Shown here: positions 1 to 64,000 of the stretch, piece by piece
Layout of the letters: every line of letters begins with the position of its first letter
Position numbering within the stretch: position 1 is the stretch's first letter
NCBI GenBank assembly: GCA_963920765.1
Contig: OY987248.1
Coordinates: 3,229,001 to 3,293,000, forward strand
Length of the DNA stretch: 64,000 nt
Direction of reading: 5' to 3'
Source: Ulota crispa
Taxonomy: Eukaryota > Streptophyta > Bryopsida > Orthotrichales > Orthotrichaceae
Position numbers and translations under genes: made by a program
Notes under the pieces: generated by a model
Told to the model about the DNA's origin: nothing
Databases searched by the model: none
What the model saw: only the letters and a program-made list of their open reading frames with translations

Positions 1-59
1 TTTTTACCCAAATACTTCATATTGTCTAGACTCTAGAGCTAGATCTTATGGTAAGATTT

Positions 60-917
60 TTAAAAATAAATTTACCATTCCTTTCATCACTTTTAATAAA
101 TTTACCATTCCTTTCATCCCAAAAGTGGCAGTTTTCAGTGTTTTTCACAGAGAAAAGGGCCTGGTCGGGGTTAATGTCAGAGTGCCGTGCCCGATATGGA
201 ATTTTCACCCGGGGCAGGAGAAAAATTATCTCTGATTCTTGGATCCTTTCAGTGTCCAAAATGGTCCCTCCGCACTGATATCGACAGTCCTCACTGGTGC
301 AATTGTCTGAGAAGTATTTGCACCTGTAGATTTGCAGAGAACTTCTCCTTTTCCAACTATCCATGTTTGCACTGCAGGAGAATGAATACAAACAACTGAC
401 AGTGATTTAATTGACGTGGAATTTTCATATTCGCTTACTTGCTGAAGATCACAAGAACACCATATTCGTTAAATTGGGAAAAAGAGTACATTTTGAGCTT
501 TTGAAGGTTTTAGGTGATCACCTAAAATCAAACTTGCAACGTTTTTTTGTACATGTGCCCTCACCTAAGAGGAGGAATTTGCGAGGGAAAAAATCTTAGT
601 GGTTCATACTGAATCTGATACCTTCAAATCTAGTTTAAGGTAACTTTTTGGGTTTAAGGTGGAGTACAAAATGGTACCTCCCCTTTTCCCAATTTAACGA
701 ATATGTTGTTCAAGGTAACTTACTGCTTTACTGCCTTCATTTCTACTAGCAATCTCGACGTCCAGATTAACTTGATATCGACCGTCGATATTCATGGTGG
801 CAGGTTTATTGTCTGATTTGCTATCAAGACATATGTACCAGTTACAGCGATCCCAATCACGGGATGTTTTGTATAAGGAAGGAGCCACACAATTAAACAT
901 GAATTCTACAATCAGAG
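60..917 (-). CDS. Possible exons of an unrecognised minus-strand gene (partial)
   Basis: Two open stretches on the minus strand look exon-like but match no family I know. The upstream one (about 745-917) encodes a run with Cys-Asn-Trp-Tyr-Ile-Cys and ends at a good donor (GCA/gtaagt). The downstream one (about 60-371) follows a good acceptor (ctgcag) and encodes a Cys-rich run including CKYFSDNCTSEDCRYQC, which suggests a disulphide-bonded secreted or extracellular domain. The gap between them holds a complete MITE. The two frames do not join in phase with the obvious splice sites, so they may not be adjacent exons, or the gene may be decayed. A further open stretch on the same strand (about 1023-1098) could be another exon. 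Confidence 0.22.
462..705. mobile_element. MITE family A, copy 1
   Basis: Short non-coding element with near-perfect terminal inverted repeats: left end CATATTCGTTAAATTGGG, right end its reverse complement. Subterminal motifs GTGATCACCTAAA and GTACATGTGCCCTCACCT are shared with the copy at 4643-4889. No coding capacity. It lies in what may be an intron of the flanking unrecognised gene. Confidence 0.8.
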
Positions 918-1759
918 TTAAACTGTGTTTTCAAAGCACATTTCTTTACGTTGAAGATGGTCTGAGAGATTTTCAAACAGGCTATACAGCATGGTGTCAT
1001 TCCATGCAGGCTACCTGCCAGCAATTCGAATTTCAAGAGGCAGGGGTCCGCGAACGGCATACCACTAATGTCTATGAGACTTGCAACTTTCTTTTCTAAA
1101 GATAAGGCAATTGAAAGCTGATGTATTTTTACAAATGGATAGTAGAAACATCCACATTGTTCGGATCTATTCTATAAACCCACACTCTGGGCTTTTTCAG
1201 AACACTCTTTCATGAAAATGTAAAACCAGGCACTTACTAACTTTGGATTCCTTCAAAACAATGAGCCAATTTATATACATCTTTGTCACAAGCTGCTATT
1301 GAATGTTTTCCCTGAATACACTAGAAAGCACGAACCTGTTTGCAAGCCGAATATCCTACATTGGAGGAATTGAGATCGCTGAATCAGCGTACAACGTCCA
1401 AGTTATGGACATCCATTGATTCTAACTGCATCGACATTAAAACTTCTCGGGGGGTGAGTTTCGAAGATAAATTAAATAATTACTGCTAATTGCATGTTGT
1501 ACACGAACAAATATGCTCAAACCACCGAGATGTACCGAATGAGATTCCCTTCGTCAAAACTTAAAACCCTGCTCGTCACTGACTATACAATCCGTCCAGC
1601 TTTTGAGCCTGTGCTGTACGCCAGAGATGCACGCATGTCCCCCTCCCAACGCAACTTGGGTCCAGAACGAAACGCCGGTGTGTAAGCCTGCACAAAAATG
1701 TATACACAATCAGAGTTGTTGACTTCATACTATTAGGTGTTTAGTTTACTCAGGAACGC

Positions 1760-2003
1760 GATACTAGTTAATTTGGGAAAAAACCGCAATTTTGGGACTT
1801 CTGAATTTTTCACTTTTTAGAGTTTTAGGTGATGTGAAGTGAATTTTATGATAATTTCTTCAAGGCCTCATAGCAATGATGAAATATCTTGAAAGAATTA
1901 TTTAAAAAAACGCTTTAAACCACCAGAATATTCTCACAAATGCAAAATTCAATATCCCCAAAATCCGTTTTGGAAAAGTGTTTTTCCCAAGGTAACGAAT
2001 ATC
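1760..2003. mobile_element. MITE family A, diverged copy
   Basis: The ends GATACTAGTTAATTTGGG and, on the other strand, GATATTCGTTACCTTGGG pair as inverted repeats and resemble those of the copies at 462 and 4643. The spacing (about 244 bp) also matches. The interior is much diverged, keeping only a TTTTAGGTGAT-like block. It ends 45 bp beyond the LOG stop codon, so it may sit in the LOG 3' untranslated region. Confidence 0.55.
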
Positions 2004-2048
2004 ATGTTCTCCAAATTCAGCTAATGAATTCCGAATTGGTCGTTGAAT

Positions 2049-3667
2049 TTAATCCGGGTCTGAGATTTCGATTACCTCCAACTTATCGAGCAGTTCGCTG
2101 GACGTCGAGGCGGAGACAACAATGCTCCGTGCAGAATTGTCAAAGAACTCCTCTTCCAGCTGCTTATCAAAAAATGATAACAACGTGTCGTAGAACCCAT
2201 CCACGTTCAAAAGTCCCACCTGCAGGCAGTAATTGCCCATGACTCCCATGAGTTACGAAACAAGTGGATTTACTATTGTAATTGTTGCTTTCATGAACAT
2301 TCCTTCGAGCTGGAGAATTCAGGAGGACAAATTAGTTTATCAGTCGTACCGGCTTCAGATGGATGCCCAATTGGTTCCAAGTTATAACTTCCACAAGCTC
2401 TTCCAGGGTTCCATAACCTCCTGCGAATCCTCCCACAGTATTCGAATTTCCTTGTCAAAATCAGCAGGCAGAGAAAGCTACGTCACAGAGATTATTACGT
2501 GACAACATATGAGTCGAAAAATTAATAGAGAGTTACCATACCTGGAAGAGCAACGAAAGCGTCTGCTTGGCGGGCCATTTCAGCTTTCCTTTGATGCATG
2601 TCCGGCACCACGATCAGCTCTCCCACAGTACTGCCTGTGATCTGCAGATGCTTGAAGAGATCAGTACTACTTTTCTCCCAACACACTTCGAGGGACAGAC
2701 CATTCTGTGCAGACTCTTTCGTAGCAAGAAAATGCATGGATCGTTCAAGATTTCGTACCTCTTGGCCAATGAGTGCCTTGGGAATCACTCTGCCAATCCA
2801 GAAATCGAAACAGAAGCAAGTTTAGTTCGTGGACAAGTACATAGCTGCACTATGCGTTGATTCAAACAACACTAACTGTCCCTAATACTATCAAGCCAAA
2901 GCGCCAAACAATTTTCAAATTATAGAATCCTCATTGAGCTCGCTTCATCATATATATAATTATGTTCAGTGGTGCCAGGCGGAGAAAACGAGGACAAATA
3001 CAATGCTGCACAATGGGTTGATTCAAACAACACTGACAGTCCCTACTATCAAGCCAAAGCGCTAAATAATTTTCAAATTATAGAATCCTCATTCAGCTCG
3101 CTTCATGTGTATGATTATATGTTTCAGGGGTGCCAAGCGGAGAAAACGAGGAGGTTGATTTACACATTTCACTGACCCTACAACGTGCCCCCCACCGGAA
3201 TGCACCGTGTGCGCCACTCGACCCATGAGCCCTATGCTTCCACCCCCGTAGACCAAGTCGATCTGTCGCTTCACCTACAATTAATTATCATGAAGAACAC
3301 AAACAAGCAAAGTGAGAACTGTTTCTTCAAAAAACGCTAGAAATAATACTCAATTCTCATCCTTGAATTCCTTATTCTCTCGCTCCCCGTGGAGAGAATC
3401 AACTGGGAAGTGTTGTCAGGTCGCCGATCCCGTGCGAAAGAAAGGGAGGGAAAACAAAAAAATTCAAAAAAAATTCAAAATTGAAGAGACGACACTGACC
3501 AACTCCCGGCCCAGATGAAGCGCTTCATTGGTGAAGGTATCTTTCCGGCCGCTACTGCTGCCACAGAACACACAAACCCTCCTGAATCGACTTTTCGACG
3601 AGGAAACAATAACGTCGTCGTCGTCCCCATAACTCAAATCTCCGTCGACCTCGTGTTTCCCGCTCAT
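2049..3667 (-). CDS. LOG: Cytokinin riboside 5'-monophosphate phosphoribohydrolase (LOG)
   Basis: LOG enzymes cleave the ribose 5'-phosphate from cytokinin nucleotides, releasing active free-base cytokinin in one cytosolic step. Six exons, reading back: 3500-3667, 3177-3274, 2759-2789, 2542-2641, 2350-2420, 2049-2219. Joined they give 212 aa, the usual LOG size, and all phases close. Visible motifs are [22 protein letters not shown], the family signature [16 protein letters not shown] spanning the exon 4/5 junction, MHQRKAEMA, and [13 protein letters not shown] near the end. The ATG at 3667 is the first in frame; an in-frame TTG lies just before it. An Asp-rich stretch (residues 14-18) precedes the conserved domain. 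Intron 2 carries a recent tandem duplication. Family assignment is very secure; which LOG paralogue cannot be told. Confidence 0.95.
2844..3153. repeat. Tandem duplication (~160 bp unit) inside LOG intron 2
   Basis: Two adjacent copies (about 2844-2994 and 3005-3153) share long near-identical runs, including TTCAAATTATAGAATCCTCA and GGCGGAGAAAACGAGG / AGCGGAGAAAACGAGG. The second copy ends 24 bp before the intron 2 donor at 3177. Confidence 0.85.
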
Positions 3668-4024
3668 TCTTCTCTCGATCAAATTTCGCTCTAAATTTTC
3701 CTCTCTTTCAATATTAATACAGAATGACTATCGTCGAGATTGAAGGCTTCGTTCTCAAGAGTAATAAATTGTGATATTTTAATGATCTCTTCCCTGGCCT
3801 CCTCTAGAGCACGGTTCCCAGATTGATTTCCGGTCCGTCAAAATTGCATAAATATAAGTAGAGAGTCGAGACTACTCGAGATCAGAGCGACAATATTCTA
3901 TAAAAATGTGTCTCTCCTGCATGCGGAGGGAGGCACATGCCAGACCTTCGATGTTCATAAAGACGTTCAATTAAGCTGCTGCCTTCCGAACCAGAACACC
4001 AAACTTCCTGGCAAAGATATAATT

Positions 4025-4177
4025 ATGGCTCTACCGACGCGGAATGAATTTAGTGCTGCATGCATATGTTGCGAAAGAGACGACAAAACTTGTGCGGAAA
4101 TAAACATATTTAAGAATTGTACAGTTTGCGGAGCAACGACAAAAATCAGCGTGGGTATGAGCAAACGGGAGAAGTGA
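4025..4177 (+). CDS. Candidate small Cys-rich ORF (weak)
   Basis: A 50-codon ORF from an ATG encodes a peptide with two Cys clusters (CICC and CTVC) plus a single Cys between them. The open frame runs back to 3908 without a stop but without an in-frame ATG there. A TATA-like ATAAATATA lies near 3847 and the first ATG after it (3906) is in another frame and reads only 22 codons. No signal peptide is evident for the 50-codon version. It could be a short secreted Cys-rich peptide with a missed intron, a long non-coding transcript, or chance. Confidence 0.15.
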   Translation: MALPTRNEFSAACICCERDDKTCAEINIFKNCTVCGATTKISVGMSKREK

Positions 4178-4642
4178 AGGCTCTAGGTCTTGCGATGGCA
4201 GGCCCCGACAAGCCTACAATAGAGTGGCAGGGCGGACTTGGACGACCGAGCTGATTCGCCTTTGTAAGTCCCTGCGTCTGATGGACGGCGACTGTTGTAT
4301 ACGACTTCACTCACCCCGTCCTTAGAGCATTCTGTTGAGATAAGTATTCTACTATTATGCTTTTCACTATAGTTACGTAGAGTTTACTTTAGTACAAGAA
4401 TCCCATAGATCAATAAGAGAAAAGTATTTTTACTTTGTATATGTGGAAACCTACTTGGAATATGAGAACTTCTAAACTTCTTTCTTCTCATATATCTTTT
4501 ATGTCCTTGTTGTGTTTTTTATTTTCAACACATCCACACCCTTGTATGCTAATCAGGCTCTCAATAGCATTGACGTGGTTTTTTTGCTTGGCGTGCTTCA
4601 CTGCAAATGTGTTACACCGTTTACAAGTTAAGGCCTACAACA

Positions 4643-4889
4643 CCATATTAGGTAATTTGGGCAAAAGGGTACATTTTGGGACTTTTAGGTTCTAGGTGAT
4701 CACCTAGAGCCAAGCTCAAGGTTTTTTTTTTTGGTACATGTGCCCTCACCTGAGAGGAGGAATTTGTGAGGGAAAATTCTTAGTGGCTCACATTAAATCT
4801 GATACCTTCAAATCTGATTTAAGGTAACTTTTTAGGTTTAAGGTGGAATACAAAATGGTACCTCCGTTTTTCCAGATTACCTAATATGG
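4643..4889. mobile_element. MITE family A, copy 2
   Basis: Left end CCATATTAGGTAATTTGGG, right end its near-perfect reverse complement. The interior aligns along its whole length with the 462-705 copy, including GTGATCACCTAGA, a ten-T tract and ATCTGATACCTTCAAATC. Non-coding. Confidence 0.82.
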
Positions 4890-6058
4890 CATTCTACTCA
4901 ATTGTAGCTCAAACATGAGAATATTAAGGGTTTTGTAAATTGTTAGTGTGCCCAAATCTACGGGTAATCATTTTTCCAAAACATTAAAATTTGTATATGC
5001 TAAGACATAATTCAAAATCAAAAATATGATTTACATTCTCAAAACTAATGTTATTAATTAAACTCAATTAGTAGTCGAAACTAAGAGTTTTTCATATATG
5101 CTTTTGTTACATATTCGTACTACATTGGATCATTATCCCAAATACTGTGCTTAAAAAACGGTATGACGCTTGGTTGCTAAAGCATTCTTGTCAAGCCTAG
5201 GGAGGAAAAATGAGGAGTAACTCAATTTCTCATAATTTACATGGAAATTGATTTTATATATATGTACGTATACATGTACATACATGCAGTTGGGTACTCT
5301 AATCATATAATCAGCCTATTTGAATCATTCAATTTTTTTGGGTGAAACGTGGAGTATAATTGGTATGTTTTTGTCAACAAAATTATCATTGCATTCTTAT
5401 CCAATTCAATCAAGCATATCAAATATCAGTTTCTAAAAAGCAAAACTTCATTTGCAGTAAATTTTTTAAGTGAAAATTCATGGTTTTACAAGGCATTTGA
5501 TTAAAAATGATTGGTGATGAATTTTTTAAAATTGATTAAGGAGATCTATAGAGAACATCCATATGCGTCTTCCCTTCAATAAGTATATCCAAAAAAGGTT
5601 TTACAATTCTTTCTATAGAGATTTTAATGTCAGAGGGACAATCTCCAAATTTTGTAAAAACTAATATTTCTTTATTATAATTAGTTTTTTTCTATTTGCC
5701 CTACACATGGTATTTAATTTTGTACATTTGAGCATGATGGTACAATTACTTTGCAAAAATTTACTCAACTTAAATAGAGACATCTATTGTACAAAATTGA
5801 GGCATTGTCCTTTTGACATTGAAATCTTTGTAGAAAGAATTGTGAAACTTTTTGGATATGCTTGTTGAAGAGAAGATGTGCATATGGATGTTCTCTACAT
5901 ATCTCCTTAATCAATTTTAAAAATTCTTCACCAATCATTTTTAATAAAATACCATGTAAAACCACAAATTTTCACTTTAAGAATTCATCACAAGTGAAGT
6001 TTTTCTTTTCTTGAAATTAATATTTGGTACTGGTAATTTACCCTATTATTATTAGGTC

Positions 6059-7490
6059 TTAATCCCTAAATGCCCAAGGCACTTTTTGGGCTTCTAGGAA
6101 TTTGTTCTAAATTGAACAAAAAATCAACATTTTGATAAATTGTAGGATAGTTGCAAGAAACACCTCACGGTTTTATCTCAAAATGCCTCTTTTTGGGTGT
6201 AATACTGGCAGTGCTACTAGTACTGTAAATACTACATAGCATCCTCACACTGAAAATCTGAATTGTCCCTCCCATCCCAAATCTATTGGGAACGAGGCAC
6301 GTGGCATGTCATTTATGAAGGCCAACTATCAACAATGGCAATTCAATGAATGGATGAAAAAAATTTAAATCCTCAAAAGATGTTAGTGGTCAGTGGTACT
6401 ACATAGTGCTAGTAAATGGAGGGGAGTACTACATAGGCATGTGGAGTAGAAATTACCATAATTTCTAAGTTGGCATATTTTTAATTCTTAGAATTACAAA
6501 AAAACCAAAAAAAATAAAACAAAAATTGGCCATTTGTGGCCTCCTTGATTGGCTTGAAATGATGAAAGTATTTTTTATAGGAAGATTTTTGTCTATCACC
6601 TAGGTAGGGAGATAGGATGCCCACTTTGAGAGAACGTGTAAGGCATAGAATTTAGAGATCTGCAAAACCGGTCTACAAATTTGTGTAATGATGCCTCCTA
6701 AATCACTACCCTAATTTGTGGCCAAAAATTTGCATTTTTTGACCCAATGCAATACTGAAAACCCCCAAAACCATTTGGGTAGACATACAATTGATATTCA
6801 ATTATAAATAGTAAAATAATTTTTTAAAATATCAAAAAATTATTGAACGTCAATAACTTTGATGTTTTCCTTACCTTAAAATTTCAGGTCAAAAGGACTT
6901 GTTAAGCAAAAGATATGATCCTAATACCACCCGCTCGGGAGGAAGGGGACACAATTTAGTACTAGTGTTTCTTGCAATCACCATGTATTAGTTTTTTTTT
7001 AAATTGTAACCATACAAAATCAAACTACATATGTTAGAGATCACATAGGAAAAGAAAGCACAACAATATCTTTTATGGATTGAAAGATTATAATGTTTGA
7101 TCAAGAGGGTGTTAAAAACTTAAAACTATAAAAATGACTTGAAGTTTTTCTACCCTCTTTTCACATGTCAAATCAAAAAAATGGTCACATGAAAAATATG
7201 GGGTTAAAGTACATAACATGCATAACTCTAATCAATTTACAGCTTTTCAAAATCTTCTCTACAATTTTTTTAAATGAATTTCTAGTGTAATTTTTTCTCC
7301 AAGGTCTAGTGTATTTGAGGCTCATTTCTAAGAGCTCTCAACACTAAGAAAAAGTCAAGATTGCAATGGTCACCCTTGCACAAAGCCTCAAATAGAAAAA
7401 TCATAATCAATCATCTATAAAATTGGTTTTTTGATGCTAAAACTAGACTTTAGAAAGAATGATTTAAAAATACATTTATTTAGGGGTTAA
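6059..7490. mobile_element. Possible TTAA-bounded element (weak copy)
   Basis: TTAA at 6059 is followed by TCCCTAAATGCCCAAGG, which matches the end of the strong element at 28701. At 7481-7490 TAGGGGTTAA gives a matching reversed end over only about 9 bp. The pairing could be coincidental; the left end alone is convincing. Confidence 0.35.
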
Positions 7491-7929
7491 GTCAAATGTT
7501 AGTTACAAAAACCACAATACACCAAATGTCATGGTTATGGTATCATCTGAAAGATAATCAAGTCATGGTTTTGTATCAAGTTCTAAATTCCTAAATGATT
7601 GAAGTATGAGTTAGTTATTAGGGTTTTAATGAGGTAAGGTCAAGCTCAAGCTCAAATCTGAAATTGTCCTATTATCACTTCCTTGGAGGTTTTCATTGTC
7701 ATAAATGATCATATTTTGTCATTTTCATATTTGGACTTCTTCTTCCCTCCTTTGGCCTCATGGTCATGCATAAAGTTGACAAATTTCAGCTGTTTTTTAT
7801 ATTTTACAATTGACATTTCTATACTATAACTAAGGTGTTGGGAGAATAGATTTTATGTCTAAGGTCTTCATAGCTAATACGCTCTATCTTTTGCAAATTT
7901 TGATCATCACATGGAAAAAAATTGCACTC

Positions 7930-8341
7930 TTAACCCATTAAGGACTGGTCAACTAGTTTTGGTCAATTTTGACTCTTTTCAATTTGTAAAGAGAGCATGT
8001 CAAGGAATTTGATGACGTGGCAAAGGGGACAGGTTTGGGGAATTGGAAAGTGAAGAGTTTAGGATAATAACCATGTCAATCTAAGGTGGCATGTGGCTAG
8101 AGGGTTGAAAAATCTAAAAGAGTACCGGCTGAAAATACACCAATAAATGCAAAAAGATGGCCATAACAACTAAAGAGTGAGCATAATTCATGATGAATAA
8201 CACTAAACGCTGCAAGATACTTCCATCTATACGGTTAGATCTGTGATAGACATCTATATTCAATATCCCTAAAATTTCCCTCAAATAGAAATACAAAGGA
8301 TTGCCCACCCCCGGAATCGACCACGGTCATTAAAGGGTTAA
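7930..8341. mobile_element. TTAA-bounded element, subfamily B, short copy
   Basis: TTAA on both sides. Left end CCCATTAAGGACTGGTC and reversed right end CCCTTTAATGACCGTGG pair as inverted repeats and resemble the 22757-23671 element. At 412 bp it is less than half that element's length, as expected for an internal deletion. Non-coding. Confidence 0.6.
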
Positions 8342-9098
8342 GTAAAGGATTCTAATGTTTTTCATACAATATTTGTCAACCCAAATTTGAAACTAAACCC
8401 TACAAGATATGGATTTTGAAGTGATAATAGGGACATAGTGATAATAGGGTAAACTACCTGTATGCTTGATTGGGATTGCGTAAGAATGCAATTGTAATTT
8501 TTCTGAAAAGACATACCAATTATACTCCACGCAATTATACTCCACGGTTCATTAAAAAAACTGAATGGCTCAAATAGGCCGTTTGTAAGATTACTGTACC
8601 TGACTGTACAATGATCTTGTCTCCTAGAGTACAAATTCAGTAAATAGCACCAATGAAAAGAGGAGAACAAGCTATTCAGTTCCTAGTAAGAAAATGGTCA
8701 AATTCTGTACAAATAACCGTACCAGATAAGACAGTAATCACAAATTCACACAAAACTTGCTGCACACAGATGGTCATTAACTACTGAATTTGTAAATTCT
8801 CAAGGTTTGGGCATCTCGTATCCATTGAACAATAGTCAACCCGGATCGATTCAAAATCCTGTGGCCATATCCAGAAAGGAACTTGAAGAAACCTAACAAA
8901 AGTGTTCCAGCGTGAGAATCCCAACTATGGAACGTCTTAAGTGCCAGGTTTCGATCCTGCAAAAGACAGAGAGAGGTGATGCTAACACCAGACATCCCTT
9001 AAATGAAAGATTCATTACTAATGACGACCAAGGGCGAACCCGTGCACGGTCTCCTCTTTGGATTCAAGCAACGCGTAGAGTGGCAGATGTTCAATAAC

Positions 9099-12000
9099 CT
9101 ATTTAACAGAAGGATCAATTTCCCCTAAAAAGATCTGCTTATCACTACCACATGACCCAATGATAGGTTCCCTTGGATGAAGCACTGCTTCATTGACGCA
9201 ACCTGCATGGCCTGGAAGCTGCAAACACACGCAATAAATAGGAATTTTATGAGCTTGCGTTTGTTTTAAGCTGCTGAAATTCATTCCAAGACACAAGCAA
9301 AAGGCAACGAAATGTTGAAGGATGATAGAACAGAGCCAACGACTATCATAAGCATGTACACTGTTGGTGAAAACCATCATTAGTAGACAAAAAAATACAG
9401 AGAGAGAAGTTAGAAGAGCAGATAAGACATACCTTGTACAAAATTCTACGTGACGTAGTATCCCAAATGTACACCATACGATCGGCACTACCGGATGTCA
9501 CTTTCTGGCCATCTGCTGACCAATTGCATTTCAGCAAGTTCTTTTCAAAGTTGTGCTGATGTCCAGAAAATATTTTCACACATCGATTCTGCAATCACAA
9601 CAAAAAAATATATCATTATAATGATAGCAAACGCATTTCACCGTCATTCGCATCACCTCCTGCTGACAACATGCAAGCAATGGTGTAAATGGAACAAAGG
9701 AGTACGTAAACATAACAAGAAATTTTTTCCAGAACTGGAAAAACGATGGGAACCATCCTGATTCAAAACTAAAAGGTGTCCAGCTGAAAAAGATTTATCT
9801 ATACCAAGACGTCAAATTATTAACTCTGATAAGTTTGTTAACTCTGACTATATGCTTGCATGAAAAGTGTCATCATTTAACTCAAAATGTACATGTAAAA
9901 AGCAAATATTCATATTTAATATTGTCGTTGGTGTGTTTGAAAGTCCGTTAAAAGTAAAAGCTATAGCAAGATGTTAGAAATGTTATAAATTCCGTGTAGC
10001 TCATAGTAAACGCACTACCTGGGATAGATGAACAGGCATACAAAAAAGAAATCTTTGCAAGAACAGCCAACAGGAAAGGAAGGTGCAAGTTCACTGTCCT
10101 AAGACCACCTCCGCTGATAGCCTGATATACGGCCAGTCCACAGGCTCAAGGGTACAGATGCTGTACCAAGATACCTAAACAGGGAAGCGGGAAGAAGTGG
10201 AAGAAAATAATCTGTTGGGCATGATTCCACTGGCCCATGTTCCACGATGAGAGATCAATTGCGCATTGAAAACGACGAGAAATGTACCTGAGGTGCATAC
10301 GGCCTCATATCCCAGACTCGCAACGAGCAATCCATGGAATTCGTAAGCAGATAGGATCCATCTGGGCTTAGCTGCATGCTAGTTATTGTCTCCGTGTGTC
10401 CTTGTAGCTTCATAGACACTTCATTCTTGCGGAGGTCCCACACTTTGATGTCATTGTCAATGCCTCCGCTGAAGATTTTGTCTGCACTGTCAGAGAATGC
10501 TACTGCTGTGACCTGTTTAACAAGACCACATACTGAACATTTCAGGAACAGCAAAAGGTAACATTGTTGAATACATAGGCATCCATCAATGTTGGTTGGC
10601 AGTCAATACCAGTGAGATGCACAATATGTTGTGAAGTTTGGCCACTTTAATGTCTATATCATGCTATCATACAACATACAATATCGCTAGCTATATGCAA
10701 ACCCGGACGTAGCATCAACGTTCACACCCTAAACTAAACTAAACTAAACTAAACCACTTTCCTGAGGTCAACAAACAAATTCTACAGTCAAAGAGCGAGC
10801 AATGAGATGATCTTGGAACCCTCACCTGATACTTATCTGGGAAGGTTTGGATGCAACCACGATGGCGCATATCCCACAGTTTAGCAGTGCCATCGTCTGA
10901 GCCGCTAACTATAAGAGGCGGTCCCCTTTTAGCTGAACAACAGCTGTTTACAAATGAAGAATGCTCGGCCATCTTTTTCACCTGCACAAACATCCAAAAA
11001 AAATTAGGTGAAAAACAAAAGAGTAGATATACGCGTACAGTTTGCTTTGCACAACTAGAAGAAATCATAATTACACAACTAGAAAAAAGAAACAAACCTG
11101 CTTCCCGGTGACTGCATCCCATGCACGAACAGTTTTATCAGGACTAGCTGAGATGATGTGTTGTCCATCGGTGGTCCAGCAAAGATCCAGAACCGCATTA
11201 CGGTGACCCTTCAATACCATGTAGTTATCACAATCACCTTGCACATTCCATAAAACTGCCACCCCCACAAGGCTCAGTCAGATCATGCCGCCTACTGCTG
11301 GTATTCGCTACTGTCGATGTGCAAATTATCACATTAGAACGTTGCAGTTTATATATCCACAAAACAGAACCATCTGCAAAAAGAATACCTGCAGAAACTT
11401 TAAACAGCCCTTCGTCAAGGGAACTTACATATATGCTTGTCATGCGATCCAGACGCGATTGCAGTGCCTTGGGGATTAAACTTCATGGTGTAGACTGCGG
11501 CCTGCACAAAATACAAATGCACCATTCAGAGATTCGTAGTCAACACATTCAATACACAAAATAAACGAATTTAGAATTAAAAATCGTTGCCAAAACATAC
11601 TGAGGTAGTGCTTCCAAATAAGAGTATACCCCATGGCCTGTGAGCAGCATTATTGGTGCGTCGAGGCTGGACGTCCTTTTCACGGACTAACATGTCAAAA
11701 TAGATGGCACAAACGATTTGCATTAGAAGAACAATTCAAAAATCTGTATCCATACAAAAGTTTACAATATATTTTGTATGTAAAACACCACTTAGAGAAA
11801 TATGAAGAGTGAAGGTATGGAATTCTTTAAACGAAACACTAGAACCGCAAATGTTGAAAGCTCCTGGTCAAAATGCACGATTTTCCACTTACGATAACAA
11901 TTCTATACAAGGATGTCTAGATTGTTAAACTCTTTGACCTATCCAATTTGCATACCAGATCTCTAGGTATTTTGAAGACGAATTATTATATTAGAGATAC

Positions 12001-12387
12001 ACGTATTAAGGGCACTTATATCAGAAATTTGTATTGCTACTTCCGTGCTTGACTCGGAAAACTTGGGTAACATGAATCAACAACACAGGGTTGCAAACAA
12101 AGGAATTTACTGGACGGAAGAACGGTATAGCAATCTCCCATATAGTCCAAAATTCGCTCACATGAAATAAGAATCGAAGAAAATGCCACATAAAAATACA
12201 TGAGAGTGGCCATGAAAGAGCTTAAATAAATTCCAGGAGAAGAAAATCCTACATCGTTTGATAACCCGAGCTGATTTTTGGGCTGGGAAAGACCATTTCC
12301 AGCAGTAACCAAAGCGTCTTCATCGATCCGCTGCCGCTTCGCCACCAGAGCCAAGTCATCTTCCTCACCAGCTCTTTTCATCGCCAT
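9099..12387 (-). CDS. SNRNP40: U5 snRNP 40 kDa protein, WD40 repeat splicing factor
   Basis: A nuclear WD40 propeller of the U5 snRNP and tri-snRNP, a partner of PRP8 and Brr2 in the spliceosome. Eight exons, reading back: 12253-12387, 11630-11686, 11429-11501, 11098-11255, 10826-10981, 10288-10512, 9433-9588, 9099-9218. All phases close, giving 359 aa, close to the human protein. The N-terminus is basic and low-complexity (about 1-48); then RTSSLDAPIMLLTGH starts the propeller, and blades are marked by FLWNVQGDCDN, KTVRAWD, GTAKLWD, NDIKVWDLR, SLRVWDMRPYAPQ and MVYIWDTTSRRILYK. The final blade (HPREPIIGSCGSDKQIFLGEI) departs slightly from the usual pattern. ATG chosen at 12387; a second ATG two codons on is equally possible. 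The upstream region has telo-box-like CTAAACCCTAAA. Confidence 0.95.
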
Positions 12388-12704
12388 CCTTGTCAAATTC
12401 CACAATGAAAATAACCTCCAAATCTAAAAGCACAACTCAACAGTCATCACTCAAACACTCTTCTTACCGACACAGTGTAGACTATATAATACGGAGCCTT
12501 TCAATTAATGAAAAAACCAAGTCCATTGCAAGATCCTAGACCTAAAAACTCAAACCCTAATAAACTTTAGCATCAGAAGTCTTCAAGTAACCATTTTCTC
12601 TAGTCCAAAATAAACAAAAACAAAAATGTTAAAATAGTTTTAAAGAGAAAGCACAACTCGAGGATTGCAGTACTGTGCGAAGAGATTACATTGCAGAAAA
12701 TTAC

Positions 12705-12720
12705 ACCTAAACCCTAAAAA
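12705..12720 (-). promoter_or_regulatory. Telo-box-like motif upstream of SNRNP40
   Basis: ACCTAAACCCTAAAAA lies about 320 bp upstream of the SNRNP40 ATG. AAACCCTAA motifs are common in plant promoters and leaders of growth-related housekeeping genes. Similar motifs lie near the PURM and AUG2 starts. Function here is inferred. Confidence 0.35.
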
Positions 12721-13060
12721 GCCCCGATGAAGAGAACGGTGCTCCAGAAATCGCTTCCGTTTCGAAAACGCAATAACAAGTGCATGTGAAAATAGCAGGA
12801 AGAGAATTGCAATCAAGGCATGCGCTGAACTTAAGCTTACTTGGCAAACGGAAGAACAGCAACCTCGACTCAATTTGTCGATTTCACGGAGCCCGTGATG
12901 CGGCAACAGCAAGTGCAGCAGCAGCAGCAGCGTTCGCGCAGAGACGACAAGATGGAGAGAGCGGGGAAGGCCACGGTCATGGGCTATGACCATAAACTCC
13001 TATGACCGATAAGGTAGGAGCACCCATCAGCGTCAAACTAAGGGTTTTGAACATGATGAG

Positions 13061-14783
13061 TACTATTGGGAAAAAACTTCTGCTCTATACAGTTTTGTAG
13101 CAATATTGCATCAATACTGGCTGCAATGACTTCACAGTAAAATATTGATGCAATATTGCAATAATATTGCAAGTAATTAAAATAAACACAATATTGTTAC
13201 TATATGTAAATAATATTATGTGCTATATGATAAAGCAGTATTGATATAGTAATGAAAGAGTCATACTTCAATATTGTATAATGCATTGGGAAAAAAGGAC
13301 ATCTTTCAATTTATTTATTTTTAGTTTATGAGAGAAAAAAAGACTCCATGTATGCATGGTAAGCCACAAGCTCCACAATTACACCACACAATCTACAACA
13401 ATGAGATTCCCCAAGATTCTCCAAGAGGTCACCCATCCGGGTACTCCAACTTGAAGGCATTTAACTTTAGAGTTCTCATGGTGTGGCCACATTGCTACAC
13501 CACATGATTTGAGACATGTACATTCAATTATTAAATTGAAATTTGCCTAGTTATTCTCATTCTTCTTCATTTCATTTGTAAAATCAGCTAATTTTGAAGG
13601 CCACTTTGGCATAGAAAAACAACTCTTTCAAAATACCTTGAATTAGAAAAAGTTGTTAAACTAAGTTAGATTTCATTTATAAAAAACAATTTCAAATTTT
13701 GATATTTCATTTAAGAGTTATGTACAAAATTATGAGAGGGTGTTTGTAAATGTTCAAGAAAATTTCCTTTTCAACCCCTCTTAGAACTTTGCATATAAAT
13801 TTTATTGGAGGCTCAAAATGTCAAACAAATTTTTGGAAATGAAAGTTAACTTACTTAAGTTCTTTTTTAAGATCAATTTTTCCTAAAAACAATTGTTTCA
13901 CTATTCCTCAATGGCTGCCAAAGTTTAGGAAGTTTAAAAAACACTAAATTGTGGAAGATTAAGTTAAAAAAAGAAATCCATTGCACAATACCCTCCAAGA
14001 TGTCTTGCAATCCCAATATGAGGTCTAATAAAAAATGTGATCATCAAATTTTCTTAAAACTATAATTAAGTTTAGCAAACTGATTGAACCATCATACTCA
14101 AATGTACAGAAGTAGTCATAATATAAGAGTTAATTAGTAAAATATAATTGTAATTTACAAACATATAGTAAATAACATTTGGGAAGGCAACACCTTCACA
14201 TTCACTCATTCTTCACCTCCCAAGGTGAAGAATGAGTCTTCTCCATCTTGGAGAATGGGCCCTCCATATTAAAGCAAGAGTACCAAAATCCTATTCTCTT
14301 GCAATACTTGCGTAGTATTGTTTTAACACAAAAAAATTATTGTAAATTGTACAGTTGCAATATACATTCAAAACAATCCTTAGTTAAGAATATTGTTGCA
14401 ATCAATGTGACAACAATACTGAATTCCTCAATATTATTTGCATATATTTTTAGTATTGCAACAATATTGTAATTGGATAGAAATTAAAAACATAGTAGTA
14501 TTTGTGCAATATTGTATCAATACAAGCTTTATCTTAATTAATTGGTTGTTTGTAATATTGATTTGAGCAAATTCTAGTATATACCAATGCTACAGTATTG
14601 CTCCAATGGGGCTCATTGCATCAACACTGCAAAATTATTAATCATTGCAATATTGCTAAAAGTGCCAATTTTACAATACTATAACAGCATAATTTCAATA
14701 TTGCATCAATACTGTTGAGGATAGAAAATCCGTCAATTCTGCATCAATACTGTTGACATAGGAGGGTGTTTTCTCAATAAATA
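13061..14783. repeat. CAATATTG-rich, possibly TIR-bounded region
   Basis: Two blocks (about 13090-13290 and 14290-14760) are dense in CAATATTG and GCATCAATACTG words, largely palindromic. The outer borders ATTGGGAAAAAAC and, reversed, ATTGAGAAAACACC could be degraded terminal inverted repeats of a ~1.7-kb element. A 5S-rRNA-like relic lies inside. No coding region seen. Confidence 0.35.
13410..13485 (-). pseudogene. 5S rRNA-like relic (Cassandra-type or SINE3-type)
   Basis: Read on the minus strand this stretch contains GAGAACTCTAAAGTTAAATG, then GGAGTACCCGGATGGGTGAC and CTCTTGG. That follows the 3' two-thirds of plant 5S rRNA (AGAACTCCGCAGTTAAGCG .. GGATGGGTGACC) in order and near-correct spacing, but with many changes. 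It is not an intact 5S gene. Such sequences occur in Cassandra TRIM long terminal repeats and 5S-derived SINEs; no second repeat was found nearby. Confidence 0.6.
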
Positions 14784-14882
14784 GCTAGCAAGTTATAGGA
14801 TCCTACTAGGAACAGAAAACAAATAATGAGTTTGCACGTCCGAATGTATTATTTGGATATTGTGAGAATAAGTTGTGAATTT

Positions 14883-15835
14883 TTAACCCCTAAAGGTTTT
14901 TGACTATGTTTTCATCAAAACTGCCCCAAAATTGCCATTTGTAGTGCAAGTATCAAATTTTAGATAAAAGTTATTTTTGGACACATCTAACCGTAAGATC
15001 TTGTAGTACACTAGTATCCAAAAATGTGGAAAAAAATTCAGAAATTTTTGCCATGTGGATTGTTACGCAAATGAGTTTGAATTGACAAAGGGTTATTTTT
15101 TGTCCCTGCAAAAATCTGGGCAGCTGCACTTCACAAGGTCATATTTGTATGAAAGAAGTTTCAAAATAGTTGTAATTTTTTGTATTCATTCTTTGAGGCA
15201 AGTCAGGTACACACTTGAAAATTTTCAAATCATTTGGAAATGTATAATACATTGGAAAAAAATAGTAAGTAAAAAGAAGTAGAGAATGATACAAAACACT
15301 AAATTGTTAAGAATTTAATTATGAAAAACAAAAATTCCAATCTCAATGGCCAAAATGTTGTAATAAACAATCTACTTCCTTTGGCTTTATTTATTTTCTA
15401 AAATATTAAAAATTGAGTAAAGCATAGGACTTAAATTTTTTTTTTAGAGTAGGGAATCCATAACTACTTGCAAACAGAATCTCCTCATAACTTTCATCTC
15501 ATTGATGAAGACTGAATGATTCAAAGCTTCCCAAGGATGTGTATATATCTAAAGAACCAATTTCAAAAAAAAAAATTCAAAAATTGTAATTTTTAAAGAA
15601 GTTTTTTGAGTTGCCTAGGCTGCCTAGGCTGCCCCCTGAACAAAGAAAACTACATATCATGCAATAACTTTTGAACCATGAAATCAAAAGTTATGAAATC
15701 TGTTGGGCCTTAAAGCTACTCTTTGGACACATTATGTGTGAAAATTTTAAAGAAAAAAATGAAAAATCCATTTGTAATGAGATTCCCAAAATTGCTATGT
15801 TGCCAAAAAACAGTGTTTGGGCCTTTAGGGGTTAA
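14883..15835. mobile_element. TTAA-bounded element, subfamily A, copy 1 (953 bp)
   Basis: TTAA at both ends; the terminal inverted repeats begin CCCCTAAAGG on each side. The interior aligns with the elements at 36137 and 38677, for example ACATCTAACCGTAAGATCTTG about 100 bp from the left end. Short ORFs only. Confidence 0.72.
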
Positions 15836-16071
15836 AGAGCAAAGTGCCATTGCACCCATAACCACTATTAAGATTTCATGTTCACATGTTGTACATCCTT
15901 GTCATTACATCTATTCACTTCCATAGATTTTTCAAGATTTGAAAAGTGACGATTATGGAGACAGTGGTGCTTACGGGAGTACATACCTTACTATGTTTAG
16001 AAATTTTCAATAAAAGGAATAAATACAATACTGCATAATTTATTACATGATTGTATATTTTTTAGGGAGCA

Positions 16072-16461
16072 TCTAAGCGGACACCCCCAAGTTGCTATGT
16101 AGACATCCCCATAGCCCAATTTATTAAATTTGAGATTATTTGTACTTTGAAATATGAAAGAAAATTAAAACAATACTTCAATGTATTGTACATTTGTGTT
16201 TACAAGCATTGCAAACATACAACAAAGATGCCTCATCTGTGACAAGGTTAAGAGTTAAACCAATAAATGAAGGAAACAACTAGTTTCTCTTGATCATGTC
16301 ACAAATAAGACATATTTGTTGTATTTTTGCAACACTTGTAGACGAAAATGTATGCTAAATTATTGCTTTGATTTTATTTCATATTTCAGCATAATAATAA
16401 TCTCAAATTTAATAGATTTGACTATGGGGTGTCCGCGTAGCAATTGGGGGGTGTCCACCTA
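16072..16461. mobile_element. Foldback element, family H
   Basis: Long inverted arms: left TAAGCGGACACCCCCAAG then TTGCTATGTAGACATCCC, right (reversed) TAGGTGGACACCCCCCAA then TTGCTACGCGGACACCCC; the pairing continues through CTCAAATTTAATAGATTTG-type sequence. About 390 bp, non-coding. Its right end abuts a family B MITE. Confidence 0.7.
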
Positions 16462-16792
16462 AGGTAGGAGGCTCATATTCCACTCAGGTTCTAAAATTGT
16501 CCACCTTCTCAAATGTATTTCATGTGTACATGTTGTTTTTCATAATTTTTCAAAATGTATAAGGAGTGTACATTTGAGGAGGTGGGCAATTTTAGAGACC
16601 TATGGCCTTTCCACTTCAATATTTATACCTAATTCCACAAAGCTCCAAAAAATATGAAAAAACTTGAGTTAGATGTCAATTCTTCTTGTCTTTCAAGGAA
16701 AATTTACTGAAAAATAGTTCAATGAAGAAGTTTCACCTCCCCAAAATTCAGTTTCAGCCCTTAGATATACGGTTTATGAGCACACTACCTTA
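16460..16792. mobile_element. TA-flanked MITE family B, copy 1
   Basis: TA then AGGTAGGAGGCTCATA at the left; the right end is a shorter partial inverted repeat closing with ACCT then TA. The interior carries TTTCATATTTTTTGGA-type and GTGTACATTTGAGGAGGTG blocks shared with the copies at 29647 and 41596. TA duplication suggests a Tc1/mariner-type mobiliser. Confidence 0.75.
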
Positions 16793-17133
16793 GTTGCTCT
16801 TAAAAAGAATCCCTGTTGACAAACACCCCGGCCACGTATTAATCAGTTGCGTCAGAATATCCACGTGTCGATATCTCCTGTGAGTCCAATCATGCAGGCG
16901 CACGCCACCTGGCAATTATCCAACACCGCAAATGCAGCTGGAATCCAATCCAGCCCTAACCCTAGTCCCGATTCCCGAGCCACAAAGAAGCTCTCGATTC
17001 TTCCAGATCATCGTGCTTTCCTCGTGAATTCTCTACCCTCTCCACTCCACCATTGCTCGAACCACAACGTCACCCGATTTTCATGCAGCGAAGAGTTTCA
17101 TATACTCGCACTAATTCAGTACAGAGGTATGTT

Positions 17134-17800
17134 TTCACTTTTCCAACCATTCGTCAATTGAAGCACGCTCCTCGTTTTCGGTGCTGTACTCTGGAGCTAT
17201 TTCAGTAGAGTCAGGTATGTAGAGATGGAGGCAATATTTGTTCAGAACTTTTGATTGTTTCGTGTCGATCCATTTGCATTACACCTCTGGTACACGTCTT
17301 CGTCTCATTCGTGGACTTTTGAGAGCGCTAGAGCAATAAATTTGTATTTTATACTCGGCTCTCTCGAGTGATACAGTTTGTTATTGCACATTCTTTGTTC
17401 CATCCTCAGAATCCGTCGTATTGTGTAAACGTGCATGAGTCTGTTTCTACTCAAGGCAGTAATCACCAGAGAGGGTCGAGTGTGTTGCATTGGAGGTTGG
17501 TAGGGTTTGGAGGTTTTTTGCTTTTTGCATGCCAGGGTTCGAACGTATTCAGTTTTTGTGGAGCAATGCAAGTGTAAGAAAGCTGCGAATTGCTTCATCC
17601 GGTGGTAGAAACAGCCTTCTGTGGTTTTCTTTGCGTTTTCCTTGCAGCCATATTGCTGGAGCTAGCTTGCAATAGTAGTAAAACTGAGCTTGGCCTCGAT
17701 CAGATTGCTTCAATGAATTGCTTAGTGTAGTAAAAGATTTTACACTTTAATGAGCGTTGGAGAAATGTCTCAAACGCCATTGTGTGTGCCATTGTTTGTT
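17134..17800 (+). repeat. ~670-bp block shared with PURM intron 1, copy A
   Basis: Aligns over its full length, with only small indels, with the reverse complement of 26812-27480. Shared runs include ATACTCGGCTCTCTCGAGTG and AATCCGTCGTATTGTGTAAA. It begins 7 bp after a possible donor (acagag/gtatgt at 17127) and ends about 100 bp before a possible acceptor (tttgcag at 17902), so it probably lies in a leader intron of the Hikeshi gene, in the sense orientation. No clear terminal inverted repeats or target duplication. A 60-codon open frame is shared with copy B (from about 17490) but has no recognisable domain. Confidence 0.85.
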
Positions 17801-18037
17801 ATTCTCACTTGATTTTTGCTAAGATTTTACAGTAGTGGTTAGTGATTTTCCCTTCCCTTTTGATGCAGTGCACTCTTAAGTTTCACTCATTTGCCTTTGC
17901 AGGAGCAACTGCCACTCAAACCCTTCCTGCTGCGCTGGTGCCGGTCATCGCCATAGTGGAGAAGTGGCAGGGTGTGAATGTTTGAAAGTGTGGTTTAGAG
18001 GATAACAATACTTTTAATCTTGAAAGGGATTCTCAGG

Positions 18038-19011
18038 ATGTTTGGCGTTTTGTTTCCGAATCGAAGTTTTCCGTTGGGCGTTGCCACCTTCAACCAAGTT
18101 GATGATCACCGATGGATCCTGGACATGAATTATTTTGTTGGTAAGTGTTGTTCACTTTTAGAAATTTGTCTCCTCATTGGTCTTGTCAACCACATTTGAG
18201 AATTTGAGCGTTTTTCTGAGTTCTACGGTGTATGACACTTATAACTAACAACTCCCGATTCAAGTGGTTAGCCTAAGGCTCTGTCAAAAAAAAGGTTATC
18301 AAAACATCGAGTCCACCAAGATGAAGCTTAGGGTTGGTTGGTGGTGGAATTACTTTTGAGCTAATGGGAATCTGTGTTGTGCTTTAGTATATCTTGTTTG
18401 GCCAATAGTTGTTGGTTATAAGTGTCATGCACTATAGCAGCAGCAGAAGCATGGAACTTTTCTTGTAACATTTAGTCGCTCATAATCAAAATTTTGGCTT
18501 TTTTGGGAGGAGGCAATTAAAAGAGAAATATGCTTTGTCTGCAGGTGAAGCTTATGATCAAGTGAAGGAAATGTGCATCTTCTTGCTAAATGAAATGGCA
18601 TTACCAGCTGGTAAAGCCTTGGCTGTGTATGTGCAAACACCAGGGTCACAATTTGAATACCGAGGTGCTGTGCACAGCGCATGTCCTTCTGCTGTGTTCC
18701 CCCTTCTGTGGCCCGGGGCAACCACTGGCCAAATGCTACTCACTGGGCCTGGTGCACCCACTGCCTCTGCCCAGATTGGCATTTCAGTTGAAGACCTCGC
18801 CACTCTTCCTGCTCTCAACGTAGGCCAACAGAAGCGTGTGGAGGAGCTTGCACTGAAAGTTGGTGAAAATTTGTTCAACTTCATGCAATCGTTCTGTACA
18901 ATACAAGGTGACAAACTCATCATTCCTATGGACATCTTGAATCAGTGGTTCAAGAAGTTTCAGGAAAAAGCTAGAAGGGACCCTGATTACCTTAACCGCT
19001 TTACCTTGTAA
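18038..19011 (+). CDS. Hikeshi / OPI10-like protein
   Basis: Hikeshi family (DUF775) proteins carry Hsp70 into the nucleus during heat stress in animals; plant members are linked to thermotolerance. Two exons, 18038-18140 and 18545-19011, joined as GTT-G/GT with donor gtaagt and acceptor ctgcag, give 189 aa, close to the ~197 aa of the animal protein. The N-terminal MFGVLFP.. followed by WILDMNYFVG.. and YVQTPGSQFEYRGAVHSACP and WPGATTG are family features; the C-terminus ends ..WFKKFQEKARRDPDYLNRF. There is no transit or signal peptide. The leader probably starts near 17000-17120 and is interrupted by an intron holding the block shared with PURM. Confidence 0.92.
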
Positions 19012-19920
19012 CATAAACAGAGTATGTTTCGTCTTTTTCTTACAATACATGTTGTCCCTTTCATGAGTATTCTCCTGTATCAAATTCGGATACGGTAGTC
19101 CTCGCAACTTGTGCATAGCAATCCTTGTAATATTTTACTTTTGTTTTGAAGTTTTCTTATATTGCTGTTTCCTTACATAGAACTCCATATTGTTGCCGAG
19201 CTTGTTAATACAGTGCCCAGGTGGACCTTTGGAACCTATTTTCTGTATTGGCTCTCAAAAGCTTGCTTAATGAGGTAATGTAGTTTGTTCAAATTCAATG
19301 AACTTCTGGACAACTGGCCTGTTTTTTAGGTAGTTCAAGGAAGACAAGAACTTTATTTCAGGTCCAAGTCTGTTTGTGGGTTGAGAAGGATTGTTTGAAA
19401 TTACCAAGGAATAACATGTTTGTCATTTCCATGAAATGAATTCCTATTGTACATTTCAACATGATGCACCAAGATTTAATAATTAGAACAAATTACGATC
19501 TTTGATATGTCACAATTAGGTCAGTGAACCAGCTTCTTATGATGCCAATGTTTGTTTCCACACCCTTTTGATGTTATTGGAGAGATTTGAATGTATTGAG
19601 GATTTTCTTTATCAAGTTGACTATTCAATTTGGTAGAACTTCATGTTGAGTATTCTTGGGCCCTAGTTAAGTTTAGGGCTTTGTAATGCTTAGGTCTTAA
19701 AAGATCTTGTGAATGAATTCCTACAATTGATTGAGAATTTTCAAAGCTTGTTTGAAACAATGCATCTTGGATTAAGGTACGAAGAACATTGAAATGATAT
19801 ACAAATTGTGTTATTTTAGGATTATCATGCTAACTATCTAAAGTACTTAACAACTATTGAGAAACTTGGTTATGTGGTGTATTGCATTCATTCTATGTAT
19901 TACAAAGGATTATGTTCCAT
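19012..19920. other. Hikeshi 3' flank and AT-rich intergenic DNA
   Basis: The first ~200 bp probably hold the Hikeshi 3' untranslated region. Beyond that I see AT-rich unique-looking DNA with no gene, TIR element or RNA gene. Confidence 0.5.
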
Positions 19921-19924
19921 ATTT

Positions 19925-20700
19925 TTCAAGAATGAATTCCAAACTTTCAAAGGTTGTTTTTGAAGCCTCTTAAGGTGACTTCAAAATGGCTTTGGCATGC
20001 TTATTTTTTTGTTAATCATCATGAACCAATCAATTAACTTGAATATGAACAAATGAACAAAAAATGCTAAGATATAGGTGATTTTGTGAGATTTTGCACA
20101 ATATTTATTTAAGCACTATTCTACAAGGATATATCTCACAAATAAAAATTAAACAAATAACTACATCTTTACAATCTGAAAACTACAAATGGTCAAAATG
20201 GTTGATTATTAAACCTAAAGTTGTTTGTGTAACTTATACATAAGAAGTATTTTATAAGGATAAGTAACTCCATGTATCAATTGAAAGATGAAATTATACT
20301 CTACATTCTTATTGATTTTTCAACAATGAATTCCGAACCATCAGAGGTTGTTTTTGTAGCCTCTCAAGGTGACTTCAAAATGGCTTTGGCATGCTTATTT
20401 TTTTGTTAATCATCATGAACCAATCAATTAACTTGAATATGAACAAATGAACAAAAAATGCTAAGATATAGGTGATTTTGTGAGATTTTGCACAATATTT
20501 ATTTAAGCACTATTCTACAAGGATATATCTCACAAATAAAAATTAAACAAATAACTACATCTTTACAATCTGAAAACTACAAATGGTCAAAATGGTTGAT
20601 TATTAAACCTAAAGTTGTTTGTGTAACTTATATATAAGAAGTATCTTATAAGGATAAGTAACTACATGTATTAGTTGAAAGAAAGAATAATATTGTACAA
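19925..20700. repeat. Near-identical tandem duplication (~390-bp unit)
   Basis: Copy 1 (about 19925-20312) and copy 2 (about 20318-20700) share runs of over 200 bp with very few differences, for example AGGTGACTTCAAAATGGCTT and GATATAGGTGATTTTGTGAG. The end of copy 2 is displaced to 21565 by a foldback insertion, so the duplication is older than that insertion but still recent. Confidence 0.9.
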
Positions 20701-21564
20701 TTGGGTCCATTAATCTTACAAATTGCCATTTTAAGGCATTCAGATTTTTTAATGAAACTTGGAGTATAATTGATATATTCTTGTTAGAAAAATTATGATT
20801 GCATCCTTACTTAACCCCAATCTAGCATACCAAATATCAATTTTAGAAAAACAAAAATTCAGTTGTGGTGAAATTTTAAAGCAAAATTCCGTGGTTTTAC
20901 ATGGCATTTTATTAAAAACAATTGGTGATGAGTTTTTGAGATTTGATTTCATGGGTATGAAGGAAACATCCATATGCACATCTTCCATGCTAAACAATAC
21001 CCCCTTAAGTAACAAAAATTTGATCAATAAAAGATTCAATGAAACTTATGATAGGCCCAAATCTCAAAATTTTATTTTATTTTGTGAAATTCAAATTTTG
21101 TAGTTTGACTCAAATATTGTGACTACATTTGTATCTTTTAACATGATATCTTGTTTACTTGATGAAAAGCTAGATAAAAAATAAAGATATGTATTTTACA
21201 AGATTTGAGCCTATCACAAGTTTCATTGAATCTTTTATTGATCAAATTTTTGTTACTTAAGGGGGTATTTTTTAGCATGAAAGATGTGCTTATGGATGTT
21301 TCCTTCATACTCATGAAATCAAATCTCAAAAATTCATCACCAATTGTTTTTAATAAAATACCATGTAAAACCATGAAATTTTGCTTTAAAATTTCACCAC
21401 AAATGAATTTTTGCTTTTCTGAAATTGATATTTGATATGCTTGATTGGGATTAAGTAAGGATGCGTTTGTAATTTTTCTGACAAGAATATACCAGTTATA
21501 CTCCAAGTTTCATTAAAAAGTCTGAATGCCTCAAAATGGCAATTTGTATGATTAATGGACCCAA
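20701..21564. mobile_element. Long-arm foldback element, family D, intact copy
   Basis: Two ~390-bp inverted arms (20701-21090 and 21180-21564) surround a ~90-bp spacer. Ends read TTGGGTCCATTAATC and the reverse. The copy 2 / copy 1 comparison of the surrounding tandem repeat gives the empty site: host sequence is duplicated as TGTAC around the insertion. Arms contain a shared ~100-codon open frame without known domains, read from both arms because they are inverted copies. Confidence 0.88.
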
Positions 21565-21664
21565 ATGTACTCTACATTCTTATTGATTATTGCCTTAGCC
21601 TTAGAATGAGTAGTCTCATTGTTTTTAATTCCAAATTTTGTGATCATATTATAAAATATACTAT

Positions 21665-22054
21665 GGGAATTAATATGTGCATATCAGGGTTGGGCGGTAA
21701 ATTATAGATTCCTACCATCAAAAAGTTGAATTTGAGAATTTTAAATTTAGACTTGGACTCAAAGTCCATGATTTAGTCTAGAACCATGAAAAAGGTTGTA
21801 ATTGAACAACATACAATGATAAAACTAATCTTTTTTTTCAAATAAAAGTAAAAGTAATACTTTTCTCCCTAGCTAAGCTTTTTCATTGGGTGTTGTTCAA
21901 TTGCAACCTTTTATATGGTTCTAAACAAAAAGTCAAGGTCTTTGAATCTAAATTCAAAATTCTCAAATTCAACTTTTTCATGGTAGAAATCTAAAATTTA
22001 CCCTGGGGAGGGGGGTGCATATATCAATCCCCTGATGTGCGCATATCAATTCCC
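21665..22054. mobile_element. Foldback element, family C, copy 1
   Basis: Ends GGGAATTAATATGTGC and, reversed, GGGAATTGATATGCGC. The arms pair through CTACCATCAAAAAGTTGAAT / CTACCATGAAAAAGTTGAAT and TTCTCCCTAGCTAAGC. Same family as the tandem pair at 47016-47806. Confidence 0.8.
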
Positions 22055-22756
22055 TACATTATTCCAATGGGTCTAAATGTTTATCATCACAACTATTGAT
22101 GAATGTTGTATGTATTTATTGGAACCTGCTCAAAAATAGGCCTAGTAAGTCTTCATACAACCTACTTAGAACCATTGAAAAAACACATGTTTCCAATGGG
22201 CCACTTATTGGGAGACAAAGGTAGTAATATATATTATGAAAATAGTTATGGATAGGCTATTATTTATTGATTAATTGAATTTTTATGCAATCAAACAGCT
22301 ATGAGCTGTTTGAATTGGTAGGATGTAAAGGGTGGCCAATCTGTAACCTTGGTCTACAAGTGACTCCTTTCTAGTGGTACAATGTGCACACTACAATAAG
22401 CTTTTTGTTTAACATATGAGCGTGTGTTGAACTTGGAAATTACTTTAGAAGTTTAAAACAAGATATAATACCTTCTAAAGCATGTTTGATTAGTTGAAAA
22501 TGTGTGGGGTATAATTTTTAATGGCATATTTGACACTTCCTTCAAAACTTTATTATATATTTAATTCAACTCCTATACATATAGAAAAAATGGCTTTAGA
22601 CTATAAAGACACTTGGAGATCAAGGTCCCATCTGCATCATGGTTAAGCATGATGTTAGCAATGGTATTAAGAATATCATTGGAAATGATGTAAGCAAGAG
22701 TGCAAGAAAAAAACTTAAACACACACATTGCTTAAGTTTGTACTAGAATCACTTCA

Positions 22757-23671
22757 TTAATCCTTTAAGGACCACGTGACCATATTTTGGTTGCTGGGAG
22801 TGGTTTTTGGCTTGTAGGTTGAAATCACTCAATAATTTGGAATTTGGTCTTGAAGTATGCTTGTGATCACAAGAATTTTGCATCCATCTAAAAAAATAAC
22901 AATTCAATTGGGTATGTGAGTTGATAAATAATGGTGTTTATACAACATGGCTTCAAAATACGTATCCAATTTTTGTCAAAGATGGATCAAAGCAACAACA
23001 CAATACATCAAGTATGCAAGAAGAATGTCAAATTTCAATTGCACAATTTTAAAAAAGTTCAAATTGCTTAAGAAATATGCGTGTATTGTTTTCATATACG
23101 GTAGTAGTATAATTGTAGTATTTGAAGATGTACAGAAATATTGTTGTCATTTTGGCTTTAAAATTTGTCATCTTACATTTAAGGCCAATTTTTGATTGTT
23201 TTCACCAATTGGATTTTCTAGTATAATTATCAAATTTCTTGTAGAACCGTTTTAGGGTAGCAAAGAAAGTGGGTTTTTTTACCCCTTTTGTCCACTTAAC
23301 TACACCTTGTGATTGCTATTTTTGTCTATTTTGTGTGAAACTAGTCTTGTTGGAAAGGTGGGAAACCCTGCTTTCTAGAAATGTAAGGCTCTTTTCAATC
23401 AAAGCCTGCATGAAGCGGCAACATTCAAAACCACACAAGCATGAAACACAAGAGATTTTCCGCATATGGCTCGCTCAATCATTATAATGTTTCACCTCCA
23501 ACGGTAGATCTAGCTAAAATTTTGGAGTTTTAAAGTGAACAAGGTATACTTCCCATTTGTACGGTTGGATTTTTGAAAATGAGTCCATATTTGAGTCAAT
23601 TCCAAATCTAAGCTTAGAGCCCCTGTTTTCAGTGGATTCTGTGAAAATGGGTGTGGTCATTAAAGGGTTAA
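22757..23671. mobile_element. TTAA-bounded element, subfamily B (915 bp)
   Basis: TTAA on each side. Left TCCTTTAAGGACCACG and reversed right CCCTTTAATGACCACA pair as inverted repeats. The interior has no gene; an 82-codon ORF near 22947 shows no recognisable domain. Confidence 0.68.
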
Positions 23672-26309
23672 CACCACTAACAATCACATATCTGAATTTC
23701 AATTTTATAAATTAGCCCAAATCATATAATATCACGCTTTCCATTTATTTATTTTATAGAGAAGACAATGCTAGATTGCACCACTCAAATAGAGCTTGGC
23801 TATAAATGAGCCAAAATTTTGAGGATTGTATTCCTAGATGAATTACAATTTTTAAATAATAATGTGATGAAATTGCCAACTTAGATAAAAACAAAAAAGA
23901 GGATACAATTATCTCTATTCCGTATACACGTGAATGTACAAATTTGTGGCTTTACCAAAAGTGCTTAGTATTGTCATTCTAGCACTCACTTAGTATACTG
24001 CATAAACGCATTTGTAAGCCCAAGGTGGAAAAGCCCAAATATATGTATGCATTGTAAGTATAAAAGTCAAAATTGGCCCCATATTTTGAAGCCAGTCAAT
24101 TTTATCTCCTTCCACTCTGCTACACTAAACTGAGGTCAATGAATCCAAACTTGAATGCAAACTTCGCAAATTCAATCTTCCAATGGTAAATTTCTAAAAT
24201 TTAATGTGTCTTGCCTAGTGAAAAGTCTAAACTTTTTTACTCAAAGCGCACATCTCACCAGCATATAAGCTATGGGTATGTAATTACTTCCCTGTTGTTT
24301 ATATGAAACTAATGTTTTAGGAGTAAGTTCTTTTAGGGAACTCCTCCCTCACCGTGCATGCTTGAGCATCTGCTACCACATTAATATTTGAAAAGTATTG
24401 CTTGACAAATTGCTTAACCCCTGTTGTTGAGGTTGCATTAGTTTATTCTTCCACATGGCACGGGGATGCCTGATTTCAACTAAGCTTACATATCAATTTT
24501 TCAACAGCACTATGTAGTGATGTGCATACTGGTAGTTAGAAAATGTGTACTTGGGAAGCGAATTTCTGGTCCATTTGCACTTGTTCACTATGATTACTCT
24601 GAATACTAACAAAATTTGTAACATGAACAATATTAATTTTACCTTGTTAGCGGTATGAATGAATCCTTCTCTCTTAGGAGGAATTTTTACCATGGGTAGA
24701 TAACAAAACAGGGCACAAGTGAAGTGTTGTTAAATGTTGTTGATAAGTGTATATTGTAAAGGTAAATATCTGAAAATAAATAGTTATTTTGGGGAAAATC
24801 CATCACATGACCGAAGTACTTTTCTACAAAGATGGAATTGATAATAATTGAATTATAAACAACATGATTTTAAACTATCAAATTTATTCACATGGGGAGC
24901 ACAAGATAACATGATTGAATTGCATATAGCTTTAAAATTAAAATTGGATTTTTTTGATGGTGTGAGCACAATTGTAAGATAAATTGGCCAGGCATTGATA
25001 AAAACTCAATTATGGAGTATTTTGATTTTTTGGTTAAATAGTTAGATCTTTACGATATTTAGAATGTTTTAAGTAGATAAACGTTGACAACTAAATATTT
25101 AGTGTCCCATCCATTGTTTTATACAAATCACCAGTTAGGGTCGACTTCCATGCTGCATTAGAATTAGAGAACTGCAAAAATAACAAAGGTGTTACAAAAC
25201 CATGTATAAAAATAGTAGGAGCTACAAAACCATATATGGAAGTGTAATGACAAGATTTATTTTGCAAAAAGCAGAGTAATTTAGCTGATTCCAATGCAAC
25301 ATAGAAGTTTGCCTCCAATCACATATGTACTTCAGTCAGAAAATAGGAATATCTGAGCTAGTCTGCTTGCCTGAGCACAAGCTAAACTTACAAACAAGTT
25401 CAAAAATAAATCCTTCATTAGAGTTCTTCACATTGTATACCGTAAAAAGAACAAATTCAAAATGCAAACGCAGTATTCTGTAGAAATAAGAGAGATAACT
25501 CAAACTCTCGAACTTATTAAAAAAAAACTAAGTGTACAGTGTAGTTGACAAAACTCAGAGGTCCATTGTCATGACTCTGATCAACTTCTCTCGTATAAAG
25601 TCACTAATTGACTCGTACTCCTCTGTTTGGGAAAGAGTGGTAACCAAACAACATATTAAAATCGATAGCAAATCACTAGACTTGCGTGGATGCTGATACC
25701 TAAAGCCTAAACACTGAAAACCTATATTCGCCATCCTCGCTACTTTGATGCGACGCAATGCAAAGCAAAGCAATGAGAATTACTACTTTGTCACCACGGT
25801 TGCCGAGGTATTCTGCAAAATTGAGCAGCAAGAGAAATCACTTCACATAAAACAATGAAGGAGACTGCTTCCAAGAGCTCCATCCACAGTAGCCTCCAAA
25901 ACCCTAAACCCCTATTCCCTGCAAGCTCACGCAATTGTTGCTCATGGTGTTCGGCATTGTAAGTTTCTGATTGTGTCCTGGAATGCATTGCAACAAGTTA
26001 ATTGGTCAGCAACGTAGTCTATCGCCCTAAACCTGAAACCCTAAACCCAAAGCCAAAAAAATAGACAGTGCACCTTTGGAAGCAAACAGTCAATGCTAAT
26101 AACTGACGAGTGTTCCAAACTGTAGGATATGATTTCAAACTTCTATAACTACATATGGAAGCGACCAGTTGTAGCCCTTTGGCCATAGAGTTTCTTACAA
26201 GCTTAAGCAAACAGGATAAAGAACCACCCTGAAATCTACGTAACCCTGATTGAAACAAAAGCCCAACCTTGATTGACTTGGGTGGGGGTAGTAGCAGTAA
26301 TACCATGAT
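23672..26309. other. Intergenic DNA and PURM 3' flank
   Basis: AT-rich from 23672 to about 25300. A fragment near 24060-24230 resembles one arm of foldback family C. From about 25550 to 26306 composition rises and several telo-box-like CCCTAAAC motifs appear. On the minus strand here an open stretch from about 25991 starts at an ATG, and a 24-codon stretch after a possible acceptor (cccaaacag, near 25626) ends at 25558; together they could be a small unrecognised gene, or part of the PURM 3' untranslated region. I cannot support a definite gene. Confidence 0.35.
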
Positions 26310-28368
26310 TTAATGGAAGGTCACGCCTTCCCCCTTCACGATGTCACCCAAGCGATACACTTGGCCATACGAAGAGTCTTGAGAGACGATGGCCTCGGCC
26401 ACGTCGTGAGTGACGATGAGAACCATGCCGATGCCCATATTGAAAGTCCGCCGCATTTCGGCATCCTCCACACCGCCTGACTCTTGCAACCACTTGAAGA
26501 TGGACAGCACTTCCCAGGAGCCTACATCCACGTTCACCCCCAGACCCTTGGGGAACACCCGGGGGATGTTGTCGGTAAATCCGCCACCGGTGATGTGAGC
26601 CATGCCCTTAATCTGAAACTTGGCCAAGAGCTCCAGTACCTGTCCGCACAAAACCACAAAAAAAAAACTCCTCTAGCTCAGACATCAAACATTTCAAAAA
26701 ACAACAGCAGAAAGGCAAAAAGGATTCCCTGACTGAATGAAGTACAAAAACATACAAGATGCTCTTTACAAGCAGCAGCAGCAGCATCAGTAGAAACAGA
26801 GACAAAAAAGGCACACAAAAAGTGTTCGAGACATTTCTCCAACGCTCATTGAAGTGTAAAAGCTTTTACTGCACTCAGCGAATCATTATAGCAATCTGAT
26901 CTAGGCCAAGCTCAGTTTTACTGCTGTTGCAAGCTACGGCTATTACCTAGCTCCAGCAATATGAATACAAGAAAAACGCAAAGAAAACCACTGAAAGCTG
27001 TCTCTGCCACCGGATGAAGCAATTCGCAGCTTTCTTACACTTGCATTGCTCCACAAAAACTGATTACATTCGAAACCCGGCATGCGAAAAGCAAAAAACC
27101 TCCAAACCCTACCAACCTCCAATGCAACACACTCGACCCGCTCTGGTGATACTGCCTTGAGTAGAAACAGACTCATGCACGTTTACACAATACGACGGAT
27201 TCTGAGGATGAACAAACAATGTGCAACAACAAACTGTATCACTCGAGAGAGCCGAGTATAAAATACAAATTTATTGCCCTACTATAACAAGAGTCCGCGA
27301 ATGAGACGAAGACATGTACCAGAGGTGTAATGCAAATAATTCGACACGAACAATCAAGAATTTCTTAACTAAGTTAACATTGCCTCGATCTCTGCATACA
27401 TGACTCGACTGAAAAAGCTCCAGAGTACAGCACCGAAAACGAGGAGCGTGCTTCAATTGAAGTATGGTTGTAAAAGTGAAGGGTAAAGCAAGCAGAGATG
27501 CATGCGAGCATGGGGGGAGTTGGATGAGCACCTGCTTGACATAGATCGTGGTGGGTGTGAGCAGAGCCTCGCCGATGGAGACGCCGGGGGAGCCGGGCAA
27601 GGGGTCGTGCAGAGAAGCGCCAGACGAGGCGAGCACTTTGCGAACGAGGGAGAAGCCGTTGGAGTGCAGGCCGCTCGAGGGGAGGCCGAGGAGCACATCG
27701 CCGGCGACGATGGTGCGGCCGTCGACGAGGGCGTCCTTCTTCACGCTCCCCACGGCGAACCCGCTCAGGTCGTACTCGCCAGGCGCGTAGAAGCCGGGCA
27801 TCTCCGCGGTCTCGCCGCCCAGGAGCGCGCACTCCGACTGCTTGCAGCCGTCGACGATGCCCTTGATCACCTGCTCCGCCTGGTCGACGTCCAAGTGGCT
27901 GGTGGCGAAGTAGTCCAGGAAGAACATGGGCTTGGCGCCGCTCGTGATGATGTCGTTCACGCTCATCGCCACCAAGTCGATTCCGATCGTGTCGTGCTTG
28001 TCCATGTCGAACGCCAGCTTCAGCTTGGTTCCCACGCCGTCCGTCCCCGCTACCAAATAGGAGTCGCCGAACGGGAACAGCCCCCCGAATCCTCCGATCC
28101 CCGGCGTCATCTTCGCAATTCGCCGCACCAGCTCCGCGCCCGCGTCGATGTCCACCCCCGCGTCCTTGTACGTGAGCCCGTTCGCGCTCGCCGCAGCAGC
28201 TGCCATCGTCACCTTGGTCGCGCTAACCCGCATCGCTCCCTTCTGTTGCTGCTTTCCTCCCAAAAATCGCAGACCACTAGGTCCCGACGGGACTCCCTTC
28301 GCCACCGCCGCAGCTTGGGTCGCTGCAGGAGTGGCGACGCACGATATCGTCCCTCCCACGGCTGCCAT
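26310..28368 (-). CDS. PURM: Phosphoribosylformylglycinamidine cyclo-ligase (AIR synthetase), plastid
   Basis: Catalyses step 5 of purine synthesis: ATP-dependent ring closure of FGAM to AIR. Two exons, 27532-28368 and 26310-26639, joined in phase at [12 protein letters not shown], give 388 aa. About the first 65 residues are Ala/Ser/Lys-rich, fitting a chloroplast transit peptide (plant PURM also reaches mitochondria). The mature part shows [71 protein letters not shown], then [17 protein letters not shown], and ends ..[18 protein letters not shown] at 28368 is the first in frame. Exon 1 is markedly GC-rich against its surroundings, which opens a long antisense frame with no meaning. Intron 1 (26640-27531) contains the block shared with the Hikeshi leader. 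Confidence 0.95.
26812..27480 (-). repeat. ~670-bp block shared with the Hikeshi leader, copy B
   Basis: Inverted relative to copy A at 17134-17800, and therefore sense with respect to PURM. It starts about 51 bp into intron 1 and ends about 170 bp before its acceptor. Long runs are identical, including GGTTGGTAGGGTTTGGAGGT and GTAAGAAAGCTGCGAATTGC. Confidence 0.88.
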
Positions 28369-28442
28369 CACTACAACAAAATTCACAACACAAAAACCTC
28401 GCACACAAGAAACTTCGGCAAAAGCAAGCAAGCAAGGCAGCG

Positions 28443-28453
28443 AAACCCTAAAA
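28443..28453 (-). promoter_or_regulatory. Telo-box-like motif at the PURM leader
   Basis: AACCCTAAAAA lies about 75 bp upstream of the PURM ATG, in the probable leader or core promoter. Role inferred from the motif only. Confidence 0.3.
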
Positions 28454-28700
28454 AAGCCGGGAATTGGCGAAACCCAAGAGGGGCAGAGAAAGTGGTGAAT
28501 TGGGGGAGAAGAAAATGGGGTGTCGGTTCAGTATGAGAAATGCATAGCAGATTTGCAGGGGAAGAGTGTGGAGATGCGACCGAGGGTAGCGGCGAATCAT
28601 CCACGCGAGATGCGAATGAATTCGTATCTATCTCTCTCTCGTGCGCGTGCCGACAAGCCTACGTGGACAGTTGTTCAGCCTCGACCGGATGAGAGTGGGT

Positions 28701-29649
28701 TTAACCCCTAAATGCCCAAGGGTGTTTTTGTCGTTTTGAGAAGGTAGTTTTGAAGTTTTTGAATTGTCTTTATAAGATCATCATTAAACATCAAAAAGAA
28801 ATTGTAATCAAAAAGAAATTGTAATTGTTGAATCTTAAATTTTAAGGTTTTTGAATGGCACTACTCAAAAAGAATCCTAAATGGTCGTGCGGATTTTTAG
28901 ATATTTGTGATTGAATGATGATGAGTATGGAATTTTTTGTTTTTTTTTTAACTGCCCAAAATTTCTAATGCAAATTGGCAACTCTTAAATACAAAATTGG
29001 GAGACAACCACTTAGGATGCTTTAGTTAGGATGCTTTAGTGTTTATTGTTGTTACTTCAAAACCAATGGCTCCTCTTCCAAATCCATGACCACAATTTCT
29101 CAAATGAACTTGCAATGCAATTGTCAAAACACAACCGTCTCATACAAAGAAATTTTCAACTTCAATTATTGACCAAAAATCATTATGAATGAAAGAAAAT
29201 TCTACAGTGAAAGGATCCTAATTTCTATAACAAAGACATTCCAAGTGAAATTAGTCCAAAAGCACTTTTAGATTTTGTTAAATGTCAAAATTTTAGTAAA
29301 AAGGCCTTTATTGCCCGAGGGAGTGCCCAAGGGAAATCTTCACCTTTTGCTCAACTTGATGCTCGTCTTTTCAATGTGGCAACTTCTCATAGGCTTTGTG
29401 ACACTATCCACAACACTATTCATGACACTATTCACAATTGAAAATGTATGCTTGTAGTTAACCTTCCACCAAAAAAAAATGGAATAAGATATGAAGGAAG
29501 TTGAATTTGAACGGTGAAGCTAACTTCAATGCGCAACTTTTCCACAAAAAAACCTCAAAACAATAAAATCCGTAACTTCAATAGGATTTCAAAGTTTCTT
29601 GAAATTTTTTGATCATCAGAATTTGGTACCTTGGGCATTTAGGGGTTAA
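28701..29649. mobile_element. TTAA-bounded element, subfamily A, copy 2 (949 bp, best ends)
   Basis: TTAA on both sides, then a perfect 17-bp inverted repeat CCCCTAAATGCCCAAGG at each end. No long ORF. It lies about 330 bp upstream of the PURM start codon, probably at the edge of its promoter. Its right-hand TTAA overlaps the start of a family B MITE. Confidence 0.82.
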
Positions 29650-29976
29650 GTTAGTCTGCTCATAAACCGTCCAGGCATTAAAACTGCCCACCTTCTCAGT
29701 TGTACCCTTGCTGTACATGTTTTTAGTCATTGTTTTCAAAAATGTACAAATTGTGTACATTTGAGAAGGTGGGCAGTTTTAGAGACCTATGGCCTTTCCA
29801 CTTCAAAATTTCATAACTAATTCCACAAAATTCCAAAAAATATGAAATAACTTGGGTTAGATGTCAATTCTTCTTGTTTTTCAGGGAAAATTTATTGAAA
29901 ACTAGTTCAATAAGTTTCACCTCCCAAAAATCCAACTTCAACCCTTAGATGGACGGTTTATGAGCACACTGCCTTA
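29647..29976. mobile_element. TA-flanked MITE family B, copy 2
   Basis: Ends TA-AGTTAGTCTGCTCATAAACCG and, reversed, TA-AGGCAGTGTGCTCATAAACCG. The interior matches 16460-16792 over long runs such as GAGACCTATGGCCTTTCCAC. Shares its left TA with the right TTAA of the preceding element. Confidence 0.8.
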
Positions 29977-30025
29977 TTTTTTGTTGTTTTGTTGGTAGGC
30001 TAACTGGCACCAGTACATGGTTGCT

Positions 30026-30090
30026 AAAGTGTGAGCGTGGAGCAGGGAGCAATGAGCGTTGAGCGATGAGCAGTGAGCGTTGAGCGGTGG
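30026..30090. repeat. Short GAGCGTTGAGC tandem array
   Basis: Imperfect units of GAGCGTTGAGCGATGAGCAG type repeat about three to four times, in a GC-richer island just before a very AT-rich tract. Confidence 0.7.
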
Positions 30091-30099
30091 GCAAACTTT

Positions 30100-32017
30100 T
30101 CATGGAAATTGAAAAATTGAAACTGATATTCTAGTGATTTTTATATGTTTGTAAATATGCAAAAATGTCACTACATGAATAGAAATTTTGGATGGTATTT
30201 GAAATTCATCCATTAAGACAAACAAATGAAAAACAATACCAAGTGGATGAATGTAGATGAAAATAGGACAACAATTATGATGAAAATACATTTAGGAAGA
30301 TACATTATAAAAAAATCAAGGGAGACAATTAAAAACTAGAAAATACAAAATTTCATTGATACCCACTTTTCGAAAGAAAGAAAAATCAAGTATAAGATTT
30401 CTTGCATTACTAACAATTTCAAAAAAAGAATATCAAGAATAGATTTACATTGAACCTTTCATATATTATTCTTATATTTTTGTTGTACTCTCAATTCAAA
30501 AGAATCCAAAATCCTTAATTTTTAATTTGCAATTTTGAACACTTTCAAATTTTGAGGATTAAAATCTACAATAATAGCAGTGAAATAAATATTATAATCC
30601 CAATAAGAAGAAATTTGAATTTATATCTTGAACTTTACAATGAAAGTACATTTTTTAATTACCGCTTTGATACTTTTGAATATTGATATAGTATTTCCTT
30701 TAATATATTGTAAACATTTTCAAACAAATTTTGAACAAATATTTAATCAAAAAACAACTTTTGATAAAAACCTCTAAATTGAATAAACTTGTAAAATCAT
30801 TTGAAACAAAAAATTCACTACAATTCCCTTCATTTAGTACTTTACCATATTGAAAATGCTAAAATACTTTCTAATTTTTTATTAAATAAGAAGAATGTAA
30901 AATAAAATTGAATTGTTTTTCATTGTGAATGATTATAACATTAAAAAAATGTTAGTAAAAACAAAAATATATTGCTAGTTTATAAAATCTTTGGAGACAC
31001 ATTGAGGCATTTGAAAACCCTAAAAAAATATTTGGCATTTTTGTCCGTAAGTTTTTTAATTTAAAAGGGATTTAAAAAAAATTGTTTGATTAAACAAAAT
31101 TAGGTTCAATCAAATTTTTTTTTAATTTTTTTTAATTTCAAATTTTGATCAATTATTAAATAATTACTTATCAGTTTATTAGAGTTTGTTAAATAATACA
31201 AAATATATTTTGACATTTGATATGAAATTTTTGATGAATTTTTATCGGCTCTTAAACTTTTTTTTTCATTATTTAAATATTTTAATTTGAATACCTTTAT
31301 ATCTAATTTGTTTTTTTGATATCAATTTTGTTTAAATCAATTTTATATTTAAATAAATCTTTTTTATATAATTTCCATAGATAAAATTTAGCATAATTAA
31401 TTAAAATAACCATCCTTTTTTTATTAAAATGTAGGATTTTGCAACAACTGAATCCGTTTCATCCCCAATTTTTAAATTTTGAATTATGTTTTTTTTACTA
31501 AATAGAATTCATGACTTTTTTTTATAATTTGCTGAATTGAAAAAAATAGTATTAGAATTTTCCAATTGAATTATTGAATTTAAATTATTTTATTCTAAAG
31601 GATTTTCTATTTCAAAAATTATTTTTTCACAAAAAGTAAATTTTTTTTTTGTTTTTCAATAAAAAGCTTTGATGTTTTTTTATTTTGATTATTTCACAAA
31701 TTAAAATAACTTTATTAAATTTATAATAAATATATTTAGTTTTTTTTTTACTATTATTACAATTTTTTTTAAATTTTGTTTCAGTTTAATAAAATTTGAT
31801 CAAATATATTTTTTGTTCTTTTTCTGAAATTTATAATATTTATAATAAAACATTTTATTAACTAAAAATAAATTTTTAGAAAAATAATTTTAAATTAACT
31901 AATCTTTATTTGAAAATTAAGTATAAAATTGTGAGAAAATATTATAAATTTTTCATTTTTTTTAAACCTTTTTTCTATTACAACTTTTGTTTTTTCTCTT
32001 TCTGTTTTAGAAACTTC
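30100..32017. other. ~1.9-kb extremely AT-rich tract
   Basis: Long runs of A and T with frequent TTTTTT, AAATTT and TAAATA words and very few G or C. No coding potential. It could be a matrix-attachment-type region or the decayed interior of a retroelement, since a direct repeat lies at 30776 and again at 32018. Confidence 0.6.
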
Positions 32018-32247
32018 AAAATTGAATAATCTTGTAAAATCATTAGAAATACAAAATTCACTACAATTTTCTTCATTTAGTAATTTACCATATTGAAAAT
32101 GCTAAGATATTTTCTAATTCTTTATCAAATAAGAAGAATGTAAAAAAAAAAATTGAACTATTTTTCATTGTGAATGATTATAAAATTAAAAAAGTATTAG
32201 TAAAAACATAAATATATTGCTAGTTTATAAAATCTTTGGAGAAACAC
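30776..32247. repeat. Direct repeat pair (~228 bp, 1.24 kb apart)
   Basis: Copies at about 30776-30999 and 32018-32247 in the same orientation, sharing runs such as TTTACCATATTGAAAATGCT and TGCTAGTTTATAAAATCTTT. The arrangement resembles long terminal repeats around an AT-rich interior, but no TG..CA ends, primer-binding site or protein is evident. The right copy supplies the last codons of the small gene at 32225. Confidence 0.75.
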
Positions 32248-32691
32248 TTTTATTTCCTCCCAGTTTAGTGGACTCCTCCTTGAGCTTGTTGCAGTCTTGC
32301 TGCAAAGTCTCCAAGTGTCGTGAAGCCTCCTCTAGCTTGAAATTGAGAAGCTCAATCAAAGCTCTCATCTGAGCCTCAACAGAAGTCATGCGGTCCTTGG
32401 TTGCCTGTGTACGGATTCGCTGAGCCTCATGTGCAATATCCATCTTCTCAAAGTGTGGGGTCATGGTGGTGTATCGTATATACTCATTCAACCCCACGGT
32501 GGCCGTGTACATGGAGCCTATCACCATAAAGACCAAGAAAGGAGTATCCGAAAGCTTCTGCATAACAAAAACAACAAGATTAAAAAACAAAAAACCAAAT
32601 AAGAAAAAAATAACAAAAAGCAAAGAAAATTCTCTTTTACCTCATAGGTGACTAATTTTTCCATGGTCGCATTTGCAATTGTCACAAACAT
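32225..32691 (-). CDS. Small membrane-anchored coiled-coil protein, unknown function
   Basis: Two exons, 32641-32691 and 32225-32557, with donor GAG/gtaaaa and acceptor tgcag, in phase, give 127 aa. Residues 1-17 are a short N-terminus with a second Met at 10; residues about 21-40 (DTPFLVFMVIGSMYTATVGL) form one hydrophobic helix; the rest is strongly charged and heptad-patterned (MTSVEAQMRALIELLNFKLEEASRHLETLQQDCNK in part), so probably a coiled coil facing one side of a membrane. I do not recognise the family. Codon composition is clearly more gene-like than the AT-rich flanks. The final seven codons and the stop come from the flanking direct repeat, so the C-terminus may be truncated or replaced. 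Confidence 0.5.
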
Positions 32692-32925
32692 TCTTTTAGA
32701 AAATTTAATACAAGTTTAATTGAAAATCAACTACAGATTGTTGTTTTTTTGTTGATTTGGACGCGTTAGTTTGGATGCTTTTTAACAAGGGTTTGTTGTT
32801 TTTTTGTTGGTTTTCTATTATTTTTTTGTTATTTTAATGTTAATTATGTGTTGGTTTTTCTTCAATAATTTTTTTTTCATAGTGGAAAGTTATAACATGA
32901 GAAAAAAATACATGTACTAGATGGC

Positions 32926-33070
32926 AAGGTGCCCCACCAAAGCAATTACTGGCTGAGCTGGTCACCGCAAGCTTGTGACCAGTTGAACAGGTTGCAGCTG
33001 CAGGTCATGGAGGAGATTCAAACCGCCAACCTTGTAGGCCGAAACCCCATGTGAATCACTTAGTGCATTT
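32926..33070 (+). mobile_element. tRNA-like / SINE-like sequence
   Basis: TGGCTGAGCTGG (32950) fits an RNA polymerase III A box and GAGATTCAAACCG (33013) a degenerate B box, about 60 bp apart. It is not a foldable intact tRNA. A GC-richer island in AT-rich DNA. Most likely a SINE or decayed tRNA relic. Confidence 0.35.
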
Positions 33071-34945
33071 TATAATTGACGTGTAACATAATATAGCAAG
33101 GATTTTATTCATTTTGAGATAAAAATTATAACAAATGTACAAATAAAAAAGAAAACATTCAAAGTCCTAAATTTATTATAAATAATATAGGTACACCACA
33201 AATCTAAGACATTAATTTTTTTACAATTTATATAGAGGCACAAGATTTGGCATTATCCTATGCACAAGACTGTATCTAGTGTGGATCTATACATGCAGCT
33301 AGGTATTCAAGGGGCTATGTTATATTAAATGAAAATTCAAAGCAAATGTGACTTAACAAAAACAATAAGAATTGAAAAAAACTCAGAATTTAAAACCATC
33401 CAAAATGTCATAGGTTCATAATATATGATTGGATTTACCTTGCAATTTTCATACAAAACATCATATTTGTAAAAACGTTGTGTTTGAATGTGCTTATTTT
33501 TTATAATTCATTATCATATTTAACCAAGTTATTAATAGATTTGATTGTTCATGTGCAAAAGACATTGTAGTATAGATTGGAATTCTAAAATAAAATGGAC
33601 ACTTTGAAATATGTGCAAACTAAATTGTAGTCTACATTTACTCTTGGCTAGTATTTTCTTCAATAAAATAAAATGAATCGTTTTGCATATTATTTGTTGC
33701 CAAATGCAAAAAGATAAATATTCTAAGATGAAATTGTAGCTGTTTAATATGATTTTTTTGCAATGTAACAAATATCATTTTTATTGTGAGATAACATAGA
33801 AAATCAATTTGTTAAGAAAATCAAACTAATGCTTAGGTACATAGCAATTGTAGCTTAAATAATAACAAATATAAATAGCTTGTAGAACTTATGTACAATT
33901 TTTGAACAATTAATGGATTTGCCAAGGAACAAGTTCCTAATTGATTGATGAAACCAATTTGAGGATTGTACATGGTTTTGCATTCACAACAAGACACTCA
34001 CAATTATTGGAATGTTACAAATTTATACAATGGGAGTTATGCTCATGTTATTTGTGATTTGTGACAATCTGTCACATCTGTAATGTGCAACAACCTAGGT
34101 TTTGACACAAGCATTTATTATAATACAAGGTTTATCACTTAGGAGTTATAGTTTCTAGAATGATGTGAATGTCAAATTAGTGGACATTAGACAACAAGCT
34201 CATCATTTACTAAATGTTTTGAAGTTTTTTTAAGCTCAAATTGTACTACATAAAAAGTTGCTTTTGAAGTTTAGCTACAACTTACAAATAAACTCACTTG
34301 TAAAGTTGTCAAAAGATAGTGATCTTTGCTTTAAAACTCTTAGAATTTTAGAACTATTTGAAAAGAATTCACTCCAAAGATCTTATGGTTGGTTATGTAA
34401 CACGTACTTTCTCATACTTAAAAAGGAAAGTTATCCACATTAAAATTACACCAAACCAACTAAAGCCCATGATTTTTTGCTTTAAATTTCTTTTCAATTG
34501 AATTCTATTGGTTACATTGGTACTTTGATTTGAAACAAAATATGTCTCTTGAAATTTTGCTAACCAGTTTTTTTGAAGTTTTGATTTTGAAACTTTATTG
34601 TATAATAAGAAGCATGTTAATGGTTTTCCTTACTTAATTGAGATTAGACAACTCCAAAACTTCACAAATTTTATTTTATTGTTAGTTTGCTCCCCAAACA
34701 GTTGTTCTCTCTTAAATGAGAAAATACTTGTTTTACTTCAGAAAGAAAATCTATTTCAGTTACTTCAATCCTCTGGTCCTAGTTTAATTTTGAATTGTGG
34801 TGCACAGATTTCCTCAAGAAGGACTCCAAAGTAAGATTGGTTTACAGGACATTGATATAATTACCATTCACGGGTTTGATAGAAGTTCGTGATTATCTCA
34901 CCCTAATTCAAACAGGTTCATATTTTTAACAATTCTCAAACTTTA
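33071..34945. other. AT-rich intergenic DNA
   Basis: No gene, clear TIR element or RNA gene seen. Short ORFs have no domain-like character. Confidence 0.5.
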
Positions 34946-35266
34946 CCTACATCAAATAGTGCATTTAGGTTGCCTTAACAATTAGTTTGTCTTATCTTGG
35001 TAAAGTTACCTTATGATTTACCCTTGGCCACCTGGAGGTGCATGCAACTCTCTTTATCTTACAACAATTCTTGATTTTGTTTAAAATTCTAGATTCCTTA
35101 CTTTTTGTCTTTGATGCTTGTTATTGCACCCAACCTTTGCATGCTTCCTCCATTATCTATCACAATAATTATTGACTAAAGTTATTGCAATCTTTGTAAA
35201 TATTTAAATAGTGTGAAATGTTGAGAAATTAGTACGAGGCAACCTAAATATACAATTTGATGTAGG
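34946..35266. mobile_element. MITE family E, copy 1
   Basis: Left CCTACATCAAATAGTGCATT then TAGGTTGCCT; right, reversed, CCTACATCAAATTGTATATT then TAGGTTGCCT. Interior GGAGGTGCATGCAACTCTCT and AATAATTATTGAC-type blocks recur in the copy inside TTLL12 (62018-62326). Confidence 0.8.
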
Positions 35267-35284
35267 TGTCAAAAACATGAAGTT

Positions 35285-35962
35285 GTTAGTTATAGAACCT
35301 TTAGTTGGTTATGGTTATAGGACCTCTAGTTGGTCGTAATTATAGGACCTCTCCACGGATAATGGTATTTAGTGTTGGCAACACTAATTACGAACCTCAA
35401 CACTAAATGTCAACAACTCCCTTAATGTTACCAACACTAAATGTCAGCCTAACACTATTTGTCAACTATTGCAATTTTTGGGAGTAAATCTTTTTTACAA
35501 GTTTATATTTAGTGTTAGAAATTGGTTCATTTTTATTACAACAAAAAAACATAAATTAAATTCATGAGTTAATATCTAGACAACTATTTGGCATAAACTA
35601 CAAACTTGGGCCGAATTGAGTTTGTCCATTAGATTAAAATCATTGTCACCATTCAGTGATGAAAAATGATAGAAATAATCCAAAATAATCCAAAATAATC
35701 CAAAAATCCAAAAATCCAAAAATTTGAAAAAAAAGGTTATATGTTTCTAAAAAAATGTATTAATATTTTTCTTCAAAAAAAGGTTAAATTTTGTATTTGG
35801 TGTTATAATCTAATGTTCCCAAAATTCCTAATGAAGTTCCCAAAGTTCCCATATGACGTTCCCAAAGTTTCCAATGAAGTTCTCAAAGTTCCTATATGAT
35901 GTTCCCAAAGTTCCCATACTACGTTCCCAAAGTTCCCAATGAAGTTCCCAAAGTTCCCATAG
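35285..35962. repeat. Minisatellite-rich stretch
   Basis: Three kinds of short tandem repeat follow each other: a 25-bp unit GGTTATAGGACCTCTAGTTG.. (35285-35350), AACACTAAATGTCAAC units (about 35370-35470), and a ~22-bp GTTCCCAAAGTTCCCAATGA unit repeated about seven times (35815-35962). Non-coding; open frames across them are repeat artefacts. Confidence 0.7.
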
Positions 35963-36136
35963 TTTGGAGGAGGCATCAAAGCATGATGTGCACAAAAAGA
36001 AGGCAACTCTAAATGCAAACTAGTTGAGATTTAGAGTGAGTGAAGTTAAAGTGCAGGTAACACTATTAGTACCATAACACTAAAGACCATTATTAGTGTA
36101 GTTGGTTGTGGTTACAAGACCGCCAATTGGTTGTGG

Positions 36137-37094
36137 TTATCCCCTAAGGGCTCAAGCCCTTTTTTTTGTGAAAGTCACTAAAAACTACCACTTTTGCGGG
36201 AATGAGTAGAAAGGTAGTAAAAAAAGTTTTTTGGAAACCCAACCATAAGATCTTGCCCTAGATCATGGGAGGTACTTGTGGGAAAAAATCAGCCATTCTA
36301 GATGTAGAGGAGTGAGATATTGACAATTGAAATGAAAAAAAAAAACAAAAAAAATCCCTACTACCCAAAAATTTAGAAGCCTTTGACCGCTCTTATATCA
36401 AAAAAATTGCTCTACATAAAGTTGAGGTTTATTTTTTCCATGTAGAAGACCAAGTTAGATAAGTGTGGAAAGAATTTTCAAATGAATTGGAGGAGTGAAT
36501 CATGCTATGTAAAATCTTGCAATGCAGTAAGGCCATGAAATTTGCAAATACACTATGCAAAATTGGAGGATTTATATAAAATTCAAAAAATTGAATTATT
36601 TTGATCTAGATTGTGAAAACCAAGGAATCTTAGTCTAGTACAACTTCAAAAAATAAATTCAAAAAACAAATACACAAAGAGCTCAAAAAAGTAAAGCACC
36701 AAATTTTACAAAGGACAAAAGGAATGGAGGTTTGGGAGTCCCATACCTACTTGCAAACTAAAACTTCTCATAACTTTCATTTCATCAATCAAAATTGGAT
36801 GATTCAAAGCTTCCCACATATATATGAATCTAAAGAATCAATTCTAAGTTTTTATTTAAAATAATTCAATTTTAATTTTTTTTGGATTGCCTGCCCTCCC
36901 TTGTTTTTTAGAAATGCATGCATAACTTCTTCAATAAATGTCAAAATCAAGAAAAAATTAAATGCCCACGTAGAATTTTGAATTCCCCATTTTCAATAAA
37001 ATTGTCAGAAAATCATACAAAGTAGCTTAGTTGTAAATACATGCCCAAAACCTCACTTGACCCCCGAGGGGCCACTTCAGCCCTTCGGGGTTAA
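36137..37094. mobile_element. TTAA-bounded element, subfamily A, copy 3, inserted in a minisatellite
   Basis: Left border TTAT then CCCCTAAGGGCTCAAG; right border, reversed, TTAA then CCCCGAAGGGCTGAAG. Interior aligns with 14883 and 38677 (CCAACCATAAGATCTTG). Both flanks are units of the same 25-bp TTGGTTGTGGTTAYAGGACC minisatellite, so it landed inside that array. Confidence 0.72.
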
Positions 37095-37204
37095 AAGGAC
37101 CTCCCGTTGGTTGGGGTTACGGGACCTCCCATTGGTTGTGGTTACGGGACCTCCCATTGGTTGTGGTTACGGGACCTCCCATTGGTTGTGGTTATAGGAC
37201 CTTC
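37095..37204. repeat. 25-bp minisatellite GGGACCTCCCATTGGTTGTG..
   Basis: About four and a half near-identical 25-bp units (GACCTCCCATTGGTTGTGGT + TACGG). Related units lie left of the TTAA element (36098-36140) and at 35285. Confidence 0.85.
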
Positions 37205-38676
37205 CATCAAGATAAGCAAAGTACGCAGTTTGTGCAAGTAGCAACTGAATTAATATTGCTGTCATGGAGCTGAAGAAGTGAATTTTATCAAGCGAGATTC
37301 AATATCAGGCGCCCCTTTACGCTGAGGGGTGGAGGCAGTTTTTGAGCCCCGGAGGATTTGAATCCTTGCCTCAATTTGTTCTGTTTTTGAAATCAGCTTC
37401 AAGGTTTTGTACACTAGGAATCATGGTAAATTTTCAAAAATCAAATTAATGTTAACAGACAAAATTTGACATTGCTCCAAGGGCGAGAGTTAGGTTTACC
37501 AAAATGGGAGGCCAATTTGTGGCATTTGGCTACTGTTACGTTTCAAAAAAATGTATTTGTCTTTTCATTGATAAAAATTGAGTGATATTAGTTGTTATTT
37601 TGGAATGAAACTAAAAATTCTCAATAGTTGTACTTAACCCTTGAACAATCAAGCAACCCTTCGCAATCATTGCAATACGGAGTATGTTTTTTGTATTTGG
37701 AGTGCATCCACACCTTTATTACATTTGAGATCAATAAAAAAATTAGAATATAGATCAATGTTGTTCTAATGAGGTAGTCAAGATCCCAAATTAAAACTTT
37801 TAGTTGGTAGCAAATGCCAATTATATAGTAGCAGTACATACTATGTATTATAATAACTTGGTCCTTTAACTCCTATGTTCCTTCTTTGTTCCTTCTTTGT
37901 TCCTTCTTTAAAAAAAATTTATAATGCCTGTATGTAGTTGCTAAATTGGCTTTTGGCTTCAAGGCTTTTTAATTATAAGAAAAGTGGCCCCATTGTACCC
38001 TTATTTTTATCATTTCTTGAGATTCTTTTGAAGGCCATACGTGCTTTAGATTAAGTAGCTCCAAATTTTGATCGCCTCAACTTATTAGTTTCTTCCCTTC
38101 TTAGAAGACCCACAGTCTCCAATCTAAAAGCAATAATTTTACATATGCATGGTTGGACCAAAATATAAATAAATAAATAAATAAATAAATAAATCCAAAG
38201 CCTTACACAATGTGACATTAACTAGCATGTCACGAAATAAAAGTTAATATATAAATGGATGAAACCGCCAAAACTTTTCAAAAGAACGCTAGATTTACCA
38301 ATATTTGGATAAAATTATTCATCATAGCTCTTTTTTGGATAAATTTGCACATACTCTATCTATTATTCATTACATGTATGCATTCTAGGATGAATGTTGC
38401 TCAATTAATCAAAAAACCATAAATAACTTAAACATAAGTGCAAAACATTTGAACAAAGCAACTCTTAAGGTCAAATGTTTATTTTCTTTTAAAAGCATTA
38501 GGCAATTCACTTTACAAACAAAGCCCCATTCAACTCTCAAAATTCAATTGATTGAGAAGTTGAGGATTGGAACTTGAGGCATCCCAAGTTTTGGGTTCAA
38601 TTGGAAATGCTTACATTGAAGTATTTTCAGGACATTTTGGCACCACAAAGGTCTTACCTTCTCTCCAAGGGTTGGG
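37205..38676. other. AT-rich intergenic DNA with an (AAAT)n run
   Basis: No gene seen. A simple AAAT repeat of about eight units lies at 38163-38194 and a TTCCTTCTTTG triplet repeat near 37880. At 37310-37370 a stretch GGAGGATTTGAATCC resembles a tRNA T-arm but no tRNA can be folded. Confidence 0.45.
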
Positions 38677-39592
38677 TTAACCCCTAAATCCTTGGGGCCT
38701 TTATTTGTCAAAAGACACTCAAAAATGCCATTTCTATTGCAAAGAGTTATTTTTTTTTTGAAAATTGGTCTTTTTGCATATCTAACCATAGGATCTTGTA
38801 CTAGACTAGTATAAGAATGTGGAAACAAAAATTCAAAAACTTTGAGTGCACAGATTGCAAGATATTTGCATTCAAAGTATAAAAAACAGATTTTTTTGCA
38901 CCTTGCATGACTAGACTATTTGACTTTGAACTTTTTAAACTTAAAACTTTTGCACCACAAAGTTTTGAGGTTTATTTTCTTATGGTGTGAAATTGAGTTG
39001 AGAATCTTTGGGAAAAAATCAAAACAAAAAATACTTATTTTCATTCTTAAAAAAAAAATATTAGGTAGAAGAAGGTATGAGATTGAACAAAAACTTAAAT
39101 TGTTAATAACCTTGCAATGGAATTGAAACTCAATAATCCCAATGGTGAGATTGTTCTAGCAAGCAAACTGCACCCTCTCCAACAATTTTATTTGAAAAAT
39201 TGTTAAACTTGCATTCAAAAATGAAGTTTATAAGTTATTTTTTCAAGAAGTTTGAACTGCCCAAAAAACAAGATTGTCCATAACTTTCTCATAACTAGTC
39301 CAAATGGAATAGATCAAAGCTTCAGATGTAGACAAAACTATAACCTATGAGAGAAAAAAAACAAGTTTTTGTAAATATTTTTTGCTGCCCAATTTGCATA
39401 AATTTTTGCTTATCTAGGCATAACTTTTGCTTTTGGGCATTGATTGGAATAGAAATTATATTCCCCAAAAGCTAATGTGTTTTCCTATCTTCCAAAAAAG
39501 TTTCAAAAAATCAGGACAAAAATTGAGGTTGTAGGTACTTGCCCAAAATCCCATTTGTCCCTCGCGGGGACATTCAAGGATTTAGGGGTTAC
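38677..39592. mobile_element. TTAA-bounded element, subfamily A, copy 4 (916 bp)
   Basis: Left TTAA then CCCCTAAATCCTTGGGG; right, reversed, TTAC's complement border then CCCCTAAATCCTTGAATG. Interior TCTAACCATAGGATCTTGTA matches the 14883 and 36137 copies. The right border tetranucleotide is TTAC rather than TTAA, a likely later point change. Confidence 0.72.
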
Positions 39593-40225
39593 ACTTGATA
39601 AAAAGTCCCCCATTTGAGAATGGATGAAATTGTCAAAATGACCCCTAATCTTGACACAAAATTGTAGTGTTTTAAATGAGCAAAGGATCACTATTCAAAA
39701 TAATAGTTTGTTAGAGCATCTCATGTAGCACTCTTTGCAACACTTGGATAAATGAGGTTTTAGAGGGAGAATGACGCGAACCTTCACGACGAGGTTTGAA
39801 GTTTTCATGTAGCCCCAAAACCTTCAAGGCCTGCACCTACGTTACAACGAATTGCATAGGTACACCTTGCTATGGAGTGGAGTCGGGCGTGAATAGTGCT
39901 CGCAAGGGACCATGAAGGGGACTTGTTGAAAATTGAAATTTATCAAGAATGCAACTCAATCTAAAAGCCCCATGACTTGCACAGGGACATTTCGAGTGCT
40001 CTTGGGGATTGGAAACAAGGCCGTTATAGCTAGGGAACGCGGGGCTTAGGTAGAGTGGTGCAGGAGATGCTCTTATAGTCTCGTAGATAGGGTCCCGAGA
40101 TTTTCCTTGTAAGGGATATTTTTAAAAATGTACTCATTCATACTTGTTTAATACTAAGAAAGCGTTGCCACTTGTCTAGGGTCAAGCCCTATTTTTTCCC
40201 CTAATGGGGTTTTTCAAAATAATAA
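39593..40225. other. Intergenic DNA, nothing recognised
   Basis: Mixed-composition DNA between the TTAA element and the 18-bp array. No gene, RNA or TIR element seen. Confidence 0.4.
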
Positions 40226-40960
40226 TTCATCCCCACACAAGAACTCCTCTCCACACGAGAACTCCTCCCCACACAAGAACTCCTCCCCACACGAGAACTC
40301 CTCCCCACACGAGAACTCCTCCCCACACGAGAACTCCTCCCCACACGAGAACTCCTCCCCACACGAGAACTCCTCCCCACACGAGAACTCCTCCCCACAC
40401 GAGAACTCCTCCCCACACGAGAACTCCTCCCCACACGAGAACTCAGCCCACACGAGAACTCAGCCCACACGAGAACTCATCCCCACACGAGAACTCAGCC
40501 CCACACGAGAACTCATCCCCACACGAGAACTCATCCCCACACGAGAACTCATCCCCACACGAGAACTCATCCCCACACGAGAACTCATCCCCACACGAGA
40601 ACTCATCCCCACACGAGAACTCATCCCCACACGAGAACTCATCCCCACACGAGAACTCATCCCCACACGAGAACTCATCCCCACACGAGAACTCATCCCC
40701 ACACGAGAACTCATCCCCACACGAGAACTCATCCCCACACGAGAACTCATCCCCACACGAGAACTCATCCCCACACGAGAACTCATCCCCACACAATAAT
40801 TCATCCCCACACGAGAATTCATCTCCACACGAGGTTCATCCCCGCACAGCAATTCATCCTTGCATGATACATCATCCCCACACAATAGTTCTTCCCTACA
40901 AAACAGTCCATCTCCACACAATAGTCTATCCCTATACAATAGTTCATCCTGACAATTAGT
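40226..40960. repeat. 18-bp minisatellite, two homogenised sub-arrays
   Basis: About 33 near-perfect 18-bp units followed by about six decayed ones. The first sub-array repeats CTCCCCACACGAGAACTC, the second ATCCCCACACGAGAACTC, with three short-length transition units (GCCCACACGAGAACTCA) between. Because 18 is a multiple of 3, several frames on both strands stay open, giving artefact ORFs of up to 251 codons such as repeated Ser-Ser-Pro-His-Glu-Asn. No start context, intron or gene-like flank supports real coding. Confidence 0.9.
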
Positions 40961-41595
40961 TCATCCATATTTTATATACTACATTCAAATGTATGGATGT
41001 ACAATAAGTAGCTTCATCATTTTATTAGATGAAGATTGCCCCTTGTAAGTTTAGTACCCAAGGAAATAGGGGGTTTCATATAACTCAAAAAATGGATGAA
41101 CAAATGGTCGTGAACAAGTTTTCGTTCATCAGTGAATACGCTATAACGACCTCTGGACAAAGGTAGTCAGGGCTCGTTCACCAAGTGACTTGCCCACGTT
41201 TTTCACTAATCTTATTTACATGGACAATTTTGGTGCTAAACAACATATTTGAAAAATAGGGGGTTTCAAACATAAAATATGGCCTTTGAACTTCTCACCT
41301 CACAGGATCTCCGCTCACTAGTGAATTGTTTTTGTTCCCTTGCACGCTCAAAGTTTGAGACACCCATGAGTTTATGAAAGTTTCTGTGAAATTTTTTTTG
41401 GGGTTTGAGGACGCAGGTGAATGAGCCCTGCAAAGCCACAAAAGTGAGTTTCTGAAATTCACTCCTCAACTGAATCATGCTAGGAGTGAAGTCCACAGGT
41501 GAGTCACCTTGCGATTCACTAGTGAATTCACAAAGGTGAATTGCAACATGAGTCACCTAAAAAAATTGACGTTTGAAGCCCCTAATGAAACCCCC

Positions 41596-41909
41596 TAAGG
41601 TAGGAGGCTCATAAATGGAGCACCTAAGGGCTGAAACTGAATTTTGGGTAGGTAAAACTCCTTGAAATGATTTTTGGTAAACTTTTCTTGAAAGACAAGA
41701 AAAATTGACATTTAACCCAAGTTGTTTCATATTTTTTGAAACTTTATGAAATTAGATATAAATATTTGAAGTGGAAAAGCCATAGGACTCTAAAATGAAA
41801 CACCTCTTCAAATGTACATGAGCTGTACATTATTGAAGGACTATGAAAAACAAGATGTAGAGAAACAGTACATGTGAGGAGGTGCTCCGAATTTGAGCCT
41901 CCTACCTTA
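41596..41909. mobile_element. TA-flanked MITE family B, copy 3 (reverse orientation)
   Basis: TA then AGGTAGGAGGCTCATAAA at left, reversed right AGGTAGGAGGCTCAAATT then TA. Interior is the reverse of copies 1 and 2 (AGGACTCTAAAATGAAACACC; AAAAATTGACATTTAACCC). Lies about 400 bp upstream of the AUG2 start codon. Confidence 0.82.
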
Positions 41910-42237
41910 TTGAATAGAAAAACCCTGCTGCAGGAGGTTTAGAGAGCTTCTCCGAATTCTGTAAAGCCAAAACACTGATCTCGTGTCAGAAGAAAAGAAA
42001 ATGCAGAAAGGAGATTTGGAGCTTTTGCATAAATCCGGCAAAATGTTGCGCGCTCGTCAATGACTAAGCAGACTTACAAATCGAAACAGACTGCACTTCA
42101 CCGACACTACGGCTGTGAGTTCTCGGATTTCCACTTCAAGATTTCTAGGGTTAAGTTCCAGCTCTGTTGCTCTCTTACTCTCTCTTCGTGACGCACTTGA
42201 TCGCTGTTTTGCAGTTTTTGAAAGCTGAGGGATCGGA

Positions 42238-42252
42238 GGGTTTAGGGTTTAG
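42238..42252 (+). promoter_or_regulatory. Telo-box motif in the AUG2 leader
   Basis: GGGTTTAGGGTTTAG about 55 bp before the ATG, after a CT-rich stretch (GCTCTCTTACTCTCTCTTCG) typical of plant transcription start regions. Confidence 0.4.
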
Positions 42253-42305
42253 CGTAGAAGAGAGAGGGAAAGAGACAGAGCCGTGGTTACGAGCTAGAGA
42301 GAATA

Positions 42306-44899
42306 ATGAGTAGTGTCAATGGAGGAGACATGGCATGGGTGGGGAAGCGGCCTGCGCGTCGTTTAGGGGGAATGGCGGACGTGCTCACAATGGCTGCCGA
42401 CTTAGGCTTCGCCGTGCCGGTATACTTTTCAAATCCTTGTTGCTTTTGGAATTCCATACACATTGTTCTATTGAATGGCCGAGTACTTGCGCAAGGGAGT
42501 AAGTGACGTATGCTTAGGGTCTAATCCCTGAACGTTCAAAGGGATTCTATGTATCTTTATGTCGTATAAATGACAATGTAGGTAACATCCTCATGAGATT
42601 TATAAGTGGATTCATAGTTTAAGAGCAAGAGAGTATTGGTTACTACAGTTCTCATCAAAGATGTGAAACATCCTGAGAATATTTATTTTGACCAAATTTA
42701 CGGTTCAAATACTTATAGTTTTAGACCGTTTATGTTGCTTTGGAATTCCATACACATTGTTCAGCCATTCTGTTGAATGGCCGAGTGCTTGCGCAAGAGA
42801 GTAAGTGATGTATGCTTAGGGTTTAATCCCTGAACGTGCAGAGGGATTCTATATACCTGTATGTCGTATAAATGACAATGTACATAATATCCTTATGAAA
42901 TTCGTAATTGGATTCATAGTTTAAGAGCAAGAGAGTATTGGTTAGTTGAAATCTTTTACAGTTCTCATCAAACATGTCAAGCATCCTGAAACTGTTGTTT
43001 TGACCTAATTTACCTGTTCAAATACGTAGAGTTTTAGACCGTTGATTGTCGATGTGAAAGCATGAGTGGAGTCTAAAGGGAAGTGTCTGGGAGCAGGATA
43101 CGGAGGGTGGCGTTGCAGCGGGAGGGAAGGGCAAGGGAGGGAACGAGGAAGCACTTGTGCGTGTGCTCCGAGAGCTGTCAACAGTGCAACGGAACTTAGC
43201 CAATCTGCAAGTCGAGCTTCAAGGCCGGCAGGTGCGTGTAACAAGGGTCACAGTTCTTCAAAGTTGCTTGAAACAACCTACCGTGCTCAGGAAAGGATAT
43301 TGAGCGCAAAACATGGCAAATAGCTTAAGTGTTCTGAACACTGAGCAATTTGAACTGGATCATGACGAGTGCAGGATGATGAGAGAGTGGCGCATCTTAC
43401 TCACGTAAGTGAGATAATGAAAAAGTCGGAGGCACTGGCGAAGACTACAACCACCTTGCAGGATGTTATCCACAACAAGGTATTGGAAAAGACCAAACTT
43501 ATCCTCCCTGAATCTTCATCCTGTTCAGGATCCGGGAAATATTTGAGTTTTTTCCGGTTGATTTCCGTCAATTCCCGTACTGAACCGGTTTGTCAAGAAA
43601 CCATTTCGGTTATTTTCTCTATTATATACAATAAATTTTTAAAAGAGTTTATAATCGATTTTTTGCCGAAATTTATAAATTGCAATCGATTTTTTTCTCA
43701 TTTCAACCGGCTAGCTTTGAACTAGCTGCCGGTTCTTCCTGGACCTTGATCCTGTATACAGAAATCATGTGTTTGTTGCTCGTGGTGCAATACTGATTCT
43801 GCAAACTGCTTGTTTTTGTTTCTTGTAACATACTCTTGCTTTTTTGACCGTCCATTTCTTGTCCCACATATTCTACACCTGTGCTAGGATTTCATCCTTC
43901 TCTTTAACGAGGTCTTGTTCTTGCGATACCTGTTCACAGGACCGGATTATTGCACGCTTGCAGCAACCCTACAGTTTAGACTGCATTCCTGTTGAAACTG
44001 AATATCAGGTAAGTGCGTTCATTCTGGGATTCTACGTTTCACAAGCTATTGCAAGTTTGGGTATGTAACTTGCACGCTATTTAGTGACTTGGTCCAAGAT
44101 TTAAAGATACTATAGTTTCTCAAGGCTATGTCATGGTGAGAGATGCATGCTTTTCATGAGGTCACCTGATTGATATTTCTTATTGGACCATGAACAGCGT
44201 CAATTTTCTGAGTTGCTGTTAAAGGCCGCTGGAGACTACGGGGCTTTAACTGCAGCTACAACTGATATTCAATGGACTCAGAACTTCAAAGAGCCTCCAG
44301 CGGTTTGGGGGGTACTCACATTCTTCTCTACTCTTGCGCAGTTAATCTCTATGAGTACAGGACCCGAATTAGTCTGAAATTTTGCTGGTTTTTGCTTTTG
44401 TTTTCTTTTCCTATAGTTGAATACTTATGGTTATGTAACAATGTTTGTCATAGAAAGAGGTAATGATGTTACGGAGCTTTCTGTCCCTTGTGTGAAAACT
44501 TACATGCTGTGTGTTGCCCTGCAGGAGTTGTTACGGCCAATTCCAACAGCATTGGCTGCATGCACACGCTATTACGAGGCTTTATCGACCATGCGTGATG
44601 CAGTGTCGGCTCTTCACCGAGCACGAGTCCGAGGCCCTGTAACACCGACGAAGGACATCATAGTGTCTGGTGTGATGGAATGCACCACCCCGGCCACGTC
44701 CTCGTGGAACACGCCAGCAGAAGAGCCGAGCTCAGACGATGTTCTCATGCGGAGCCGTAGGCAGCTGCAAATGCAAATGGCTACTCAAGACTGGGCCTTG
44801 GGAATCACAGATCCTCAAAACGAGCAGCAGTTCTTGGATAGCATGAAACCCAGACGAATGTCGTGGCCTCCTTCACCAAGTGCTGGTGCAGTTTTGTAA
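42306..44899 (+). CDS. AUG2: Augmin complex subunit 2 (HAUS2-like)
   Basis: Augmin recruits gamma-tubulin to existing microtubules so that new ones branch from them, in spindle and phragmoplast. Six exons: 42306-42419, about 43061-43231 (or starting at 43097), 43375-43479, 43940-44008, 44198-44311, 44525-44899. Phases are all zero, giving 315 aa (or 303), near the ~300 aa of Arabidopsis AUG2. Recognisable parts are [85 protein letters not shown] and [20 protein letters not shown]. Residues about 60-150 are predicted coiled coil. The only doubtful border is the exon 2 acceptor, because the adjoining intron contains a tandem duplication. The last ~70 residues are Ser/Pro/Gln-rich. Confidence 0.93.
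42439..43044. repeat. Tandem duplication (~300-bp unit) in AUG2 intron 1
   Basis: Copies 42439-42732 and 42733-43044 share GGAATTCCATACACATTGTT, GAATGGCCGAGT..TTGCGCAAG and TAGTTTAAGAGCAAGAGAGT with scattered changes and small insertions, so it is older than the duplications at 19925 and in LOG. Confidence 0.88.
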
Positions 44900-44904
44900 A
44901 TCAA

Positions 44905-45713
44905 CAAAAAAAAAAACAAAAAAACAAAAACAAAAACAAAAAAACAGGTCTGGCTTTGGAGCACCGCATTTTGTGTATGTCATGTGCTGGCTTTGATATG
45001 AGCTCGAGGAGCTTAGTTTCAATCAAATCAGACTTATTTGAGCGAACATGGAGTGTTAATTGGTATCATTGGCGGCTCAGGATTTCTTCGGCAGCATTCT
45101 TTCCTGTGATGTGCTTAATTTAAGGATTATACTAATAACTTGAGTTGCACTAATATAGTACTTAGTAAATTAGGTTGTTCAATATACTGTGAGCTAGAGC
45201 ATTTAATCAAATACTACCTCAAATTGCGTGACTCAGGTAGTCAACGTTTCAAGGAGATTTGGTAAGTATATAGCTTAACTAGAGAGTGTGTGAAGTATTC
45301 CGCATGACGGAGGTTTTGCCACCAAGTTGCTACTTGGGGGTGGTTTAAGATTGTGGCCAATACCCTACTTGGAGAACAAGGGCAGAAAACATGTCACAAT
45401 TTCATATTAGGTAGACATAATCCACCCAAATTAGAGTGAAAGGGACTTGCACTATCAAAGTCTTGCACTAATTGAATTAACATGTGTACCATTAGCTACC
45501 TGTTTTCTCCTTGCTTGAATTTTAGATATAAATATCTCTCCTTTTTTGGGTTGAAGTTTTGTATTGCCTTTGTTCTAATTGCATCCTCTTCTATGTGTTG
45601 CAATATTTATAATATTAATTCATGTAAATTCTAATCAAATTTTGTTTGCAACATGTTGCAAATGAAACTTGAGTTTTTGAAGTGATAATTGAGAAATGGA
45701 AGTATGTTAAGTC
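44905..45713. other. AUG2 3' flank and intergenic DNA
   Basis: An A-rich (AAAAAC)n tract (44907-44947) follows the AUG2 stop. The rest shows no gene or element I can define. Confidence 0.45.
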
Positions 45714-45946
45714 TAAGGTGGGTATACACAACACCACTCATCACCCCAATGCTGTTCAAATGTAGGCTAGTAGTTGATTTTTGAACTCAAATCTAGCCCC
45801 TCCATAGATAGTTTATCTTTTGAGATTCTTGGAATCTCAAAAGATAAGCTATCTATGGAGGGGCTAGATTTGAGTTCAAAAATCAACTACTAGCCTACAT
45901 TTGAACAGCATTGGGGTGATGAGTGGTGTTGTGTATACCTACCTTA
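45714..45946. mobile_element. Near-perfect 113-bp-stem hairpin element
   Basis: TA then AGGTGGGTATACACAACACC at the left, and at the right its reverse complement followed by TA with only a base or two different; pairing continues to a loop of about 8 bp at the centre (GATTCTTGGAATC). Only about four mismatches in the stem. TA borders suggest a mariner-type foldback MITE; a transcript would fold into a long dsRNA hairpin. Confidence 0.85.
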
Positions 45947-47015
45947 TATGCATGTCACGTGCACCTCAAAAGAGTGTACTCAGAAAAGGTGCTTCACAAA
46001 TAATTTTTTCCAAATTGTTAAAAGATACCCATATTTGGGTTTCCCAATCACAAACCCATTGACAACTAGTGCTAAAATTGTCAACTTATAGCTTATAAAC
46101 AAATTCTATAAAGAAATTTAAATTTTAAAGTTTCACAATTATTTCTAATAAGTAAGTGATACTAACACCAATCAAAAATTTACCTTGAAACGTATATTTC
46201 AAATCCCAAATTTCTCAATCTTTATTGAAAAGTCAACCCTAAATCAATTTCCAAGTTTTGTTGTCTATAATACATCTTTCCCAACATAAACAAGAATCTT
46301 AATCTCCGAAATGCCCAATATTTGCTAAAAACAAATCAGCACCAAATCATTTCTACAAGTTGCCATCTGAAAATGTTGACATTATTTTTAATTATTTCAG
46401 ACTTGTATTAGCAGAATTAACTAGATTATTAATTGGTATTATCAAAGATTGTGCAAGATTTCTCTGTTAATATAAAATCAAAAATAGCTAGCCTCCCTCT
46501 TAGGGACTGTAAACACATCTCATATCCCATGTCCCACTAAAATCTCAAAATCAAATTGTTTGAGTGCAAAAGTTGGGATTTTACAATTCACATTGTTACC
46601 CAAGTCGCACGTTCTAATTCTTTGCATTTTGCCTACATGGCAGCACTTTTTGAAAAATTTGGCTAAGAATGTGGAACTTCACTAAAAGTTTGTGTTGACC
46701 ATTTAGCTAGACCTAACTTTCAATACTTTTGTAGGAAATATTCATGGCTTTCTTTAGTACTTAAGCTCAAATGGGACGTGGGACGTACTGTGAACTGCCT
46801 CTTAGTGATTTGTTGCAATCCCCAGTTCAATTTGTGCTCCATCAAATGTGCTTGATAATTCCATTGGGTCAAAGCAACAAACTCTATTTTCTCAGCCTTT
46901 GCTGCTTGTAGAACTCCCAAATCCACAACTCCCAAACCTACATTATTTATCAAAAAACTAACCCCAAATCGCTTCTCTGTCAGTATTTTCTCTACAACAT
47001 TTGTTGAATAAATAA
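45947..47015. other. AT-rich intergenic DNA
   Basis: No supported gene. An open frame on the minus strand (46720-47070) contains a phrase like an SDR NNVG motif but nothing else of that family. Confidence 0.4.
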
Positions 47016-47409
47016 GGGAATTGATATGTGTACACCCAAGGTTTGATATATGCACACAGCAGGGGGACAAATTTTAGATATTTATCAATAATTAGTTGAA
47101 CTTGGAAAATTTGAATTCAAATTTTGATTTGGAGACCTTGCTTTAGTTTAGAACAAAAAAGAATGTTATAATTGAACAATGCTTAGTGGAAAAGCTAGCT
47201 AGAGAGCAAATTATTACTTTTACCCTTGTTTATAAAAAAAGTTAAGCTATTCTAGTGAATTTTGTTTAATTGTAACCTCCTTTATGGTTCTAAACAAAAT
47301 CAAAGTCTCTAAATCCAAATCCAACTTGTTGATGATAAGTATCTAAACTTTACACCTGCGGTGTGCATATATCAAACCCCAAACCCTGGGTGTGCACATA
47401 TAAGTTCCC
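47016..47409. mobile_element. Foldback element, family C, copy 2
   Basis: Left GGGAATTGATATGTGTACAC; right, reversed, GGGAACTTATATGTGCACAC. Interior arms share the TAATTGAACAA / GAATTTTGTTTAATTG layout of the family. Twenty-three bp from copy 3. Confidence 0.75.
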
Positions 47410-47432
47410 ATAACTAGTCCTAATTTTTGTTT

Positions 47433-47806
47433 GGGAATTGATATGTGTACCACACCCTTTGAACTATTGTACCACACCCTCGGGGCAAATTTTAGATTTC
47501 TACCATCAAAAAGCTAAATTTGAGAAGTTTGAATTTAGATTTGGACTTAGAGGCCAAGATTTTTGTCTAGAACCATAAAAAAAGTTGCAATTCAACAACA
47601 CCCAATGAAAAAGTTTAGCTAGGGAGAAAAATGTTACTTTTACTTTTGTTTGTAAAAAAGATAAACTTTTTCATTGGATGTTGTTGAATTGCAGCTTCTT
47701 TTATGATTCTAGACCAAATCATGGTCTCTAAGTCCAAATCTGAATTTCGCTTTTTGATGGTAGAAATCTAAAATTTACCCCGGGTGTGGTACACATATCA
47801 ATTCCC
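47433..47806. mobile_element. Foldback element, family C, copy 3
   Basis: Left GGGAATTGATATGTGTACCA; right, reversed, GGGAATTGATATGTGTACCA: a perfect 20-bp end match. Arms pair through CTACCATCAAAAAGC and CACCCAATGAAAAAGTTTA. Youngest-looking member of this family here. Confidence 0.88.
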
Positions 47807-50393
47807 TTTTTGTTACTCTATAACTTTTGTTGGTAAACAAGCACTAAGTTATTTCTTCAAAAAAGTAGCTCGTGAGGTGCTGTATTCGTCTGAGTTTAGA
47901 GAGGTGGACAGCAGGTAGCGTCCTTGAGACACCTGGGTGAAGTCATTGCTACTTATTAAAGAAACGCTTTCTTTCTGCTTATATATCCTTCTGAACTAAG
48001 GTGGGCAAACCTTATGGTGCCAAAGAGCAGAATAGGCATCCTTATTTGCGAAATTTGTGAAAATAAACGGATTATTCTTTGAAAAACAGAGTCTGAAAAT
48101 AGTTTCGGAGGAAAATGGAATCCACATTATATTTGAATTGTATATGAAACTTTGATTAATTATAGGACAACAATCTCGAGAAAACAAATATCTTTCTTAA
48201 CCCCTAAGGGTGCAAGCCACTTCCACCAAAATTAAGGATTAGGGAGAGTTATAATTTTGATGCATCGTATCTTAGTCATCCAGATGATCCACAATAAGTG
48301 ATTGTTGAAAAAATGGGACATTTGCTTAAAAAGTGGCTTGTAGAATTTGGGAATAATTGATCAAGGGAGATAAGAGACTATAACATATGATCAAAAAAAT
48401 TGTGATGACAAAATCTCATTTTTTAGAGGTAGTTGCTATTTGTTGATTTTTACAAAATTTTAAAAGTAACAATCTCACCTCAAGTTTTGCAAGTAGCAAG
48501 ATTAGATGTAAATGCACACACTTGCAAATTATTAAAAGCTGTACTTCTTTGGATGTTAAGGTATGAGCTTCAAATTATTATTACAAAGAAAACAATGAAC
48601 AACATTGTTGGTGAGGGTTGCTACAACATAGGTTTGGAACATGCTTGAACCCTTGTTGGCATATCTCTTGCCATCACAAAGTACACACAAGGAAGCTTGC
48701 AACATGTACTAATTGCTTATAGCTTATAAGACATTGTTTGCCATCTTGTCTTGTGTGTGTTCAACCCAATTGAGGCTCTTGAGACACTTGTACAACATTT
48801 GGCTTGCCCTACCATTACTCCATTTGCATGAACCACTTGAATGCCTTAATAACTATAGTTTATAGCAAGGCCAAAAATTTAAATATGGTCCACCAAAGTG
48901 GCTTACAAAATCATGTGAGGACACTTTTGGTCCTCTAAGACGTTCATGTGTTCAACCCCATTATAGGAGTTTTGAATTTTTGGCTTGCATGAGTCTAGTA
49001 TGGCAACTCAATTGTATTAAAATGAAATTACAGTATCTCCAATGAGACTGAGAGTCAAAGCCTAAATCACATCATTCACAACATGGCTACTAACAATAGA
49101 CAAAAGATTTGATTTACAATGTTGAGCTTTAAATTTTTATTGTTGTATAGATTGGTATAAGGGTGACTTCTTTTCAATTGTTATAGAATAGTAAATTCCA
49201 AAGATGATATATATCATGTTACAACAAAATCCATTTAATTGAATATAGCTAGGATGAGAGTAGAATATGCACTTAAAGAGGATATACATGAATAAAGGTT
49301 GACCTTATCTATGGGCTTGAGGTTGAGATGAAGTGGTTGTTATTTGTTTATAAAGGTTATTCACTTAGGTAATATGCTTTCAGACATGTTCAATTGATAT
49401 TACATGTTATCAAACTTGAAAAGACCAATTTAGCCTTGAAGTGTTTTGACTTTTTCTAATCCATTACTTCTTGGGCTAACTTGTCTTGTGCTAAAGCTTC
49501 CTATAAGCTGTAAAATTTGATGGGCATTAGCCTCTCAATTGACAACAAAAAATACTAGGTCCTTGTATCTATATCATTGACTTTCTTATTGAGGAGGGTC
49601 CAACTCACAATATTCTTGATTGATTCTAGCTTTTATCCCTACTTTTATCAAGCTTTTGTCAATCCAAAATTTCTTCTTATTCTTTCTATGGTGTAGTCAA
49701 TAAAATTGTTGTTGCCTTGCACTAATAAGGACATAACATTCTTACCTTGTTCAACAAATTGAGGGTTTTCCTCATTATAAATGATTTGAGACAAAATATT
49801 TTGCAATTGTCAAACTGTGAATCTTAGCAAATAGAGACCAAAGTAATCTCATCTTGATGGGTGAAAATTGTTGTGGATGAAACCAAAGGAACACATATTA
49901 TATTAAGAGAAATGTTTATAGAGACCCCTGAAGTTTGCCATATTTACATAGATATCCTTGATTTTTTAGAAATTGCATATATATTGTTGGACCATAATTT
50001 TCAAGTATTTGTTTTATTGTGCATGCCACTTCTCCCTTGTGTGCTTGTTGCTCCATTTCCATTCTATTACACTACTTTCTTTAGCATTGGTCATAAAAGA
50101 AATTAGGTTGCATAACAAAACAGATGTTTGAAAATTCTGATCTAGGATATTTGTGCATTTCTGAAAATCTAGGGGTATCTATGCAAATATGGCAAGCTTC
50201 AAGGGTATCCATAAAAATTTCCCTTATGTTAAATCTTTGCTTTGAATTTAGTAGTTGCTAGGTAATATTTTGATTAGATTTTTAGTTTTAAGCAATAAAA
50301 AACACCTTGATTGTAACTTCTTTATACAACATCCAAATAACACAAGATTTTGGATGGATTCTCTTAGTAGCTAGCACGTCAAGCATACCAATT
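47807..50393. other. AT-rich intergenic DNA, one solo TTAA-type end
   Basis: At 48197 TTAACCCCTAAGGGTGC matches the end of the TTAA-bounded family, but I find no right partner, so it may be a truncated copy. The rest holds no recognisable gene or element. Confidence 0.45.
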
Positions 50394-50525
50394 CACTACA
50401 AGGAAACCATGGTTGAATCTACAAAAATGTTAACAAAAATCGTGACCTAATCTACAATATACTGTAGATTAGGTCACAATTTTTGTTAACTTTTTTGTAG
50501 ATTTGACCATGGTTTCCTTGTAGTT
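50394..50525. mobile_element. Miniature CACTA-like hairpin
   Basis: The left end CACTACAAGGAAACCATGG is close to the plant CACTA (En/Spm) terminus CACTACAAGAAAA, and the right end is its inverted copy (CCATGGTTTCCTTGTAG). The arms pair almost to the centre (TAATCTACA-ATATAC-TGTAGATTA), so this is an internally deleted palindrome of about 130 bp. Confidence 0.75.
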
Positions 50526-51428
50526 GCAACTTGACCAACTAAAACAAAATATGTTCAACATCAGTAAAACTGGCGATTTCGGGAGTGAAAGACAAACCGA
50601 CTCCACTCACGGATTTCAAACCACACCAAAAACGCTGCTCAACCTGTGATGCAAAACAAAAAGAAAAAAAGTTTCTTTCATCTTTATAGGCAAATGCAAA
50701 ATTTGATGAACACTTGCCTACAAGGGGTAGTTCATAGGGCTGGTTCAAGTTGGGAAGTGGACAAGATTTAAGAAAGTCTCATTGGTTAGTGGGATGGTTT
50801 TGTCTAGTGGAACTTACATAATGAAGCGGATGGCCAATAGATGTCAACGCCATGTTATCACCCACTCCCACCAAAATTGCCAAAATTAAAGAGTTCACTT
50901 GTAGTGAACAACATTTGGGGTCACCTCCCAACTCCCAAGATGACCCCAAATCTTGTACACTTGACAAAACACTCCCTCTCACTTCATGTGAAGTAAAGAC
51001 AAAATCATGTCAAGTGAGAACAAACTATAACTCCACTGGATGTCCTGTTCCTAGAGTGAAACCTTCCACCAGACAGACAAAATCAATGATGACATGTTAG
51101 CTTCCCAACAAAACACTGGACAAAGCATTTCGTCCACTAGCACGTCCACTTCAGGTCTGAACCGGCCCTCAATATACAATAGACTACTTCTAACATGACT
51201 GATCTGTCTGCAGATCCACAGAATCAATAGGCTGTATCTGCGAAAAATGTACATTACCGACACATAGAATTGCACCTCGCACTGCAAAAACATCTCAAAG
51301 GCAGACATCTCACAGCTGCTGCAGCAGGGATATTAGACTGCCGTCGCAGAAACATAAACTTTTTGTCTCAAAACTAAGAAAAATACAAAAATTCAAACCT
51401 TGGAGATGGAGTTCAGGTTTGTTGGGGG
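50526..51428. other. CRINKLY4-like 3' flank and intergenic DNA
   Basis: Probably includes the 3' untranslated region of the receptor kinase gene. Several short ORFs on both strands, none recognisable. Confidence 0.4.
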
Positions 51429-54400
51429 TTATCCACGAGCAGGTTGAGGTGAAGCAGGCGCGATCTCGGAGCCCTTGGGAGAGGCAACCACCGTGGCGGT
51501 GTCGATGTCAGGATCGGCGAGCTTGTTGGAAGTCTCAGGTTGATGTTGAAGATGATGTTGATGATGATGTTGATGATGATGATGATCAGGAATGGCTTGC
51601 TCTTCATCGCCGACGTCGGACGCCGAGTGCCAGCGCCGTTGGTGTGACGAGGCGATGGACGCGAACTCCTGCGCTTGCAAGGAGCTGTCGTCGGCCGTCA
51701 AGGCCGAGGAGAAGTGCGAGTGGGACGACTTGCTGCGCGCCGTGGCGGACTTGGGATGCAACCGGTTGCTGCCGAGCACCACCTCCGAGGGCAGAATCAG
51801 CTGCCCGTCCGACGGCGTGCCCATGAGCAGCGCCAGCGACCGCTCCAGCGAGGTTGTCACTCTGTCCATGGACGGGCGGTCCTTCCCTCGCGTCCGCACG
51901 CAGCGAGCCGCCACGCGGGCGATGCGTAGCAGTCCTTCGGGGTCCTCTGGGTGCTGCAACCTGAGATCCGTGAAGGTTTTATCTCAACAAGTGTTAAGGT
52001 GGAAGCACCCATAACCGATAACTTAAGCGATTCTGCAGAAAACTACAAAGAGTTTGAGGCAAAAATTATTTTTCCCATGTACGAAGATAAGAAATATTGG
52101 GATTGCAATTTTTTATTTGCAGAACTGAAATTACTATGCATTTTAGGAGTCAAAAAGTGTTCCACACCCATTGCCAATGTCTAGATGTATGCAATTCCAA
52201 TAATAGTCAAACTAATTTCAGTTCATTACTTCCTACCTCACTTTGAGACATGTGGTATGACTTAAGTAGCCTCAACCTTAAAAAAGTCAGAAAAACACAT
52301 TCCAAAGCATGTATCCTTGCTCATGGTGGAAATAGCACCCCTACTAGTTGGGAATGGGGCGTTATTGGATATGGGTGATTCCACCTTAGCCAAATGGCAG
52401 GAGCGAATATTTGTTGGCTTATTCCATTGCAAAAGCTTTCCAGGGCAATTAGCAAAAAGTGTAGGAATGTGCTTCAAAGACAACGTCAACAATGCAGTAA
52501 AACGACGAACCTAATATACAGCACCTACTGCAAAACCAATCTTTTAAAGAAAATAGATTATTCTGGCAAAAGTCTACAGCCTCTTCACGTACAAATATTA
52601 CATATACGTTTCAGAAATTTCTACTCCATTGTAACATACCCTATGGAGATGTTTCCGAATATAAAATAAAAGGATAAAGTGTTATGCTCTCCATGACCAC
52701 ACTCCCTTCTTCATTGTTTTATCGTTCATGAGTTGATGGTGAAGTGAGCGTCATAGATTCAATGTTCCCTTTGTAAGCTTCTAAGAAGGGGAAATTACAA
52801 ATAGGGGCACAAAATGAAAAATATGACATATAGGGCCACAATTTCAACATAATTACAAATAGAAGCACAGTTGCAAAAAAAATTGAAAATTCCAGTAATT
52901 TTTTTGTTTGGACATTGGGACATTTAGATACATCACCTCAAATGTTAGCTAACTTCCGAACAACTTAAGGACCTCTCCGAATCAAGCCTAAATTAGGAAA
53001 TTTTAGTAAAGGGATTTGGAAACTGCGCCCCTATTTGTAATATTCTTCATTATTGTGCCCCTATTTGTAATTTCCCGTTGTAAGGATTAGTGTATTTTGT
53101 GGAAACGGCTCTCAAGGGCATCAGGTTTTGAAGAAGCCATGAAAAACTTCACTGACCTGGGATCTAGAATGGACATGATCTCGCCCTTTTTGATGAGAGG
53201 GACGGCCCAGTCGACCAAATTCCCGTGGTCGTGCTCGTCCACCGCCGTGCATCCCGTGACGACCTCCATCAGAAGCACACCGAAGCTGTACACATCGCTC
53301 TTGGTCGTCAGGTAATGCAGTCGGTAGTACTCAGGATCCAAGTAACCCAGCGTCCCCGCCGGGAGTTCTGAGAGCGGCTTGCTGCTATCAGAAGGGCCCA
53401 GCAAGGAGAGTCCGAAATCCGCGACGCGCGCGTTGAACTCGTCGTCTAGCAAGATGTTCTCACTTTTGATGTCGCGGTGGATCACGGGCGGGCACGCGTA
53501 CCCGTGCAAATACTCCAGTCCTCGCGCGGCTTGCACGGCGATTTTGACTCGCGACACCCAGCTGAGCTGCTGCTGTGGGGATTCGTGTAAATGCTCGAAC
53601 AGCGTGCCGTTCTGCATGTACTCGTAGACGAGGAGGCGCTCGCCGCCGTCGTTGCAGTACCCGATGAGGTTGAGCAGGTGTGCGTGGTTGAGGCGAGAGA
53701 GGAGGTCGATCTCGTTGTTGAAGTCCTGGAGGTTGTAAGATTGCTGGTTGGATGCTGGCGTTCCCGGGCGCTTCACCGCTACCAGGTAGCCGTCACCGAG
53801 GACGCCCTTGTAGACGCAGGAAAAGCTGCCGCGGCCGATCTCGCTCTCCTCCGCGAATCCTCCCGTCGCAACGTCGAGCTCGTCGTATGTAAAAGCTCGA
53901 GCGCGCACTTTGGGATCCAGTTGGGTTCCCGCCGGTTTTGCCTTCGCGGTTGGTCGGGAGGCGCTTTTGCGAACCTCGAGTAGCGATTTTGTGGATTTTG
54001 GCGCTTTAGTAGTTGCGGCTTTGGAGAGCTTGCGACGCACGCAGAAGAAAGCCACCATGAGCAAGACGCCGATGACCACGACCGCCGTGACGAGCTCCCC
54101 GATGATGATGGGGATCTGGATGGACTCCGTGGTTTTGTTGCTGCTCTTAAGGTTGCACGCGGCCGCGCAAGTCACGTTCTGGTGGCAACGCGCGCAGTCG
54201 TAGCTACACTGACGATCCGCGGTGGACGTGCACGGGCTGGATTCCACCATGCCTGGGGCGCATCCCACGCTGCAGTTGACGCAGACGTTGTCATTGGGAT
54301 TAGGGCACAAAGTGGCGCCACTCGCCGCGATGGCTCGCATCGCGTCCGCGCTGAGCGAGTACGTCCCGGGTCTGCACGGCAGCGAGCTGCACATCCGCGG

Positions 54401-55571
54401 CGCGATTCCCGTCGGCAACGTGACGGGGTACCCCGATCCCCAGCATTGCGGCGGGAGTGATCCGACGACCGGCAAGCCGCAGGTGAAGTAATCGCCCGCG
54501 ACCAGCGTCGAGAATTTGACGTTCGCGGGCACGGGGCGGTTGCTCGGGATTGTGAGCCCCCAGCAAAGCGGCAGACGCGTGTCCTTGCGAAGCCCGCACG
54601 TGGAGAATCGCCCCGCGACCAAGGACGCGAAGACAACCCCCTTGGGCACCCCAGCTTGCGCGTCGAGCGACCGGCCCCAGCAGAACGTCGCCTGCCCGTC
54701 TTGCAAAATGCCGCAGACGTGGTAGCCTCCCGCGGTGATGGCGTCGAATGCAAGCGTCTTCGGCGCCGTGGTGATGGCGTCGCTGCCGGTCTCGTCGCCC
54801 CAGCAGACCGGCGTGAAATTGGCGGCGAACAAGCCGCAGCTGAAGAAGGATCCCGACGTGATGGACACCAGTGGCGCCGTCACGAAGGAGTTCGTCATGT
54901 TGTAACCCCAGCAGTCGACCGCCGTGCCGCCCTCGACGTAAGGCTGCCGCAATGCGCACAGGTGGTTGTCACCTGCACTCAACGCCGCGTAATGCCGGTC
55001 TCCCACTGCCGGCACGCCCGCTTCCACGTATATATTGTTGCCCCAGCAATATGGCTGGCGCACTCCCACCGACAACCCGCACACAAAACCATCGCCACCT
55101 AGTAGTATGCACACATGCCCAACCCTCAAAACTCCATTCTCTAACTCGAAGCAAACGAGTCTCCGATCACAAAAGCACAAAGCTGGGTTTCCACATTCAA
55201 AACTATCACACAGTTTTTCAAAAATGGGTGCGAACTTCCAGCTTTTGAAAATCCAAGGACGAGTTTCCACTGTTGAAAACAATGATCCAATCAAAACCAT
55301 GGCAACCTCAAAACGTGAATCGGGTCGATGGTTTACCTGAGAGGCCGAGGAGGGGCAAGCGCGGCGGCGCGCCGTACACCGACGCGACGTCACTCCCGAA
55401 ACAAGTCACCACATTGGCATTCTCCTCGCGCAGGCTGCACAGCGTCTGCCCGTTCTCGCCATACGACGCGGCCATGGAGTTCATGGACCCCAAGGGCGCC
55501 GCTTGCTGCAGCAACGCCAGCAACGTCGCCACGATCAGCCACTGCCACACCTCCCCCATGGTGCTGCTCAT
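51429..55571 (-). CDS. CR4: CRINKLY4-like receptor kinase
   Basis: Plasma-membrane receptor kinase that controls cell fate and oriented division in plant surface and formative tissues. Three exons: 55337-55571, 53157-55098, 51429-51960; phases close to 902 aa, the family's usual length. Residues 1-30 form a signal peptide (LIVATLLALLQQAAPLG). Residues ~50-330 hold the RCC1-like crinkly repeats, each with a CWG motif (PYCWGNN, VDCWGYN, PVCWGDE, TFCWGRS, PLCWGLT, PQCWGSG). A Cys-rich TNFR-like segment follows (~335-400), a transmembrane helix (~407-430), and an intact kinase: GRGSFSCVYKG (~495), VAVK Lys (~517), HRDIKSEN (~618), ADFGLS (~637). The tail has a His/Gln-rich run (~849-868). ATG at 55571, with a second four codons on. 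Intron 2 carries a MITE. Confidence 0.95.
52789..53076. mobile_element. MITE family F in CR4 intron 2
   Basis: Perfect 24-bp inverted ends starting GGGAAATTACAAATAGGGGC. Each end is followed by a second, imperfect copy of the same motif (AATTACAAATAGAAGCACAG; right side GGAAACTGCGCCCCTATTTG). The right end lies 81 bp inside the intron donor at 53156. Confidence 0.85.
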
Positions 55572-57044
55572 CACCACTCCTGAGCTGCCTCCTCCTCCGC
55601 CTCCGCCTCCGCCTCACCTCCATATCCCTCTCATCACTCCCTCAACTCATCGCCGTCACCACCCTAACTGCAGCAACACCTGGCCATCGTCTTCTTCCTC
55701 TGCACCCCATGGCCAAGCTGGTAACACTCCAATGTCGGTAGAAATCCACATCAGCTACTCAATGCAAATCGTCGCCATCGATCGATCGATCGATCAGGTG
55801 TGACATTCTTTAGCGATGGCGAACACGGCTTGTTGGCTGTTGCAACGTAAGCTTAGAGAGACAATTCTTTTAACTCTCACTAACTTACTGCAGGGCCGCT
55901 GGTCGTCGTTGGCAGGAGCGTCACCATCGCCATTAAGAAGCCTGTCAGAGGCGAGTGATGAGTAACCAGTGCCTCATCAGAACTCTCCCCTTCATGAGTA
56001 AAACTTAACTTTGTCGCCGCAGCAGCAGCTCCCTTTGTGTCTCCAACGACGTGAGTACCCCCACGCAACCACCGTACCAGACCAGACAGGCTCATTGATA
56101 TGAACTCGGAGTTTTGGGGGTTACCAAGTACTGTACTGTACTAACTTATAGCGAGTTGCTCAAGCTCACGGGGTTTTTTGGCGGTGTCCAAATGGATGTC
56201 AACGCTCATAAGGCTGGACTTGCGAGAGAAAAGTGCACCCAGAGCTTGAACTAGTGTTGCCGAGAAGTGCCAAAGATTTGGAGCTAATTTTGATTGCTAC
56301 TTTGGTCGAAGTGCAGTTTTTAATGGAAGCATGGATTGACCAGCTATCTGGTGGATTGAATGCGACCGTGGTTGACAGCAACAGCACCAGCTTTGTTAGG
56401 AGCGGTGGTACAAGGTGAGAAAGAGGGCGTGAGCCTGGGATTCGCTCTAGATTACTAATGGTACAAACGAGAAATCTCCTGCACACGAGTCAGAAAGCCT
56501 AGCCACACCTAATCCTGAGTTTTTCAAACCTGAATATCTATCAGTGTTGACACGTATACTTCTGAAATCTTGTACACAAATAAAGTACTAAACTTCAGCA
56601 ATTCGTGAAAGGAGCTTACGGAAGCATCAATCATCTGACACCTTTTCTTAGACTGAACTGAAGAAATTTGGACAAGGGAGCTTCAGTACTTCTCAATAGC
56701 TCGAATGACAGTAGCTCTTGGATTGACACGTGTGAACAAGCAGAGGAAAACTCACACCATTGAATCCAGATCGTATTCTGATGTTTTTGTTTGTCAGAGG
56801 AAGAGAAAAAATGGGTACAGCAACTTAAGCTTATATTGTTGTATAGAAAGAGAGGTCTCTCCTTTTTATTACTTCAAATGAGTAGCTCTTGTAAAAGGGT
56901 AGAATCAGACTCCCTTAAGAGCTATTCATTCATAGCGCCTAATCAACCCTGCTAAGTAGAGATTTGTTTAAATAGTTTACCGGGAGCTGCATGATAAGCT
57001 AGTCAACCTGCTATCTAATCGGCTCAGCGCAATACCGCAGTAAC
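55572..57044. other. CR4 upstream region and TTLL12 3' flank
   Basis: About 1.47 kb between the two genes. A (GATC)n run at 55777-55797 lies about 210 bp upstream of the CR4 ATG. Short ORFs with no recognisable domain; no TIR element seen. The right end probably includes the TTLL12 3' untranslated region. Confidence 0.45.
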
Positions 57045-60000
57045 TTAAAGAGGGCTGATGTTTTTTAGCTCATTCAAAAATAGGCAGGAGAAGACGTTGT
57101 TGTAAAACTCGGAACCTTTCATGAGTTCCCCTTCTCCAAGAACGTTGTGCACATCATATTTGCAAGCTCTCATGCAATCAGGGCAATACGTCACCTGCTA
57201 CAAAGACAAAGCCTCCACATGAGAATCAGAACTACCATAAAACTGCATGTGAAAGAAAAGTGATTCAAAGTGAAATAATATGATATTTACTGTTGATATT
57301 GAAAGATGTTTCAAAGTAGTCTTTTCTTTCTCCTCATCTAATAAAACGGATAAAAAAAAAGAAGAGAACTAGAAAGTATTTGGGAATGACCTCGAGAAGT
57401 TTCGGTTGAAATGAAGCATCCAGCATGATGTCAACTCCATAGATGGCTCGAGAGGTTGGAGAATTCATTTCTGGGTGAACAGCAGCTGCACCTTGAAAAA
57501 CTTCACGAAGAACTTCCTTCACTCTCTTGTGAATATCTTTCCAATTCACTGCCATACATGCAAAACATACCAATTGAGAAAGAGCTTTAATCCTCTTCAA
57601 AAAATTGACATTCATACATCAGCCACAAAGGTTATGTAATAATCATTCCTAAGATTTTATAAGTAATCTTAGAAATAGCTCGAAGTCCTCGTACCATTAT
57701 GCTCTTTTTCAAACTCTGGGACCCATGTGTGAGTGTCCATGTGATTCATTGTGCGCCCGTAGTTCTGCAATAAAGCTCAAGAAATTAAATCCAAACACAG
57801 GATGCAAAACCTCACTCAAATACACGACAAAACAACAAAAAACCTCTTACTAAGTAAGTCCAAAACTCATTCACCTGAGATAGTGTCACGCAACAAAAAC
57901 CCATACAAATCTTAAACTCTCAAATAGTAACATCTGTGAGCAACTTCTGGGGAAGAACATAATCAATATACCGAAAAGAACTTGAGAGGTTTACCATGAC
58001 AGTAAAATGAGTTTCATACTCTGAAAGACTGTTGGTCTCTGTCGTGTATTGATTATTTGAAAAACGCCCCTGCAACAAGACGTTCATAGTCACCATCAGA
58101 ATGAGCAAGATTATGAAACAAAAAACATGCACAATTAGCACCAGATTAAAACAGAGAGGGGAAGCCTAATACTTAATTACAGTAACTTCCAAAAGATATT
58201 GTAGTTGTCCAAAATTATAAGGTATGATTTCTTCTTTGGAATGGTAAATTTTGTCAATTTCCTTGAAGCTTTTAAAATGAATTATTTCAACGATGTTTTG
58301 CTTCAACTTTTGCAGGTATGGAAGTAGCAGTTTGGGCAGTTTGGGCAGTTTGAGGATAAGTACTTGGATGAAAAGACTCACCCAGAACACATCGCACACA
58401 AAGATTTCAAGAGGCTGCAAACTTCGTAACAAGACGATGTATCGCAGATCGAACTTCCGCCCTTTGAACAAGGCAGGCCGCTCAATGTACTTCTGGCCTA
58501 TTTTAGGCCCAGTCTCCACCAGCCTCGCAAGCGCAGGCACGCTTTCTACAATAGAAGTATCAATAGTGCGAGCCATGTTCCACGGCTTTGCAATCCACAG
58601 ATTGTTCTCGCTCTTTTCTTCCCGTTGCAAAAAGTCTCCAAGTAGAGCAGCTAATTGTCGCTCCATGTTGTAAGTTGGCTGCAACCAAGCTGGTGCACCA
58701 TACGCCTATAAAACACCATACAAAACTAATAAGTGCAAAATCCTGAGCACACAGCATAAAATTCATGGTGAACAAGTTCAAAAAGCCGGATTTCGCTTCA
58801 AGCTTCGAGATGTTCGGGAGAGGACCTTTTGCATGGTCTCTGCCAGATTGTGCTTCATAACAAAACAAGCCTCTGATGGGAATTGGTTGACAAATTGGTC
58901 AGGTCGCAAATTAGCTGCTTTCCGAAACTCGTCGTCTACTTGCATGTGTGTCCAGACAATGTCTGCTTCACTTGGATCTTCAACTGCATGCATTTCACAA
59001 AATACCATTTAGCTTAAGCTAATGGATGCTTTTGGGAACCTCTCCACTTTCTAAAGCAAACCAATAACACAAAACCCCTAACCACCTACTCTAATTTCCT
59101 CTGAAACCTGTAATAAAACTAGTGTTGGAAGTGTTAGCAAGGCCAACCGCTTCCGTAGCTATAAGAATTAAATGAGTCATTCAACGAGCTTCAAAGAAAG
59201 GAACAAAATGCACTGATAGAAAGAAGATGGATACCCTCCAGTTTTAAACGTTATGAAAGTTAGTGACATGTGGGGGCAGAGGAGTAGTACCCAGCCTAAA
59301 TTCAGGACGGGTCAAAAATTCCGGGACTCCTGGAATATCAGTGAACACCGAGAGAGGTTTTCCGTCTGGAGAAAGAATACTCGATGTCGGAGGAGCATTT
59401 GATGCGGTTGACTTTGTTACAATAGCTTGATTTAGCTCATTTACGTGCGCACCGTAAGCCTGGATGAGGTAGCAGAGAGGTTAATCCAGCACGTAATAAA
59501 GTGAGCAATGTTTGACAATCTAAAGTTATATCAAATGTGTAATATTTGAAGCCCCTGCAGACTAATGAAGTAGGGTTTACGGTTTAGGGTTTTAGGGCTT
59601 AGGGTAAATGCTTCATGAGAGAGTTAAGAAAAGGCAGGTGCTCACATGCCTGTTTGAATACGTCAGAGGAGGTATGGAACCAGGCTGCCAAGCGGGAGGA
59701 GCGCTGTTGATCTTCTCCAATTCCAAACAAGTAATCGCGGGTGCACTCCTCCTCTCTCGCCACGTTCTGGACAGGCCAAAGCAGCGAATAACTGCAGCAA
59801 ATTCGTTGTTAACGATCTTAATCAACATAGCAAATCAACCTAAACAACCAAGACATCTCGACACTGCTTTGCAAGACAATGCCTAATCCTTTCCAAAAAG
59901 AGCTACAAATACCCAAGGCAAATAAAGTCCGAATGTAGAGGTTATGGATTTTTGTAATTTGCATATGCTCTACCCATGTTAACCCCTATAATACAAAGAA

Positions 60001-63000
60001 GATTCATGGTTTGGGCATGACTAATCCTTTTGACTATATTGCAAAAACATAAATGAAGGCCGAATTATATCACCACAAGTTGTGAGAAACATTGCAGATA
60101 TTGGTCAGCAAATAGTCATAATTCGAAAATTTCTAAAAAGAGATCCAATGTGGACCTTCACGTGCAAATTTTTGATAGGAAAAATAAACCAGAAAGAGAG
60201 TGACAGATGAATTAACGCAGCAATGAACGCGCTATTGACGAAACCAAAAAAAGAGTTTCAAAGAGCAAAAGCTCAAACCTGGTAGCAGATTGCAATTTGC
60301 CATCGGGTAAGTACATGAACGGCGCAACTTGGAAACTGGGAGCATCACTGTGGCGAATTGCTGAGCCCAGTTCGTCCATCACATACCTGAGACATGCAAG
60401 AAGAGTGAGCAACGAGAGCAACAGTCCTGTTTTCAGGAAAAAAGCTCACTCACAATACTCAGCTTCACAAAAATCCCATTCCCTAAAAAATAGGCCTCAA
60501 AAATATCCCTCATATACGAGCAATCTGCTCAAGGGATCTGGACTCAAATCAGAAAGCATGGAAAAAACATTCTCCTTACCAAATCGGTGTTTCGTCTAAC
60601 TTCTCTTCATCTGCCAGCCGGTATGTCGAGATATACTGCCACATGGCACTCATGACTCGCTCCATCACCGGATCCTCTTTCGAAAACAGTGGCAGTCTCG
60701 GTGGTAGCGACATCTCCAGTTTCCCATTTTCTCCTTCCAAAAACTTGCTCCGAGGAATCCCATTCAGGTCTGTTATAGTTGGTAAATCCTTTGCGATACT
60801 TGCAGCACTCCCCAAGCGCCCTGGAGCATCTACCTGCACTTCCATACCAATCCTGTTACAATCTGTACTTCCTCTATCCATTTGCTATAGCAACAAACAA
60901 AGCCCGCAGCAAATCAAATTGTAAGTGATTCAAATTGCTTGGGCTTGAAGGAGGCAGAGCACAGACCTGGAAGGATTTCAGCGACTTCAGAGCTTGAACA
61001 GTTGCCAGCAGATTTTTTGCAGATTCATTCTCAAGTGGATTTCCTTGCAAGTTCAGTATTACTAAATTTGGTAGCTCCTCCGAATTGAAAACCTGCATCG
61101 ATAGGATTACATCCCTTGTCAAAACAGTTTCCAATGAAAACATCCCATGCTAACGAGAATCACAAAAAGTTCGAACACACAGAGGAATTAACCAAGGATG
61201 CATGGTTTAGAAGTGGATGAATAGTGAAAAGTATAATTCAGAGGGGGGGGGGGGGGAGGGGTGTAAATTTTATATCACCAGAATCAGCGAAGGACATTGC
61301 ATGTGTTGGTCAATAAAGAAGTGCATAATTGGACAACAGAAAGTCCCCACATGATCTACTCAAAACTGCATAAAACTTGGTTTTTTTAAGGGTTAATCAG
61401 CAGCACCATACATGCGGGGAGAGAGATAGCAACTCCCGTTCAGACAGATCAAGCGATGTGATGTCCTTGAGCACATGATCTTCTGTAAAAGGCACACCAG
61501 GTTGCGATGCACCAAACACGCCAGCACAGAATCCAATTGCCCACACACCGTACTTGTCGGTAAGTTTGCTGTTGTAAATCTCCAGATGTGGGAGCATCTT
61601 TGCAAAAGCTTCTCGCAGCTCATCATTCCTGTAAACCAAAGAGCTCAGCCACAAGTAAAAGAAAAAGTAAAACTAAATCTTTATTCTCAACCCAAACAGG
61701 ATTTTTCAAGTTTGTTTCGAACCTTACTTGTTCTCGGCGACAGGTGTTTGATTGAGCCAGAGCGCACGTAAGTGGGGAAGACCTGCCACGGTGTTCATCA
61801 CGGCATCCACCGACTCCAGTGGATTGCCCCACAGGCTGAGCCCCACCAGATCCTACACCAACTACGGCGCGCACTTCGTAAGAGTTGGCAGGAATTGTTA
61901 CACAGTCAAGCAAAACGGAGCATGCCCAAGCCTCTCGACACTGAAATCCGAATTCAAAGAGACAAAATTTCAATATTGCTATGTCCAACAGTTGCAAACA
62001 ACATTGCTTTACAGAAATGTACACTAAATAAATAGTGCATTTAGGTTGCCTTAAACAATTACGTTGCCTTACCCTGGAAAGTTACAAAATGACTCAGTGC
62101 TTGGCCACTTGGAGGCGCATGCAACTCTCTAGATACTAATCTAAAATTTCGTATGGTTTACAGCCTGAACACCGCTAGTTTGTATTTCTGCAGCTTCGTT
62201 ATTGTAGCCAGATCCTTTAAAAATGCTTACTGCAGTAATTATTGACGAAAATTACTGCAATATCAGTAAGTATTTACAGAGTGTAAAATGTCGATGGTGC
62301 AACCTAAACGCAATATTCAGTGTAGGAAATTTACAACTCTCCTGAGAGTGAGGGATTTGCTTACCGGACATTTGGCGGCGAGGTTTAGACCGTGAAGATC
62401 GGCATCCGAAATGTTGAATTCGTCGAGTTCCAGCCATTGCAGCCGCAGGCCCTGCTCCTCAGCTGCTGCAATAATCAATTCAGCATCAGCTGGCGATTTC
62501 GGAGCTGCAACCTCCACTTCCTCTTCTTCCTCTTTTTCCCCGTCCTCGTTAACATCGTCTCCCACACACATGAGAGTAGCCATCCTCTCCACCAATCCTG
62601 GTATTTCTTCAAGCTGCCACCAACCACACAAAAAAAGAGAAATCCAAGTGTATCAACAATCGCAGCCAAACATGTTGACATGAACATTTTCTCACTCAAT
62701 ATTCAAATTTCTTGTGCAATGGTTAAAGATGTTTGTGTTACCTGAGACCGAGCTTGCGAGAGACGGAAAGACCAGGCATGGTCAATGAGAAACACATCCT
62801 CGTGTTGTCGCAACTCCTTGGCCAACATCAATCGACGCTGCCTGCCGTTCTCGCACGGCTCGATTTGAAAAAAGCTGCCGCCATCGAACACATCCAACGA
62901 CAACTTGTGAAACAGCTTCTCGTGCAGCGATGGCGGCAGCCCCGCATTCGCCAGAAGGACTTCATGCACCTGCACAAACTCCTTCACACTTTGCATCTTC

Positions 63001-63002
63001 AT
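57045..63002 (-). CDS. TTLL12: Tubulin-tyrosine-ligase-like protein 12
   Basis: TTLL12 has a SET-like and a TTL-type ATP-grasp region and affects tubulin and histone modification; it may lack ligase activity. Fifteen exons, reading back: 62742-63002, 62365-62613, 61728-61852, 61412-61628, 60967-61092, 60580-60833, 60279-60386, 59650-59791, 59291-59459, 58826-58983, 58382-58705, 57995-58069, 57695-57764, 57391-57548, 57045-57194. All phases close, 861 aa. Features: N-terminal VFDGGSFFQIEP and FLIDHAWSFRLSQAR; an acidic Glu run (~115); leucine-rich repeats (~155-325; LSLWGNPLES, LNLQGNPLEN); SLLWPVQNV; then the TTL region with WIAKPWNMARTIDT, KFDLRYIVLLRS, RAIYGVDIMLD and KLLEVTYCPDC. The LEVN Asn expected to bind Mg is Thr here. 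Intron 8 begins with GC. Confidence 0.95.
59572..59606. repeat. Degenerate telomere-like TTTAGGG run in a TTLL12 intron
   Basis: GGGTTTACGGTTTAGGGT then TTTAGGGCTTAGGGTAAA: about four imperfect TTTAGGG units, in intron 8 of TTLL12, 44 bp below the exon 8 donor. Confidence 0.6.
61243..61262. repeat. Poly-G run in TTLL12 intron 4
   Basis: Fourteen consecutive G then AGGGGTG on the plus strand (poly-C in the transcript). Possible assembly or sequencing soft spot. Confidence 0.85.
62018..62326. mobile_element. MITE family E, copy 2, in TTLL12 intron 2
   Basis: Left TACACTAAAT..GTGCATTTAGGTTGCCTT; right, reversed, CCTACACTGAAT..GCGTTTAGGTTGCACC. Shares GGAGGCGCATGCAACTCTCT and GTAATTATTGACGAAAATTAC with 34946-35266. 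Occupies most of the 512-bp intron. Confidence 0.75.
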
Positions 63003-63581
63003 TTCTCAACCCCTCCCACTACAAAGTTCAAACTTTGGCACCCAAAGCTCATCTCAAGCTCATCTCAAGCTTTTCTCATATGAGAACTCTGCAAAATTCT
63101 CATGCAAAACCCAAAACCCTGAATCCCCAACCCTCGAACTCCGCGAACGCGTTCCCCTTGTGGGCCCAACCCTTGATAACAACTGGGGAAGAGAGATGCA
63201 CGCACCTGCCTGCCTTTTGTTTCGTTTTTCAACTTTTTGCAGTTGAGCACGCATTCCAGAGTAAGCTTTTTTTTTGAAGTGTTGGGTCAGTAATGCCATA
63301 CTGCAAGTGAGCGATTTTGAGATTGTGCTGTTCTTCCTGGTGTACAGATTCTACAGAGAATTCGACGTTTATTGCCTGATTTTATTGAAAGTAGTCACAG
63401 GTGAGTCGTCTTTGAAAAAATGGTCCATTGTCAATCGCATGATCGATAGCTTTCATGGTCGATTTCTTGTGCATTCGGTGAATTTTAGGGGACGAAGGAA
63501 ATGGTTGTGAGGGCATATGAAATTAAGATTGAGTAGATTGTTGTTGTTGTGGTTGTTGTTGCAGGCCAAGGGTTTTGGGAA
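63003..63581. promoter_or_regulatory. Shared upstream region of TTLL12 and cystinosin-like gene
   Basis: The two genes point away from each other with 579 bp between their ATGs. The cystinosin-like leader seems to be split: a donor GTCACAG/gtgagt at about 63400 and an acceptor gttgcag at about 63564 remove an intron ending 18 bp before the ATG. A GTTGTTGTTG run precedes that acceptor. The true promoter is thus at most about 350 bp and probably serves both genes. Confidence 0.5.
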
Positions 63582-63987
63582 ATGGACGAACCAGGGTGGC
63601 ATTCTGGAGCGGCGTATGTTATATACCAGCTGCTGGGATGGTCGGCATTCACAGCGTGGTCCATCAGCTTTTGGCCTCAAGTTCTCTTGAACTACAGACG
63701 CAACAGGTTGGTTGAGCAGGTTTGATGTATTTTGGAAACAATTGGCTGATCATGAAGGGCATTTTGAATTCTTCAAGAGCCGATTCAACCACGCAAACTA
63801 CTTCACGATGTTGTTTTTTTGCTTCGTGGCTCTAAAAGGATTACTTGCTTGCAGTGTGGTTGGCTTACACTTCGACTTCGTTATCTTCAATTTGACGAAG
63901 CACTCGTCGTACTTGATCTACAATGCTGTTCTCTACTTCAGCCCTGTCGTTCAACGTCAGTATCACGAGAAATACGGCTTTGACGAG
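63582..63987 (+). CDS. CTNS: Cystinosin-like PQ-loop transporter, N-terminal part
   Basis: Cystinosin exports cystine from lysosomes with protons; in plants it is expected on the vacuole. Two exons are inside the window: 63582-63706 and 63855-63987, joined through an AG/T serine codon (donor acag/gttggt, acceptor ttgcag), then a donor GAG/gtcaga, so the gene continues beyond the window. The visible 86 aa start MDEPGWHSGAAYV, then YQLLGWSAFTAWSISFWPQVLLNYRR, the first PQ-loop, followed by SVVGLHFDFVIFNLTKHSSYLIYN and ALYFSP-type sequence ending QRQYHEKYGFDE. These match the family closely. No long lumenal N-terminal domain of the animal type is present, as in other plants. A longer upstream open frame is treated as leader. 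Confidence 0.92.
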
Positions 63988-64000
63988 GTCAGATTTTGAA

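Follow-up and report, generated by a model that had tools for sequence, protein, structure and literature searches.

The window analysed here is a stretch of 64,000 nucleotides of the Ulota crispa genome (C7:3229001-3293000; the genome comprises 274.8 Mb in 157 contigs), in which two neighbouring genes of opposite orientation carry one and the same sequence of about 670 bp. The plus-strand gene is Hikeshi-like, with domain matches to PF05603 and PF21057, and a further coding exon is likely to lie upstream of its open reading frame. The minus-strand gene is PURM-like, with AIRS and AIRS_C domains on both sides of an intron. The two copies of the shared sequence are designated block A and block B, and the features of both genes are as follows.

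17127-17902, plus strand: predicted Hikeshi leader intron (AG/GTATGT ... TTTGCAG/GA, sequence prediction)
17134-17799, plus strand: block A, in the leader of the Hikeshi-like gene, presumed source (genome search and local alignment)
18535-19011, plus strand: Hikeshi-like open reading frame, with N and C domains and most of the protein
26310-26639, minus strand: last coding exon of PURM (open frame and domain match)
26640-27531, minus strand: PURM intron between two coding exons (GT and AG at its ends; the same intron in the C3 paralogue)
26802-27480, minus strand: block B, the copy in the PURM intron (genome search and local alignment)
27532-28431, minus strand: first coding exon of PURM (open frame, with the true start codon inside, and domain match)

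Other features were recorded in the same window. In AT-rich DNA between Hikeshi and PURM an inverted repeat occupies 20695-21570 (370-nt arms, 93% complementary, 136 nt apart), with related pieces at 5407-6011. A direct repeat of 300 nt, 98% identical and with 394 nt from start to start, is found at 19921-20614, and a weak Rfam match to MIR841 at 21760-21943 (36.4 bits, the gathering score being 200; E 0.00016) overlaps a repeat family which recurs near 47.5 kb. Farther along there are alternating 21- and 22-nt units based on GTTCCCAAAGTTCCCAT (35788-35960), a tandem array of 18-nt units, the period being a multiple of 3 (40134 to about 40900), a near-perfect hairpin with two 115-nt arms that are 98% complementary and 3 nt apart (45714-45946), and a hairpin with 65-nt arms, 92% complementary and without spacer (50395-50524).

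By local alignment block A matches block B from end to end, with identity in 606 of 685 columns (88%); substitutions occupy 54 of the 660 ungapped columns (91.8% identity), and 13 of the 25 gapped columns form one gap. Block B was recovered by genome search at an E value of 1.9e-247, far beyond chance. The preliminary description of this DNA, which had reported the same sequence of about 670 bp in two neighbouring genes and in sense orientation in both, was right on both counts. It had also called for a genome-wide search for copies, and whole-genome searches with block A (E 0.001), block B (E 10), the central 265 bp (E 10) and a 30-mer of the identical core with up to three mismatches returned two matches each, with none elsewhere in random orientation, although such searches are heuristic and old, heavily decayed copies could be missed by them. 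A 21-mer of the identical core gave 0 matches in viral contigs.

Block B starts 51 nt past the PURM donor, just as previously stated, and stops 162 nt ahead of the acceptor, in place of the 170 nt that had been given together with a block end at 26812. In the Hikeshi leader an intron with GT at 17127 and AG to 17902 is plausible, and if this prediction is right, block A begins 7 nt into the intron and stops 103 nt before its end. A Hikeshi paralogue on C1 has 59% protein identity and is too distant to reveal the earlier state of the leader.

A second PURM copy, found by protein search with the last PURM exon, lies at C3:20.188 Mb. On the two sides of the insert its DNA is 84.6% (1001 columns) and 76.4% (543 columns) identical to that of the C7 gene. 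The C3 copy looks broken; stretches that form single exons in C7 align with it in different frames, and a stop falls within one of the alignments. Comparison of its surroundings (six 10-kb pieces and L010, with alignment rows of fewer than 60 columns dropped) gave no collinear gene set, the other matches resembling dispersed repeats, and therefore it is treated as a gene-sized duplicate, though a larger old duplication might also be its origin.

The C3 gene has the same intron as the C7 gene, without the block. The DNA match between them ends at window position 27490 and restarts at 26781, almost exactly at the block edges, and GCATCTCTGTTTCTA runs uninterrupted in the C3 intron at the place where the C7 intron breaks off after GCATCTCTG and continues with TCTCTG-TTTCTA. 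Just past this stretch, between its matching flanks, the C3 intron holds another sequence than the block, with 84 genome matches (1920 candidates, 40 scored). Because this stretch has inverted ends (CTATACCGAATATTGC and, reversed, CTACACTGAACATTTC), we read it as a miniature inverted-repeat element, which by its ends would extend over about L010 4427-4635; the joined C3/C7 intron alignment took it as 4421-4634, an earlier estimate. About 12 nt separate the element from the site of the interruption in C7. Taken as an empty site, the C3 intron sets the bounds of the insert in C7 and of its junctions as follows.

26797-26802, minus strand: right direct repeat TCTCTG, 6 bp (empty-site comparison)
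26803-27492, minus strand: 690-bp insert, bounds set by the empty site in C3 PURM
27481-27492, minus strand: junction filler of 12 nt, CTTGCTTTACCC, at the 5' end of the insert and without match to the flank of block A
27493-27498, minus strand: left direct repeat TCTCTG, 6 bp (empty-site comparison)
L010 about 3382-5135 (C3:20187381-20189134): second PURM copy, with an apparently broken frame and a putative inverted-repeat element in its intron

With the boundaries fixed in this way, the identity of the six nucleotides on either side of the insert has a chance probability of 3.9e-4 as calculated from composition and of 8.6e-4 by random position pairs. At its 3' end the insert resembles the Hikeshi leader to within 1 nt of the boundary, whereas at its 5' end the first 12 nt do not belong to the similarity. 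A source of these 12 nt was sought in 14001-31000, where nothing longer than a 9-mer was found besides the filler itself. The insert has no inverted ends (the best match is 5/12), no 12-mers common to head and tail and no A/T tail on its printed ends, and its longest stop-free stretch is 79 codons; an antisense stop-free stretch of 118 codons in block A is unmatched in length in the insert. The hallmarks of a transposon had previously been described as invisible, which holds for terminal repeats and an A/T tail and fails for the target duplication, since TCTCTG becomes visible at the PURM copy once the empty site fixes the ends of the insert.

This target duplication of 6 bp, together with the nearly coinciding 3' ends of both copies, is what one would expect of a non-autonomous transposable element, now in two copies, which was inserted separately in the Hikeshi leader and in the PURM intron, and copy A also has a 6-bp direct repeat, TCACTT, at 17135-17140 and 17805-17810. 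The latter lies near but off the ends of block A, and since a repeat of at least 6 bp has a probability of 0.28 in window pairs of this kind, TCACTT says nothing on copy A being an insertion. The first 12 nt of the insert are missing from copy A, just two copies were obtained in the heuristic genome searches, and neither the ends of the insert nor its coding potential, as given above, resemble those of an element, so that an origin of this kind is considered unlikely.

The relative age of the block can be estimated from the same comparison. Blocks A and B diverge at 54 of 660 positions (JC 0.087) as opposed to 38 of 192 (JC 0.23) in the PURM intron flanks shared by C7 and C3, and because the block is less diverged than these flanks, its copying is apparently later than the PURM duplication; constraint or later conversion between the copies would make the block older than the divergence ratio suggests. 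The simplest reading of the alignments is an insertion into the PURM intron from the Hikeshi leader, or else from a third copy that was not seen, because loss from C3 or a donor in PURM would need the homology to end on the boundary by coincidence. Thereby we infer that the direction was from Hikeshi to PURM.

The reverse history, in which PURM had the block before the duplication, the Hikeshi leader received its copy afterwards and a deletion between the TCTCTG copies removed the block from C3, has about the same low probability as the transposable element. An insertion and a precise loss have the same appearance when two sequences are compared, a point made for transposon excision in PMC4423477, and a deletion can be promoted by 6-bp repeats. 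Against it, two events are required instead of one, and the ends of the Hikeshi homology must meet both deletion boundaries (at 1 and 12 nt) by chance.

Our preferred explanation, which is held to be rather probable, is a templated ("filler") insertion, by which the copy in the PURM intron would have arisen when a staggered break was repaired on the template of the Hikeshi leader. The PURM gene would first have been duplicated to C3, and then the C7 gene would have suffered a staggered double-strand break within its intron. In the course of repair about 678 nt would have been copied from the neighbouring Hikeshi leader (probably from its leader intron), some 9 kb away, one junction would have received 12 nt of filler, and the filling in of the staggered ends would have produced the 6-bp duplication. 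Being placed inside an existing intron, the insert would be spliced out together with it, and the copies would have drifted since. What was found includes an empty site in C3, a match for the donor in the genome and scars at the junctions, namely TCTCTG twice and 12 unmatched nucleotides, and the combination of the duplication, the extra bases at one junction only and a donor at a distance of 9 kb fits staggered-break repair with copied filler. We infer that the template was DNA and not RNA, that a break set off the event and that the drift afterwards was nearly neutral. Miniature inverted-repeat elements make breaks on excision, and given the position of the C3 element so close to the interrupted point, it may be speculated that an ancestral element at this site triggered the break. 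A single insertion has an even chance of ending up in sense relative to both genes, and among the options raised in the preliminary description it is the simple duplication that happened to land in sense which gains support from the empty site, the PURM intron being the recipient.

Several of these features have been described in the literature. Filler formation via synthesis-dependent strand annealing is described in plants (PMC4423477, PMC3445842); in rice the fillers left after transposon excision are 1-123 bp long with a mean of 13 (PMC4423477), in wheat gene fragments serve as filler DNA (PMC3445842), and a paper on patch insertion in rice is cited by title in the reference list of PMC6097286. 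Staggered breaks give rise to short direct repeats according to PMC3443670, where as a caution repeats of at least 5 bp are also stated to flank 25% of gained and 26% of conserved introns in Drosophila, so that such repeats are common around introns in general, though in the present case it is the empty site that sets the boundary of the insert.

The sense orientation of both copies is also compatible with an RNA intermediate, in which a fragment of the Hikeshi leader-intron RNA would have been turned into DNA by reverse transcription and then have entered the PURM intron, duplicating the target. Between the 5' end of the predicted source intron and the start of the homology there are 7 nt, the target duplication is short and the extra bases are present solely at the 5' junction, as this scheme would have it. 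It is nevertheless improbable, and slightly more so than the transposable element: an A-rich tail is missing, the homology in its 3' third stops short of the 3' end of the source intron, a donor 9 kb away speaks for DNA, and the source intron is itself a prediction. If the scheme were true, intron sequence would spread at the RNA level without reverse splicing, and introns could be enlarged with the regulatory sequence of a neighbour.

One observation runs counter to templated insertion followed by plain drift, which is the mild clustering of the differences between blocks A and B in three of four measures. In 5,000 shuffles the 86 difference-free windows of 40 columns (18.6 expected) were reached in 0.28%, the window variance of 4.80 (2.82 expected) in 2.0% and the longest identical run of 76 (52.5 expected) in 5.6%, while the largest number of differences per 40-column window was ordinary (8 against 7.8; 56%). 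These values could speak for a functional intron element, either an expression enhancer or an intron-hosted RNA, which is kept by selection in both genes; however, clustering is also expected from later conversion between the copies. At gathering scores Rfam gave 0 matches in the entire window. When E values up to 5 were admitted for 16800-28000, there were 6 weak matches, none of them on the sense strand of either block; one of these, to ssnA at 17603-17657, lies antisense in block A. The single-strand fold z values of the two copies are -0.73 and -1.93, attained by 4 and by 1 of 20 shuffles, respectively, and the two-sequence consensus fold has a two-sided change in 3 of 181 pairs, so these models give no clear sign of a convincing RNA structure in the block. 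Of the two motifs known from plant intron-mediated enhancement (PMC5216049), TTNGATYTG is absent from both blocks even at one mismatch (mean 1.5 in shuffles of block A), and CGATT is absent from both as well. Accordingly, the earlier suggestions of an intron-hosted non-coding RNA and of a transcription enhancer copied between genes found no backing in Rfam and folding or in the motif content, respectively, and selection for a function is regarded as doubtful, on a level with the RNA intermediate.

In summary, the locus most likely represents an ordinary templated insertion with an unusually clear anatomy rather than a mobile intron. By this reading the striking coincidence of two sense copies resolves into an insertion that can be dated and for which a target, an empty site, scars at the junctions and a likely source can be named, and it would provide a clean single case of intron growth via nearby DNA copied in repair, without transposons or introners. 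The case would gain greater weight if intron-to-intron patches proved to be frequent or sense-biased.

Fillers longer than 1-123 bp are known. In comparison with filler or patch insertion in plants by synthesis-dependent strand annealing, the PURM insert shows the same copied sequence, short direct repeat, extra bases at one junction and lack of transposon ends, but it is longer than the fillers reported in PMC4423477. It also resembles insertions into genes that have a short direct repeat on either side, such as a staggered break leaves behind, with the difference that here an intron was enlarged and none was gained, since the C3 paralogue shares it. The plant sequences of intron-mediated enhancement, as characterised in PMC5216049, are similar in position, one block lying near the start of a predicted leader intron and the other early in a coding intron, and differ in the motifs, which both blocks lack. 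Finally, intron transposition and introners likewise place one sequence in the sense orientation in introns (one of them predicted here) of two genes; unlike them, the PURM copy lacks the donor and acceptor of its presumed source, belongs to a sequence found in just two copies by the heuristic genome searches and lies within a pre-existing intron shared with the paralogue, which argues against the mobile intron or introner-like element initially considered.
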